Position numbers and translations under genes: made by a program. From Marchantia polymorpha subsp. ruderalis (taxonomy: Eukaryota; Streptophyta; Marchantiopsida; Marchantiales; Marchantiaceae), in contig AP031356.1 in assembly GCA_037833965.1 (NCBI GenBank), positions 10,624,501 to 10,688,500 of the forward strand: 64,000 bases of DNA, in the 5' to 3' direction. Below are positions 1-64,000 of the stretch, piece after piece. Every line of letters starts with the position of its first letter. Position 1 is the first letter of the stretch. The notes below the pieces were generated by a model. It made no database searches. It was not told the DNA's origin and saw only the letters and a list, made by a program, of their open reading frames with translations.

Positions 1-2657
1 AGATCGAAGACATGAAGGGGATACCTGCACGGTATGGGGAACACCGTATCGATTTACTGGACGACGCAGTACCCATACGACAGCGCCAGTATCGCCTCAA
101 CCCAAAATACTCCTTGCTAGTTAAGGAAGAGATAGATAAGTATTTGAGTGCTGGTATTATTTACCCTGTGCTCAGCAGTGAGTGGGTGTCGCCGATCGTT
201 ATCGTACCCAAGAAGTTGACGGGTAAGATACGAGTGTGTCAGGATTTCCGGAAGTTGAATGCAGCAACACGCAAGGATCATCACCCGTTACCATTCACGG
301 ATGCCATTCTAGACCATGTCGCAGGACATGAATGTTATAGCTTCCTGGATGGGTTCTCAGGTTACAATCAGGTGTCTATCCGGGAACAGGACAAGGATAA
401 AACTACGTTCACAACCGACTGGGGAACTTACGCATACCACAAGATGCCCTTCGGTCTGTGCAACGCGCCTGCCACCTTTCAACGGATGATGACCAATATC
501 TTCCAGGAACAACTGAGGAAGTTCCTGGAAATATTCATAGATGACTTCTGTGTCTTTGGGAAGCGGTCTGAACACCTAAGTCACTTGAAGCAGACCTTCG
601 ACAAATGTAGAGAGAGCAGTTTATCACTGCATCCCGAGAAGTGCTTTTTCTTTATGACTAGTGGGATCTTGTTGGGTCATCGGGTCTCGGCAGACGGCAT
701 TGCGGTGGACATCGAGAAGGTCAAGGTTATACTCGAGCTTGAGCCACCCACGAACCTAAGAGAGCTGCGAGCATTCCTGGGTCACGTGGGCTACTACCGA
801 AGATTCATACACCTGTATGCAATACTGGCGGCGGACCTGACCAAGTTGTTGAAGAAGGACGAGCCTTATACTTGGGGTGCGAACCAGCAGTCAGCATTTG
901 AGGCTCTTAAAGCGAAACTCACGACTGCTCCCGTACTAAGGAGTCCAGACTGGAATCGACCATTCCATGTTTACGTTGACACATCTGCATTCGCCATTGG
1001 TGTATTACTGAGTCAAAAGGATGACAACAAAAAGGACTACCCGATCTACTTCGCGAGCCGACAGCTGTCTCTAGCAGAGCGGAAGTACACCACGACTGAG
1101 AGAGAAGCGTTGGGGATGGTGTACTCCTGTAAAAAGTTCCGTCACTACCTAATCTGCTACGAGTTTGTGTTCCATGTGGACCACTACGCATTGCAACACC
1201 TAGTCAAGAAAGCCGACCTATCCGGTCGGATCGCCAGGTGGGTGTTGTTACTACAAGAGTTCCTCTACACAGTCTAGACCAGGAAAGGGGTGCACCACGA
1301 AAATGCGGATTACTTGTCCCGATTATGGACCCAGCCGACAGAGGAGGAATTGGTGGACGATTTTCCAGATGAAGAGTTATTTCAGTTGTCTGCAGGACAT
1401 GAGTCCCGCTATGCCGACCTGTATCGATATCTGCTAACCCTCCAGTGTCCCGTAGGCATGGATTTGGAACAGCGAACTGTCTTTATTCATAAGGCAGGCC
1501 CGTACCAACTCCAGCAGGGGGTTTTGTTCAAGAAAATGGCAGATGAGCGCTTATGCAGATGCCTGGAGGAATCAGAGGTACCAAGAATAGTGAGTGCGAT
1601 GCATACAGAGGAGGCCGGTGGACACTATGCCACCAGGAACACGGTCACAAAGATCCTAAATGCGGGGTATTGGTGGCCGACCATGTTTAAGGATGTTCTC
1701 GATTACATCCGCAAGTGCGACAGTTGCCAGAGGACGGGGAGACCGACGCCTACAACACGCTGGCCCCTGACTCCCATCATGCCTCTAGCACCTTTCGAAA
1801 AGTGGGGCATTGACTTTGTAGGGCCGATACAACCAGTGACTAGAAGTACACGAAGGCGCTACATTCTGGTAGCAACGGACTACGCCACCAAAATGGTAGA
1901 GGCCAGGGCCACCAGAAGGGATGATGCTGCCACAGTGGCAGCCTTCTTGTTTGAGTCGATCATCACACGCTACGGATGTCCCTTAGAGCTAGTCAGCGAC
2001 CGGGGCACGCATTTTCTGAATCAGATCATCGAAGATCTGACACGGTATTTCCACATCAAGCACCGGAAGACTACTCCATACAATCCCAAGGCAAATGGAC
2101 TGACGGAGAAGTCCAATGGTCTGCTGTGTAAAATACTACTCAAGGTCACGGTGAATCACGCTCATGACTGGGATACGAAGCTAGCAGCCGCTCTATGGGC
2201 GTACCGGACAGCTGAGAAGATCACGACCAAACAGACACCATACTTTCTGGTGTATGGGCAACACCCGATCCTCCCGATCGAATTTGAAGTACCCACCCAA
2301 CGAACGTTGGATTTGCAGAGGATGGGCGCAGAGGAGAGTCAGCTCTACAGGTTACAGGAGGTCACGCTGCTGGATGAGAGGAGAAGAGACGCCGAAGATC
2401 GCACCAGGAAAATCCAGCTCCGCCGAAAGGAGAGATACGATAAAAAGATCAAACCGGTACTCCTGCAGGCGGGTGATTTGGCATTGCTCTACGACAGTAG
2501 GCATGCCAGATTCCCAGGCAAACTGCACCTAAGATGGATGGGACCTTACAGGGTTGTCGAAGTCTTCCCGAATGGATCCATCCAACTTGCGGACCTGGCC
2601 GGCGATTTGTTAGGCACCCGAGTGAACGGGTGGCGGTTGAAGAAATACCACATGTGA
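1..2657 (+). pseudogene. pol: Element A pol (RT, RNase H, integrase), partial and broken
   Basis: Cytoplasmic/VLP polyprotein that would reverse-transcribe and integrate the element. Visible RT signatures include VSPIVIVPKK, the FLDGFSGYNQ block, MPFGLCNAPATFQRMM and the catalytic FIDDFCVFG. RNase H shows VYVDTSAFAIG and TTEREALGM. Integrase shows a zinc-binding HHCC region ending in CDSCQRTG, then WGIDFVGP and LVSDRGTHF of the DDE core. The C-terminus ends shortly after GPYRVVEVFPNGSIQL and VNGWRLKKYHM, without an obvious chromodomain. That pattern, with the HPLPFTDAILDHVAGHECYSFLDG stretch (two adjoining blocks), fits non-chromoviral plant Ty3 elements. The N-terminus is outside the window. 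The reading frame carries about one break. Confidence 0.9.
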
Positions 2658-2679
2658 GTGTTCGCGTGGGCGCTCACAA

Positions 2680-2694
2680 TTGAGGAGGGGGGCA
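2680..2694 (+). other. Polypurine tract of element A
   Basis: A purine run (TGAGGAGGGGGGCA) directly precedes the TGTGG start of the LTR. Plus-strand DNA synthesis primes here in LTR retrotransposons. The equivalent tract of element D lies at 26488-26501 on the other strand. Confidence 0.85.
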
Positions 2695-3873
2695 TGTGGT
2701 ACCCCACTTTTGGCAATTTTGAGGAAATTAAAACATTTTTGGAAAACTGTACCCTGGCAGCATTGTAAATAGCCTTCGGTACATCAAAACGGAGTGAATC
2801 CGGAAGATCGCGGGGATTCTCGAGGGATCTTGTAGAATCTGGGATTTGGGGTGCAGTAGTAAGGACAGGCACCACTCTCCCTGCGAGCTCTGCAGTTAGG
2901 ACCCCTACGTCGCAAGGCGCAAAACCCGCCTTCGGAGGTTGCGTCCGCGGCTGTAGGGAAACCCTCCATAATTAGTTCAACCCTCGGGCGCCTTGACCAA
3001 GTTAGGGTCCCGTTGGAAAGAGCTCGACGCACTAATTCCAACGAGCCCAAGAACGCCTGGAACGGATGAGGACTTAGGGAGTTATCACTATTGGAAGAAA
3101 CGGAGGCGGTCGCCTACGGCGGAAGGAGTTCGCCACCGGCGCGAATTCCGCCTACGCGGAAGGGGGAATCAAGTTTTGTCCTATGTGCACAGGCGCTCGC
3201 CTGTGCACAGGCGCTTCGGCGTCGGCGGAAAATCCGCCTTGGGCCCTAGAAATGCGCCTTGTGAGGTAGAAAGTGTACGGCGCCTACCGCGCCAGCGCAG
3301 CGCCACGTACGGCGGAAGAGCCGCCAGAGTAATCAAATCGGTACGGACCATGCGGACGGCACGGGTGGGTGCGCTCTTGGACGGACGGAGTTGCGGCGGC
3401 GGAAGCGCCGACGGAGAGATAAGGAACGGACAGACTGGACGGAGACGGCTGACCACGGTCAACGCCTTCCGCGCCAGCGCGACGCCGCGCACGGAACTCA
3501 CCTGTGCACAGGTCGCCTGTGCACAGGAGGATGTTCAAGTTCCGTGCCGGCGGAGCATCCGCCGAGGAGTCTGCCTGCGCACAGGCAGGAGTTGAACTTT
3601 TGTCCGACATGCGGACACACGCGTCAAGGCAGAGGGGGATTGGCCGAGGGGCGGTACGAACAAGTGTACCGCGCAAGGCGGAAAACTCGCCTTCGGCGCT
3701 ACGCCCCCATGTCCGCGGGGTAACACGCTCGCGGAGTTCAAATCCGCCAATTCGAGCGTGAGAGTTTAATCGACGGCGGCGGAGCGTGAAGCCGCGCGTG
3801 AGAGCGAAGACCGTTCCAGCGTACAGCCGGCGCGGCCATCAAGTGAGACGTTCTTCACGAGCAAGAGCCGACC

Positions 3874-6800
3874 ATGACCTTCGACCGAGCGGCGGAGAAC
3901 GTCCCATTCTTGAATTCGCGATTCCAATCTCTTGTGCGCGCTGCGCGCATCCATCTGCTGGCTGCGGAACATTCTGGACGTTGTCGCAGAGGAGATTTCT
4001 TGTTGATTGAGGGAGAAGTGAATGCGCGTGATTTGGAATTGAGGGCGATTAGAGTTTGCCGAGAGAGAAAGAAGCTCGGGCGGTGCGGAAGTAGAATGAG
4101 CGGGCGAACGAACCCCAGGAACGCAATGACGAGACCGAGCAGATTGCGGATGGTGCCACTTCGCCTACCACAAAACGGGCTACGCGCTTTCGAGGAGCGC
4201 TTGATAGCAAGAAAGCTCGATTTCTTGCTATGGGGATGGAACTACATCTGTGCGAATATGGTGCGCGAGTGGCTAGAGCCACAGGGACCACCCTCGCGCG
4301 GATTGCGTCCGCATGTTGATCGATGGACAGTCCAAGATTGGGCGCAGGCGTTGGGAAGATGTGCTGGCATGCCAGGGCATCTCCTTTTCGATTGTGAGAG
4401 CATCAAGGTGACCAAGCAGGAAGAGGCGCAATTCGTGGAGCTGTTCAAGACCGGGAGGTCTACCAAGAATGGGTACAGGACCCGTGATTACAAGGATCGA
4501 TTTCGCCGGACTTTGTCCGCGGCGCTGATGCAATTACTGCAGCCGCACCGCGCCTGCTACATCACATTGTGGCAGGTCTCTTTTGTGGAGTGCGTCATCG
4601 AGGGAACTCCAATTCACTGGGCGAGCATCTTGCACAGGGTGATGCGACAGCACGCGTTTGAGGAGAAGGGGGGAACTCTAAACCATCTTTCTCCTTTCCT
4701 CATCAATTTTTACCGACAGCGGAATTGTTTGACAGCGGCGGAGCTTGAACATTTTCCGCCATTGTCCATCGACCATCCCGGGAAGTATGTGCGGGAGAAT
4801 GAGGTCGACACTGATGCAGAGGAGTCACCGACTTCTACCCCATCAAGGCGGAGGGATGAAGGGAGACACACTCCTGCAGCACGAGTGCCGCGGAAGCGGC
4901 GATGGAGGGAAGAGTCTGAAGAGGAGCAGCATCAAGAACCCTCTGCTCCCATTCGACCGCGGCCGCTGTGCGAGCCATACAGCCGGCCGAAGCAGAAGGC
5001 ACGCAGACTGGTGTTACCAGCCGACAGTGCAGACACGGCGACGATTGCGACGGAGAAAGGAAGTGCGTCGCCAGAGAGGCATGAGGAAGCGCGGACGACC
5101 GCAGGAGCGACGGGCCACGCTGCAACCTCGACGGGAGAGAGGCCGCCTACGGGCCAAGGGCCTCCGGAGTTACCACGTGCGATGCGGACAGAGGTTCCGT
5201 TTGCGCACAGACGAGCCTCCGCGGACGGACGAGCCTCCGCGGACCGGCGAACACAAGTGGACGTGGATCTACGCTTACGCGTGGGAAGGAGCAGTCCGCC
5301 TGTGCACAGGCGCTCACCTGTGCACAGGTCGCCTGTGCACAGGACACCTCCACACGTGCCGCCTGTGCACAGGCAAGAATCACCCCCGTTCCAACGTAGG
5401 AAGGGGAAGGAGCCGGCGGAAGAACCGCCTACGAGACACCGGCCCTCGGGGCCAGACCCTCCGGCGCACCACGCGCCGCAATTTGCGCCTTCGGCGCCAG
5501 GGCCTTCGAGCCAAGGAGATACGAGCAGGGAGCGTGCGGAGGCCGCACCATCGGCGGGAAGTCCGCCGATAGTTGCGCCTTCGGCGGTAGGGCCTATAGG
5601 CCAAGGGACATCGGGCGAGCGGCCCCCGGCCATGTCGCCTTCGGCGATAGATGTCCGCGGCACTACGCCTTCGGCGGACAAGGCGCCGGCAATCGCGCCT
5701 GCGCACGGGCCGGGCACAGCCCCCACGGACCGATCAAGGGAGCAGCAACAGACGGTGGAGCGGAGTGACTGTCCGCGGGATGAAATTTCGACGCGCGATG
5801 CGCAATCAAACCCCGCGCAGCCACCCTCCGCTCGATCGCCTTCGGCGGCGGGCGACGGCGGTAGAGAGGACGCGGTAGACAACCAACAAGCGAGAGACGG
5901 GGATGCCGCACGAGTACATTCGCCTTCCGCCTTAGACATTTTGGTGACGAGCAGCGAGGCTGCAGCCGTGCCTTCGCAGGCAGCACACGTCGATGACGTG
6001 CAGCCCCACTAGGGGCAGTCGCCGACGCAATCAATGGCGACTGAAATTCTCCACTCGGATGATGACGACGGAGGCTCCACGGAAGAAATGTCAGGAGCAG
6101 AAGACACCGAGGAGGAGGAGGAGGAAATTGTTGGAGCGCCGGCGGCGGCGCTCTCTGAGCAGGTGATTCCGTTGCTGAGGTACTTGGATCGCAAGGTCGA
6201 TAAATACGCCGACCCACTCCAGCCGGGATCTTACATCGAATTAGTGCGCAGGCGGACTCGCACTAAAGTCCACACCAGCAAGCTATTAGCTAGAGTGGAC
6301 TAGGAGTTGAGGGAATTGAAGGAGAAGCATGCATGCTTGTGGGGTCAGTACAAACTTAATCAGAAATTCTACAAGCACTCCGAGAAGATGAAGGATGAGA
6401 AACTGGACGAGCTCACCAAGGAGCAGGTGAAGGTCAAGGAAGCACTCATTTCTGAGCAGGCCCAGAATCGGATTTTGTCAGAGGAGCTCGTGCGACAGAC
6501 GCGGTTGTTGGAACAATGTCAGCTCGCACGGCAGGCGGATGAAGAGTTAATCCGCAGGTTACAGTCAGAGTGTGGCGAATTGAGAGCGCAACGTGCTGAA
6601 GCCGAATCGCAATTAGTGATAATTGAAGAGGATCGCAGGAAGGAGGCGGATCGCACGAAGGTGGAGGCGGCGAGGCGAGTCGCCCACTGTCTCAAGGGCT
6701 ACGCCCACAGGGAAGTGAAGGCGCAGGAGAAACTCACACTGCGTGAGTTTGAATTGCGCGCAGCCGGGTTGTTGTCAGGCGACAGTAGGAGTCGGCGGAA

Positions 6801-7014
6801 GGTAGCAAAGAAGCTCGATGCCTTTCTGTCGAAGGCACAGGATACCATGTCCGCCCTCGAAGTGGAGGTGTCCGCGGCGTTGCAGCGTTTGGGACTGCGC
6901 AGTCGAGCGGAAGATTGGCAGGGTAGGGAGTTAGTGCGCGGCAGTCGGCCGCGCAGGAGACGTAGTACAGGTTCCGCGGAGTGTAGTGTAGCGTGGTTCC
7001 GTGCAGGCGTGTAG
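3874..7014 (+). pseudogene. U3-encoded ORF of element A, broken copy
   Basis: Copy of the long LTR-internal gene whose whole-looking versions are at 33292-36414 and 19597-22716. The start MTFDRAAENVPFLNSRF is the shared one and has A at -3. The N-terminal block (LDFLLWGWNYICANMVREWLEP), the P/R/A-rich linker, the acidic patch and the coiled-coil C-terminal part ending CSVAWFRAGV are all present. This copy is broken by a small number of changes. It lies wholly in U3, same strand as pol, and ends 36 bp before the TATA box. No function is recognised. Confidence 0.8.
5298..5374. repeat. GCCTGTGCACAGGC palindromes (copies in element A's LTR)
   Basis: A perfect 14-bp palindrome, at 5298-5311 and 5361-5374, with imperfect copies between them. 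In this frame each encodes P-V-H-R. Others in U3 upstream of the ORF: 3199-3212 (A), 13824-13837 and 13885-13898 (C), 37140-37153 (D). Linker copies in D: 34932-34945 and 34995-35008. Confidence 0.85.
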
Positions 7015-7050
7015 CGTAGTGCAGTGTAGTGCTAGGTAGGACTTAGAAGG

Positions 7051-7079
7051 TATAAAATAGTTCCAGGCGTTTTGCCTGG
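7051..7079 (+). promoter_or_regulatory. LTR TATA box and adjacent hairpin (element A)
   Basis: TATAAAAT at 7051-7058 is the probable Pol II core promoter. It is followed by a 6-bp stem hairpin (7063-7079, CCAGGC/GCCTGG around GTTTT). The same pair occurs in all LTRs: TATA at 39568-39575 (C, plus), 33248-33255 (D, minus), 19553-19560 (E, minus), 50492-50499 (F, minus) and 41318-41325 (B, minus). A start about 30 bp downstream puts the U3/R border near 7080. The transcription start is inferred. Confidence 0.7.
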
Positions 7080-7654
7080 GGTTCTTTCCCATCAAAAGTG
7101 CAGATCAGGAACCCATTTCCTTTGCGTGTTTGTGTCCTTGAGTTCTGTCACCACGCACGAGGAGTTACAACTTAGCGTTCCGCATTTTGTAGCTGAAGGC
7201 CTTCGGCCGAATGTTCAGAGCTAGTACATTGGTTAGAGACTTGAGTAGTTCGGATCTGCACCTGCGGGTGACTGCCGATGCTCAGAGCCAATGACTAGTT
7301 AGATACTTGAACAGTTTCGCCCCTACACCTTCGAGTGTTTCTTTCTGATTGTACTCCTTGGGTTTTTTCCCCTGAATGCCAAAGTGAAGTTTTGCTACTT
7401 CGTGTAAGCCTTGGTTGTAAATTTAGGTTACGCTGCAGCAGGTGCCTTGAGGGTAACCCCTGTAGTATTTCTGGGAATGACAAGTGCCTGAGAATTCAAA
7501 CTCTTCAATAGACTGTTGTTGTGTTACTGGAATGTTTCTCAGTGAGTCCTTCAGTGCGGACCTGTGTTCTCTGCGCGTTTTGTGAGTTGAGAGTGTTGTT
7601 CACCGCGTAGGAGTGACTTCGATCCGAAGTAGGCAGTCCAAACCGGGTTTCCTA

Positions 7655-7673
7655 CACTAGCAGCAAGCTAGTG
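7655..7673 (+). other. Conserved hairpin in R-U5 (element A)
   Basis: CACTAGC (7655-7661) and GCTAGTG (7667-7673) form a 7-bp perfect stem around AGCAA. In solo LTR F the same hairpin (49871-49889) reads CGCTAGC/GCTAGCG, a compensatory A-T to G-C pair change, which supports a base-paired structure. Confidence 0.6.
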
Positions 7674-8021
7674 GAAGCGTTGTAAAAGCCGGAGTTGGAA
7701 GTCACTGCCCGCAGCTTTGCCGAGTGTGCTCGTGAGAGACTTTCCCCCTGAAATCTTGAAGTAGAGGTCCTAACGGATCTCTGGGTTGTGTTTCTGTAGT
7801 TTCAGGTGTGTGTGTGTGTGTGTTACGCTGCACTGTGCGACCTCCGAGTGCGCTCCGAGTGGACACTTGCAGTATTTCTGGGAGTGATAGTCGCTTGAGA
7901 ATTCAAACTCCTCAATAGTCTGTTAAAACGTGACACTTTGTACCCTGTGTGTTCCTCTGTCCCTGTGGGTTCGACCTTTCTACCACTATATTGCAGTTTT
8001 AGCCTTTAGTGGGTTATTACA

Positions 8022-10145
8022 CAAACTCTCTATCACCTGATTCAGAAAGTGCGTTCCTCTGTCACTGACTATTTCTAGGGGGCACCCGTAGCGTGTGATG
8101 ATTGATTCGAATAGGAACCGTGCTACTGCGGCTGCGTCGTCGTGCCTTGTGGCCTCTGCCTCCACCATCTTGGTCGCATAGTCTGTTGCTACCAATATGT
8201 AGCGCCTGCGCGTGCCTTTAGTGACAGGTTGTATTGGTCCCACGAAGTCGATCCCCCATTTTTCAAATGGTGCCAATGGCATGATTGGTGTAAGAGGCCA
8301 TCTCGTGGTCGGAGTCGGCCTTCCCGTCCTCTGGCAGCTGTCGCATTTGCGAACGTAGTCGTGTACATCTTTGAACATCGTCGGCCACCAGTATCCTGCA
8401 TTCACAATTTTGGTCACTGTATTTCTGGTGGCGTAGTGACCACCAGCGTCTTCTGTGTGCATGGCTTTGACAACTCGCGGGACTTCAGACTCCTCTAGAC
8501 ATCTGCACAGCCTCTCGTCTGCCATTTTCTTGAACAAGACCCCCTGTTGAAGCTGGTAAGGTCCCGCTTTATGAACGAAGACTGTGCGCTGCTCCGCATC
8601 CAATCCTTCCGGACATTGGAGTGTGAGCAGAAACCTGTATAAGTCCGCGTACCTGGACTCATGGCTGGCGGACAACTGAAAAAGTTGTTCGTCGGGAAAA
8701 TCATCCACTACTTCCTCCTCTATGGGTTCGGTCCATAGTCGGGAGAGGTAGTCCGCGTTCTCATGGTGAACGCCTTTCCGTGTCTGTACAGTGTAGGTGA
8801 ATTCCTGCAGCAGTAGTACCCACCTGGCAATTCGTCCGGACAGATCCGCCTTCTTCACCAGGTGCTGTAAGGCGTAATGATCTACATGAAACACGAACTC
8901 ATAGCAGATCAAATAATGTCGGAACTTCTTACAGGAGTACACCATTCCCAACGCCTCCCTCTCAGTTGTCGTGTACTTCTTCTCCGCTGCTGACAACTGA
9001 CGACTTGCGAAGTAAATCGGGTAGTCTTTCTTGTTGTCGTCCTTCTGACTGAGAACCACTCCGATTGCAAATGCCGACGTGTCTACATAGACATGGAAAG
9101 GTCTGTTCCAATCCGGACTTCTCAGAACCGGAGCAGTCGTCAGTTTGGCTTTGAGCGTTTCAAAGGCCAGCTGTTGCTCTTTGCCCCACACATAGGGTTC
9201 CTCCTTCTTAAGCAGCTTCGTCAGGTTGGCTGCCAAGATGGCGTACATATTTATGAACCTTCTGTAATAACCCACATGGCCAAGGAAGGCCCTCAACTCA
9301 CGCAGGTTCGTTGGCGGCTGCAGTTCGAGAATAATCTTCACCTTCTCTACATCCACTGCAATGCCATCGGACGAAACTCGGTGCCCTAGCAGGATTCCGC
9401 TGGTCATGAAGAAAAAACATTTCTCAGGGTGTAAGGACAAGCTGCTCTCCCTACATCTGTCGAACGTTTGCCGAAGATGGTTAAGGTGCTCCGACCTCTT
9501 ACCGAAGACACAAAAGTCGTCGATGAAAATTTCTAGGAACTTCCTTAGGTGCTCTTGGAAGATGTTTGTCATCATCCGCTGAAACGTCGCTGGCGCGTTG
9601 CACAGACCGAACGGCATCTTGTGATAAGCATAGGTTTCCCAGTCGGTCGTGAAGGTTGTTTTGTCCTTGTCCTGTTCCCTGATGGACACCTGGTTGTAGC
9701 CGGAGAATCCGTCTAGGAAACTGTAGCATTCATGCCCTGCTACATGGTCCAAAATAGAGTCCGTGAAAGGAAGAGGGTGATGGTCCTTCCTCGTTGCTGC
9801 GTTCAGCTTTCGGAAGTCCTGGCACACCCGGATCTTACCCGTCAGTTTCTTGGGCACGATCACGATAGGCGATACCCACTCGCTACTGAGTACCGAATAG
9901 ATGATTCCTGCGCTCAGGTACTTATCGATTTCGTCCTTCACCAATAATGAATATTTTGGGTTGAGCCTGTATTGGCGTTGGCGAACCGGAACTGCCTCGT
10001 CCAACAAGTCGATCCTGTGCTCTCCATACCTTGCAGGTATGCCTTTCATGTCTTCAATCTTCCATGCGAAGACATCCTCATACTGGCAAAGAAACGCCTG
10101 TACCCTGTTCAACTCTTCTCCTTGTACCTGGCTTGACACCTTCAA
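8022..10145 (-). pseudogene. pol: Element B pol (RT, RNase H, part of integrase), interrupted
   Basis: Encodes the RT-RNase H-integrase polyprotein up to the LVSDRG-type integrase core block (here EIVSDRGTHFLNQ), where element A's LTR cuts in. Signatures: KIEDMKGIPARYGEHRIDLL at the start, VSPIVIVPKK, MPFGLCNAPATFQRMM, FIDDFCVFG, RNase H VYVDTSAFAIG, zinc region CDSCQRTG and WGIDFVGPIQP. The rest of integrase lies beyond the left edge. It follows gag in the same frame after the leaky-stop site at 10239-10247, so expression as a gag-pol fusion by readthrough is likely. Confidence 0.88.
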
Positions 10146-10238
10146 GCCTTTACCTGGACTGAGTTGCAGTTCGCAGCAATCACTCGGGTCAACAATCCCC
10201 TCTGTGTGACTGATCTCGCTTCTGCCCAGTCCGGCTGC

Positions 10239-10247
10239 TAGTTGCTA
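10239..10247 (-). promoter_or_regulatory. Gag/pol recoding site, UAG-CAACUA (element B)
   Basis: On the minus strand UAG is followed at once by CAACUA, matching the leaky-stop context UAG-CARYYA known from tobamoviruses. Gag and pol are in the same frame across it. Element D has UAG-CAAUUA at the corresponding place (29360-29368). Readthrough at gag/pol stops is an established strategy in some retroelements; its use here is inferred. Confidence 0.65.
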
Positions 10248-13073
10248 TTCGTCATCCGGATACACCTCGTCTCCTTCCTCCTCAATGGAGCAGCAAGTGA
10301 CGTAGCCCACAAATTCCTCCGACGTTTAGGTCTCGGAAGTGCATGATGAGCTGGTCTCCCCTCCGGTTGTGTAACCGGAGGTGGTGGAAGGTGTTTCGCC
10401 CTCATGGGGTACCTTGGTCCACGGTACGGTAATGACAGTCGGAGGGTCCGCAGGGCTACGGAACTGTAATCTCTTCCTACTCCAGTCACACCTTGCTTTG
10501 GCATCGTATAGCCACGGTCTGCCAAGCAGCACATCATAACCTTTCTTCATCAGAGGTTGCAGTATTATGTAGGACAGTTGAAAGTCCACTCCTCCAATGT
10601 TGGTTCTCACATTGCTCAACATTCCTAGTGGCATTCTGCGTGTTTGATCGGCCAGTCGCAATACTCGGGATGTAGGTTCGAAGGTCTGGAACCCCAAGGA
10701 GTTCGCTGTCTCCTCGGTCATGATATTCACGCCCGAGCCGGAGTCCACTGGTACCTTCTGTATGACGCAGCCTCCGATCTCTACTTCGATCTCTGGGGGT
10801 CCCAGGTCTCCTCCTTCCACTCTGTACACAGCCGGAAGTTTCTCTTTTCGGGGTTTGCGTGGTCGGCGCAACGAAAGCATCAGCATCCTTCTGTACGTCT
10901 TATTGTCTTCCAACAACTGGTGAAAGGAAATATTTGCCCTCTGGCTCCCTATGTCTTCCACTATGTCGTAGGAAGTGTTGGAAGTCACAGCCGGAAGTTT
11001 CCCTGTACTCGCGGTCGGAAGTGGTGTAGGGGGCCTAACCGCCTTCCGGTCGTCGGATGTCATTCCGGCGCCCAGTGCTTTCTTGATGAGGTGACTCACC
11101 TCATCTTTGATGTCCGGAAGGTAATCTCGAGTCCGGGACTCTTCCGAATACCTGTCCGCCTTCTCTGAGTTCTGCTCCGGCTGGGTGTTTCTCATAGCCG
11201 GAGGTGTACCCGGCCTCCTTCTTTGGCCTTCTCTAACTTCTTTAGACTTCCTCCTCTCTTTTCTACGCTCGAGGCGGCGAGTGTCCTCGTGACCTTCTCC
11301 CCTCCTCTTCGAATTTCGGGTTTCTACCCGACCGCACATTACTTCTTCCTCTGGCCATACTTCGTTTCCTTCAGCTGGGTCCAGACTCAGTTCTACCTGG
11401 TTGACCTGCACCTCTTCCTTGCCAGGTGTCGATACGAAACGCACGGCTGGCCTAGGGAGTTGGGGCTGATCACATTCGGCTACTGTATGTCCAGACTTCT
11501 TGCAATTGCTGCACAACGGTGCATACCCCATTGGCTTCCTCGGGTGGGGACAGCTTGGCGCGTAATGCCCCATGTCTCCGCAGTTGTAGCAACCATCGAA
11601 TTGTGGTCGAGGTCGGTTGTGATTGCCTGGAGGTGCCATGCGTCTTGGTGGGAGTGTACCCGCCATTTCCCTCGGAACAAAGCGCGGTATATGCACCGGT
11701 GGGTTCGGAGTTGTAGCTGGAGCTGTCTGTACCGAGTAGGCGGTGTCCTCAACCTGCTCAGCATAATACATAGGCGGCTCAGCATAATACATGGGGTTCT
11801 CCCACTGTGGTGCCCATTCGACCGCATTCACTGGGTAAGATGGCCGCGCGGACATGCACTCCGTGTTGGCATGTCCCACCTGTCCGCACGTAGTACACCA
11901 GAGATTCGCTCGTTGTCTCGCAGGTGATTTACGTCGGTCTTGGCCTCCCACTACATGAACTTTCAGGTCCGCAAAATTCTTCACCAGGTTGTCTACCTTG
12001 GCTGCGATGTCCCCTTGAGTCTTCACTGGGATTCCCTTACCTCGATCCTTCTTCTTGATCGCACTGCGTTTCTTCTTCCGTCTTTCTTCTTCTGAAGATG
12101 ACGAGTCCTCTTCCTCTTCCGAGGAAGAACTTGATTTGGAGGAGCTTGATTCTTCTGTCGAGGAAGGCGAGTTCCTTCTCTTCCGACGTCCGCCTTGCGA
12201 CTTCTTCTTCGTTGACCGTCGGTCGCGTCTTCGAGTGTCAAGGGTTGACGTCTCAAAGGTCTCCGCGGAAGCTATCACATCTTGGATTGTGTCAGTCTTG
12301 CCTCTCCTACAGAAGGTCTCCATTTCTCTTGAGAGCCCTGTCACATACCAATCCACTGCCTGTTGTACCGAGTACGGTTCTCCCGGGCCTGTCTTCGGAA
12401 TTCGATCTAGGAGGTCTTGGAATCTCTCAGTGTAGTCTCGAAGATTCTCCTTCCGCTCGCGTCGAAGATTTCGAAGCCGGGTCAGAACTCGACTGTCATA
12501 TCCGAGTTCGCGGAACCGCCTCAGAAACTTTTCCTTGAGCTGAGCCCAGGTCCGGATGCCAGTGGGGTCGGTGCTCTCATGGTTGTACCAGCTACGCGCT
12601 CGTCTGCGTAGCAGGCTAGGAAAGATTCGTAGTCTGTCTTCATCACTGGTCTCACGATTGGCGATGGAGACAGACTCGAAGAGCTTTATGTATGAATCTG
12701 CATCATCGTCGTCGCCCGTTCCCGTGTATCTTGGATATGAATGTTTGGTGGTAGGTTGGGAAAACACATGGCGGAGATTGGCTTGATGTTCTGCCATCGG
12801 TGATCCTGTCGACGGACTGATCCTAGGTTGGCCAAACTCAGGAAGAGTTCCTGTCGGAGGGATGTCCAATAGAACTGTTAGCTCAATGCTCTCGGTAGGT
12901 AAACTGGAACGCCTTTGTCTTCCAGTAGTCGGTGATGGCGATCTTTCTGCAGAGTCCTCACCGGGAGTCTTCTTTTTAGTTCGCCGTTTTGTTTCCACGG
13001 CTTTTTCTGAATCTCGACGGAGTTTCCGTGTGGCTCTCGCACTCAGGTTTCCCACACTATCGCTCGTCGACAT
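10248..13073 (-). pseudogene. gag: Element B gag-protease region
   Basis: Starts MSTSDSVGNLSARATRKLRRDSEK just downstream of the primer-binding site. A basic, Ser/Pro-rich N-terminus leads into a retrotransposon Gag domain (SYIKLFESVSIANRE, WAQLKEKFLRRFREL, about residues 120-280). An Arg/Ser/Glu-rich low-complexity stretch and three CCHC zinc knuckles (CTTCGQVGHANTEC, CYNCGDMGHYAPSC, CSNCKKSGHTVAEC) follow, then an aspartic protease with VPVDSGSGVNIMTEE and VLLGRPWL. Gag would form the virus-like particle, the knuckles bind RNA and the protease matures the polyprotein. The copy is slightly degraded (about one break). Confidence 0.85.
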
Positions 13074-13116
13074 TCACCGAGCATTGCTGCTCAAGTATTC
13101 TGGTGTTGACGCACTG

Positions 13117-13134
13117 TCCCCGGCAGCGGCGCCA
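13117..13134 (-). other. Primer-binding site of element B (tRNA-Asp-like)
   Basis: Minus strand TGGCGCCGCTGCCGGGGA, 22 nt inside the LTR end. It differs at one position from the complement of the plant tRNA-Asp 3' end used by Athila-type elements (recalled, not searched). Identical sites: 32247-32264 (D) and 18543-18560 (E). Confidence 0.85.
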
Positions 13135-13156
13135 AAAAGAAGTTGTCGGCTCCTTA

Positions 13157-13312
13157 TGTAATAACCCACCAAAGGCTAAAACTGCAGTATGGTGGTAAAA
13201 AGATCGAACCCACAGGGACAGAGGCAACACACAGAGTAAAAGTGTCACGTTTAACAGACTTTTGTAGAGTTTGAATTCTAGGCGACTGTCACTCCCAGAA
13301 ATACTGCAGTGC
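13157..13312 (-). repeat. Element B 5' LTR, inner end
   Basis: Last ~156 bp of B's 5' LTR, ending (minus strand) GGTGGGTTATTACA next to the leader and primer-binding site. Solo LTR C is inserted at 13312/13313. The rest of this LTR resumes at 40544 with the duplicated AGTGC. The sequence is visibly more diverged than the LTR ends of A, D, E and F. Confidence 0.9.
13308..13312. repeat. Target-site duplication of solo LTR C, left copy
   Basis: AGTGC immediately before TGTGGTACCCC. The same five bases follow the LTR end at 40544-40548. Confidence 0.9.
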
Positions 13313-14558
13313 TGTGGTACCCCACTTTTGGTAATTTAGAGGAAATTAAAACATTTTTGGAAAAAACTGTACCCTGGCAGCATTGTTAATAGCCTTCGGT
13401 ACATCAAAACAAAGTGAATCCGGAAGATCGCGGGGATTCTCGAGGGATCTTGTAGAATCTAGGATTTGGGGTGCAGCAGTAAGGATGGGCACCACCCTCC
13501 CTGCGAGCTCTGCAGTTAGGATCCCTGCGACGCAAGGCGCAAAACCTGCCTTCGGAGGTGGCGTCCGCGGCGGTAGGGAAATCCTTCATAATTAGGTCAA
13601 CCCTCGGGCGCCTTGACCAAGTTAGGGTCTCGTTGGAAAGAGCTCGACGCACTGATTCCAACGCGTCCAAGAACGCTTGGAACGGATGAGGACTTAGGGA
13701 GTTATCACTATTGGAAGATACGTAGACGTTCGCCTTCGGCGGAAGGAGTTCGCCACCGGCGGGAATTCCGCCTACGCGGAAGGGGGAATCAAGTTTTGTC
13801 CTATGCGCGGACGAAGGAAGTTTGCCTGTGCACAGGCGAAGTAGGGTTTGGGGAGGCGCGAAGTCCGCCTACGCACAGGCGTTCGCCTGTGCACAGGCGC
13901 TTCGGCGTCGGCGGAAAATCCGCCTTGGGCCCTAGAAATGCGCCTTGTGAGGTAGAAAGTGTACGGCGCCTTCTGCGCCAGCGCGGCGCCGCGGACGAGC
14001 AAGGAGCCGCTAGAGTAATCAAATCCGTACGGACCATGCGGACGGGACGGGTGGATGCGCACTTGGACGGACGGAGTGCGGCGGCGGAAGCGCCGACGAA
14101 GAGACAAGGAACGGACAGTCTGGACGGAGACGGCTGACCACGGTCAACGCCTTCCGCGCCAGCGCGACGCCGCGGACGGAATTCACCTGCGCACAAGCGA
14201 GCGCCTGTGCACAGGAGGATGAAGTTCCGCGCCGGCGGAGAATCCGCCGAGGAGTCTGCCTGCGCACAGGCAGGAGTTGAACTTTTGTCCGACATGCGGA
14301 CACACGCGTCGAGGCAGAAGGGGATTGGCCGAGGGGCGGTACGAACAAGTGTACCGCGCAAGGCGGAAAACTCGCCTTCGGCGCTGCGCTCCCATGTCCG
14401 CGGGGTAATACGCTCGCGGAGTTCAAATCCGCCAATTCGAGCGTGAGAGTTTAATCGGCGACGGCGGAGCGTGAAGCCGCGCGTGAGAGCGGAGACCGTT
14501 CCAGCGTAGAGCCGGCGCGGCCATCAAGTGAGACGTCCTCCACGAGCAAGAGCCGACC

Positions 14559-15720
14559 ATGACCTTCGACCGGGCGGCGGAGAGCGTCCCATTCTTGAAT
14601 TCGCGATTCCAATCTCTTGTGCGCGCTGCGCGCGTCCATCTGCTGGCTGCTAAACATTCTCGACGTCGCCGCACAGGGGATTTCTTGGTGATTGAGGGAG
14701 AAGTGAGTGCGCGTGATTTGGAATTGAGGGCGATTAGAGTTTGCCGAGAGAGAAAGGAGCTCGAGCGGTGCGGAAGTAGAATGAGCGGGCGAGCGAACTC
14801 CAGGAACGCAATGACGAGACCGGGCAGATTGCGGATGGTGCCGCTTTGCCTACCACAGAACGGGCTGCGCGCTTTCGAGGAGCGCTTAATAGCAAGAAAG
14901 CTCGATTTCTTGCTATGGGGATGGAACTACATCTGTGCGAATATGGTGCGCGAGTGGCTAGAGCCACAGGGACCACCCTCGCGCGGATTGCGTCCGCATG
15001 TTGATCGGTGGACAGTCCAAGATTGGGCGCAGGCATTGGGAAGATGTGCCGGCATGCCAGGGCATCTCCTCTTCGACAGTGAGAGCATCAAGGTGACCAA
15101 GCAGGAAGAGGCGCAATTTGTGGAGCTGTTCAAGACCGGGAGGTCTACCAAGAATGGGTACAGGACCCGTGATTACAAGGATCGATTTCGCCGGACTCTG
15201 TCCGCGGCGCTGATGCAATTACTGCAGCCACACCGCGCCTGCTACATCACATTGTGGCAGGTCTCTTTTGTGGAGTGCGTCATCGAGGGAACTCCAATTC
15301 ACTGGGCGAGCATCCTGCACAGGGTGATGCGACAGCACGCTTTTGAGGAGAAGGGGGGGACTCTAAACCATCTCTCTCCTTTCCTCATCAATTTTTATCG
15401 ACAGCAGAATTGTTTGACAGCGGCGGAGCTTGAGCATTTTCCGCCGTTGTCCGTCGACCATCCCGGGAAGTATGTGCGGGAGAATGAGGTCGACACTGAT
15501 GCAGAGGAGTCACCGACTTCTACCCCATCAAGGCGGAGGGACGAAGGGAGAAACACTCCTGCAGCGCGAGTGCCGCGGAAGCGGCGATGGAGAGAAGAGT
15601 CCGAAGAGGAGCAGCATCAAGAACCCTCTGCTCCCATTCGACCGCGGCCGTTGTACGAGTCATACAGCCGGCCGAAGCAGAAGGCACGCAGACTGGTGTT
15701 ACCAGCCAACAGTGCGGACA
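14559..15720 (+). pseudogene. U3 ORF of solo LTR C, N-terminal part
   Basis: Reads MTFDRAAESVPFLNSRF through LRAFEERLIARKLDFLLWGWNY and LSPFLINFYRQQNC to LVLPANSAD, where element D is inserted. It covers the conserved N-terminal ~300-residue domain and the beginning of the linker. The other part is at 37662-39531. Function unknown. Confidence 0.8.
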
Positions 15721-15811
15721 TGTAATAACCCACTAAAGGCTTAAACTGCAATATAGTGGTAGAAAGGTCGAACCCACAGGGACACAGGAACACACAGGGT
15801 ACAAAGTGTCA

Positions 15812-18496
15812 CTTGTCGATGGGGTCTCTCCTTCGTGTCTGACCCTATTCCAGGGCACCGTAATGGTTTTGGTCGGTTCCGAAGGATGAGGAAACTTAAG
15901 GCGATATCTTCGCCAATCACATCTGACTTGTGCGCCATATAGCCATGGTCGCCCGAGCAGAACGTCATAGCCCTGCTTCATCATCGGTTGAAGGATGATA
16001 TACGTCAACCGAAAGTCCGCACCCCCGATGATTGTCTTGACATTGCGCAGCATACCTGCAGGCATTCTCCGCGTCTGATCCGCTAATCTCAACACACGCT
16101 TCGAGGGTTCGTATTGACTGAACCCCAAGGCTCTCGCTGTATCCTCCGTCATTATGTTGACTCCTGATCCAGAGTCGATTGGCACTCTGCGTACACAACA
16201 TCCTGCTATTTCCACATCGATCTCTGGTGGTCCTTGGTCTTCGCTCTCCACTTGATATACTTGAGAGGATGTGGATGCGCGCGGCTTCCGCGGATGCCGT
16301 AGCGAAAGCATCAACATTCTCCGATACGTCTTATTGTCCTCCAAGAGCTGCTTGAACGTGATGTTCACTTTTCGACTCCCGAGATCTTCGACCAAGTCAT
16401 AGTGGGCGCGTTGGGTCGCCGGGGTCGGCGACGCTCTGCGAGGTTCCACGGTGGCTGCCAACTTCGCCCCAAGGGAGGATGTCAAGTCTGGCCGCGGTGG
16501 GTCCTTATGAGTGCGGATCGCTTCCTCCAACAGGTTGGCTACCTCGTTGCGGATATCCGGAGCATAGTCCCGTTTCAGTAGGCGCACTGGCTCGTCCTCG
16601 ACTGCTGTCTGGGGGGCGCACTGCTGGTGCCTCTCGCGTAGCCGAAGACTTCCGAGCAGGTCGCAAGTCGGACTTGCTGGATGTCTTCTCCTTTCCTTTT
16701 CCCGTCCGGTCGTCGGTTCTCCGTTCGTGCTTGCGAGTGTCACGCTCTTGCTCCTTCGATTTCTTGGAACTACGAGTTTCGACCCGTGCGCACATAACCT
16801 CTTCAGCCGGCCATTCTTCGTCTTCGCCATCCCCGTCTGAACCTACTTCTACCTGGTTAACTTGGACGTCCTCCTTGGCAGGAGTGTTCACAAATCGTAC
16901 CGCTGGCCGAGGGACTGGTGGCTGATCACACTCTGGCGCAGTATGCCCGATCTTCTTGCAATTACTACACGTCGGAGCATAATCGTTTCGCCTTTTTGGA
17001 TGGGGACACTGCGGTGAGAAGTGCCCAACTTCCCCGCAATTATAACAAGCTCGCGGTGGCGGTGGGTCAAACGTTCCTGGAGGTGCTCTCCGCCTCACGG
17101 GTACTGTAGTGGCCCGATCCACCGGAATATATCGTGGGACTTGCATTGCTGAAACTGCAGGAGGGGTAGGAACTGACTGGACGGCGTAGGCTGTTTCTTC
17201 GCTAGCCTCTCCATAGTACTGAGGATGCTCTCCATAGTACGGTTGTGCCCACTCTACTGCGTTGACTGGATATGACGGACGGGTGGTAAGGCACTCGGTG
17301 TTTGCATGTCCCACCGCCCCGCACGTAGTACACCATAAGTTCGCTCGCACCCTCCCGGGTGATTTTCGGCGACCATGCCCGCCTACCACTTGAACCTTGA
17401 GATCGGCGAAGTCCTTCACAAGGGTCTCCATCTTCGAAGCTATATCTCCCGGCGCTCTGTCCGTAGTCACTCGTCGGGTGCCCTTTTTCTTCGCTGACCC
17501 ATGCTTCTTCCTCTTCTTCTCCTCCTCCGACGATGAGGTTTCCTCTTCTTCGGATGAGGAACGGTTCTCGTCCGAAGACGATTCCTCCGATGACGGAGTT
17601 GTACCTCTACGTCGTCTTCGCCCTCCCTTCGGTTTTCGCTCCTTCGACTCCCGCCTCTCTCTCCCTCTTCGGTTGAGAGTGGAAGTTTCGAAGGCTTCTG
17701 CCGATGCAATCACATCCTCAATAGTGTCGCACTTGCTGCGTCGGCAAAAAGTCTCCATCTCCCGAGTTAAACCGGTCACGTACCAATCCACAGCTTGTTG
17801 TACCGAGAAAGGGGACCCTGGTCCTGTTTTCGGTATTCTGTCGAGGAGGTCCAGAAATCTCTCAGTGTAGTCACGCAGACTCTCCTTCTTCTCTCGCTGC
17901 AAATTACGTAACTTTGTCAAAACCCGGCTGTCGTAGCCGAGCTCGCGAAAGCGGCGAAGGAACTTCTCCTTCAGCTGGGCCCATGTTGTCAACCCAGTCG
18001 GATCGATGCTCTCGTGATTGTACCAACTCCTCGCTTTCTTCCGCAGAAGGCTTGGAAAGATCCTTAGTCGGTCGTCGTCTGCGATCTCGCGATTGGCAAT
18101 AGACACCGATTCGAACAACTTGATGTATGAATCTGCATCGTCGTCATCCCCACTCCCTTTGTACTTCGGGTAGGAATGTTTAGTAATCGGCTGAGGTAGC
18201 CGCACATTGGCTTGTCCGTCCGCCATCGGTGTGTCTGTCGACGGTTCTCGGGCGGTCGGTTCTACTTCACTAGGCGGGTCCGTGCAAGGAATATCTAGTA
18301 GAACTGTAAGCACCAAGTTTGGTTCCGAGTCGCCGGGGGTAGGTTCCCCAAGGATGTCGGCCGAACTAGGCTTAGGTACTCTTTTTGGTGTTTTCTTGTT
18401 TTGACGCCGTGTCTCTTCCACGGCCTTCTCTGAATCTCGTCGGAACTTGCGGACAGCTCTAGCACTTAGGTTGCTCCCGCTAGCCCCAGTCGACAT
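15812..18496 (-). pseudogene. gag: Element E gag-protease, broken
   Basis: Start MSTGASGSNLSARAVRKFRRDSEK, shared with element D. It contains the Gag domain (SYIKLFESVSIANREIADDDRLR), the Ser/Glu-rich stretch, CCHC knuckles (CTTCGAVGHANTEC, CYNCGEVGHFSPQC, CSNCKKIGHTAPEC) and protease (VPIDSGSGVNIMTEDT, VLLGRPWLYG). The copy is broken by a small number of changes, and no pol follows it. Confidence 0.82.
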
Positions 18497-18542
18497 TCAC
18501 CGAGCATGGTTGCTCGTAAAAACCCCGGTGTTGACGCAACTG

Positions 18543-18560
18543 TCCCCGGCAGCGGCGCCA
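18543..18560 (-). other. Primer-binding site of element E
   Basis: TGGCGCCGCTGCCGGGGA on the minus strand, 22 nt from the LTR end at 18583. Same sequence and spacing as in B and D. Confidence 0.85.
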
Positions 18561-18582
18561 AAAAGAAGTTGTCGGCTTCTTA

Positions 18583-21500
18583 TGTAATAACCCACTAAAG
18601 GCTAAAACTGCAATATAGTGGTAGAAAGGTCAAACCCACAGGGACAGAGGAACACACAGGGTACAAAGTGTCACGTTTTAACAGACTATTGAGGAGTTTG
18701 AATTCTCAGGCAACTGTCACTCCCAGAAATACTGCAAGTGTCCACTCGGAGCGCACTCGGAGGTCGCACAGTGCAGCGTAACACACACACACACACACAC
18801 ACACCTGAAACTACAGAAACACAACCCAGAGATCCGTTAGGACCTCTACTTCAAGATTTCAGGGGGAAAGTCTCTCACGAGCACACTCGGCAAAGCTGCG
18901 GGCAGTGACTTCCAACTCCGGCTTTTACAACGCTTCCACTAGCTTGCTGCTAGTGTAGGAAACCCGGTTTGGACTACCTACTTCGGATCGAAGTCACTCA
19001 GACGCGGTGAACAACACTCTCAACTCACGAAACGCGCAGAGAACACAGGTCCGCACTGAAGGACTCACTGTGAAACATTCCAGTAACACAACAACAGTCT
19101 ATTGAAGAGTTTGAATTCTCAGGCACTTGTCATTCCCAGAAATACTACAGGGGTTACCCTCAAGGCACCTGCTGCAGCGTAACCTGAATTTACAACCAAG
19201 GCTTACACGAAGTAGCAAAACTTCACTTTGGCATTCAGGGGAAAAATCCCAAGGGGGTACAATCAGAAAGGAACACTCGAAGGTGTAGGGGCGAAACTGT
19301 TCAAGTATCTAACTAGTCACTGGCTCTGAGCATCGGCAGTCACCCGCAGGTGCAGTTCCGAACTACTCAAGTCTCTAACCAATGTACTAGCTCTGAACAT
19401 TCGGCCGAAGGCCTTCAGCTACAAAATGCGGAACGCTAAGTTGTAACTCCTCGTGCGTGGTGACAGAACTCAAGGACACAAACACGCAAAGGAAATGGGT
19501 TCCTGATCTGCACTTCTGATGGGAAAGAACCCCAGGCAAAACGCCTAGAACTATTTTATACCTTCTAAGTCCTACCTAACACTACACTGCACTACGCTAC
19601 ACGCCTGCACGGAACCACGCTACACTACACTCCGCGGAACCTGTACTACGTCTCCGGCGCGGCCGACTGCCGCGCACTAACTCTCTACCCTGCCAATCTT
19701 CCGCTCGACTGCGCAGTCCCAACCGCTGCAACGCCGCGGACACCTCCCCTTCGAGGGCGGACATGGTATCCTGTGCCTTCGACAGAAAGGCTTCAAGCTT
19801 CTTTGCTACCTTCCGCCGACTCCTAATGTCGCCTGACAACAACCCGGCTGCGCGCAATTCAAACTCACGCAGTGTGAGTTTCTCCTGCGCCTTCACTTCC
19901 CAGTGGGCGTAGCCCTTGAGACAGTGGGCGACTCGCCTCGCCGTCTCCACCTTCGTGCGATCCGCCTCCTTCCTGCGATCCTCTTCAATTATCACTAATT
20001 GCGATTCGGCTTCAGCACGTTGCGCTCTCAATTCGCCACACTCTGACTGTAACCTGCGGATTAACTCTTCATCCGCCTGCCGTGCGAGCTGACATTGTTC
20101 CAACAACCTCGTCTGTCGCACGAGCTCCTCTGACAAAATCCGATTCTGGGCTTGCTCAGAATCGAGTGCTTCCTTGACCTTCACCTGCTCCTTGGTGAGC
20201 TCGCCCAGTTTCTCATCCTTCATCTTCTCGGTGTGCTTGTAGAATTTCTGATTAAGCTTGTACTGACCCCACAAGCACGCATGCTTCTCCTTCAAGTCCC
20301 TCAACTCCTGGTCCACTCTAGCTAATAGCTTGCTGGTGTGGACTTTAGTGCGAGTCCGCCTGCGCACTAATTCGATGTAAGATCCCGGCTGGAGTGGGTC
20401 GGCGTATTTATCGACCCTGCGATCCAAGTACCGCAGCAACGGAATCACCTGCTCAGAGAGCGCCGCCGCCGGCGCTCCAACAATTTCCTCCTCCTCCTCC
20501 TCGGTGTCTTCTGCTCCTGACATTTCTTCCGTGGAGCCTCCGTCGTCATCATCCGAGTGGAGAATTTCAGTCGCCATTGATTGCGTCGGCGACTGCCCCA
20601 AGTGGGGCTGCACGTCGTCGACGTGTGCTGCCTGTGAAGGCACGGCTGCAGCCTCGCTGCTCGTCGCCAAAATGTCTAAGGCGGAAGGCGAATGTACCCG
20701 TGCGGCATCCCCGTCTCTCGCTTGTTGATGGTCTACCGCATCCTCTCTGTCGCCGTCGTCCGTCGCCGAAGGCGATTGAGCGGAAGGTGGCTGCGCGGGG
20801 TTGGATTGCGCATCGCGCATCGAGATTTCATCCCGCGGACAGTCACTCCGCTCCTCCGTCTGCTGCCCCCTTGATCGGTCCGTGGGGGCTGTGCCCGGCC
20901 CGTGCGCAGGCGCATTTGCCGGCGCCTTGTCCGCCGTAGGCGTAGCGCCGCGGACATCTATTGCCGAAGGCGACATGGCCGGGGGCCGCACGCCCGATGT
21001 TGCTTGGCCTATAGGCCCTACCGCCGAAGGCGCATCTATCGGCGGGCTTCCCGCCGATGGTGCGGCCTCCGCACGCTCTCTGCTCGTATCTCCTCGGCTC
21101 GAAGGCCCTGGCGCCGAAGGCGCAAATTGCGGCGCGTGGTGCGCCGGAGGGTCTGGCCCCGAGGGCCGGTGTCTCGTAGGCGGTTCTTCCGCCGGCTCCT
21201 TCCCCTTCCTACGTTGGAACGGGGGTGATTCTTGCCTGTGCACAGGCGGCACGTGTGGAGGTGTCCTGTGCACAGGCGACCTGTGCACAGGCGAACTGCT
21301 CCTTCCCACGCGTAAGCGTAGATCCACGTCCACTTGTGTTCGCCGGTCCGCGGAGGCTCGTCCGTCCGCGGAGGTTCGCCTGTGCGCAAACGGAACATTT
21401 GTCCGCATCGCACGTGGTAACTCCGGAGGCCCTTGGCCCGTAGGCGGCCTCTCTCCCGACAAGGTTGCAGCGTGGCCCGTTGCTCCTGCGGTCGTCCGCG

Positions 21501-23963
21501 CTTCCTCTCGCCTCTCTGGCGACACACTTCCTATCTCTGTCGCAATCGTCGCCGTGTCTGCACTGTCAGCTGGCAACACCAGTCTGCGTGCCTTCTGCTT
21601 CGGCCGGCTGTATGGCTCGCACAGCGGCCGCGGTCGAATGGGAGCAGAAGGTTCTTGATGCTGCTCCTCTTCGGACTCTTCCCTCCATCGCCGCTTCCGC
21701 GGCACTCGCGCTGCAGGAGTGTGTCTCCCTTCGTCCCTCCGTCTTGATGGGGTAGAAGTCGGTGACTCCTCTGCATCAGTGTCGACCTCGTTCTCCCGCA
21801 CATACTTCCCGGGATGGTCGATGGACAATGGCGGAAAATGTTCAAGCTCCGCCGCTGTCAAACAATTCCGCTGTCGATAAAAATTGATGAGGAAAGGAGA
21901 AAGATGGTTTAGAGTTCCCCCCTTCTCCTCAAACGCGTGCTGTCGCATCACCCTGTGCAGGATGCTCGCCCAGTGAATTGGAGTTCCCTCGATGACGCAC
22001 TCCACAAAAGAGACCTGCCACAATGTGATGTAGCAGGCGCGGTGCGGCTGCAGTAATTGCATCAGCGCCGCGGACAAAGTCCGGCGAAATCGATCCTTGT
22101 AATCACGGGTCCTGTACCCATTCTTGGTAGACCTCCCGGTCTTGAACAGCTCCACAAATTGCGCCTCTTCTTGCTTGGTCACCTTGATACTCTCACTGTC
22201 GAAAAGGAGATGCCCGGGCATGCCGGCACATCTTCCCAACGCCTGCGCCCAATCTTGGACTGTCCACCGATCAACATGCGGACGCAATCCGCGCGAGGGT
22301 GGTCCCTGTGGCTCTAGCCACTCGCGCACCATATTCGCACAGATGTAATTCCATCCCCATAGCAAGAAATCGAGCTTTCTTGCTATTAAGCGCTCCTCAA
22401 AAGCGCGCAGCCCGTTCTGCGGTAGGCGAAGTGGCACCATCCGCAATCTGCTCGGTCTCGTCATTGCGTTCCTGGGGTTCGCTCGCCCGCTCATTCTACT
22501 TCCGCACTGCCCGCGCTTCTTTCTCTCTCGGCAAACTCTAATCGCTCTCAATTCCAAATCACGCGCACTCACTTCTCCCTCAATCAACAAGAAATCTCCT
22601 GTGCGACGACGTCGAGAATGTTCCGCAGCCAGCAGATGGATGCGCGCAGCGCGCACAAGAGATTGGAATCGCGAATTCAAGAATGGGACGTTCTCCGCCG
22701 CCCGGTCGAAGGTCATGGTCGGCTCTTGGTCGTGAAGAACGTCTCACTTGATGGCCGCGCCGGCTGTACGCTGGAACGGTCTTCGCTCTCACGCGCGGCT
22801 TCACGCTCCGCCGTCGTCGGTTAAACTCTCACGCTCGAATTGGCGGATTTGAACTCCGCGAGCGTGTCACCCTGCGGACATGCGGGCGTAGCGCTGAAGG
22901 CGAGTTTTCCGCCTTGCGCGGTACACTTGTTCGTACCGCCCCTCGGCCAATCCCCCTCTGCCTTGACGCGTGTGTCCGCATGTCGGACAAAAGTTCAACT
23001 CCTGCCTGTGCGCAGGCAGGAGCCTCGGCGGATTCTCCGCCGGCGCGGAACTTGAACATCCTCCTGTGCACAGGCGTTCGCCTGTGCGCAGGCGAATTCC
23101 GTCCGCGGCGCTGCGCTGGCGCGGAAGGCGTTGACCGTGGTCAGCCGTCTCCGTCCAGTCTGTCCGTTCCTTGTCTCTCCGTCGGCGCTTCCGCCGCCGC
23201 AACTCCGTCCGTCCAAGAGCGCATCCACCCGTGCCGTCCGCATGGTCCGTACCGATTGGATTACTCTGGCGGCTCTTCCGACGTACGCGGCGCCGCGCTG
23301 GCGCGGAAGACGCCGTACACTTTCTACCTCACAAGGCGCATTTCTAGGGCCCAAGGCGGATTTTCCGCCGACGCCGAAGCGCCTGTGCACAGGCGAACGC
23401 CTGTGCGTAGGCGGACTTCGCGCCTTCCCTAACCCTACTTCGCCTGTGCACAGGCGAACGCCTTCGTCCGCGCATAGGACAAAACTTGATTCCTCCTTCC
23501 GCGTAGGCGGAATTCGCGCCGGTGGCGAACTCCTTCCGCCGTAGGCGACCGCCTCCGTTTCTTCCAGTAGCGATAACTCCCTAAGTCCTCATCCGTTCCA
23601 AGCGTTCTTGGGCTCGTTGGAATCAGTGCGTCGAGCTCTTTCCAACGGGATCCTGACTTGGTCAAGGCGCCCGAGGGTTGACCTAATTAGGGAGGGTTTC
23701 CCTACAGCCGCGGACGCAACCTCCGAAGGCGGGTTTTGCGCCTTGCGCCGTAGAGATCCTAACTGCAAAGCTCGCAGGGAGGGTAGTGCCTGTCCTTTCT
23801 GCGGCACCCCAAATCCCAGATTCTACAAGATCCCTTGAGAATCCCCGCGATCTTCCGGATTCACTCTGTTTTGATGTACCGAAGGCTATTTACAATGCTG
23901 CCAGGGTACAGTTTTCCAAAAATGTTTTAATTTCCTCAAAATTGCCAAAAGTGGGGTACCACA
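18583..23963 (-). repeat. 5' LTR of element E (5.4 kb)
   Basis: Runs on the minus strand from TGTGGTACCCC at 23963 to TTATTACA at 18583, next to the primer-binding site. It contains a whole-looking U3 ORF (22716-19597), TATA at 19553-19560, and an R-U5 with a CA microsatellite (about 18780-18804). The outer end abuts D's 3' LTR. Confidence 0.93.
19597..22716 (-). CDS. U3-encoded ORF of element E, whole-looking (1,039 codons)
   Basis: Unrecognised protein encoded wholly within U3. Residues ~1-310 look globular, with conserved Trp and Leu (LDFLLWGWNYICANMVREW, VDRWTVQDWAQALGRCAGMPG, GGTLNHLSPFLINFY). About 310-700 is a Pro/Arg/Ala/Ser-rich disordered linker with PVHR repeats. About 718-745 is strongly acidic (SDDDDGG..., EEEEEE). 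About 750-795 is basic (PLLRYLDRRVDKYA, VRRRTRTKV). About 798-905 is a Glu/Gln/Lys/Leu-rich predicted coiled coil. The C-terminus is basic (RRRRSTGSAECSVAW). There is no signal peptide or membrane segment. It lies on the strand of gag-pol and ends just before the TATA box. It may be a structural or accessory protein; that is inference only. Confidence 0.75.
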   Translation of the reverse strand: MTFDRAAENVPFLNSRFQSLVRAARIHLLAAEHSRRRRTGDFLLIEGEVSARDLELRAIRVCRERKKRGQCGSRMSGRANPRNAMTRPSRLRMVPLRLPQNGLRAFEERLIARKLDFLLWGWNYICANMVREWLEPQGPPSRGLRPHVDRWTVQDWAQALGRCAGMPGHLLFDSESIKVTKQEEAQFVELFKTGRSTKNGYRTRDYKDRFRRTLSAALMQLLQPHRACYITLWQVSFVECVIEGTPIHWASILHRVMRQHAFEEKGGTLNHLSPFLINFYRQRNCLTAAELEHFPPLSIDHPGKYVRENEVDTDAEESPTSTPSRRRDEGRHTPAARVPRKRRWREESEEEQHQEPSAPIRPRPLCEPYSRPKQKARRLVLPADSADTATIATEIGSVSPERREEARTTAGATGHAATLSGERPPTGQGPPELPRAMRTNVPFAHRRTSADGRASADRRTQVDVDLRLRVGRSSSPVHRSPVHRTPPHVPPVHRQESPPFQRRKGKEPAEEPPTRHRPSGPDPPAHHAPQFAPSAPGPSSRGDTSRERAEAAPSAGSPPIDAPSAVGPIGQATSGVRPPAMSPSAIDVRGATPTADKAPANAPAHGPGTAPTDRSRGQQTEERSDCPRDEISMRDAQSNPAQPPSAQSPSATDDGDREDAVDHQQARDGDAARVHSPSALDILATSSEAAAVPSQAAHVDDVQPHLGQSPTQSMATEILHSDDDDGGSTEEMSGAEDTEEEEEEIVGAPAAALSEQVIPLLRYLDRRVDKYADPLQPGSYIELVRRRTRTKVHTSKLLARVDQELRDLKEKHACLWGQYKLNQKFYKHTEKMKDEKLGELTKEQVKVKEALDSEQAQNRILSEELVRQTRLLEQCQLARQADEELIRRLQSECGELRAQRAEAESQLVIIEEDRRKEADRTKVETARRVAHCLKGYAHWEVKAQEKLTLREFELRAAGLLSGDIRSRRKVAKKLEAFLSKAQDTMSALEGEVSAALQRLGLRSRAEDWQGRELVRGSRPRRRRSTGSAECSVAWFRAGV

Positions 23964-25298
23964 GTGCGCAAACGGAACATCTGTCCGCAACGCACGTGGT
24001 AACTCTGGAGGCCCTTGGCCCGTAGGCGGCCTCTCTCCCGTCGAGGTTGCAGCGTGGCCCGTTGCTCCTGCGGTCGTCCGCGCTTCCTCATGCTTCTCTG
24101 GCGACGCACTTCCTTTCTCCGTCGCAATCGTCGCCGTGTCCGCACTGTCGGCTCGTAACACCAGTCTGCGTGCCTTCTGCTTCGGCCGGCTGTATGACTC
24201 GTACAGCGGCCGCGGTCGAATGGGAGCAGAGGGTTCTTGATGCTGCTCCTCTTCGGACTCTTCTCTCCATCGCCGCTTCCGCGGCACTCGTGCTGCAGGA
24301 GTGTTTCTCCCTTCGTCCCTCCGCCTTGATGGGGTAGAAGTCGGTGACTCCTCTGCATCAGTGTCGACCTCATTCTCCCGCACATACTTCCCGGGATGGT
24401 CGACGGACAATGGCGGAAAATGCTCAAGCTCCGCCGCTGTCAAACAATTCCGCTGTCGATAAAAATTGATGAGGAAAGGAGAAAGATGGTTTAGAGTTCC
24501 CCCCTTCTCCTCAAAAGCGTGCTGTCGCATCACCCTGTGCAGGATGCTCGCCCAGTGAATTGGAGTTCCTTCGATGACGCACTCCACAAAAGAGACCTGC
24601 CACAATGTGATGTAGCAGGCGCGGTGTGGCTGCAGTAATTGCATCAGCGCCGCGGACAAAGTCCGGCGAAATCGATCCTTGCAATCACGGGTCCTGTACC
24701 CATTCTTGGTAGAGCTCCCGGTCTTGAACAGCTCCACAAATTGCGCCTCTTCCTGCTTGGTCACCTTGATGCTCTCACTGTCGAAAAGGAGATGCCCTGG
24801 CATGCCAGCACATCTTCCCAACGCCTGCGCCCAATCTTGGACCGTCCACCGATCAACATGCGGACGCAATCCGCGCGAGGGTGGTCCCTGTGGCTCTAGC
24901 CACTCGCGCACCATATTCGCACAGATGTAGTTCCATCCCCATAGCAAGAAATCGAGCTTTCTTGCTATTAAGCGCTCTTCGAAAGCGCGCAGCCCGTTCT
25001 GTGGTAGGCGAAGTGGCACCATCCGCAATCTGCCCGGTCTCGTCATTGCGTTCCTGGGGTTCGCTCGCCCGCTCATTCTACTTCCGCACCGCCCGAGCTC
25101 CTTTCTCTCTCGGCAAACTCTAATCGCCCTCAATTCCAAATCTCGCGCATTCACTTCTCCCTCAATCAACAAGAAATCTCCTGTGCGGCGACGTCGAGAA
25201 TGTTTAGCAGCCAGCAAATGGATGCGCGCAGCGCGCACAAGAGATTGGAATCGCGAATTCAAGAATGGGACGTTCTCCGCCGCCCGGTCGAAGGTCAT
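23964..25298 (-). pseudogene. U3 ORF in D's 3' LTR, cut by element E
   Basis: MTFDRAAENVPFLNSRF start, whole N-terminal domain and start of the linker to RALRTDVPFAH, where E's LTR begins. Near-identical to the D 5' LTR copy over this span. Confidence 0.8.
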
Positions 25299-26487
25299 GG
25301 TCGGCTCTTGCTCGTGGAGAACGTCTCACTTGATGGCCGCGCCGGCTCTACGCTGGAACGGTCTCCGCTCTCACGCGCGGCTTCACGCTCCGCTGTCGCC
25401 GATTAAACTCTCACGCTCAAATTGGCGGATTTGAACTCCGCGAGCGTATTACCCCGCGGACATGGGGGCGTAGCGCCGAAGGCGAGTTTTCCGCCTTGCG
25501 CGGTACACTTGTTTGTACCGTCCCTCGGCCAATCCCCCTCTGCCTTGACGCGTGTGTCCGCATGTCGGACAAAAGTTCAACTCCTGCCTGTGCGCAGGCG
25601 CTCGCCTGTGCGCAGGCGAATTCCGTGTGCGGCGTCGCGCTGGCGCGGAAGGCGTTGACCGTGGTCAGCCGTCTCCGTCCAGTCTGTCCGTTTCTTGTCT
25701 CTTCGTCGGCGCTTCCGCCGCCGCAACTCCGTCCGTCTAAGAGCGCATCCACCCGTCCCGTCCGCATGGTCCGTACAGATTTGATTACTCTGGCGGCTCT
25801 TCCGCCGTACGCGGCGCTGCGCTGGCGCGGAAGGCGCCGTACACTTTCTACCTCACAAGGCGCATTTCTAGGGCCCAAGGCGGATTTTCCGCCGACGCCG
25901 AAGCGCCTGTGCACAGGCGAACGCCTGTGCGTAGGCGGACTTCGCGCCTCCCCAAACCCTACTTCGCCTGTGCACAGGCGAACGCCTTCGTCCGCGCATA
26001 GGACAAAACCTGATTCCCCCTTCCGCGTAGGCGGAATTCCCGCCGGTGGCGAACTCCTTCCGCCGAAGGCGACCGTCTCCGTATCTTCCAATAGTGATAA
26101 CTCCCTAAGTCCTCATCCGTTCCAAGCGTTCTTGGACTCGTTGGAATCAGTGCGTCGAGCTCTTTCCAACGAGACTCTAACTTGGTCAAGGCGCCCGAGG
26201 GTTGACCTAATTATGGAGGATTTCCCTACCACCGCGGACGCAACCTCCGAAGGCGGGTTTTGCGCCTTGCGTCGTAGGGGTCCTAACTGCAGAGCTCGCA
26301 GGGAGGGTGGTGCCTGTCCTTACTGCTGCACCCCAAATCCTAGATTCTACAAGATCCCTCGAGAGTCCCCGCGATCTTCCGGATTCACTCCGTTTTGATG
26401 TACCGAAGGCTATTTACAATGCTGCCAGGGTACAGTTTTCCAAAAATGTTTTAATTTCCTCAAAATTGCCAAAAGTGGGGTACCACA
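23964..26487 (-). repeat. 3' LTR of element D, first half
   Basis: Begins (minus strand) TGTGGTACCCC at 26487, right after the polypurine tract, and is interrupted by element E at 23964. It contains the AT-rich LTR head, the GC-rich palindrome region and the first ~470 codons of the U3 ORF. Confidence 0.9.
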
Positions 26488-26501
26488 TGCTCCCCTCCTC
26501 A
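26488..26501 (-). other. Polypurine tract of element D
   Basis: Minus strand TTGAGGAGGGGAGCA-type purine run between the end of pol (26525) and the LTR start (26487). Confidence 0.85.
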
Positions 26502-26524
26502 ATTGTGAGCGCCCACGCGAACAC

Positions 26525-29356
26525 TCACATGTGGTATTTCTTCAACCGCCACCCGTTCACTCGGGTGCCTAACAAATCGCCGGCCAGGTCCGCAAGTTGG
26601 ATGGATCCATTCGGGAAGACTTCGACAACCCTGTAAGGTCCCATCCATCTTAGGTGCAGTTTGCTTGGGAATCTGGCATGCCTGCTGTCGTAGAGCAATG
26701 CCAAATCACCCGCCTGCAGGAGTACAGGTTTGATCTTTTTATCGTATCTCTCCTTTCGGCGGAGCTGGATTTTCCTGGTGCGATCTTCGGCGTCTCGTCT
26801 CCTCTCATCCAGCAGTGTGACCTCCTGTAACCTGTAGAGCTGACTCTCCTCTGCGCCCATCCTCTGCAAATCCAACGTTCGTTGGGTGGGTACTTCAAAT
26901 TCGATCGGGAGGATCGGGTGTTGCCCATACACCAGAAAGTATGGTGTCTGTTTGATCGTGATCTTCTCAGCTGTCCGGTACGCCCATAGAGCGGCTGCTA
27001 GCTTCGTATCCCAGTCGTGAGCGTGATTCACCGTGACCTTGAGTAGTATTTTACACAGCAGACCATTGGACTTCTCCGTCAGTCCATTCGCCTTGGGATT
27101 GTATGGAGTAGTCTTCCGGTGCTTGATGTGGAAATACCGTGTCAGATCTTCGATGATCTGATTCAGAAAATGCGTGCCCCGGTCGCTGACTAGCTCTAAG
27201 GGACATCCGTAGCGTGTGATAATCGACTCAAACAAGAAGGCTGCCACTGTGGCAGCATCATCCCTTCTGGTGGCCCTGGCCTCCACCATTTTGGTGGCGT
27301 AGTCCGTTGCTACCAGAATGTAGCGCCTTCGTGTGCTTCTAGTCACTGGTTGTATCGGCCCTACAAAGTCAATGCCCCACTTTTCGAAAGGTGCTAGAGG
27401 CATGATGGGAGTTAGGGGCCAGCGTGTTGTAGGCGTCGGTCTCCCCGTCCTCTGGCAACTGTCGCACTTGCGGATGTAATCGAGAACATCCTTAAACATG
27501 GTCGGCCACCAATACCCCGCATTTAGAATCTTTGTGACCGTGTTCCTGGTGGCATAGTGTCCACCCGCCTCCTCTGTATGCATCGCACTCACTATTCTTG
27601 GTACCTCTGATTCCTCCAGGCATCTGCATAAGCGCTCATCTGCCATCTTCTTGAACAAAACCCCCTGCTGGAGTTGGTACGGGCCTGCCTTATGAATAAA
27701 GACAGTTCGCTGTTCCAAATCCATGCCTACGGGACACTGGAGGGTTAGCAGATATCGATACAGGTCGGCATAGCGGGACTCATGCCCTGCAGACAACTGA
27801 AATAACTCTTCATCTGGAAAATCGTCCACCAATTCCTCCTCTGTTGGCTGGGTCCATAATCGGGACAAGTAATCCGCATTTTCGTGGTGCACCCCTTTCC
27901 TGGTCTGGACTGTGTAGGTGAACTCTTGTAGTAACAACACCCACCTGGCGATCCGACCGGATAGGTCGGCTTTCTTGACTAGGTGTTGCAATGCGTAGTG
28001 GTCCACATGGAACACAAACTCGTAGCAGATTAGGTAGTGACGGAACTTTTTACAGGAGTACACCATCCCCAACGCTTCTCTCTCCGTCGTGGTGTACTTC
28101 CGCTCTGCTAGAGACAGCTGTCGGCTCGCGAAGTAGATCGGGTAGTCCTTTTTGTTGTCATCCTTTTGACTCAGTACTACACCGATCGCGAATGCAGATG
28201 TGTCAACGTAAACATGGAATGGTCGATTCCAGTCTGGACTCCTTAGCACGGGAGCAGTCGTGAGTTTCGCTTTAAGAGCCTCAAATGCTGACTGCTGGTT
28301 CGCACCCCAGGCATAAGGCTCGTCCTTCTTCAACAACTTGGTCAGGTCCGCCGCCAGTATTGCATACAGGTGTATGAATCTTCGGTAGTAGCCCACATGA
28401 CCCAGGAATGCTCGCAGCTCTCTTAGATTCGTGGGTGGCTCAAGCTCGAGTATAACCTTGACCTTCTCGATGTCCACCGCAATGCCGTCTGCCGAGACCC
28501 GATGACCCAACAAGATCCCACTAGTCATAAAGAAAAAGCACTTCTCGGGATGCAGTGATAAACTGCTCTCTCTACACTTATCGAAGGTCTGCTTCAAGTG
28601 ACTTAGGTGTTCAGACCGCTTCCCAAAGACACAGAAGTCATCGATGAATATTTCCAGGAACTTCCTCAGTTGTTCCTGGAAGATATTGGTCATCATCCGT
28701 TGAAAGGTGGCAGGCGCGTTGCACAGACCGAAGGGCATCTTGTGGTATGCGTAAGTTCCCCAGTCGGTTGTGAACGTAGTTTTATCCTTGTCCTGTTCCC
28801 GGATAGACACCTGATTGTAACCTGAGAACCCGTCCAGGAAGCTATAGCATTCATGTCCTGCGACATGGTCTAGAATGGCATCCGTGAATGGCAACGGGTG
28901 ATGATCCTTGCGTGTTGCTGCATTCAACTTCCGGAAATCCTGACACACTTGTATCTTACCCGTCAACTTCTTGGGTACGATAACAATCGGCGACACCCAC
29001 TCACTTCTGAGCACTGGGTAAATAATACCAGCACTCAAGTACTTATCTATCTCCTCCTTAACTAGCAAGGAGTATTTTGGGTTGAGGCGATACTGGCGCT
29101 GTTGTATGGGTACTGAGTCGTCCAGTAAATCGATATGGTGTTCCCCATACCGTGCAGGTATCCCCTTCATGTCTTCGATCTTCCAGGCGAAGACGTCGAC
29201 ATAATGGCTAAGGAATGCCTGTACTTTCCTTAGCTCGTCTCCTCTCACTGTGCTTGATACCTTCAAGCACTTGTCGGGACTGAGTTGTACTTCGTGACAG
29301 TCACTAGGGTCGACAATGCCCTCGGTGTGACTCGTCTCACTCCTTCCCAGTCCCAC
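26525..29356 (-). CDS. pol: Element D pol (RT, RNase H, integrase), whole-looking
   Basis: About 943 codons downstream of the gag leaky stop, in the same frame. RT about residues 80-330 (VSPIVIVPKKLTGKI, MPFGLCNAPATFQRMM, FIDDFCVFG); RNase H about 390-510 (VYVDTSAFAIGVVLS, TTEREALGM, HVDHYALQHL); integrase zinc domain about 610-665 ending CDSCQRTG; DDE core from WGIDFVGPIQP through LVSDRGTHF and NPKANGLTEKSNG. The C-terminal part (GPYRVVEVFPNGSIQL) shows no chromodomain. It makes cDNA and integrates it. Because the reading frame is open throughout, this is the best pol copy here for classification. Confidence 0.92.
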   Translation of the reverse strand: MGLGRSETSHTEGIVDPSDCHEVQLSPDKCLKVSSTVRGDELRKVQAFLSHYVDVFAWKIEDMKGIPARYGEHHIDLLDDSVPIQQRQYRLNPKYSLLVKEEIDKYLSAGIIYPVLRSEWVSPIVIVPKKLTGKIQVCQDFRKLNAATRKDHHPLPFTDAILDHVAGHECYSFLDGFSGYNQVSIREQDKDKTTFTTDWGTYAYHKMPFGLCNAPATFQRMMTNIFQEQLRKFLEIFIDDFCVFGKRSEHLSHLKQTFDKCRESSLSLHPEKCFFFMTSGILLGHRVSADGIAVDIEKVKVILELEPPTNLRELRAFLGHVGYYRRFIHLYAILAADLTKLLKKDEPYAWGANQQSAFEALKAKLTTAPVLRSPDWNRPFHVYVDTSAFAIGVVLSQKDDNKKDYPIYFASRQLSLAERKYTTTEREALGMVYSCKKFRHYLICYEFVFHVDHYALQHLVKKADLSGRIARWVLLLQEFTYTVQTRKGVHHENADYLSRLWTQPTEEELVDDFPDEELFQLSAGHESRYADLYRYLLTLQCPVGMDLEQRTVFIHKAGPYQLQQGVLFKKMADERLCRCLEESEVPRIVSAMHTEEAGGHYATRNTVTKILNAGYWWPTMFKDVLDYIRKCDSCQRTGRPTPTTRWPLTPIMPLAPFEKWGIDFVGPIQPVTRSTRRRYILVATDYATKMVEARATRRDDAATVAAFLFESIITRYGCPLELVSDRGTHFLNQIIEDLTRYFHIKHRKTTPYNPKANGLTEKSNGLLCKILLKVTVNHAHDWDTKLAAALWAYRTAEKITIKQTPYFLVYGQHPILPIEFEVPTQRTLDLQRMGAEESQLYRLQEVTLLDERRRDAEDRTRKIQLRRKERYDKKIKPVLLQAGDLALLYDSRHARFPSKLHLRWMGPYRVVEVFPNGSIQLADLAGDLLGTRVNGWRLKKYHM

Positions 29357-29359
29357 CGT

Positions 29360-29368
29360 TAATTGCTA
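29360..29368 (-). promoter_or_regulatory. Gag/pol recoding site, UAG-CAAUUA (element D)
   Basis: The gag frame ends in GAA-UAG, followed immediately by CAAUUA, with pol open in the same frame beyond. UAG-CAAUUA is the exact leaky-stop context of tobacco mosaic virus (established knowledge). The matching site in element B differs only by a U-to-C that still fits CARYYA. Confidence 0.7.
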
Positions 29369-32200
29369 TTCGTCTTCCGGCTGAATAGCTTCCGGCTCTT
29401 CTTCTTCTCCCACCGAACAGCAGGCAACGAATCCCACGAAATAATCGGATTCGGTACCACTGGAATCCGATCGCGCGGTCGACTCACTGTCCCCGCCCGA
29501 TGTGTAACCTGCACTTGTCGATGGGGTCTCTCCTTCGTGTCTGACCCTATTCCAGGGCACCGTAATGGTCTGGGTCGGTTCCGAAGGATGGGGAAACTTA
29601 AGGCGATGCCTTCGCCAATCACATCTGACTTGTGCGCCATATAGCCATGGTCGCCCGAGCAGAACGTCATAGCCCTGCTTCATCATCGGTTGAAGGATGA
29701 TATACGTCAACCGAAAGTCCGCACCACCGATGATTGTTTTGACATTGCGCAGCATACTTGCAGGCATTCTCCGCGTCTGATCCGCTAATCTCAACACCCG
29801 CTTCGAGGGTTCGTATTGACTGAACCCCAAAGCTCTCGCGGTATCCTCCGTCATTATGTTGACTCCTGATCCAGAGTCGATTGGTACCCTGCGTACACAA
29901 CACCCTGCTATTTCCACATCGATCTCTGGTGGCCCTTGGTCTTCGCTCTCCACTTGATATACTTGAGAGGATGTGGATGTGCGCGGCTTTCGCGGACGCC
30001 GTAGCGAAAGCATCAACATTCTCCGATACGTCTTATTGTCCTCCAGGAGCTGCTTGAACGTGATGTTCACTTTCCGACTCCCGAGATCTTCGACCAAGTC
30101 ATAGTGGGCCCGTTGGGTCGCCGGGGTCGGCGGCGACGCTCTGCGAGGTTCCACGGTGGCTGCCAACTTCGCCCCAAGGAAGGATGGCAAGTCTGGCCGC
30201 TGTGGGTCCTTTTGAGTGCGGATCGCTTCCTTCAACAGGTTGGTTACCTCGTTGCGGATATCCGGAGCATAGTCCCGTTTCAGCAAGCGTACAGGCTCGT
30301 CCTCGACCGCTGTCTGGGGGCGCACTGCTGGTGCCTCTCGCGTAGCCGAAGACTTCCGTGCAGGTCGCAAGTCGGACTTGCTGGATGTCTTCTCCTTCCC
30401 TTTTCCCGTCCGGTCGTCGGTTCTCCGTTCGTGCTTGCGAGTGTCACGCTCTTGCTCCTTCGATTTCTTGGAACTACGAGTTTCGACCCGTGCGCACACA
30501 ACCTCTTCCGCCGGCCATTCTTCGTCTTCGTCATCCCCGTCTGAACCTACTTCGACCTGGTTAACTTGGACGTCCTCCTTGGCAGGAGGGTTCACAAATC
30601 GTACCGCTGGCCGAGGGACTGGTGGCTGATCACACTCTGGCGCAGTATGCCCGGTCTTCTTGCAATTACTACATGTCGGAGCATAATCGTTTCGCCTTTT
30701 TGGATGGGGACACTGCGGTGAGAAGTGTCCAACTTCCCCGCAATTATAACAAGCTCGCGGTGGCGGTGGGTCAAACGTCCCTGGAGGTGCTCTCCGCCTC
30801 ACGGGTACTGTAGTGGCCCGATCCACCGGAATATATCGTGGGACTTGCATTGCTGAAACTGCAGTAGGGGTAGGAACCGACTGGACGGCGTAGGCTGTCT
30901 CTTCGCTAGCCTCTCCATAGTACTGGGGGTGCTCTCCATAGTACGGTTGTGCCCACTCTACTGCGTTGACAGGATATGACGGACGGGTGGTAAGGCACTC
31001 GGTGTTTGCATGTCCCACCGCCCCGCACGTAGTACACCATAAGTTCGCTCGCACTCTCCCGGGTGATTTTCGGCGATCATGTCCGCCTACCACTTGAACC
31101 TTGAGATCGGCGAAGTCCTTCACAAGGGTCTCCATCTTCGAGGCTATGTCTCCCGGCGCTCTGTCCGTAGTCACTCGTCGGGTGCCCTTTTTCTTCGCTG
31201 CCCCATGCTTCTTCCTCTTCTTCTCCTCCTCCAACGATGAGGTTTCCTCTTCTTCGGATGAGGAACGGTTCTCGTCCGAAGACGATTCCTCCGATGACGG
31301 AGTTGTACCTCTACGTCGTCTTCGCCCTCCCTTCGGTTTTCGCTCCTTTGACTCCCGTCTCTCTCTCCCTCTTCGGTTGAGAGTGGAAGTCTCGAAGGCT
31401 TCTGCCGATGCAATCACATCCTCAATAGTGTCGCACTTGCTGCGTCGGCAAAAAGTCTCCATCTCCCGAGTTAAACCGGTCACGTACCAATCCACAGCTT
31501 GTTGTACCGAGAAAGGGGACCCTGGTCCTGTCTTCGGTATTCTGTCAAGGAGGTCCAGAAATCTCTCAGTGTAGTCACGGAGACTCTCCTTCTTCTCTCG
31601 CTGCAAATTACGTAACTTTGTCAAAACCCGGCTGTCGTAGCCGAGCTCGCGGAAGCGGCGAAGGAACTTCTCCTTCAGCTGGGCCCATGTTGTCAACCCA
31701 GTCGGATCGATGCTCTCGTGATTGTACCAACTCCTCGCTTTCTTCCGCAGGAGGCTTGGAAAGATCCTTAGTCGGTCGTCGTCTGCGATCTCGCGATTGG
31801 CAATAGACACCGATTCGAACAACTTGATGTATGAATCTGCATCGTCGTCATCCCCACTCCCTTTATACTTTGGGTAGGAATGTTTAGTAATCGGCTGAGG
31901 TAGCCGCACATTGGCTTGTCCGTCCGCCATCGGTGTGTCTGTCGACGATTCTCGGGCGGTCGGTTCTACTTCACGAGGCGGGTCCGTGCAAGGAATATCT
32001 AGTAGAACTGTAAGCACCAAGTTTGGGTCCGAGTCGCCGGGGGTAGGTTCCCCAAGGATGTCGGCCGAACTAGGCTTAGGTACTCTTTTTGGTGTTTTCT
32101 TGTTTTGATGCCGTGTCTCTTCCACGGCCTTCTCTGAATCTCGTCGGAACCTGCGGACAGCTCTAGCACTTAGGTTGCTCCCGCTAGCCCCAGTCGACAT
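29366..32200 (-). CDS. gag: Element D gag-protease, whole-looking
   Basis: About 944 codons, start MSTGASGSNLSARAVRRFRRDSEK, 47 nt past the primer-binding site. Gag domain about residues 105-265 (SYIKLFESVSIANREI, WAQLKEKFLRRFRELGYDS). A Ser/Glu/Lys-rich stretch (EESSSDENRSSSEEEE) follows, then three CCHC knuckles (CTTCGAVGHANTEC, CYNCGEVGHFSPQC, CSNCKKTGHTAPEC). The aspartic protease is about 760-880 (VPIDSGSGVNIMTEDTARALGF, DVLLGRPWLYG). The tail is acidic (EEEEPEAIQPEDE). The protein would build the particle, bind genomic RNA and mature the polyprotein; termination versus readthrough would set the gag:pol ratio. Confidence 0.92.
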   Translation of the reverse strand: MSTGASGSNLSARAVRRFRRDSEKAVEETRHQNKKTPKRVPKPSSADILGEPTPGDSDPNLVLTVLLDIPCTDPPREVEPTARESSTDTPMADGQANVRLPQPITKHSYPKYKGSGDDDDADSYIKLFESVSIANREIADDDRLRIFPSLLRKKARSWYNHESIDPTGLTTWAQLKEKFLRRFRELGYDSRVLTKLRNLQREKKESLRDYTERFLDLLDRIPKTGPGSPFSVQQAVDWYVTGLTREMETFCRRSKCDTIEDVIASAEAFETSTLNRRGRERRESKERKPKGGRRRRRGTTPSSEESSSDENRSSSEEEETSSLEEEKKRKKHGAAKKKGTRRVTTDRAPGDIASKMETLVKDFADLKVQVVGGHDRRKSPGRVRANLWCTTCGAVGHANTECLTTRPSYPVNAVEWAQPYYGEHPQYYGEASEETAYAVQSVPTPTAVSAMQVPRYIPVDRATTVPVRRRAPPGTFDPPPPRACYNCGEVGHFSPQCPHPKRRNDYAPTCSNCKKTGHTAPECDQPPVPRPAVRFVNPPAKEDVQVNQVEVGSDGDDEDEEWPAEEVVCARVETRSSKKSKEQERDTRKHERRTDDRTGKGKEKTSSKSDLRPARKSSATREAPAVRPQTAVEDEPVRLLKRDYAPDIRNEVTNLLKEAIRTQKDPQRPDLPSFLGAKLAATVEPRRASPPTPATQRAHYDLVEDLGSRKVNITFKQLLEDNKTYRRMLMLSLRRPRKPRTSTSSQVYQVESEDQGPPEIDVEIAGCCVRRVPIDSGSGVNIMTEDTARALGFSQYEPSKRVLRLADQTRRMPASMLRNVKTIIGGADFRLTYIILQPMMKQGYDVLLGRPWLYGAQVRCDWRRHRLKFPHPSEPTQTITVPWNRVRHEGETPSTSAGYTSGGDSESTARSDSSGTESDYFVGFVACCSVGEEEEPEAIQPEDE

Positions 32201-32246
32201 TCACCGAGCATGGCTGCTCGTAAAAACCCCGGTGTTGACGCAACTG

Positions 32247-32264
32247 TCCCCGGCAGCGGCGCCA
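32247..32264 (-). other. Primer-binding site of element D
   Basis: TGGCGCCGCTGCCGGGGA on the minus strand, tRNA-Asp-like, 22 nt from the LTR end at 32287. Confidence 0.87.
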
Positions 32265-32286
32265 AAAAGAAGTTGTCGGCTTCTTA

Positions 32287-35200
32287 TGTAATAACCCACT
32301 AAAGGCTAAAACTGCAATATAGTGGTAGAAAGGTCGAACCCACAGGGACAGAGGAACACACAGGGTACAAAGTGTCACATTTAACAGACTATTGAGGAGT
32401 TTGAATTCTCAGGCGACTGTCACTCCCAGAAATACTGCAAGTGTCCACTCGGAGCGCACTCGGAGGTCGCACAGTGCAGCGTAACACACACACACACACC
32501 TGAAACTACAGAAACACAACCCAGAGATCCGTTAGGACCTCTACTTCAAGATTTCAGGGGGAAAGTCTCTCAAGAGTACACTCGGCAAAGCTGCGGGCAG
32601 TGACTTCCAACTCCGGCTTTTACAACACTTCCACTAGCTTGCTGCTAGTGTAGGAAACCCGGTTTGGACTGCCTACTTCGGATCGAAGTCACTCCTACGC
32701 GGTGAACAACACTCTCAACTCACGAAACGCGCAGAGAACACAGGTCCGCACTGAAGGACTCACTGTGAAACATTCCAGTAACACAACAACAGTCTATTGA
32801 AGAGTTTGAATTCTCAGGCACTTGTCATTCCCAGAAATACTACAGGGGTTACCCTCAAGGCACCTGCTGCAGCGTAACCTGAATTTACAACCAAGGCTTA
32901 CACGAAGTAGCAAAACTTCACTTTGGCATTCAGGGGAAAAATCCCAAGGGAGTACAATCAGAAAGAAACACTCGAAGGTGTAGGGGCGAAACTGTTCAAG
33001 TATCTAACTAGTCACTGGCTCTGAGCATCGGCAGTCACCCGCAGGTGCAGATCCGAACTACTCAAGTCTCTAACCAATGGACTAGCTCTGAACATTCGGC
33101 CGAAGGCCTTCAGCTACAAAATGCGGAACGCTAAGTTGTAACTCCTCGTGCGTGGTGACAGAACTCAAGGACACAAACACGCAAAGGAAATGGGTTCCTG
33201 ATCTATACTTCTGATGGGAAAGAACCCCAGGCAAAACGCCTGGAACTATTTTATACCTTCTAAGTCCTAACTAACAGTACACTGCACTACGCTACACGCC
33301 TGCACGGAACCACGCTACACTACACTCCGCGGAACTTGTACTACGTCTCCTGCGCGGCCGACTGCCGCGCACTAACTCCCTACCCTGCCAATCTTCCGCT
33401 CGACTGCGCAGTCCCAAACGCTGCAACGCCGCGGACACCTCCACTTCGAGGGCGGACATGGTATCCTGTGCCTTCGACAGAAAGGCATCGAGCTTCTTTG
33501 CTACCTTCCGCCGACTCCTACTGTCGCCTGACAACAACCCGGCTGCGCGCAGTTCAAACTCACGCAGTGTGAGTTTCTCCTGCGCCTTCACTTCCCTGTG
33601 GGCGTAGCCCTTGAGACAGTGGGCGACACGCCTCGCCGTCTCCACCTTCGTGCGATCCGCCTCCTTCCTGCGATCCTCTTCAATTATCACTAATTGCGAT
33701 TCGGCTTCAGCACGTTGCGCTCTCAATTCGCCACACTCTGACTGTAACCTGCGGATTAACTCTTCATCCGCCTGCCGTGCGAGCTGACATTGTTCCAACA
33801 ACCGCGTCTGTCGCACGATCTCCTCTGACAAAATCTGATTCTGGGCCTGCTCAGAATTGAGTGCTTCCTTGACCTTCACCTGCTCCTTGGTGAGCTCGTC
33901 CAGTTTCTCATCCTTCATCTTCTCGGAGTGCTTGTAGAATTTCTGATTAAGTTTGTACTGACCCCACAAGCATGCATGCTTCTCCTTCAATTCCCTCAAC
34001 TCCTGGTCCACTCTAGCTAATAGCTTGATGGTGTGGACTTTAGTGCGAGTCCGCCTGCGCACTAATTCGATGTAAGATCCCGGCTGGAGTGGGTCGGCGT
34101 ATTTATCGACCTTGCGATCCAAGTACCTCAGCAACGGAATCACCTGCTTAGAGAGCGCCGCCGCCGGCGCTCCAACAATTTCCTCCTCCTCCTCCTCGGT
34201 GTCTTCTGCTCCTGACATTTCTTCCGTGGAGCCTCCGTCGTCATCATCCGAGTGGAGAATTTCAGTCGCCATTGATTGCGTCGGCGACTGCCCCGAGTGG
34301 GGCTGCACGTCATCGACGTGTGCTGCCTGCGAAGGCACGGCTGCGGCCTCGCTGCTCGTCGCCAAAATGTCCAAGGCGGAAGGCGGATGTACCCGTGCGG
34401 CATCCCCGTCGCTCGCTTGTTGGTTGCCTACCGCGTCCTCTCTGCCTCCGTCGCCCGCCGCCGAAGGCGATCGAGCGGAAGGTGGCTGCGCGGGGTTTGA
34501 TTGCGCATCGCGCATCGAAATTTCATCCCGCGGACAGTCACTCCGCTCCTCCGTCTGTTGCTGCTCCCTTGATCGGTCCGTGGGGGCTGTGCCCGGCCCG
34601 TGCGCAGGCGCAATCGCCGGCGCCTTGTCCGCCGCAGGCGTAGCGCCGCGGACATCTATCGCCGAAGGCGACATGGCCGGGGGCCGCTCGCCCGATGTCC
34701 CTTGGCCTATAGGCCCTACCGCCGAAGGCGCATCTATCGGCGGACTTCCCGCCGATGGTGCGGCCTCCGCACGCTCCCTGCTCGTATCTCCTCGGCTCGA
34801 AGGCCCTGGCGCCGAAGGCGCAAATTGCGGCGCGTGGTGCGCCGGAGGGTCTGGCCCCGAGGGCCGGTGTCTCGTAGGCGGTTCTTCCGCCGGCTCCTTC
34901 CCCTTCCTACGTTGGAACGGGGGTGATTCTTGCCTGTGCACAGGCGGCACGCGTGGAGGTGTCCTGTGCACAGGCGACCTTTGCACAGGTGAGCGCCTGT
35001 GCACAGGCGGACTACTCCTTCCCACGCGTAAGCGTAGATCCACGTCCACTTGTGAACGCCTGTCCGCGGAGGCTCGTCTGTGCGCAAACGGAACATCTGT
35101 CCGCATCGCACGTGGTAACTCCGGAGGCCCTTGGCCCGTAGGCGGCCTCTCTCCCGTCGAGGTTGCAGCGTGGCCCGTCGCTCCTGCGGTCGTCCGCGCT

Positions 35201-37661
35201 TCCTCATGCCTCTCTGGCGACGCACTTCCTTGCTCCGTCGCAATCGTCGCCGTGTCTGCACTGTCGGCTGGTAACACCAGTCTGCGTGCCTTCTGCTTCG
35301 GCCGGCTGTATGGCTCGCACAGCGGCCGCGGTCGAATGGGAGCAGAGGGTTCTTGATGCTGCTCCTCTTCAGACTCTTCCCTCCATCGTCGCTTCCGCGG
35401 CACTCGTGCTGCAGGAGTGTGTCTCCCTTCGTCCCTCCGTCTTGATGGGGTAGAAGTCGGTGACTCCTCTGCATCAGTGTCGACCTCATTCTCCCGCACA
35501 TACTTCCCGGGATGGTCGATGGACAATGGCGGAAAATGTTCAAGCTCCGCCGCTGTCAAACAATTCCGCTGTCGATAAAAATTGATGAGGAAAGGCGAGA
35601 GATGGTTTAGAGTTCCCCCCTTCTCCTCAAAAGCGTGCTGTCGCATCACCCTGTGCAGGATGCTCGCCCAGTGAATTGGAGTTCCCTCGATGACGCACTC
35701 CACAAAAGAGACCTGCCATAATGTGATGTAGCAGGCGCGGTGCGGCTGCAGTAATTGCATCAGCGCCGCGGACAAAGTCCGGCGAAATCGATCCTTGTAA
35801 TCACGGGTCCTGTACCCATTCTTGGTAGACCTCCCGGTCTTGAACAGCTCCACAAATTGCGCCTCTTCCTGCTTGGTCACCTTGATGCTCTCACTGTCGA
35901 AAAGGAGATGCCCTGGCATGCCAGCACATCTTCCCAACGCCTGCGCCCAATCTTGGACTGTCCACCGATCAACATGCGGACGCAATCCGCGCGAGGGTGG
36001 TCCCTGTGGCTCTAGCCACTCGCGCACCATATTCGCACAGATGTAGTTCCATCCCCATAGCAAGAAATCGAGCTTTCTTGCTATTAAGCGCTCCTCGAAA
36101 GCGCGCAGCCCGTTCTGCGGTAGGCGAAGTGGCACCATCCGCAATCGGCTCGGTCTCGTCATTGCGTTCCTGGGGTTCGCTCGCCCGCTCATTCTACTTC
36201 CGCACCGCCCGAGCTTCTTTCTCTCTCGGCAAACTCTAATCGCCCTCAATTCCAATTCACGCGCATTCACTTCTCCCTCAATCAACAAGAAATCTCCTGT
36301 GCGGCGACGCCGAGAATGTTCAGCAGCCAGCAGATGGATGCGCGCAGCGCGCACCAGAGATTGGAATCGCGAATTCAAGAATGGGACGTTCTCCGCCGCT
36401 CGGTCGAAGGTCATGGTCGGCTCCTGCTCGTGAAGAACGTCTCACTTGATGGCCGCGCCGGCTGTACGCTGGAACGGTCTTCGCTCTCACGCGCGGCTTC
36501 ACGCTCCGCCGTCGTCGATTAAACTCTCACGCTCGAATTGGCGGATTTGAACTCCGCGAGCGTATTACCCCGCGGACATGCGGGCGTAGCGCCGAAGGCG
36601 AGTTTTCCGCCTTGCGCGGTACACTTGTTCGTACCGCCCCTCGGCCAATCCCCCTCTGCCTTGACGCGTGTGTCCGCATGTCGGACAAAAGTTCAACTCC
36701 TGCCTGTGCGCAGGCAGGAGCCTCGGCGGATTCTCCGCCGGCGCGGAACTTGAACACCCTCCTGTGCACAGGCGGTCGCCTGTGCGCAGGCGAATTCCGT
36801 GCGCGGCGTCGCGCTGGCGCGGAAGGCGTTGACCGTGGTCAGCCGTCTCCGTCCAGTCTGTCCGTTCCTTGTCTCTCCGTCGGCGCTTCCGCCGCCGCAA
36901 CTCCGTCCGTCCAAGAGCGCATCCACCCGTCCCGTCCGCATGGTCCGTACCGATTTGATTACTCTGGCGGTTCTTCCGTCGTACGTGGCGCTGCGCTGGC
37001 GCAGAAGGCGCTGTACAATTTCTACCTCACAAGGCGCATTTCTAGGGCCCAAGGCGGATTTTCCGCCGACGCCGAAGCGCTTGTGCACAGGCGAGCGCCT
37101 GTGCGTAGGCGGACTTCGCGCCTCCCCTAACCCTACTTCGCCTGTGCACAGGCGAACGCCTTCGTCCGCGCATAGGACAAAACTTGATTCCCCCTTCCGC
37201 GTAGGCGGAATTCGCGCCGGTGGCGAACTCTTTCCGCCGTAGGCGACCGCCTCCGTTTCTTCCAATAGTGATAACTCCCTAAGTCCTCATCCGTTCCAAG
37301 CGTTCTTGGACTCGTTGGAATCAGTGCGTCGAGCTCTTTCCAACGGGACCCAAACTTGGTCAAGGCGCCCGAGGGTTGACCTAATTATGGAGGATTTCCC
37401 TACAGCCGCGGACGCAACCTCCGAAGGCGGGTTTTGCGCCTTGCGTCGTAGGGGTCCTAACTGCAGAGCTCGCAGGGAGGGTGGTGCCTGTCCTTACTGC
37501 TGCACCCCAAATCCCAGATTCTACAAGATCCCTCGAGAATCCCCGTGATCTTCCGGATTCACTCCGTTTTGATGTACCGAAGGCTATTTACAATGCTGCC
37601 AGGGTACAGTTTTCCAAAAATGTTTTAATTTCCTCAAAATTGCCAAAAGTGGGGTACCACA
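32287..37661 (-). repeat. 5' LTR of element D (5.4 kb)
   Basis: Minus strand from TGTGGTACCCC at 37661 to TTATTACA at 32287. It carries the GC-rich palindromic U3, the whole-looking U3 ORF, TATA at 33248-33255 with its hairpin at 33227-33243, and an R-U5 with a short CA microsatellite (about 32483-32499). It abuts solo LTR C at its outer end. Confidence 0.94.
33292..36414 (-). CDS. U3-encoded ORF of element D, whole-looking (1,040 codons)
   Basis: Best complete copy of the LTR-internal gene. Start MTFDRAAENVPFLNSRFQSL, end CSVAWFRAGV. Layout as in element E: Trp-rich N-terminal domain (to ~310), Pro/Arg/Ala linker with SPVHRRSPVQRSPVHR repeats, acidic patch, PLLRYLDRKVDKYA block, long coiled coil (EELTKEQ-type heptads), CLKGYAHREVKAQEKLTLRE block and basic tail. 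It differs from the E copy at scattered residues and small in-frame length changes in the linker, the pattern expected if the frame was kept while copies spread. No known family recognised; a remote relation to plant transposon ORF1 or Gag-like proteins is possible but unsupported. Confidence 0.78.
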   Translation of the reverse strand: MTFDRAAENVPFLNSRFQSLVRAARIHLLAAEHSRRRRTGDFLLIEGEVNARELELRAIRVCRERKKLGRCGSRMSGRANPRNAMTRPSRLRMVPLRLPQNGLRAFEERLIARKLDFLLWGWNYICANMVREWLEPQGPPSRGLRPHVDRWTVQDWAQALGRCAGMPGHLLFDSESIKVTKQEEAQFVELFKTGRSTKNGYRTRDYKDRFRRTLSAALMQLLQPHRACYITLWQVSFVECVIEGTPIHWASILHRVMRQHAFEEKGGTLNHLSPFLINFYRQRNCLTAAELEHFPPLSIDHPGKYVRENEVDTDAEESPTSTPSRRRDEGRHTPAARVPRKRRWREESEEEQHQEPSAPIRPRPLCEPYSRPKQKARRLVLPADSADTATIATEQGSASPERHEEARTTAGATGHAATSTGERPPTGQGPPELPRAMRTDVPFAHRRASADRRSQVDVDLRLRVGRSSPPVHRRSPVQRSPVHRTPPRVPPVHRQESPPFQRRKGKEPAEEPPTRHRPSGPDPPAHHAPQFAPSAPGPSSRGDTSRERAEAAPSAGSPPIDAPSAVGPIGQGTSGERPPAMSPSAIDVRGATPAADKAPAIAPAHGPGTAPTDRSREQQQTEERSDCPRDEISMRDAQSNPAQPPSARSPSAAGDGGREDAVGNQQASDGDAARVHPPSALDILATSSEAAAVPSQAAHVDDVQPHSGQSPTQSMATEILHSDDDDGGSTEEMSGAEDTEEEEEEIVGAPAAALSKQVIPLLRYLDRKVDKYADPLQPGSYIELVRRRTRTKVHTIKLLARVDQELRELKEKHACLWGQYKLNQKFYKHSEKMKDEKLDELTKEQVKVKEALNSEQAQNQILSEEIVRQTRLLEQCQLARQADEELIRRLQSECGELRAQRAEAESQLVIIEEDRRKEADRTKVETARRVAHCLKGYAHREVKAQEKLTLREFELRAAGLLSGDSRSRRKVAKKLDAFLSKAQDTMSALEVEVSAALQRLGLRSRAEDWQGRELVRGSRPRRRRSTSSAECSVAWFRAGV

Positions 37662-39531
37662 GGACCACGCTGTAGCCTCGACGGGCGAGAGGCCGCCTAC
37701 GGGCCAAGGGCCTCCGGAGTTACCACGTGCGTTGCGGACAGGTGTTCCGTTTGCGCACAGACGAGACTCCGCGGACGTACGAGCCTCCGCGGACAGACGA
37801 TCACAAGTGGACGTAGATCTACGCTTACGCGTGGGAAGGAGCACTCCGCCTGTGCACAGGTCGCCTCCACACGTGCCGCCTGTGCACAGGCAGGAATCAC
37901 CCCCGTTCCAACGTAGGAAGGGGAAGGAGCCGGCGGAAGAGCCGCCTACGAGACACCGGCCCTCGGGGCCAGACCCTCCGGCGCACCACGCGCCGCAATT
38001 TGCGCCTTCGGCGCCAGGGCCTTCGAACCGAGGAGATACGAGCAGGGAGTGTGCGGAGGCCACACTATCGGCGGGTAATCCGCCGGTAGATGCGCCTTCG
38101 GCGGTAGGGCCTCAGGGCCAAGGGACATCGGGCGAGCGGCCCCCGGCCATGTCGCCTTTGGCGATGGACGTCCGCGGCGCTACGCCTGCGGCGGACAAGG
38201 CGCCGGCATTTGCGCCTGCGCACAGGCCAAGCACAGCCCCCGCGGACCGATCAAGGGAGCAGCAACAAACGGAGGAGCGGAGTGACTGTCCGCGGGATGA
38301 AATTTCGATGCGCGATGCGCAATCAAACCCCGCGCAGCCACCCTCCGCTCGATCGCCTTCAGCGGCGGGCGTCGGCGGCAGAGAGGACACGGTAGACGAC
38401 CAACAAGCGAGCGGCGGGGATGCCGCACGGGCACATTCGCCTACCGCCTTAGACATTTTGGCGAAGAGCAGCGAGGCTGCAGCCGTGCCTTCGAAGGCAG
38501 CACACGTCGACGACGTGCAGCCCCACTCGGGTCAGTCGCCGACGCAATCAATGGCAACTGAAATTCTCCACTCGGATGATGACGACGGAGGCTCCACCGA
38601 AGAAATGTCAGGAGCAGAGGACACCGAGGAGGAGGAGGAGGAAATTGTTGGAGCGCCGGCGGCGGCGCTCTCTGAGCAGGTGATACCGTTGCTGAGGTAC
38701 TTGGATCGCAAAGTCGATAAATACGCCGACCCACTTCAGCCGGGATCTTACATCGAGTTAGTGCGCAGGCGGACTCGCACTAAAGTCCACACCAGCAAGC
38801 TATTAGCTAGAGTGGACCAGGAGTTGAGGGAATTGAAGGAGAAGCATGAATGCTTGTGGGGTCAGTATAAACTTAATCAGAAATTCTACAAGTACTCCGA
38901 GAAGGTGAGGGATGGGAAACTGGAAGAGTTCACCAAGGAGCAGGTGAAGGTCACGGAAGCACTAATTTCTGAGCAGGCCCAGAATCGGATTTTGTCAGAG
39001 GAGCTCGTGCGACAGACGCGGTTGTTGGAACAGTGTCAGCTCGCACGGCAGGCGGATGAGGAGGTAATCCGCAGGCTACAGTCAGAGTGTGGCGAATTGA
39101 GAGCGCAACGTGCTGAGGCCGAATCGCAATTAGTGATAGTTGAAGAGGATCGCAGGAAGGAGGCAGATCGCACAAAGGTGGAGACGGCGAGGCGTGTCGC
39201 CCACTGTCTCAAGGGCTACGCCCACTGGGAAGTGAAGGCGCAGGAGAAACTCACACTGCGTGAGTTTGAACTTCGCGCAGCCGGGTTGTTGTCAGGCGAC
39301 AGTAGGAGTCGGCGGAAGGTAGCAAAGAAGCTCGATGCTTTTCTGTCGAAGGCGCAAGATACCATGTCCGCCCTCGAAGTGGAGGTGTCCGCGGCGTTGC
39401 AGCGATTGGGACTGCGCAGTCGAGCGGAAAATTGGCAGGGTAGGGAGTTAATGCGCGGCAGTCCGCCGCGCAGGAGACGTAGCACAGGTTCCGCGGAGTG
39501 TAGTGTAGCGTGGTTCCGCGCAGGCGTGTAG
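37662..39531 (+). pseudogene. U3 ORF of solo LTR C, C-terminal part
   Basis: Continues after element D with the linker (STGERPPTGQGPPELPRALR, PVHR repeats), acidic patch, coiled coil and the CSVAWFRAGV end. With 14559-15720 it belongs to one LTR copy, as shown by the AGTGC duplication at the outer ends. Confidence 0.78.
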
Positions 39532-40543
39532 CGTAGTGCAGTGTAGTGCTAGTTAGGACTTAGAAGGTATAAAATAGTTCCAGGCGTTTTGCCTGGGGTT
39601 CTTTCCCATCAAAAGTGCAGATCAGGAACCCATTTCCTTTGCGTGTTTGTGTCCTTGAGTTCTGTCACCACGCACGAGGAGTTACAACTTAGCATTCCGC
39701 ATTTTGTAGCTGAAGGCCTTCGGCCGAATATTCAGATCTAGTCCATTGGTTAGAGACTTGAGTAGTTCGGATCTGCACCTGCGGGTGACTGCCGATGCTC
39801 AGAGCCAGTGACTAGTTAGATACTTGAACAGTTTTGCCCCTACACCTTCGAGTGTTCCTTTCTGATTGTACTCCCTTGGGATTTTTCCCCTGAATGCCAA
39901 AGTGAAGTTTTGCTACTTCGTGTAAGCCTTGGTTGTAAATTCAGGTTACGCTGCAGCAGGTGCTTTGAGGGTAACCCCTGTAGTATTTCTGGGAATGACA
40001 AGTGCCTGAGAATTCAAACTCTTCAATAGACTGTTGTTGTGTTACTGGAATGTTTCACAGTGAGTCCTTCAGTGCGGACCTGTGTTCTCTGCGCGTTTTG
40101 TGAGTTGAGAGTGTTGTTCACCGCGTCTAAGTGACTTCGATCCGAAGTAGGTAGTCCAAACCGGGTTTCCTACACTAGCAGCAAGCTAGTGGAAGCGTTG
40201 TAAAAGCCGGAGTTGGGAGTCACTACCCGCAGCTTCGCTGAGTGTACTCTGGAGAGACTTTCCCCCCCCTGAAATCTTGAGTAGAGGTCCTAACGGATCT
40301 CTGAGTTGTGTTTCTGTAGTTTCAGGTGTGTGTGTGTGTGTGTGTTACGCTGCACTGTGCGACCTCCGAGTGCGCTCCGAGTGGACACTTGCAGTATTTC
40401 TGGGAGTGACAGTTGCCTGAGAATTCAAACTCCTCAATAGTCTGTTAAAACGTGACACTTTGTACCCTGTGTGTTCCTCTGTCCCTGTGGGTTCGACCTT
40501 TCTACCACTATATTGCAGTTTTAGCCTTTAGTGGGTTATTACA
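39532..40543 (+). repeat. TATA, R and U5 of solo LTR C
   Basis: TATAAAAT at 39568-39575, hairpin just after it, then an R-U5 containing two related ~420-bp units, a TG microsatellite (about 40326-40346) and the TTATTACA end at 40543. No protein-coding potential seen. Confidence 0.85.
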
Positions 40544-40548
40544 AGTGC
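40544..40548. repeat. Target-site duplication of solo LTR C, right copy
   Basis: AGTGC, identical to 13308-13312. It begins the resumed LTR of element B. Confidence 0.9.
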
Positions 40549-41358
40549 TCGACTCGGAGGCTCGACTCGGAGGAGGATCTCAACTCGGAGGATGCTCGGA
40601 GGATGCACGGTACAGCGTGGTCACTCAACACACACACACACACACACACACACACCTGAAACTGGCAAAAAGCACAACTCGGAGGTCGGTCAGGACCTCC
40701 GCTTCGGATTTCAGGAGGAAAGTGTCTCACAAGTTCACTCAGAGGTTCTGCAGGTAGTGCCTCCCACTCCGGCTTTTACTGCCCTTCCGCCAGGAACTAG
40801 CGGGGGTACCCGGACTGGACTTCCCACTTCGGAACGAAGCCTCTACATACGCCGTGGACGTCACCCTCGACTATCACACCAAACGCAGGGAGTGCAGACC
40901 CGACTGAGAACTTACTGAAAACACGATCCAGTAACACACACACAACCTGAATTACAAACCAAGGTTTACACGAAGTAATGAAACTTCACATTGGCATTCA
41001 GGGGAAACTTCCCGTAGGAGTACAATCAGGATATGTCACTCGAAGGAGTAAGGGGGAACTGTTCAAGTATCTAACTCGTAGCCGGCTCTGAGCATCAGAA
41101 ATCACCCGCAGGTGCAGATCCGCACTACTCAAGTCTCTAACCGGGTACTAGCTCTGAACATTCAGCCGAAGGCCTTCAACTACAACATACGGTAACTTCG
41201 CTATGCTGCAGCTTCTCTACGTGGTGCCAGGACCAAATGCACAAACACGCCAAGAGAGTGAGTTCCTGATCTGCACTTCCGAAACTGGAAGAGTCCCAAG
41301 GCAAAACGCCTTGATCTACTTTATACTCTCAAAAGATCCTAACTAGCACTACGCTATC

Positions 41359-44004
41359 CTATCTACCACTCGCAGCATCTGCGCGAAACCAAACTACTCT
41401 ACTGCACTCAGCAGATCCGGTGCTGCGCCTCCTGCGCGCCGGACTGCTCCGCTTACTATCTCTACCTTGCCAGTCTTCCGACCGGCTGCGTAACCCCAGG
41501 CGTCGGAGCGCTGTGGTGACTTCCGACTGCAAGTGCGCCATAGTGTCGCGCGCACCCGACAAGAAGGTTTCTAATTTTCTTGCCACTCGCCGCCGACTCC
41601 GACTGTCACCCTCCGTCAATGCCGCCGCCCGAAGCTCGAACTCCCGGAGTGTAATCCTCTCTTGAGCTGCCACCTCCCAATGGGCGTATCCTTTTAGACA
41701 ACGAGTCACCTGTGCCGCCAACTCTCCTCGCGCCCTGCAGCTGCTCTCCACCTCGGCCAGCTGCATTTCTAAACCCGCACGTTGTGCCCTCAAATCCGAG
41801 CACTCGGATTGCAAGTTGCACAACAACTCCTCATCCTCCTTGCGGGCTCTTTGACTTTCTTCTAAGGCGCGCGTCTGGCGCGCAAGCTCGGCTGCTAGGA
41901 CTTGGTTCTGTCTCCGCTCCTCCTGCAATTCCGACTCGATCTTTGCCCGTATTAGTTCGGCATCCGCCTGACTTTTCGTCGCCGCATCCTGCACCTGCTG
42001 CTGCAAGGCTTGGTATAGCTTCTGGGTGACCGCCAGGTGTTGTCGGAGGGCGGTGTTCCTATCCACATATACTCCGCACCTAGAGGCCCACTTTGCCACC
42101 TTGCTCCTCGTCCTTCTCCTGATAGTCTCCACATAAGACTGCGGTTTTAAAGCACTTGCGTATTTGGATGTCTTGCGATCCAGATATCGCAGGAGTGGAA
42201 CTATCTGTTCGCACAGCACCCCTGTTGGCGTTTTCTGCACCGAATCCGCTTCTTGCTCTTCCGAGCTCGTTTCATCCTCAGTCTCGAGGATTTCAGTCGC
42301 CACCGAATCCCTTGGCGACTCCCTGGAACTGTGGCGCGCAGCAGCTTCCGCTGCGACTGCTGCTCCACTGCCTGCTAAAATATCCAAGGCAGTGGGAGAT
42401 CCCACTGCTTGAGCCCCTGTTCCGGCTCGATCTTCGGTTTGTGAAGGGGTCGACGCCGCAGTGACTTTTGTCACTCTTGCACCGCCCGCTTCTGCTGCCT
42501 GTCCTTCCGGCGCAATCTGCGCGGAAGGTGTCCTTGCTGAAGGTGCGTCCGCCGAAGGCGTCCGCACACTGGTCGTTGGCCCCATCCGTCTCGCAGTCGG
42601 CGAATCCGGCTGACTCTCTGTCGTCCGACTCACAGTCGGCCGACCAGCAGTTGTCCGACTGGGAGTCGGATATACCCTGCGCGTCTTGACTCCACTTGGC
42701 CTACTTGCTGGTGGCGTTCTTCCAGAAGTGCCTTCCGCCGAAGACGACCCTCTGAGGATTGTTGGCTCGTCAGCCAAACTCTCTTCTGCTTCCGGCCTGC
42801 TGTCCGGTTCAACGCGCCGTTCAGTTGGCCTTCCTTCCGCTTGTCGGCCTTCAGTCATCCGACTCGCAGTCGGCCGACTGTCAGTCCGTCCATCTCCTCC
42901 CGAAGGCCGTGGTGCCTTCTGAGCAGAAGTATCTGCCGTCTTCCCTAGGATCTGCGCGATTATCTCTTCCTGTGTGGGATTCCGCCGGGTCGGAGTTCGC
43001 CCGGTCTCCTCAGTAACAGTTGGCATTTTGCGTGCCCTCTGTTTTGGTCGACTGTGAGGCTCGGGGGTGGGCCGACCACGAGTCGGCGCAGCTGGCACTT
43101 CCGGCTGCCTGTCCTCAGGTCTCTCATCCCACTTCCGCTTTCGCGGAATGCGCTCACTTCGACGTTCTTCTGCTGCTCTTGCTGGAGCCGGAGCCGGAGG
43201 CGTACTAGCAGGTTCCTCGTCCGGATCCGTGTCTACTTCGGCCTCCCTTGAATATCTACCTGGATAAGTCCGGGTCAGCTGTGGAAACCGTGTTTTCTCA
43301 GCATTTGTCAAACATCCCATCGCCCGGTAAAACACGATTAAGTAAGGCGATAGATGATTGAGGGTTCCTCCCTTCTCTTCTTGCGCATGTTGGCGCGTCA
43401 CCTTCCACAGGAGCCGTGCCCAATGCACCGGAGCTCCTGACAACACTAGCTCCACAAACTCTACCTGCCAACCATGCATGTAAGCGGTCTTGGTCGGCTG
43501 CAATATCTGCAGCAATGCCGTCGCGACATTTCTCCGCAATCGATCCTTGTAATCCCGTGTCCGGAAACCGTTCTTGGGATGTCTGGCCACTTTGAAGAGC
43601 TCATTGTAAGAGACTTCTTCCTCCTGGGACACCTTCACGCTGTCGGCCTCGAAGAGGAGATCCCCTTCCTCGCCGGCACACCTGCCCAACACCTGCGCCC
43701 AATTGCAAATGTCCCATCTCTCTGGGTGTGGGCGAAATCCGCGAGAAGGCTTGTGTCTCTCCTGCAGATACTCGCGCACCATCTCCGGACATGTCCAATT
43801 CCACCCCCATAGGAGAAAATCGAGCTTCAGCCTCAACAGCACATCTTGAAATGCGCGTAGACCGATCTGCGGCACCTTGAGTGGAGACACTCGCAGCTGG
43901 GGAACCTTCGACATTGCGTTGCCTGCACACACAAACGTTCTCCCTTTTGCTCGCTCTCTCACAATCGCCACTGCGCGTCGGCCACTCAAGCACTGACTGC
44001 TCAC
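41359..44004 (-). CDS. U3-encoded ORF of element B, diverged and whole-looking (881 codons)
   Basis: Paralogue of the D and E ORF. The N-terminal domain aligns by eye (LDFLLWGWNWTCPEMVREYL, WAQVLGRCAGEEGDLLFEADSVKVS, NGFRTRDYKDRLRRNV, GGTLNHLSPYLIVFY), and so does the C-terminal part (VPLLRYLDRKTSKYA, IRRRTRSKV, CLKGYAHWEVAAQERITLREFEL, GLRSRSEDWQGR, RRRRSTGSAECS). The linker between them is different and shorter, built of Thr/Arg/Pro/Ser-rich repeats (TPSADAPSARTPSAQ), and the coiled coil has changed sequence but kept its character. The start at 44004 is the first in-frame Met; an internal Met (AMSKVPQ) is nearer the conserved block. Function unknown. Confidence 0.75.
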   Translation of the reverse strand: MSSQCLSGRRAVAIVRERAKGRTFVCAGNAMSKVPQLRVSPLKVPQIGLRAFQDVLLRLKLDFLLWGWNWTCPEMVREYLQERHKPSRGFRPHPERWDICNWAQVLGRCAGEEGDLLFEADSVKVSQEEEVSYNELFKVARHPKNGFRTRDYKDRLRRNVATALLQILQPTKTAYMHGWQVEFVELVLSGAPVHWARLLWKVTRQHAQEEKGGTLNHLSPYLIVFYRAMGCLTNAEKTRFPQLTRTYPGRYSREAEVDTDPDEEPASTPPAPAPARAAEERRSERIPRKRKWDERPEDRQPEVPAAPTRGRPTPEPHSRPKQRARKMPTVTEETGRTPTRRNPTQEEIIAQILGKTADTSAQKAPRPSGGDGRTDSRPTASRMTEGRQAEGRPTERRVEPDSRPEAEESLADEPTILRGSSSAEGTSGRTPPASRPSGVKTRRVYPTPSRTTAGRPTVSRTTESQPDSPTARRMGPTTSVRTPSADAPSARTPSAQIAPEGQAAEAGGARVTKVTAASTPSQTEDRAGTGAQAVGSPTALDILAGSGAAVAAEAAARHSSRESPRDSVATEILETEDETSSEEQEADSVQKTPTGVLCEQIVPLLRYLDRKTSKYASALKPQSYVETIRRRTRSKVAKWASRCGVYVDRNTALRQHLAVTQKLYQALQQQVQDAATKSQADAELIRAKIESELQEERRQNQVLAAELARQTRALEESQRARKEDEELLCNLQSECSDLRAQRAGLEMQLAEVESSCRARGELAAQVTRCLKGYAHWEVAAQERITLREFELRAAALTEGDSRSRRRVARKLETFLSGARDTMAHLQSEVTTALRRLGLRSRSEDWQGRDSKRSSPARRRRSTGSAECSRVVWFRADAASGR
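42625..42873. repeat. CCGACT-n3-AGTCGG palindromes in B's U3 ORF linker
   Basis: Three 15-bp copies with 6-bp arms: 42625-42639, 42655-42669 and 42859-42873, plus partial ones nearby (for example around 43066-43090). They lie in the low-complexity linker and are not seen in the A, C, D, E or F LTRs. Confidence 0.7.
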
Positions 44005-45268
44005 TCTCTTTGCAATCGTCCAAGATCGCTACTCACAATTCTTTCAAGGTCCGCCAAGATCCTTGCGCAACTCGTCTCCGCACTCTCTACTCTCACTGCA
44101 GGTCGCTCCGCCCTTGCGCGTAATCTTGGAAACTGGAAATCGCAAAGTCAAGAATGAGGGAATGAGACTGGAGCGCAGTCTTTTCTTCTCCGATTTCAAG
44201 AACGTCCAACGTTCTTACTGGTTGCAATGTACGCAGCCGGCTATACAGCTTAACGGTTTGCCCTTTGCATGCGCAAATTCACGTCTCCGCACTGCGCGCA
44301 TTCGCATGCTTAAACGTTGAATTCTCCCGCCGCCGCCACCTTCCGGACTCGAGTCCGCTGCAGGGTGTACGTCGGCCCTGTTGTCTTTTCCTAACCCGTC
44401 CCTCACCGGAGGCGTGTCGCCGCTGGTGCGTTCATCATCCGTCGGCGCCTTGCTGGAGGCGCACATCCAGCCGGAGCGAATTACGCCGGCGCAGTCGTAC
44501 CACCTATTTTGTCCTTTATGCCTCGTCCGTTGCTGCCGGCGCATACCTGCCAGCGCAACTCATGCCAGCGCATCCGGCCGTCAGCGCCACGTCGGAGGCG
44601 TACATCCGACCGGCGCTTTCCTTCCATGGACAGCCGCCAAAGGCGCTTCCGACTCAGAGTTGGTTTCCTCCTATGAGCGCATGATTCCGCCGAAGGCGCA
44701 TCGCCGAGGGCGTACGGGAATCCTTTCCGGCTGTGAACCCTAGCGCGAACGGCGCATGTCCGGCTACGAGTTTTCCGACGCTCATAACTTCTCCATTCCT
44801 GATCCATCTCCGACGCTCTTAGGCTCGTTAGAACGAGCGTCCCGAGCTCTTTCTAATGCAACTTCAACCAACTGGATTTACCGTGTATCCCGATTGTTAT
44901 GAAGGTTTCCCCTTTCCGCGCTAGCGGCGCTTCGCCGAAGGCGCACTCATGGTCGGACGCCTTTAGAGGTCCGGGCCCTTCTCCTGACGTCTTTAGCAAA
45001 ACCTCCTCCTGAGGTGTCTGCGCCGGAAGCGTAGCTTCCTTATACGAGGGAGGCGCGTGAGTAGAGACACCTCAAAAAGGAGCTTTTGCCGAAGGCGTCG
45101 AAGACGTTGGCGTTGGTACATCCGACTACGTGATTCTTTGTGCCCTCGTGACGATCTCATCAATCCACTCTATTTAGCGTACCCTTCTCTAGCTACAAAC
45201 ACTGCTTTGGTACTAGTTTTCTAAAATTGTTTAAATTCTGCAAAAAAAACAAAAAGTGTGTTACCACA

Positions 45269-47380
45269 CAATTGTTCTCTTGTGTGTCCTGTGTGATGTG
45301 TTGAAAAGGTTGCAGCAGGACCGAACAGGTTGTTCTCTTATGTGTTTAGTTTGATCAGTTGAACAGGTTGGAGCGGGCCATTCAAGCAAACATAACTCTA
45401 TATCTGATTATGATGAAAATATTACTCGATGGGACCAATTGTAACACAAATAGCTTGATCGTATCCATCATGTATCTTTTTATCTAATATTACCCCACCA
45501 ACGGCACACTTCACCAATGTTCTAATATTGATCAACTTTACAAGAGTGTAGAATGAGGGAAGTTCATGGATGGAATAAACATTTTTTTCAATGCAAAGAA
45601 CGTTATAGAACTCTGAGACAATTTATGTAAAGCTGAGTGCCACTACATTGCTCTTGGTCTCCGACGAGCTCCATCCTGCGAGAGTGATCACCTCGCTCTT
45701 GTTAAAAACGTAAACGAATGCCCACAGCATGGTTGTGGAGATGCATGGCGTGTATTGTTTGCGGGACATACTCAACCCAAGTTCAATTCTCAATAAGTTC
45801 TGTATATAGTTTCGCTGTAAGAAATTGACTTGAACCAGAAATTCAGTGAGGATTAATTCGGTTTGGGTGAATTATATTAGGGGAGTCCCCTCCTACAGCA
45901 AGAAAGAGAGTTATTTTTTCTTAGCCTTTTTTATGATTCCCTTACACATCCAAATTCAATACGGATCGATCGAAATTGCTTGCACAGCATGAATGCTGTA
46001 GCTGAGAAGATGTGGCAAATACATTACACTCAATAGATAGTCCACTGAACACATCACAGTTGGCATGTAACTAAATTTAACTTGAAACATGCTTCACATC
46101 ACATCAAAAAGAAATGAAATCGAGTCCGACTTTTACTGCTGTGACTTGTGCTAGCCCTCTCGTTCATCTCAAGGTCATTCGCAAAATTGGCTGTATAAAT
46201 AGGATCAAAGATTCAACCAAGTTGGAATTTTCAAGCTGTCACTTCCTCACACTAAAGCATGCAGCACATAGTTACATAAAACATTTTTTTTCTTGGATGA
46301 AGATGTGACGTCAATGGATCCCATGGGATTAGTACACGTGCCATGTTAATACATTGTATTGACATGACACACAGTTTAGGATCAAGTCTCAAGTAATATT
46401 GATGGACTTGACTTCCGCATTCATTTGGAAGCTATGTCCATCCATACCCACCAACAAACAATAATAATCCTTGCCCTACCATGAACAATAATGTCAAACT
46501 CATGAACATGGTTGAGTTTGGACATAGATATAGCCTAGCCATGCACATTCAGAGTTTCGAAAGGGGGTCAAGGAATACAGTAAAAAACTATAGGAAGACC
46601 CGCCAATTACAGCATTGGCCAACCTGTAACACGGGGCAAACCCCAAGAGCATCACAATGCAAAATATTTACTATTGCATAAAATTATTCTTTACCACGAA
46701 CGCTGGACTTTATTATTGGTATTTTATTGTTAAAAAATGAATTGGCTCAAGATAGGTAGATAAACTGAAACCGTTACAAGAATATCCGGCGAATTCTTTA
46801 AGTAATATTCTCTCCTCACTTGTGGTCTCTCTCCTTAAATAACTGAAGTCTTCATGGCTCTACAATTTAGACGAGAGCAGTCTTGTGGCTTGTTGCAAAG
46901 CAACAAAAACTTCATGAACATGAATCTTCAGTATTTGGTTGCAAAAAAATAGTTCGGCAGCCAAAACTTTAGCTGTTTCTCCAGCTATGGTACAACTTTT
47001 ACTCGAATATATGATGGTAGTAGTCTAAACTGGTTCATTGCAAATGTAGTTACTTTGCTAAAATGATAACTAGTCAGCATCTGAACCACGAAACACCCTC
47101 TTGATGTTACGAGTAGCAGTCATAGCGACGACACCGAACAATACAGTTAGATCAGAAGTACAGTGGATCATGTGATGGATGTGGGAGCGGAGCCCGTGCC
47201 AAGATGGAGAAGGAACCTGACGTCGGGGAAAGTCTTCTCGAGAAGGTACCCGGGTGCCCGTAGGTATCTCCTTGCTCCACATGCAAACATCCGCAAGAGT
47301 TTGCTTGAAAGACCCTATATAAGCAAGCATCTGGTGGATTTGTAAGCATGGATCGCTGCTTTCCATCTCGTTGACGTAAA
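45269..47380. other. Host intergenic DNA upstream of the dirigent gene
   Basis: AT-rich sequence that differs sharply from the GC-rich LTRs. No convincing gene: the short open frames lack codon bias or recognisable domains. From about 46089 to about 46960 it matches 63167-64000 in the same orientation at roughly 93-95% identity by eye. Confidence 0.7.
46089..46960 (+). repeat. Segmental duplication, copy 1
   Basis: Direct repeat of 63167-64000, starting at GCTTCACATCACATCA in both. Copy 2 runs off the window, so homology beyond 46960, including the dirigent gene, cannot be judged here. Confidence 0.88.
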
Positions 47381-47387
47381 TATAAAA
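47381..47387 (+). promoter_or_regulatory. Candidate TATA box of the dirigent gene
   Basis: TATAAAA, 155 bp before the ATG at 47542. A second candidate, TATATAAG, is at 47316-47323. Placement by sequence and distance only. Confidence 0.4.
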
Positions 47388-47541
47388 CTTGAGCGCTCGG
47401 GATCATTCGTATGCGCAAGAAAGAAGGCCATCTATTTACAGGGTCTGAGAACCATCTCTCGAGCTGGGCGACCTGAGCGACGCGGTCACAGTCTTTTTCT
47501 AAAACTAGCGGGTTTTCGAATTCCAGACTTACAGCGACAGC

Positions 47542-48087
47542 ATGGAGAGAACACATATGACGTCGACTCTGGCCGTGTTTCTCAGCGCGCTCTGCATCCT
47601 TTCCTCAAGATGCTGTACCCCGGCGAGCGCCATGACGATGAAGGAGGTCAACTTCACGTACTACTTGCACGACAACTTCGTGCCGCCAGACGTTACCGCT
47701 GTAGCAGTGGCCGGCGCCAACGCCAGTATCATGGGCCCATCTCATCTCGGGGATACCATCGCCTTCGACAGCGTGCTCAGGGAGACAGCTTCTAGTGCTT
47801 CAGCTCAAATCGGGCACTTCTCGGGCTTATCAGTGTCGCTCAGCAATCCGCAAGAGAAGTTCATTTTATTCGTGCTGAATATTACACTCCACGGCTACTC
47901 CGGAACCATCTCAGGCTCTGCCAGGTTCAACATCACCGCCCCTACTTGGGAGGAGGCCGTCAGCTCTGGCACGGGTTCCTTCAGAGGAGTGGCAGGCCAC
48001 TTGATAGTCAGCGCAGTCTCTTTCCGAAATGGTATTTCCGTTCTCAAGTACGACGCCAATCTGATACTTCCAGATCACTCTCACTGA
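47542..48087 (+). CDS. Dirigent-like protein, secreted (181 aa)
   Basis: Host gene, single exon. The N-terminus has a hydrophobic signal peptide (residues ~7-30, probable cleavage after PASA). The rest fits the dirigent/allene-oxide-cyclase-like beta-barrel: NFTYYLHDN near the start, GDTIAFDSVLRE, then FVLNITLHGYSGTISGSARFNI, followed by the characteristic SSGTGSFRGVAGHLIVSAV. Possible N-glycosylation sites are at Asn37, Asn60, Asn113 and Asn130. Dirigent proteins act in the cell wall, steering the stereochemistry of phenoxy-radical coupling in lignan or lignin formation; the substrate here is unknown. The length is typical. Met6 (47557) is an alternative start giving a more standard signal peptide. 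The gene is flanked by solo LTRs and lies in a duplicated segment. Confidence 0.85.
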   Translation: MERTHMTSTLAVFLSALCILSSRCCTPASAMTMKEVNFTYYLHDNFVPPDVTAVAVAGANASIMGPSHLGDTIAFDSVLRETASSASAQIGHFSGLSVSLSNPQEKFILFVLNITLHGYSGTISGSARFNITAPTWEEAVSSGTGSFRGVAGHLIVSAVSFRNGISVLKYDANLILPDHSH

Positions 48088-49511
48088 TCTCATCATTCGC
48101 AAGGCTTTCGAGCGGATTGCAGTCGAAGTGCTGTCTAGTTGAGCCGAGAGCTGGCGGCTGACATCCTTGACGTGTAAGTTTGCATGAAGAAATGATTTCC
48201 ACAATAATGCCACTCGGTAGTTCTCAGAGATCAGATTCATTCTTCTATTACACCCCTTCATCAGGATTTGTTTCATTTTGTTGTGTGCCCATGCAACATA
48301 CAGTCGTAGTGAGAGTTCTGCCTTCTTACTCAGTCACTTGGATGGCCCACGTGCATGCTCACCCATAGAGTCCTTCACACCGCAATGCCATCTCTCCACT
48401 TCATGATGACAAGAAATGTAAACCCGGATCGAGCGAATGGTATTCATGTCGGTAAATGTATTTGTTCCAGACAGACAAGCAGCTTGTTCCGTATATAGCC
48501 TACTTTCCGTTTCGCTGTAACTTTGAATAGAAAAAGAAGTAACGAGACTATTGGACTCCAAAATCCTTTTAGATCAAATTTGTATGTGATACGTGCTGCA
48601 ATGTACCGTGACACGTACCTTTTATTCTTAGTTTATATTGTGTACAAATATCTTACGATAAATTAAAGCTGATGATTATGGGATTCTCGACAGCACTTGG
48701 AGTTATCGAACTTGGATTGTATGCGTGAACTCAAGCGGTGTTCTTGGATATTGATTGTTGGGGACCAATCGTTACTTATATTAACACATAAGAAAAATGA
48801 ACACAATGGATTGTACACGAAGTAAAATATTGTTTTGAATCTATTTGAGCTAAATAAGCGGAGGTTCATTGATTGGTTTCTTGTTAGAAGTTAGAAATTA
48901 GAAGTTAGATTCGAAGTTAGAAAACACATATATGAACAGATAGGAGAGTCGATGAGTAGAAGGTAGAAAATATTGTCTTTACATTCAATACTAGAAAAGT
49001 ATGTGTAAGAAAAATAAATTTCATAAAGTAGGTTACTTTGAAAACCTGCTTTTATTTTATTGATGGTTCTAGATATTAAAATTAAAATTCAAGTAAAGCC
49101 TATCATAAAATCATTAAAGAAAATTACAATTTCTATAGAAGTTAATTTTAATTTCAAAAAAATTCTATGAGAAGAATGTTAAATTCTTGTTAAAGCGGTT
49201 AATTTTTGTTCTCAGATACTAATTTGAAATCATCTTTAGTATAGAGTTATTCATAATTTTTTTTTAAAAATGTATTCAAGTTTTGATACAGAACTCTAAA
49301 TTTTGATGAACATTCAAGATAAATAGAGATGAATGCAAATTAAGATAAGACAAAAGGTTATGATTATTTCAATATTAAATATTTTAAACATTTTTTACAT
49401 GATTTTGTAATATTTGAATAAATTGTGATTCACATTTATACCAGATAAATTTGGCTAATCATAATGATTTTAGAATGCTGACTTTCATATGGATAACACT
49501 TGTTATAAGGT
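48088..49511. other. Host intergenic DNA, AT-rich
   Basis: 3' flank of the dirigent gene, becoming very AT-rich after about 48600. No gene is supported. A short run of degenerate GAAGTTA units is at 48883-48920. No unambiguous polyadenylation signal was picked. Confidence 0.6.
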
Positions 49512-49516
49512 ATTAC
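49512..49516. repeat. Target-site duplication of solo LTR F, left copy
   Basis: ATTAC, repeated at 62696-62700 directly outside the other end of F. Confidence 0.9.
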
Positions 49517-50535
49517 TGTAATAACCCACTAAAGGCTAAAACTGCAATATAGTGGTAGAAAGGTCGAACCCACAGGGACAGAGGAACACATAGGGTACAA
49601 AGTGTCACGTTTAACAGACTATTGAGGAGTTTGAATTCTCAGGCGACTGTCACTCCCAGAAATACTGCAAGTGTCCACTCGGAGCGCACTCGGAGGTCGC
49701 ACAGTGCAGCGTAACACACACACACACACACACACACACCTAAAACTACAGAAACACAACCCAGAGATCCGTTAGGACCTCTACTCAAGATTTCAAAGAG
49801 AAAGTCTCTCGTGAGCACACTCAGCGAAGCTGCGGGTAGTGACTTCCAACTCCGGCTTTTACAACACTTCCGCTAGCTTGCTGCTAGCGTAGGAAACCCG
49901 GTTTGGACTGCCTACTTCGGATCGAAGTCACTCAGACGCGGTGAACAACACTCTCAACTCACAAAACGCGCAGAGAACACAGGTTCGCACTAAAGGACTC
50001 ACTGAGAAACATTCCAGTAACACACCATAACAGTCTATTAAAGAGTTTGAATTCTCAGGCACTTGTCATTCCCAGAAATACTACAGGGGTTACCCTGAAG
50101 GCACCTGCTGCAGCGTAACCTGACTTTACAACCAAGGCTTACACGAAGTAACAAAACTTCACTTTGGCATTCAGGGGAAAAATCCCGAAGGAGTACAATC
50201 AGGAACAAACACTCGAAGGTGTAGGGGCGAAACTATTCAAGTATCTAACTAGTCACTGGCTCTGAGCATCGGCAATCACCCGCAGGTGTAGATCCGAACT
50301 ACTCAAGTCTCTAACCAATGTACTAGCTCTGAACATTCGGCCGAAGACCTTCAGCTACAAAATGCGGAACGCTAAGTTGTAACTCCTCTTGCGTGGTGAC
50401 AGAACTTAAGGACACAAACACGCAGAGGAAATGGGTTCCTGATCTGCACTTCTGAGTTTGGGAAAGAACCCAAGGCAAAACGCCTGGAACTATTTTATAC
50501 CTTCTAAGTCCTAACTAGCACTACACTGCACTACA

Positions 50536-53500
50536 CTACACGCCTGCACGGAACCACGCTACACTACACTCCGCGGAACCGGTGCTACGTCTCCTGCGCG
50601 ACGGATTGCCGCGCACTAACTCCCTACCCTGCCAGTCTTCCGCTCGACTGCGCAGTCCCAACCGCTGCAACGCCGCGGACACCTCCACCTCGAGGGTGGA
50701 CATGGTATCCCGCGCCTTCGACAGAAAAGCGTCGAGCTTCTTCGCTACCTTCCGCCGACTCCTGCTGTCGCCTGCCAACAACCCTGCTGCGCGAAGTTCA
50801 AACTCACGCAGTGTGAGTTTCTCCTGCGCCGCCACTTCCCAGTGGGCGTAGCCCTTAAGACAGTGGGCGACACGCCTCGCCGTCTCCTCCTTCGTGCGAT
50901 CTGCCTCTCGCCTACGATCCTCTTCAATTACCACTAACTGCGATTCGGCCTCCGCACGCTGTGCTCTCAATTTGCCACACTCTGACTGTAGCCTGCGGAT
51001 TAAATCCTCATCCGCCTGCCGTGCGAGTTGACACTCCGCCAACAAACGCGTCTGTCGCACGAGCTCTTCTGACAGAATCTGATTCTGAGTTTTCTCAGAC
51101 ATCAAATCCTGCGTGGTCTGCACCACATCCCTGGTGAGCTCTTCCACTCTATCCTTCCGCATCCTGTCAAGGGCGTGCGATTTCGTCTCAAGGTTGTACT
51201 GCCCCCATAAACAGGCATGCCTCTCCTTCAATTCCTTCAACTCCTGGTCCACCCTAGCTAGTAGCTTGCTAGTGTGGACTTTAGTGCGAGTCCGCCTGCG
51301 CACTAATTCGATGTAAGATCCCGGCTGAAGTGGATCGGCGTATTTATCGAATTTGCGATCCAAGTACTTCAGCAACGGTATCACCTGCTCAGAGAGCGCC
51401 GCCGCCGGCGCTCCAACAATTTTCTCCTCCTTCTCCTCGGTATCCCCGGCTCCCGACATTGCTTCGGTGGAGCCTCCGTCGTCATCATCCGAGTTGAGGA
51501 TTTCAGTCGCTATTGATTGCGTTGGCGACTGTCCCGAGTGGGGCTGCACGTCGTCGACGTGTGCTGCCTGCGAAGGCACCGCTGCAGCCTCGCTGCTCTT
51601 CGCCAAAATGTCTAAGGCGGTGGGCGAATGTGGCCGTGCTACATCCCCGTCGCCCGCTTGTCAATCTTCAATCGTATCCTTTCTGCCGCCGACGTCCGCC
51701 GCTGCAGGCGATAGAGCGGAGGGTGTCTGCGCGGGGTTTGATTGCGCATCGCGCACAGAAATTTCGTCCCGCGGACAGTCAATCCGCTCCTCCGTCAGGT
51801 GTTGCTCCCTCGATCGGTCCTGCGCGGGGGCTGTGCCTGGCCTGTGCGTAGGCGCAAATGCCGGCGCCTTGTCCGCCGCAGGCGCAGCGCCGAAGGCGTC
51901 TATCGCCAAAGGCGATATAGCCGGGGGCCGCTCGCCCGATGTCCCTTGGCCCGTAGGCCCTACCGCCAAAGGCGCATCTACCGGCGGACTAGCCGCCGAT
52001 GGTGCAGCCTCCGCACGCTCCCTGCTCGCATCTCCTCGGCCCGAAGGCCCTGGCGCCGAAGGCGCAAATCGCGGCGCGTTGTGCGCCGGAGGGTCTGGCC
52101 CCGGAGGCCTGTGTCCCGTAGGCGGATCTTCCGCCGGCTCCTTCCCCTTCCTACGTTGGAACGGGGGTGATTCCTTCCTGTGCACAGGCGGCACGTGTTG
52201 AGGCGACCTGTGCACAGGCGAGCGCCTGTGCACAGGCAGACTGCTTCTTCCCACGCGTAGGCATAGGTCCACGTCCGCTTGTGGTCGTCTGTCCGTCGAG
52301 GCTCGCCCGTCCGTCGAGGCTCGCCTGTGCGTAGGCGGAACACCTGTCCGCAACGCACGTGGTAACTCCGGAGGCCCTTGGCCCGTAGGCGGCCTCTCGT
52401 CCGTCAAGGGTGCAGCGTGGTCCGCTGCTCCTGCGGACGTCCGCGCTCCCTCGTTCTTCTCTGGCGACGCACTTCCTTTCTCCGTCGCAATCGTCGCCGT
52501 GTCCGCGCTGGTGGCTGGTAACACAAGCCTGCGCGCCTTCTGCTTCGGCCGGCTGTACGATTCGTACAACGGCCGCGGTCGAATGGGAGCAGTGGGTTCT
52601 TGATGCTGCTCCTCTTCGGACTCCTCTCTCCATCGCCGCTTCCGCGGCACTCTTGTTGCAGGAGTATTCCTCCCTTCGTCCCTCCGCCTTGACGGAGTGG
52701 AAGTCGGCGACTCCTCTGCATCAGTGTCGACCTCATTCTCCCGGACATACCTCCCGGGATGGTCGACGGACAACGGCGGAAAACGAGCACGCTCCGCCGC
52801 GGTCAAACAATTTCGCTGTCTATAAAAATTGATGAGGAAAGGAGAGAGATGATTTAGAGTTCCCCCCTTCTCCTCAAAAGCGTGCTGTCGCATCACCCTG
52901 TGCAGGATGCTCGCCCAGTGAATTGGAGTTCCCTCGATGATGCACTCCACAAAAGAGACCTACCACAAGGTGATGTAGCAGGCGCGGTGTGGCTGCAGTA
53001 ATTGCAGCAGCGCCGTAGCCAAAGTTCGGCGGAATCGGTCCTTGTAATCGCGGGTCTTGTACCCATTCTTGGTAGACCTCCCCTTCTTGAACAGCTCCAC
53101 AAATTGCGCCTCTTCCTGCTTGGACACCTTGACGCTCTCACTTTTGAAGAGGAGGTGCCCTAGGATGCCGACACATCTCCCCAATGCTTGTGCCCAATCT
53201 TGGACTGTTCATCGATCAACATTCGGCCGCAATCCGCGCGTAGGTGGTCCCTGTGGCTCTAGCCACTCGCGCACCATATCCACACAGATGTAGTTCCATC
53301 CCCATAGCAAGAAATCGAGCTTTCTTGCCACTAGGCGCTCCTCGAAAGCGCGCAGCCCGTTCTGTGGTAGTCGGAGCGACAGCATCCGCAATCGGCCCAG
53401 TCTCGTCATGGCGTTCTTGGAGTTCGCCTGCTCGCTAATTCTTCTCCCGCTCCGCTCGAGCTCCTTTCTTCCTCGGCAAACTCTAATCTCCCTCAATTCC

Positions 53501-53661
53501 AGATCACGCGCACTCATTTCTCCCTCAATCACCAAGAAATCCTCTGCGCGGCGATATCGAGAATGCTTAGCAGCCAGCAGGTGGACGCGCGCAGCTCGCA
53601 CTAGAGAATGGAATCGCGAATTCAAGAATGGGGCGCTCTCCGTCTCCCGGTCGAAGGTCAT
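50536..53661 (-). pseudogene. U3 ORF of solo LTR F, broken
   Basis: Same order of blocks as the D and E copies, from MTFDRETESAPFLNSRF to CSVAWFRAGV, with the linker, acidic patch and coiled coil recognisable. Several breaks. The coiled-coil sequence (LETKSHALDRMRKDRVEELTRD, in two adjoining blocks) differs from D and E while keeping heptad character. Confidence 0.78.
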
Positions 53662-53832
53662 GGTCGGCTCTTGCTCGTGAAGGACGACTCAATTGATGGC
53701 CGCGCCGGCTCTACGCTAAAACGGTCTCCGCTCTCACGCGCGGCTTCACGCCCCGCCGTCGCCGATTTAACTCTCACGCTCGAATTGGCGAATTTGAACT
53801 CCGCGAGCGTACTACGCCGCGGACATGGGTGC

Positions 53833-54660
53833 TGTAAGACCGGGTGTTGCACATATGTACTAAGTCTTAGAAGTGGTCAAGGGAATAAGGATGATTAGCC
53901 AAGGCATAGCTAAGACTAGCTAGTTATGACTAAACTAGTTAGTTATAACTAAGTTTATCTAGTCATGACTAAGTTTAGCTACAATGTTTATAGTTGGCGG
54001 AATAATTAGCGGAGTTCTGGAAGAATGGAGTGAGCACTTCTATTTTGTCTTATACAAAAGTTCTAGATTCCAAGGGATTAGATATTTGACTAGAAGCTTG
54101 GATTCGATTGCTTTGACTAAATGTATGAAAGATGATTGGCTAGACTAAGTCTAATGTTGACTTAGTGGCTAGGAAGCTTATAGAAGTTTAAAAGCTTCCA
54201 ATGGCATGTCGCCACCTCAACCTTGGATTCCGGAAGCTTCTAGAAGGTTTAGGTAGGCCAATGGCATGTTGCCACGTAGAGTCGGTTAGTCAAACTTACC
54301 TAGGTAAAAGTAAGTTAGGAGAAATTACCACATGTTACTATGGTAACTTCTCAAGTAGTATAAATAGAGAGGTAGAGTAGCACCTCTCAAGCAAGTTTGG
54401 AGAGTCATGTGTGAGTACTTGTTTCAGTAATGAAGGAGTGAAGTTTTTGAGTATCTTGGAGTATCGACGTGTGTTTGCGTTTATGTGAAGAGGGTGATGT
54501 GAGGAGAGTTTGTGTGTGAGTTGGAGTGATACATGAGAGTTTGTGAGAGAAGGTGTTTGGGACATGAGTAAGAGTATGAATCCTAGTCTTCTAGAACCAT
54601 GATGCGCTACCACAAAGCCATCAGAGGTAAACCTGAGTGAGAGTCAGCCCGGCGGTTGCA
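53833..54660 (+). repeat. 5' LTR of element G
   Basis: 828 bp, TGTAAGACCGGG to GGTTGCA. It contains short repeats of the type CTAGTTA/GACTAA in the first 150 bp and TATAAATA at 54359-54366. No long ORF. Confidence 0.93.
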
Positions 54661-54664
54661 TTTT

Positions 54665-54681
54665 TGGTTCCGTTGCCGGGA
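54665..54681 (+). other. Primer-binding site of element G
   Basis: TGGTTCCGTTGCCGGGA, four bases after the LTR end. It resembles the tRNA-Asp-type site but differs after the TGG; the primer tRNA is not assigned. Confidence 0.7.
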
Positions 54682-55336
54682 CCTCAATCTAGAAGGCGGA
54701 ATGTTTAGGATTCGATTTCTAGCTAGAGAGAAAGTATCCATGAGGGATCACTTGGTGTTAACATTGGGGAATGAAAGAGCGGAGAGTGTGCTTGAGAGCG
54801 AAAATCCCTTTGTTTATCCAATAGTCTCATATGATAGCCTAGAAGTGATTTTGTACGTTTTGTACACGTAAATAGGTCTTTTTTGAGAAAAAAGTGATCT
54901 TAGACACCGAAAAAATATTTTTGAAGGTATTTTTCAAAGTTTTTATTGATTTTAGAGTGGAAGATAGAGAACATTTACGTCTTTTCAGGTCCAGATCATG
55001 TGTTAACAGAAAGATATGAGAGTTAGAAGTTGAGTGGGTTTTCACGGGTATCAAAAGTCTGCTCTCTGGAAAGTTTGTACAGAGTTGATTACTTTTTGTG
55101 TATCTCAAGTTAGGCTTTGAAACTTCGTACGAGTGTATATTGGAAAATAAGCTACGTTTGAGTCAAAATTTCTCTGAGAGATCACGTTTAGAGACAAAGT
55201 TATGTTGATTTGAAGTTGAGGGGGTACAAAAGCAAGATAACAAAGCAAAAGTTTTTGATTTCTTTATTCACAGTTTTCGTCAAGTAGATAGCGTTTCTGG
55301 GAGAGGTCTTTTGAGTGGTTTCTACCTTATGGGAAA
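54682..55336 (+). other. Leader of element G
   Basis: AT-rich untranslated leader between the primer-binding site and the first supported ORF. No gene or strong structure seen. Confidence 0.6.
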
Positions 55337-55780
55337 ATGAGTGAACAAGAAGGTTGGAAGGTTAGGTTATCCAAAGTACCTCAAGGCTTGGATGTTATAG
55401 TGTCTTCAGACTCCAATACAAGAGAATTCAAGGTGGAGTTTGAAGAAAGAGTAGTGAGTCAATCTCCAAGAGTCAAACGTGAAACTTGTTTTTATTGTGG
55501 AGAGGAGGGCCATAAGGTTATCAATTGTTCCCTGCGGAACAAAGATAGAAGATTGAGGAGCAAGAGGAACTTGGGAGATTTGAAACTTCACTTGGGACCA
55601 TCATCGCCACATGAATCCCAAAGCGCGACCTTCTGTGACAATTGCGGAGTGATTGGGCTACCAGCGGGACACGAATGCAGCGGAGTGAAGGCACTTCTGG
55701 AATCACTTGTGGAAGGGTTTGACGGCAAGCTAAGTGCTGAAACAGAGAAAGTGACCTCAGCGGACTCAAGCTCCAACTGA
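55337..55780 (+). CDS. Element G small zinc-knuckle ORF upstream of gag (147 aa)
   Basis: An open frame between leader and gag, start MSEQEGWKVRLSKVPQG. A CCHC zinc knuckle is visible (CFYCGEEGHKVINC, C-x2-C-x4-H-x4-C, about residues 53-66). A second Cys/His cluster follows (CDNCGVIGLPAGHEC, about 98-112). The rest is basic and polar. A nucleic-acid chaperone or RNA-binding role is plausible from the knuckle. Such an ORF before gag is not part of the standard Ty3/gypsy plan. It could also be the remnant of a captured gag C-terminus. It is separated from gag by about 210 bp. Confidence 0.6.
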   Translation: MSEQEGWKVRLSKVPQGLDVIVSSDSNTREFKVEFEERVVSQSPRVKRETCFYCGEEGHKVINCSLRNKDRRLRSKRNLGDLKLHLGPSSPHESQSATFCDNCGVIGLPAGHECSGVKALLESLVEGFDGKLSAETEKVTSADSSSN

Positions 55781-55992
55781 AGATGGAGATCATCATTCGA
55801 ATGATGGAGAATATGATGATGAGGGTAAGACTCATCGTATGCCTAGGAGAGGAGAGAGCTTTGGCTATCTTGGAACAACCAATTCCTTTTGTGTTTCCTT
55901 TGATGAATTACTCAAGGATGGAGTTAGTGTTGTTTATTTTGTATTAAGAAGCCCCATATAAATTTTCAATAGAATAAAAAAAAAAATATTAG

Positions 55993-58900
55993 TTGGAAAT
56001 GGGGAAGCTTCCGGTATTTTATGGGAGGGAGAATGAGGATGTAGAAGCTTTTGTTAGGGACTTCAAGAGGGCTTGCATAGGAAACAATGAGAGGAAGAAA
56101 GACGAGTGGGCTATGCTTTTGCCGGATTTCTTGGAGGATTCTGCTCTCAAGTGGTACAAGGAGTACAAGAGGGAGCATTCGGAGGACGACACGTGGGAGA
56201 CATTAACGGAGAACCTGATCAAAAACTTTCTTCCCAGTGAAAGTTATGAAAAGTTGATGTGTGAGGTCACCTTCTTGAAACAAGGAGAGAACGAGAAGGT
56301 GAGGACCTATGTGGAGAGAACCGAGAAGTTGGAATCTAGATTCCACGTGGTGTTGAGGAAGGGCGGAGACGAAGTGGATGCTACAATGGTGGGGATAAGG
56401 GCGATGCTCATGAAGAACTTCGTTGGAGGTTTGAGACCTGAGATTCGAAGTAAGGTGAGATACGAGAAGCCCTCTTCTAAGGCTGAAGCCATTCGAATTG
56501 CTATTAGAATGGAGGAGAGCTTAGAAGATGATGATTCTAGCTTGGTGGCTAGAGAAGTAGCTCCACCGGTTGTAGGAAGGTCCATTGTTTCAAACCCTTC
56601 TACTTCATCCACAATAGCGAATCCTAGTGTGGATTTTCAAAATGAGTTGAAATCTATCACGGAGACTCTAGCAGATCTCAAGATCAATGTAGTACAGTTG
56701 TGGGAGAAGAGGAATCAGAACGTAGGAGGAGGCTCTAGGGGGTATGGAAATTATCCTCCAAGAGGAAATCCACCTTCAGGAAACTTTGCGGTTTCTTGCT
56801 TTTCTTGTGGAGGTCCTCATTTTCAGAGGAATTGTCCTAACCCTCGACAACATGATGGAGTTCGGCACAACAACAATGCACCGGCCACGCAACAAGCCAA
56901 GGATAAGGGAGTAGCATCCATTGATGTATTCCCTCATCAATGCACTTTTGAGAAAGGGGAGAGCTCGAAATCGAAAGTGGATATCCTTGCTCATGAGAAG
57001 AAGCGTGTCCGATTTGCGGACGAGTCGATTTTCATGGAGGACACGCCAAGTCGAAGTACACGGTCAAGTGGAGTGAGTCAACCAAGAGTACCAAGGAAGA
57101 AGTTGGGCATGGATGACTTTTCCATTTCATCTTCTCAAGCTAAGTATGACGTGGTGGAGGATGTAGGAAATCAGAAGGCCAATATAACAGTTGGTCAGCT
57201 GATTGCCTTGAATCCAGCCATTCGGAAGGAGTTAAGAGGAGGTCTTATCTCCACAAGGACCAAGAAGCGGAAATCTAAGGGGAAGGCTCACATGACCAAT
57301 GTGGGAGTTGGGGTGGTGGATGCGGCTGCTTCGGAGGTATGTACACATGCTTCAAAGATCGAAGTGAGGATCAATGGACATGATGTATCAGATGTGTTGG
57401 TTGATGGTGGATCGGCTGTGAATGCCATGTCTGAGAGGTTGATGCAGAAGTTGGGTATGCAACCTTCTAGACCTTCTAGCATAATTGTTGGTATGGCCAA
57501 CAAACAGAAGGTAAGACCACTGGGGGTGGTAGACAAAGTTGTGGTTAGTGTGAGGGGAGTGCAAACTTTGCTTTCCTTCCAAATTCTTAAGGAAGCTAGC
57601 TACGACTTGCTGTTGGGACGTCCTTGGTTGAGGGCGGTAAGGACTACGGACCGATGGCACAAGGGCTATTTGAGGATAGGCCCAAAGAAACATCGAGTTA
57701 AGGTTCCTTTGACGAGAGGAGGGGAATCCACCACTGACTCAAATAGACCAACTGACGAGTATTGGGAATTTGAGAGTGAAGAGAGTGGTAGCTTTTCAAA
57801 AGTTGACACAGACATCTCAACTTCTGATCAAGAAACATCATCGGAGTACTCTTCTGATGATAATGTTCAAGTACAAGTCATTGCTGCCATGGAGTTGTTG
57901 CCTAGGCCTGGAGTGAAGAAAGATCCTGACAAAGTGGAGATGAGCGAAGAGGAGGTGTGTCGACGACAGTCCACTCTCAGGTTTGGTCCCAAGGTTACCA
58001 AGGAGGAAAAGGCAAAGTTTTTGGATATATTTCGCAAATATATTCATGTTTTTGCCTTTAGTTACAAGGATCTTAAGCATGTGACGTTGGAGACTCATCG
58101 CATCGAGTTGGAGGAGAAAGCTCGTCCTATTCGGCAAAAGCAACGCCGAATAAATCCACCTACGGCTCTTGTGGTGAAGGAGGAGATCGACAAGCTCAAG
58201 GAGGCTGGCTTCATCTACGAGGTAGAAAATTCTGAATGGGTGTCTCCAATTGTGATAGTGAAGAAGAAGAATGGTAAGCTACGAGTGTGCGTAGATTACA
58301 AAAAGTTGAATGCTGTCACAAAGAAAGACTACTATCCCTTGCCTTTCATAGATGAGATTCTAGAGGAGGTTGCTGGCCATGAGTGGTATAGTTTTGGAGA
58401 TGGTTATAGTGGCTATAACCATCTCCAAATTGCCTTAGAAGACCAACTCAAAACAACTTTTACCACTCCATGGGGAACCTTCGCTTTTAGAGTGATGCCG
58501 TTTGGTCTATGTAATGCTCCTGCCACTTTTCAAAGGTTCATGAATAGAGTGTTTGAACCTTTCATTGGAAAGTTTGTAAGGGATTTCATAGATGATTTTT
58601 GTGTTTACGGGAGGAAAGCGGATCATTTTGATCATTTGATCAAAATACTTCAACGGCTGGAGGAAGCTAAGGCTTCACTCAATCCAAAAAAATGCATTTT
58701 TGGATGTGAGGAAGGCCTATTGTTGGGGCATATCATCTCCAAGAATGGTATAGCGGTGGATACAGAGAAGGTGACACGGATCATGGAGTTACCTTTTCCG
58801 GCGACTTTAACCAAGTTGAGGCAATTCCTTGGTATGGTGGGGTACTATCGACGGTTCATCTTGTCCTTCTCCAACAAAGCTCATGCCTTGACGAATTACA

Positions 58901-60765
58901 TGAAGAAGGGAGTGGAGTACGAACTCATTTTCAAGGATGAAGCTGCAAAGACGGCGTTCAAAGTTCTCAAGAAGGCGTTGGTGACGGCTCCAATTTTGGC
59001 GAAACCGGATTGGGGTAAACCTTTCATTCTCTACACAGATGCATCAAATATTGCTGTATGATGCACCTTGAGTCAATTAGATGATGAAAAGCATGATCAT
59101 CCAATTGCCTATGCTAGTAGACAAATGGTTCAAGCGGAGAAGAACTACTCAGTGATAGAGAGAGAGGCCTTAGCTGTAATCTTCTCACTTAAGAAGTTTC
59201 GACATTATTTGTTGGGTGGGAGATTCACTATAGTGACTGATCATAAAGCTTTGAAATACATTTTCAACAAGCCTAATGCTGAAGGGAGGATAGCTAGATG
59301 GAAGCTACTACTAGCAGAGTTTGATTATACCATTGAGGATAGACTTGGAAAGAAGCATGCTAATGCGGATTTGATGTCGAGAGCATATGATGATGGAGGA
59401 GATCAGTCAGTAGATGACACCTTTCCGGATGAGGACTTGCTAGTCATGGACACGGTGACAACAGTACCGGATGAGTACAAGGAAATTTGGGATTTCATCT
59501 CTAGAGGAGAGTTTCCTCAAGGAATGCATCAAAGGGAGAAAAATGCATTAGTGAAGAGATGTCAACCTTATATGATCATGGAGAAGGTACTTTTTCATCA
59601 AGGAGCTGACGGACTTCTACGAAGGGCGGTTGGGAGAGGAGAGTCACTACAACTCATGAAGGAGTTTCATGATGGTGCAGTATGTGGAGCACATTTTGCG
59701 GGGAAGGTAACTGCCCTCAAAATTCTTGATGCTGGTTATCATTGGAAGGGTATTTTTAAGGATTGTGTGGAATATTGCAAAAGTTGTGATGTGTGTCAAG
59801 CTTTTGCTAAAAAGTCCATGAAAACCCCTCCTATGATTTCTGTACCAGTGTTAGGTCCTTTTGAAAAGTGGGGAATAGATTTTGTAGGTCCTTTGAATCT
59901 TACTCCTCGAGGGAATAAGTTCATTGTGATAGCTACAGATTATCTTACGAAGTGGGTAGAGGCAAGACCACTTAAATCTACTAATGAGAAGGAGGTTGGT
60001 AGATTTTTATATGAGAGAATCATTACTCGATTTGGTTGTCCATTGGAGTTAGTATCAGATAGAGGAGGAGAATTTGTGAGAAGTATGATTCAAGCCATGT
60101 TGGAGCACTTCTCCATCAAGGCTCGAGTGACCACTTCCTACAAACCTAACGCTAACGGGTTGGCGGAGCGGACCAACTACACTTTGTGTATGATGTTGGC
60201 CAAGGATGCAGACATGGACGGGAGTAAACACAATTGGGACAAGAGGCTCCATGCTATCTTATGGGAGTATCGCACAACATGGAAGACATCTACCGGATAC
60301 TCACCTTTTCGGATGGTGTATGGAGTTGAGTCAAAACTTCCCATACAGTTTGACTTGACAACATTCACAACAATCCAGCAAAGGTTGAAGAAATCAAATG
60401 GAGCAGAAGCCATCAAGTCTCGCCAACAACAATTGATGGAGTTAGAGGAAGCTCGAGCACTAGCCATGGTACGAGTGGAGCGGGCTCAACAGTTGCAGAA
60501 GAAGTCTCACGACAAACGAAGTGGAAACCAGAACTTGAAGCCGTTCAAGGAAGGTGATTGGGTGATGTTCTTTGATGCAATTAGATACAAGAGAGCTAGG
60601 AAAAAGTTTCTTCCTAAGTATTTTGGACCTTTCATAGTTGAGAAGGTGTGGGGAAATTTCACTTATGACATCAAGGAGTTAGGAGGACGTCACTTCGATC
60701 GAGTCAACCACGACAAGTTCAAGTTATTCCATCGAAGATCAGATTCTTTCACTCCGAGGACGTAG
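55993..60765 (+). pseudogene. gag-pol: Element G gag-pol, nearly whole
   Basis: Gag domain at the start (FYGRENEDVEAFVRDFKRAC, WYKEYKREHSEDDTWETL), a zinc knuckle (CFSCGGPHFQRNC), an aspartic protease region (VLVDGGSAVNAMSERL, LLLGRPWLRAV), RT (VSPIVIVKKKNGKLRVCVDY, MPFGLCNAPATFQRFM, FIDDFCVYG), RNase H (VTDHKALKYIF), an integrase zinc region (CKSCDVCQAF) and core (WGIDFVGPLNL, LVSDRGGEF). The C-terminus (FGPFIVEKVWGNFTYDI) shows no chromodomain. Gag, protease and RT share one frame with no internal leaky-stop site, unlike elements B and D. About one break in this copy. Confidence 0.88.
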
Positions 60766-60774
60766 TGAAATCTT

Positions 60775-60788
60775 GGTCCGGGGGTAAA
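60775..60788 (+). other. Polypurine tract of element G
   Basis: GGTCCGGGGGTAAA just before the 3' LTR. It is short and interrupted by pyrimidines, but sits at the expected place. Confidence 0.6.
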
Positions 60789-61647
60789 TGTAAGACCGGG
60801 TGTTGCACATATGTACTAAGTCTTAGAAGTGGTCAAGGGAATAAGGATGATTAGCCAAGGCATAGCTAAGACTAGCTAGTTATGACTAAACTAGTTAGTT
60901 ATAACTAAGTTTATCTAGTCATGACTAAGTTTAGCTACAATGTTTATAGTTGGCGGAATAATTAGCGGAGTTCTGGAAGAATGGAGTGAGCACTTCTATT
61001 TTGTCTTTTACAAGGAGTGAGCACTTCTATTTTGTCTTATACAAAAGTTCTAGATTCCAAGGGATTAGATATTTGACTAGAAGCTTGGATTCGATTGCTT
61101 TGACTAAATGTATGAAAGATGATTGGCTAGACTAAGTCTAATGTTGACTTAGTGGCTAGGAAGCTTATAGAAGTTTAAAAGCTTCCAATGGCATGTCGCC
61201 ACCTCAACCTTGGATTCCGGAAGCTTCTAGAAGGTTTAGGTAGGCCAATGGCATGTTGCCACGTAGAGTCGGTTAGTCAAACTTACCTAGGTAAAAGTAA
61301 GTTAGGAGAAATTACCACATGTTACTATGGTAACTTCTCAAGTAGTATAAATAGAGAGGTAGAGTAGCACCTCTCAAGCAAGTTTGGAGAGTCATGTGTG
61401 AGTACTTGCTTCAGTAATGAAGGAGTGAAGTTTTTGAGTATCTTGGAGTATCGACGTGTGTTTGCGTTTATGTGAAGAGGGTGATGTGAGGAGAGTTTGT
61501 GTGTGAGTTAGAGTGATACATGAGAGTTTGTGAGAGAAGGTGTTTGGGACATGAGTGAGAGTATGAATCCTAGTCTTCTAGAACCATGATGCGCTACCAC
61601 AAAGCCATCAGAGGTAAACCTGAGTGAGAGTCAGCCCGGAGGTTGCA
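60789..61647 (+). repeat. 3' LTR of element G
   Basis: 859 bp, same ends as the 5' LTR, TATAAATA at 61346-61353. It is longer than the 5' LTR by a 31-bp direct duplication around 60990-61040 (the GAGTGAGCACTTCTATTTTG segment). Otherwise it differs at about four positions. Confidence 0.93.
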
Positions 61648-62695
61648 GTGCGCAGCGCCGAAGGCGGATTTTCCGCCTTGCGCGGTACACTCGTACGTAC
61701 CGCTCCTGAGCCAATCCTCCTATGCCTCGGCGCGTGTGTCCGCATGTCGGACAAAAGTTCAACTCCCGCCTGCGCGCAGGCGGACTCCTCGGCGGATTCT
61801 CCGCCGGCGCGGAACTTCACGCGCCTGTGCACAGGCGCTCGCCTGTGCGCAGGCGAAGTCCGTCTGCGTCGATGCGCTGGCGCGGAAGGCGTTGACCGCG
61901 GTCAACCGACTCCGTCCAGACTGTCCGTTCCTTGTCTCTCCGTCGGCGCTCTCGCCGCCGCCACTCCGTCCGTCTAAGAGCGCATCCATCCGTCCCGTTT
62001 GTACGGTCCGTACGGTCTGTACGGATTTTACTATTCTGGCGGCTCCTTGCTCGTCCGCGGCGTTGCGTTGGCGCAGAAGGCGCCGTACAATTTCTACCTC
62101 ACAAGGCGCATTTCTAGAGCCGAAGGCGGATTTTCCGCCGACGCCGGAGCGCCTGTGCACAGGCGCACGCCTGTGCGTAGGCGAACTTCGCGCCTACATC
62201 AAAACCCTATTTCGCCTGTGCGCAGGCGAACTTCCTTCGTCCGCGCATAGGACAAAACTCCTTCGTCTGTGCACAGGCGAAGAGCTGAGTATCTTACAAC
62301 CTTCATAACTCCCGGAGCCCTCATCCGTTGTTGGCGTTCTTGGGCTCGTTGGAATCAGCGCGTTGAGCTCTTTCCAACGAAACCCTTAACTAAGTCAAGG
62401 TGTTTGGGGGTTGACCTAAATATGAAGGATTTCCCTACCGCCGCGGACGCAGCGCCGAAGGCGGATTTTGCGCCTTGCGCCGTAGGGATCATACCTTCAG
62501 AGGTCACATGGAGGGTGGTGCCCTTCCTCAACGCTGCACCCAACTCCTAGATTCTACAAGGTCCCTCGAGAATCTCTGCGATCTTCCGAATTCACTCTGT
62601 TTTGATGCACCGAAGGCTATTTACATTGCTGCCTTGGTACAGTTTTCCAAAAAGGTTTTAATTTCCTCAAAATTACCAAAAATGGGGTACCACAA
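61648..62695 (-). repeat. Solo LTR F, U3 head
   Basis: Outer part of F's U3: LTR start (62695), AT-rich first 100 bp, then GC-rich sequence with GCCTGTGCACAGGC-type palindromes (for example around 61820-61860, 62148-62168 and 62264-62280). No gene is supported; the many open frames on both strands are composition artefacts. Confidence 0.85.
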
Positions 62696-62700
62696 TTACA
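62696..62700. repeat. Target-site duplication of solo LTR F, right copy
   Basis: ATTAC, matching 49512-49516. Confidence 0.9.
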
Positions 62701-63166
62701 CCAATAACACTCTAATGTGATGAAAAATACCTTGTCATTGTAACCGAATTCACTGGAAGGTGCTCCTAAGTCAAGAAAATACTAAAAACCGTGACGAAAA
62801 TAAAATATATCACATGTACGTCTGATTATAACGTACATGTGATATATTTTATTTCCGTCACCGGAAGAGCAACATTACTCAAGAATTGCAAAAATCTATT
62901 TCTACCCTCACTCCTTTCCCGATGGAGTCACACCTTGCTGTCACCAAGGTGTGCTACTTCCCATCTGGAAATAATCACCAAATATTACTCTCAACCTTCT
63001 AGACTACGTCCCACAGCTACCCTGCGAGGAAAGTCCAAGGGAGCTAGCTGCTAGAAATCTACATGTGTCACACGAGGAAAATATCACTAACTTACTTCTC
63101 ATCAGCCATGAGGAAAAGAAAAGGTACACAGGACTCTAAGCTCGTAATCTCTTGATGCAACTCTAA
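62701..63166. other. Host intergenic DNA between solo LTR F and the duplicated segment
   Basis: AT-rich, no supported gene. Contains the foldback at 62791-62861. Confidence 0.6.
62791..62861. repeat. Near-perfect 31-bp inverted repeat (foldback)
   Basis: Left arm 62791-62821 and right arm 62831-62861 pair with one mismatch around a 9-nt loop. Arms begin GTGACG and contain ACATGTACGT next to the loop. This could be a tiny MITE or a transcribed hairpin; no target duplication was identified. Confidence 0.8.
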
Positions 63167-64000
63167 GCTTCACATCACATCAGAAATCATGAAATCGAGT
63201 CCCACTTTAATGCTGTGACTTGTGCTAGCGCTCTCCTTCATCTCAAGGTCACTCGCACAATTGGCTGTATAAATAGTATCAAATATTCAACCAAGTTGGA
63301 ATTTTCAAGCTGTCACTTCCTCACATTATAGCATGCAGCACATAGTTACATAAATCATTTTTTTACCTAGATGAAGGCGTGACGTCAATGGATCCCATGG
63401 GGTTAGTACACGTGCCATGTTAATACATTGTATTGACATGACACAAAGGTTAGGATTAAGTCTGAAGTAGTATTGATGGGCTTGACTTCCATATTCATTT
63501 GGAAGCTATGTCCATCCATACCCACCAACAAACAATAATCATCCTTGCTCATCCATGAACAATATTGTAAAACTCATGAACATGGTTGACTTTGAACATG
63601 GAAATAGCCTAGCCATGCACATTCAGAGTTTCGAAAGGTGGCCAAGGAATACAGTAAAAAACTATAGGAAGATCCGCCAATTACTGCATTGGCCAACCTG
63701 TAACACGGGGTAAACCCCAAGAGCATCACAATGCAAAATATTTAGTATTGCATAAAATTATTCTTTGCCACGAAGGCTGGACTTTATTATTGGTATTTTA
63801 TTGTAAAGAAATGAATTCGCTCAAGATAGGTAGGTAAATTCAAACTGTTACAAGTATATCCGGCGAATTCTTTAAGTAATATTCTCTCCTCACTTGTGGG
63901 CACTTTCCTTAAATTACTGAAGTCTTCATGGCTCTACAATTTAGACGAGAACAGTCTTGTGGCTTGTTGCAAAACAACAAAAACTTCATGAAGATCAATC
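63167..64000 (+). repeat. Segmental duplication, copy 2 (runs off window)
   Basis: Matches 46089-46960 in the same orientation with only substitutions and very small indels. If colinearity continues, a second dirigent-like gene would start roughly 0.6 kb beyond the right edge. Confidence 0.88.

What the first reader, a model, noticed from the sequence alone, without database searches (positions are those of the whole stretch)
33292..36414. A ~1,040-codon gene lies wholly inside the LTR (U3) of a Ty3/gypsy family
The LTR extent is fixed independently by primer-binding sites, polypurine tracts and two solo LTRs with perfect target duplications (AGTGC, ATTAC). Inside that 5.3-kb unit, on the gag-pol strand and upstream of the TATA box, is an open frame of 1,039-1,040 codons in two copies. 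A genomic RNA would carry it once, 3' of pol inside U3, like MMTV sag or nef, and both LTRs would carry a DNA copy. I know of no plant retrotransposon described with a gene this large entirely in U3, so the system may be new. Every solo LTR would spread a potential host-acting gene without gag-pol.
Basis: partly seen in the sequence, partly recalled or inferred. Interest (0 to 1): 0.92.

Follow-up and report, generated by a model that had tools for sequence, protein, structure and literature searches.

The report
Large gene inside a retrotransposon LTR
In a liverwort genome, a family of jumping genes carries a large, selection-maintained gene inside its repeated ends (LTRs) rather than between them, so that many single leftover ends still carry an intact gene whose function is not yet known.

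Summary
Confirmed and extended. The genome is Marchantia polymorpha or very close to it. The 5,375-bp LTR at 37661-32287(-) is a true LTR: TG...CA ends, a tRNA-Asp primer site, and a polypurine tract directly before the 3' copy. Of 20 fetched places, 17 hold complete LTRs; 9 of these are solo LTRs with perfect 5-bp duplications. The 1,040-codon frame lies on the gag-pol strand in U3 and ends 37 nt before the TATA box. It is open beyond 1,000 codons in 13 of the 17, and in 7 of the 9 solo LTRs. A second subfamily, about 49% identical, has it in both LTRs. Older copies show the same order. Purifying selection survives a control for methylation context: omega 0.50 overall, 0.16-0.20 for residues 86-330, not significant for residues 1-85. 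Translation therefore probably starts at Met85. No Pfam, PDB or fold match was found; all named homologues are M. polymorpha. Best reading: an element accessory protein, perhaps nuclear, held in U3 because the polypurine tract follows pol directly. Function and expression are inferred. It resembles MMTV sag in position only.

The parts
32287..37661 (-). 5' LTR of element A (5,375 bp), U3 about 37661-33226, then R-U5
   Evidence: TG...CA ends, PBS outside, same ends in 17 fetched complete LTRs
33292..36414 (-). U3 ORF, 1,040 codons from the first ATG; probable start Met85 at 36162
35425..36162 (-). conserved N-terminal domain (residues 85-330), the most constrained part
   Evidence: omega 0.16-0.20; model pLDDT 64.3, pTM 0.62
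33250..33255 (-). TATA box, 37 nt after the ORF stop
   Evidence: only TATAAA/TATATA in this LTR; core kept in the C-type and 10 of 12 divergent loci
32266..32286 (-). approximate place of the primer-binding site, TGGCGCCGCTGCCGGGGA lies within about 30 nt of the LTR end
29366..32200 (-). gag with zinc knuckles and a protease-like stretch (below Pfam cut-off)
26525..29356 (-). pol: reverse transcriptase, RNase H, integrase
26488..26500 (-). polypurine tract directly before the 3' LTR, within 37 nt of the pol stop
23964..26487 (-). truncated 3' LTR of element A
18583..23963 (-). LTR B with second ORF copy 19597-22716 (1,039 codons)
2695..8021 (+). 3' LTR of a complete plus-strand element; ORF broken at codon 712; its 5' LTR (L013, ORF open) lies left of the window; CAAAC on both outer sides
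41359..44028 (-). U3 ORF of C-type subfamily, 889 codons stop to stop, first Met at 43914; LTR begins at 45268
13313..40543 (+). solo LTR (13313-15720 and 37662-40543) with AGTGC duplication, split by the insertion of element A
49517..62694 (-). solo LTR with ATTAC duplication, interrupted near 53833-61649 by another element; ORF in pieces

Best explanation
Shown: a family of Ty3/gypsy LTR retrotransposons in this liverwort carries, wholly within the U3 part of the LTR, a protein-coding gene under purifying selection. The product has a conserved N-terminal domain, a long low-complexity linker with acidic and basic clusters, and a C-terminal part rich in heptad-like repeats. Follows from the anatomy: since the polypurine tract sits directly after pol and before the ORF, reverse transcription copies the gene into both LTRs, and LTR-LTR recombination leaves it whole in solo LTRs. 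Inferred: it is an accessory gene of the element, translated from the 3' part of genomic or subgenomic RNA, or from a promoter in U3 upstream of the ORF; the product acts in trans, most likely in the nucleus, on element expression or integration (for example as activator or anti-silencing factor). It may have become part of U3 when a polypurine tract arose upstream of an ancestral 3' ORF.
For: LTR borders, PBS, PPT and duplications. ORF open in 13 of 17 complete LTRs and 7 of 9 solo LTRs. C-type LTR ORFs in pairs at 10.66-10.69 kb, 40 of 52 scored without stop. ORF followed by R-U5-like LTR sequence in 12 of 12 divergent loci, LTR end reached in 9 of 12, TATA core in 10 of 12. Selection. Pol stop 37 nt before the LTR. 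Conserved basic clusters in the linker as a hint of nuclear location.
Against: No RNA or protein evidence. No recognised promoter before the A-type ORF. No domain or fold match that tells a function. Four of 17 fetched LTRs and one of three window LTRs examined have broken ORFs. With transversions alone the selection signal is weak (whole 0.62, p 0.03; residues 86-330 0.36, p 0.075). Residues 331-745 and 746-1040 are less constrained (0.66 and 0.57).
Confidence: 0.55

Rival explanations
1. A third structural or particle protein (env-like, movement-like or gag partner), made from the 3' end of genomic RNA; its place downstream of the polypurine tract has no regulatory meaning.
For: Position 3' of pol in genomic RNA is where sense additional ORFs of plant elements lie. 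The C-terminal part looks coiled-coil-like, which also fits a structural role.
Against: The product has no Pfam match; I did not test for membrane segments. Conserved basic clusters fit the nucleus better, but weakly.
Confidence: 0.25
2. The true RNA start lies upstream of the ORF, so that the ORF is the first reading frame of a long transcript and R is several kb long; the TATA after the ORF is a second promoter.
For: 1.25 kb of sequence with repeated motifs precedes the ATG; the C-type upstream part holds one TATAA.
Against: The only TATAAA/TATATA of the A-type LTR is after the ORF and that core is kept in the C-type and in 10 of 12 divergent loci.
Confidence: 0.1
3. The frame is kept by chance or by base composition, or for a DNA or RNA function; no protein is made.
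For: GC-rich sequence gives long chance frames; methylated C in third positions can mimic selection; the transversion-only test is weak.
Against: Model LTRs reach at most 465 codons in 500 trials; omega stays 0.20 (p 3.4e-5) in residues 86-330 without methylatable transitions; shared variants there are 1 nonsynonymous to 19 synonymous; C-type against L040 dN 0.132, dS 0.581.
Confidence: 0.05
4. A captured host gene carried as a passenger.
For: Retrotransposon capture of host genes is known in plants.
Against: Three homology searches gave named hits only from M. polymorpha gene models of this family; the most divergent full-domain hit, P0113, is itself a high-copy family; the frame is shared by subfamilies with 48-49% identity.
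Confidence: 0.05

Closest known systems
MMTV sag and lentiviral nef (U3-located or U3-overlapping genes; recalled, with MMTV LTR ORF titles in the listings)
   Same: Reading frame in U3 on the sense strand, downstream of the polypurine tract, hence copied into both LTRs
   Different: No sequence relation shown; about three times longer by my recollection of sag; plant Ty3/gypsy element without env
[quoted passage not shown]
   Same: Extra sense gene 3' of pol in genomic RNA, function mostly unknown
   Different: Those are placed in the internal region; here the gene is inside the LTR and survives in solo LTRs
[not shown]
   Same: Marchantia, Ty3/gypsy, no additional RNase H in the Pfam scan, tRNA-Asp primer site
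   Different: Membership not tested by a tree; the passages seen mention no LTR gene
VANC anti-silencing proteins of VANDAL elements (PMC5735166, PMC10398659; abstract starts in the listing only)
   Same: Analogy for a transposon-encoded trans-acting regulator
   Different: DNA transposons; no sequence relation shown

Membership tests
Ty3/gypsy LTR retrotransposon | gag, then RT - RNase H - integrase order between LTRs with PBS and PPT | tested here: met
   protease-like stretch below Pfam cut-off
Ty3/gypsy LTR retrotransposon | 5-bp target duplications | tested here: met
   9 of 17 fetched complete LTRs are solo with perfect 5-bp duplications; AGTGC, ATTAC, CAAAC at the window; element A 4 of 5
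[not shown]
   no reference sequences at hand
[not shown]
   Pfam scan of A-type pol lists neither at E up to 0.1
Sense additional ORF between pol and 3' LTR (aORF-3S) | located in the internal region, upstream of the 3' LTR | tested here: not met
   pol stop is 37 nt before the LTR; the ORF begins 1,247 nt inside it
Retroviral U3 gene (sag-like) | ORF in U3, sense strand, downstream of the PPT | tested here: met
Retroviral U3 gene (sag-like) | homology to Sag or Nef | tested here: not met
   no Pfam family for P0001 at E up to 10
Plant transposon-protein families PF04195, PF20167, PF10536 (names recalled) | match to the family profile | tested here: not met
   not among the Pfam hits at E up to 10; PF20167 also without match in the genome, but that control rang nowhere
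VANC-like anti-silencing factor | sequence-specific binding to element non-coding DNA with loss of methylation | not testable with these tools
   needs binding and methylation data

The most novel reading that the evidence does not exclude
The U3 gene encodes a sequence-specific activator or anti-silencing protein that recognises its own LTR. Each solo LTR is then gene plus target in one unit, so the LTR acts as a self-maintaining regulatory unit that outlives gag-pol and supplies the activator in trans to the remaining full elements.
Probability: 0.2. Interest if true: 0.9.

Novelty: new variant of a known kind. Interest (0 to 1): 0.7.

Why it matters
LTRs are usually treated as non-coding control regions, and repeat masking ignores frames in them. 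Here LTRs, solo LTRs included, carry an intact gene under selection. It makes testable whether a transposon can keep a trans-acting gene alive through solo LTRs, and offers in a model liverwort a counterpart of retroviral U3 genes. It also shows that over 100 hypothetical proteins annotated in M. polymorpha (105 of 118 hits, the rest unnamed) are pieces of this family.

Full report
Source. The window is C7:10624501-10688500 of a 241-Mb, 9-contig genome. Protein P0004, named AXG93_4720s1090 of Marchantia polymorpha subsp. ruderalis, is 100% identical over 299 residues to C6:7585154-7586050, so the genome is M. polymorpha or very close to it.

The LTR is real. Element A runs on the minus strand: LTR 37661-32287 (5,375 bp), then the primer-binding site; gag 32200-29366; pol 29356-26525; a polypurine tract within the 37 nt between the pol stop and the 3' LTR, which starts at 26487 and is truncated at 23964, where LTR B begins. 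The 18 bases TGGCGCCGCTGCCGGGGA are complementary to a sequence found 34 times in the genome plus CCA; one of three such loci examined folds as tRNA-Asp(GTC). The two solo LTRs have perfect AGTGC and ATTAC duplications; element A has GGACA against GGACC, 4 of 5. A complete plus-strand element has its 5' LTR in L013 and its 3' LTR at 2695-8021, with CAAAC on both outer sides; these two LTRs differ at 33 of 5,327 aligned bases.

Independent copies. A DNA search with a 409-base piece scored 40 of 2,290 candidates and listed 40 places, the window's own included, all at 99-100% identity. I fetched 20 of them, which favours young copies. Of the 20, 17 hold a complete LTR of 5,213-5,409 bp; L011, L014 and L020 are cut at the start. 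Of the 17, 9 are solo LTRs with perfect 5-bp duplications, 5 are followed by the PBS leader and 3 preceded by the PPT. The frame is open beyond 1,000 codons in 13 of the 17: 7 of 9 solo, 3 of 5 5' LTRs, 3 of 3 3' LTRs. It is broken in L016, L019, L025 and L028, and in the window's plus-strand LTR. A protein search of the genome scored 44 of 13,481 first-look candidates: 29 of 44 without stop. The candidate numbers are not copy numbers.

A second subfamily. The C-type frame (41359-44028, 889 codons stop to stop) lies in an LTR that begins at 45268. The genome search scored 52 of 13,762 candidates: 40 of 52 without stop, several in pairs 10.66-10.69 kb apart, as expected of the two LTRs of one element, such as C1:3606992/3617650, C5:28412047/28422737 and C6:6102246/6112902, with a triple at C7:486795. 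The C element of this window has a 99% identical open frame at C7:10611437 in its other LTR. Between A and C, identity is 48-49% for the U3 protein, 63% for gag and 90% for pol.

Older relatives. Among the hits I chose 12 loci without stop in the N-terminal piece. Most of their frames are broken further on. In 12 of 12 the ORF-like part is followed by sequence matching the LTR beyond the ORF (L031 only as far as base 4579 of 5,375); in 9 of 12 the match reaches the LTR end; in 10 of 12 a TATA core of 21-27 of 30 bases follows, against a shuffled maximum of 19; L033 and L035 lack it. Of three loci of a still older clade (P0113 type), L044 shows frame pieces at 36% identity to A, a TATA-like core of 22 of 31 and the LTR end; L045 and L046 do not. 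No copy that I examined has the frame outside an LTR.

Selection. Fifteen open A-type copies, 105 pairs: dN 0.0110, dS 0.0320, ratio 0.345; residues 86-330 0.058, 331-745 0.517, 746-1025 0.304, 1-85 0.603. LTRs of plants are methylated and this could mimic selection at third positions, so I repeated it with rates taken from the LTR flanks and split by CG/CHG context, on all 20 LTRs, broken ones included. Whole frame 0.50 (p 3.3e-10), residues 86-330 0.16 (p 2.8e-12); without methylatable transitions 0.51 (p 1.1e-5) and 0.20 (p 3.4e-5); with transversions only 0.62 (p 0.03) and 0.36 (p 0.075). Residues 1-85 give 0.71 (p 0.18), 331-745 0.66 (p 0.005), 746-1040 0.57 (p 0.025). The flanks need not be neutral, and related copies are not independent, so the p values are rough. 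Shared variants in the domain are 1 nonsynonymous to 19 synonymous, singletons 16 to 28. C-type against L040, 725 codons: dN 0.132, dS 0.581. The C-type frame has no ATG before the residue that aligns with Met85, and several gene models start at that Met. I conclude that translation probably starts at Met85, window 36162.

Protein. No Pfam family for P0001; only chance-level or composition-type hits for its relatives. No PDB sequence, no fold match. Homology searches, each scoring at most about 7,990 candidates, gave 4, 27 and 118 hits; by my count 2 of the 27 and 13 of the 118 are unnamed (source tag lgn), the rest are named M. polymorpha. The method needs shared 5-residue words, so distant relatives elsewhere are not excluded. 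Basic clusters of the type PRKRKW and RPKQKARKL recur; nuclear location is inference.

How it works. TATA 37 nt after the stop sets the U3/R border (inferred; no RNA data). Genomic RNA started there in the 5' LTR carries the frame once, 3' of pol. As the polypurine tract lies before the frame, the frame enters U3 and is copied into both LTRs (established knowledge of reverse transcription). In a solo LTR it can be expressed only from a promoter upstream of it or from outside; I recognised none. That it is an accessory protein acting in trans on the element is my best reading, at 0.55 with its inferred steps; a structural protein is the main rival.

Noticed in passing
33226-33255 (-) and the same place in the C-type and ten divergent loci: Directly after the TATA box lies a short inverted repeat (CCAGGC-GTTTT-GCCTGG in A; CAAGGC-GTTTT-GCCTTG in C; CCAAGGC-GTTG-GCCTTGG-like in L029) that keeps its pairing through changes in several copies. 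It could be a hairpin at the RNA 5' end or a protein site.
   Followed up: partly
53833-61647 (+): A different element with direct-repeat ends of about 0.83-0.86 kb, 99.4-99.6% alike, and long frames 55993-59061 and 59068-60765 interrupts the ATTAC solo LTR.
   Followed up: no
13157-45268: Nesting at least three deep: element A inside the AGTGC solo LTR, which lies inside the 5' LTR of the C element; the complete plus-strand element lies within the pol of C.
   Followed up: partly
36415-37661 (-): The A-type U3 upstream of the ORF holds repeated GCCTGTGC/GCACAGGC palindromic motifs (six places by the scan), absent from the C-type upstream part.
   Followed up: partly
G000 C7:486795-510748: Three C-type LTR frames in a row at 10,657-base steps, as in an LTR-internal-LTR-internal-LTR tandem.
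   Followed up: no
G000 C1 (5.59 Mb): Many of the listed P0113-type matches lie on this small contig, which may be a sex chromosome; not counted against its share of the genome.
   Followed up: no
46091-46926 and 63167-64000: A direct repeat of about 0.84 kb, 92% alike, of unknown kind.
   Followed up: no
P0003-P0122: Pieces of this LTR gene stand in public databases as hypothetical proteins of M. polymorpha, some with predicted introns that cut out part of the domain.
   Followed up: partly
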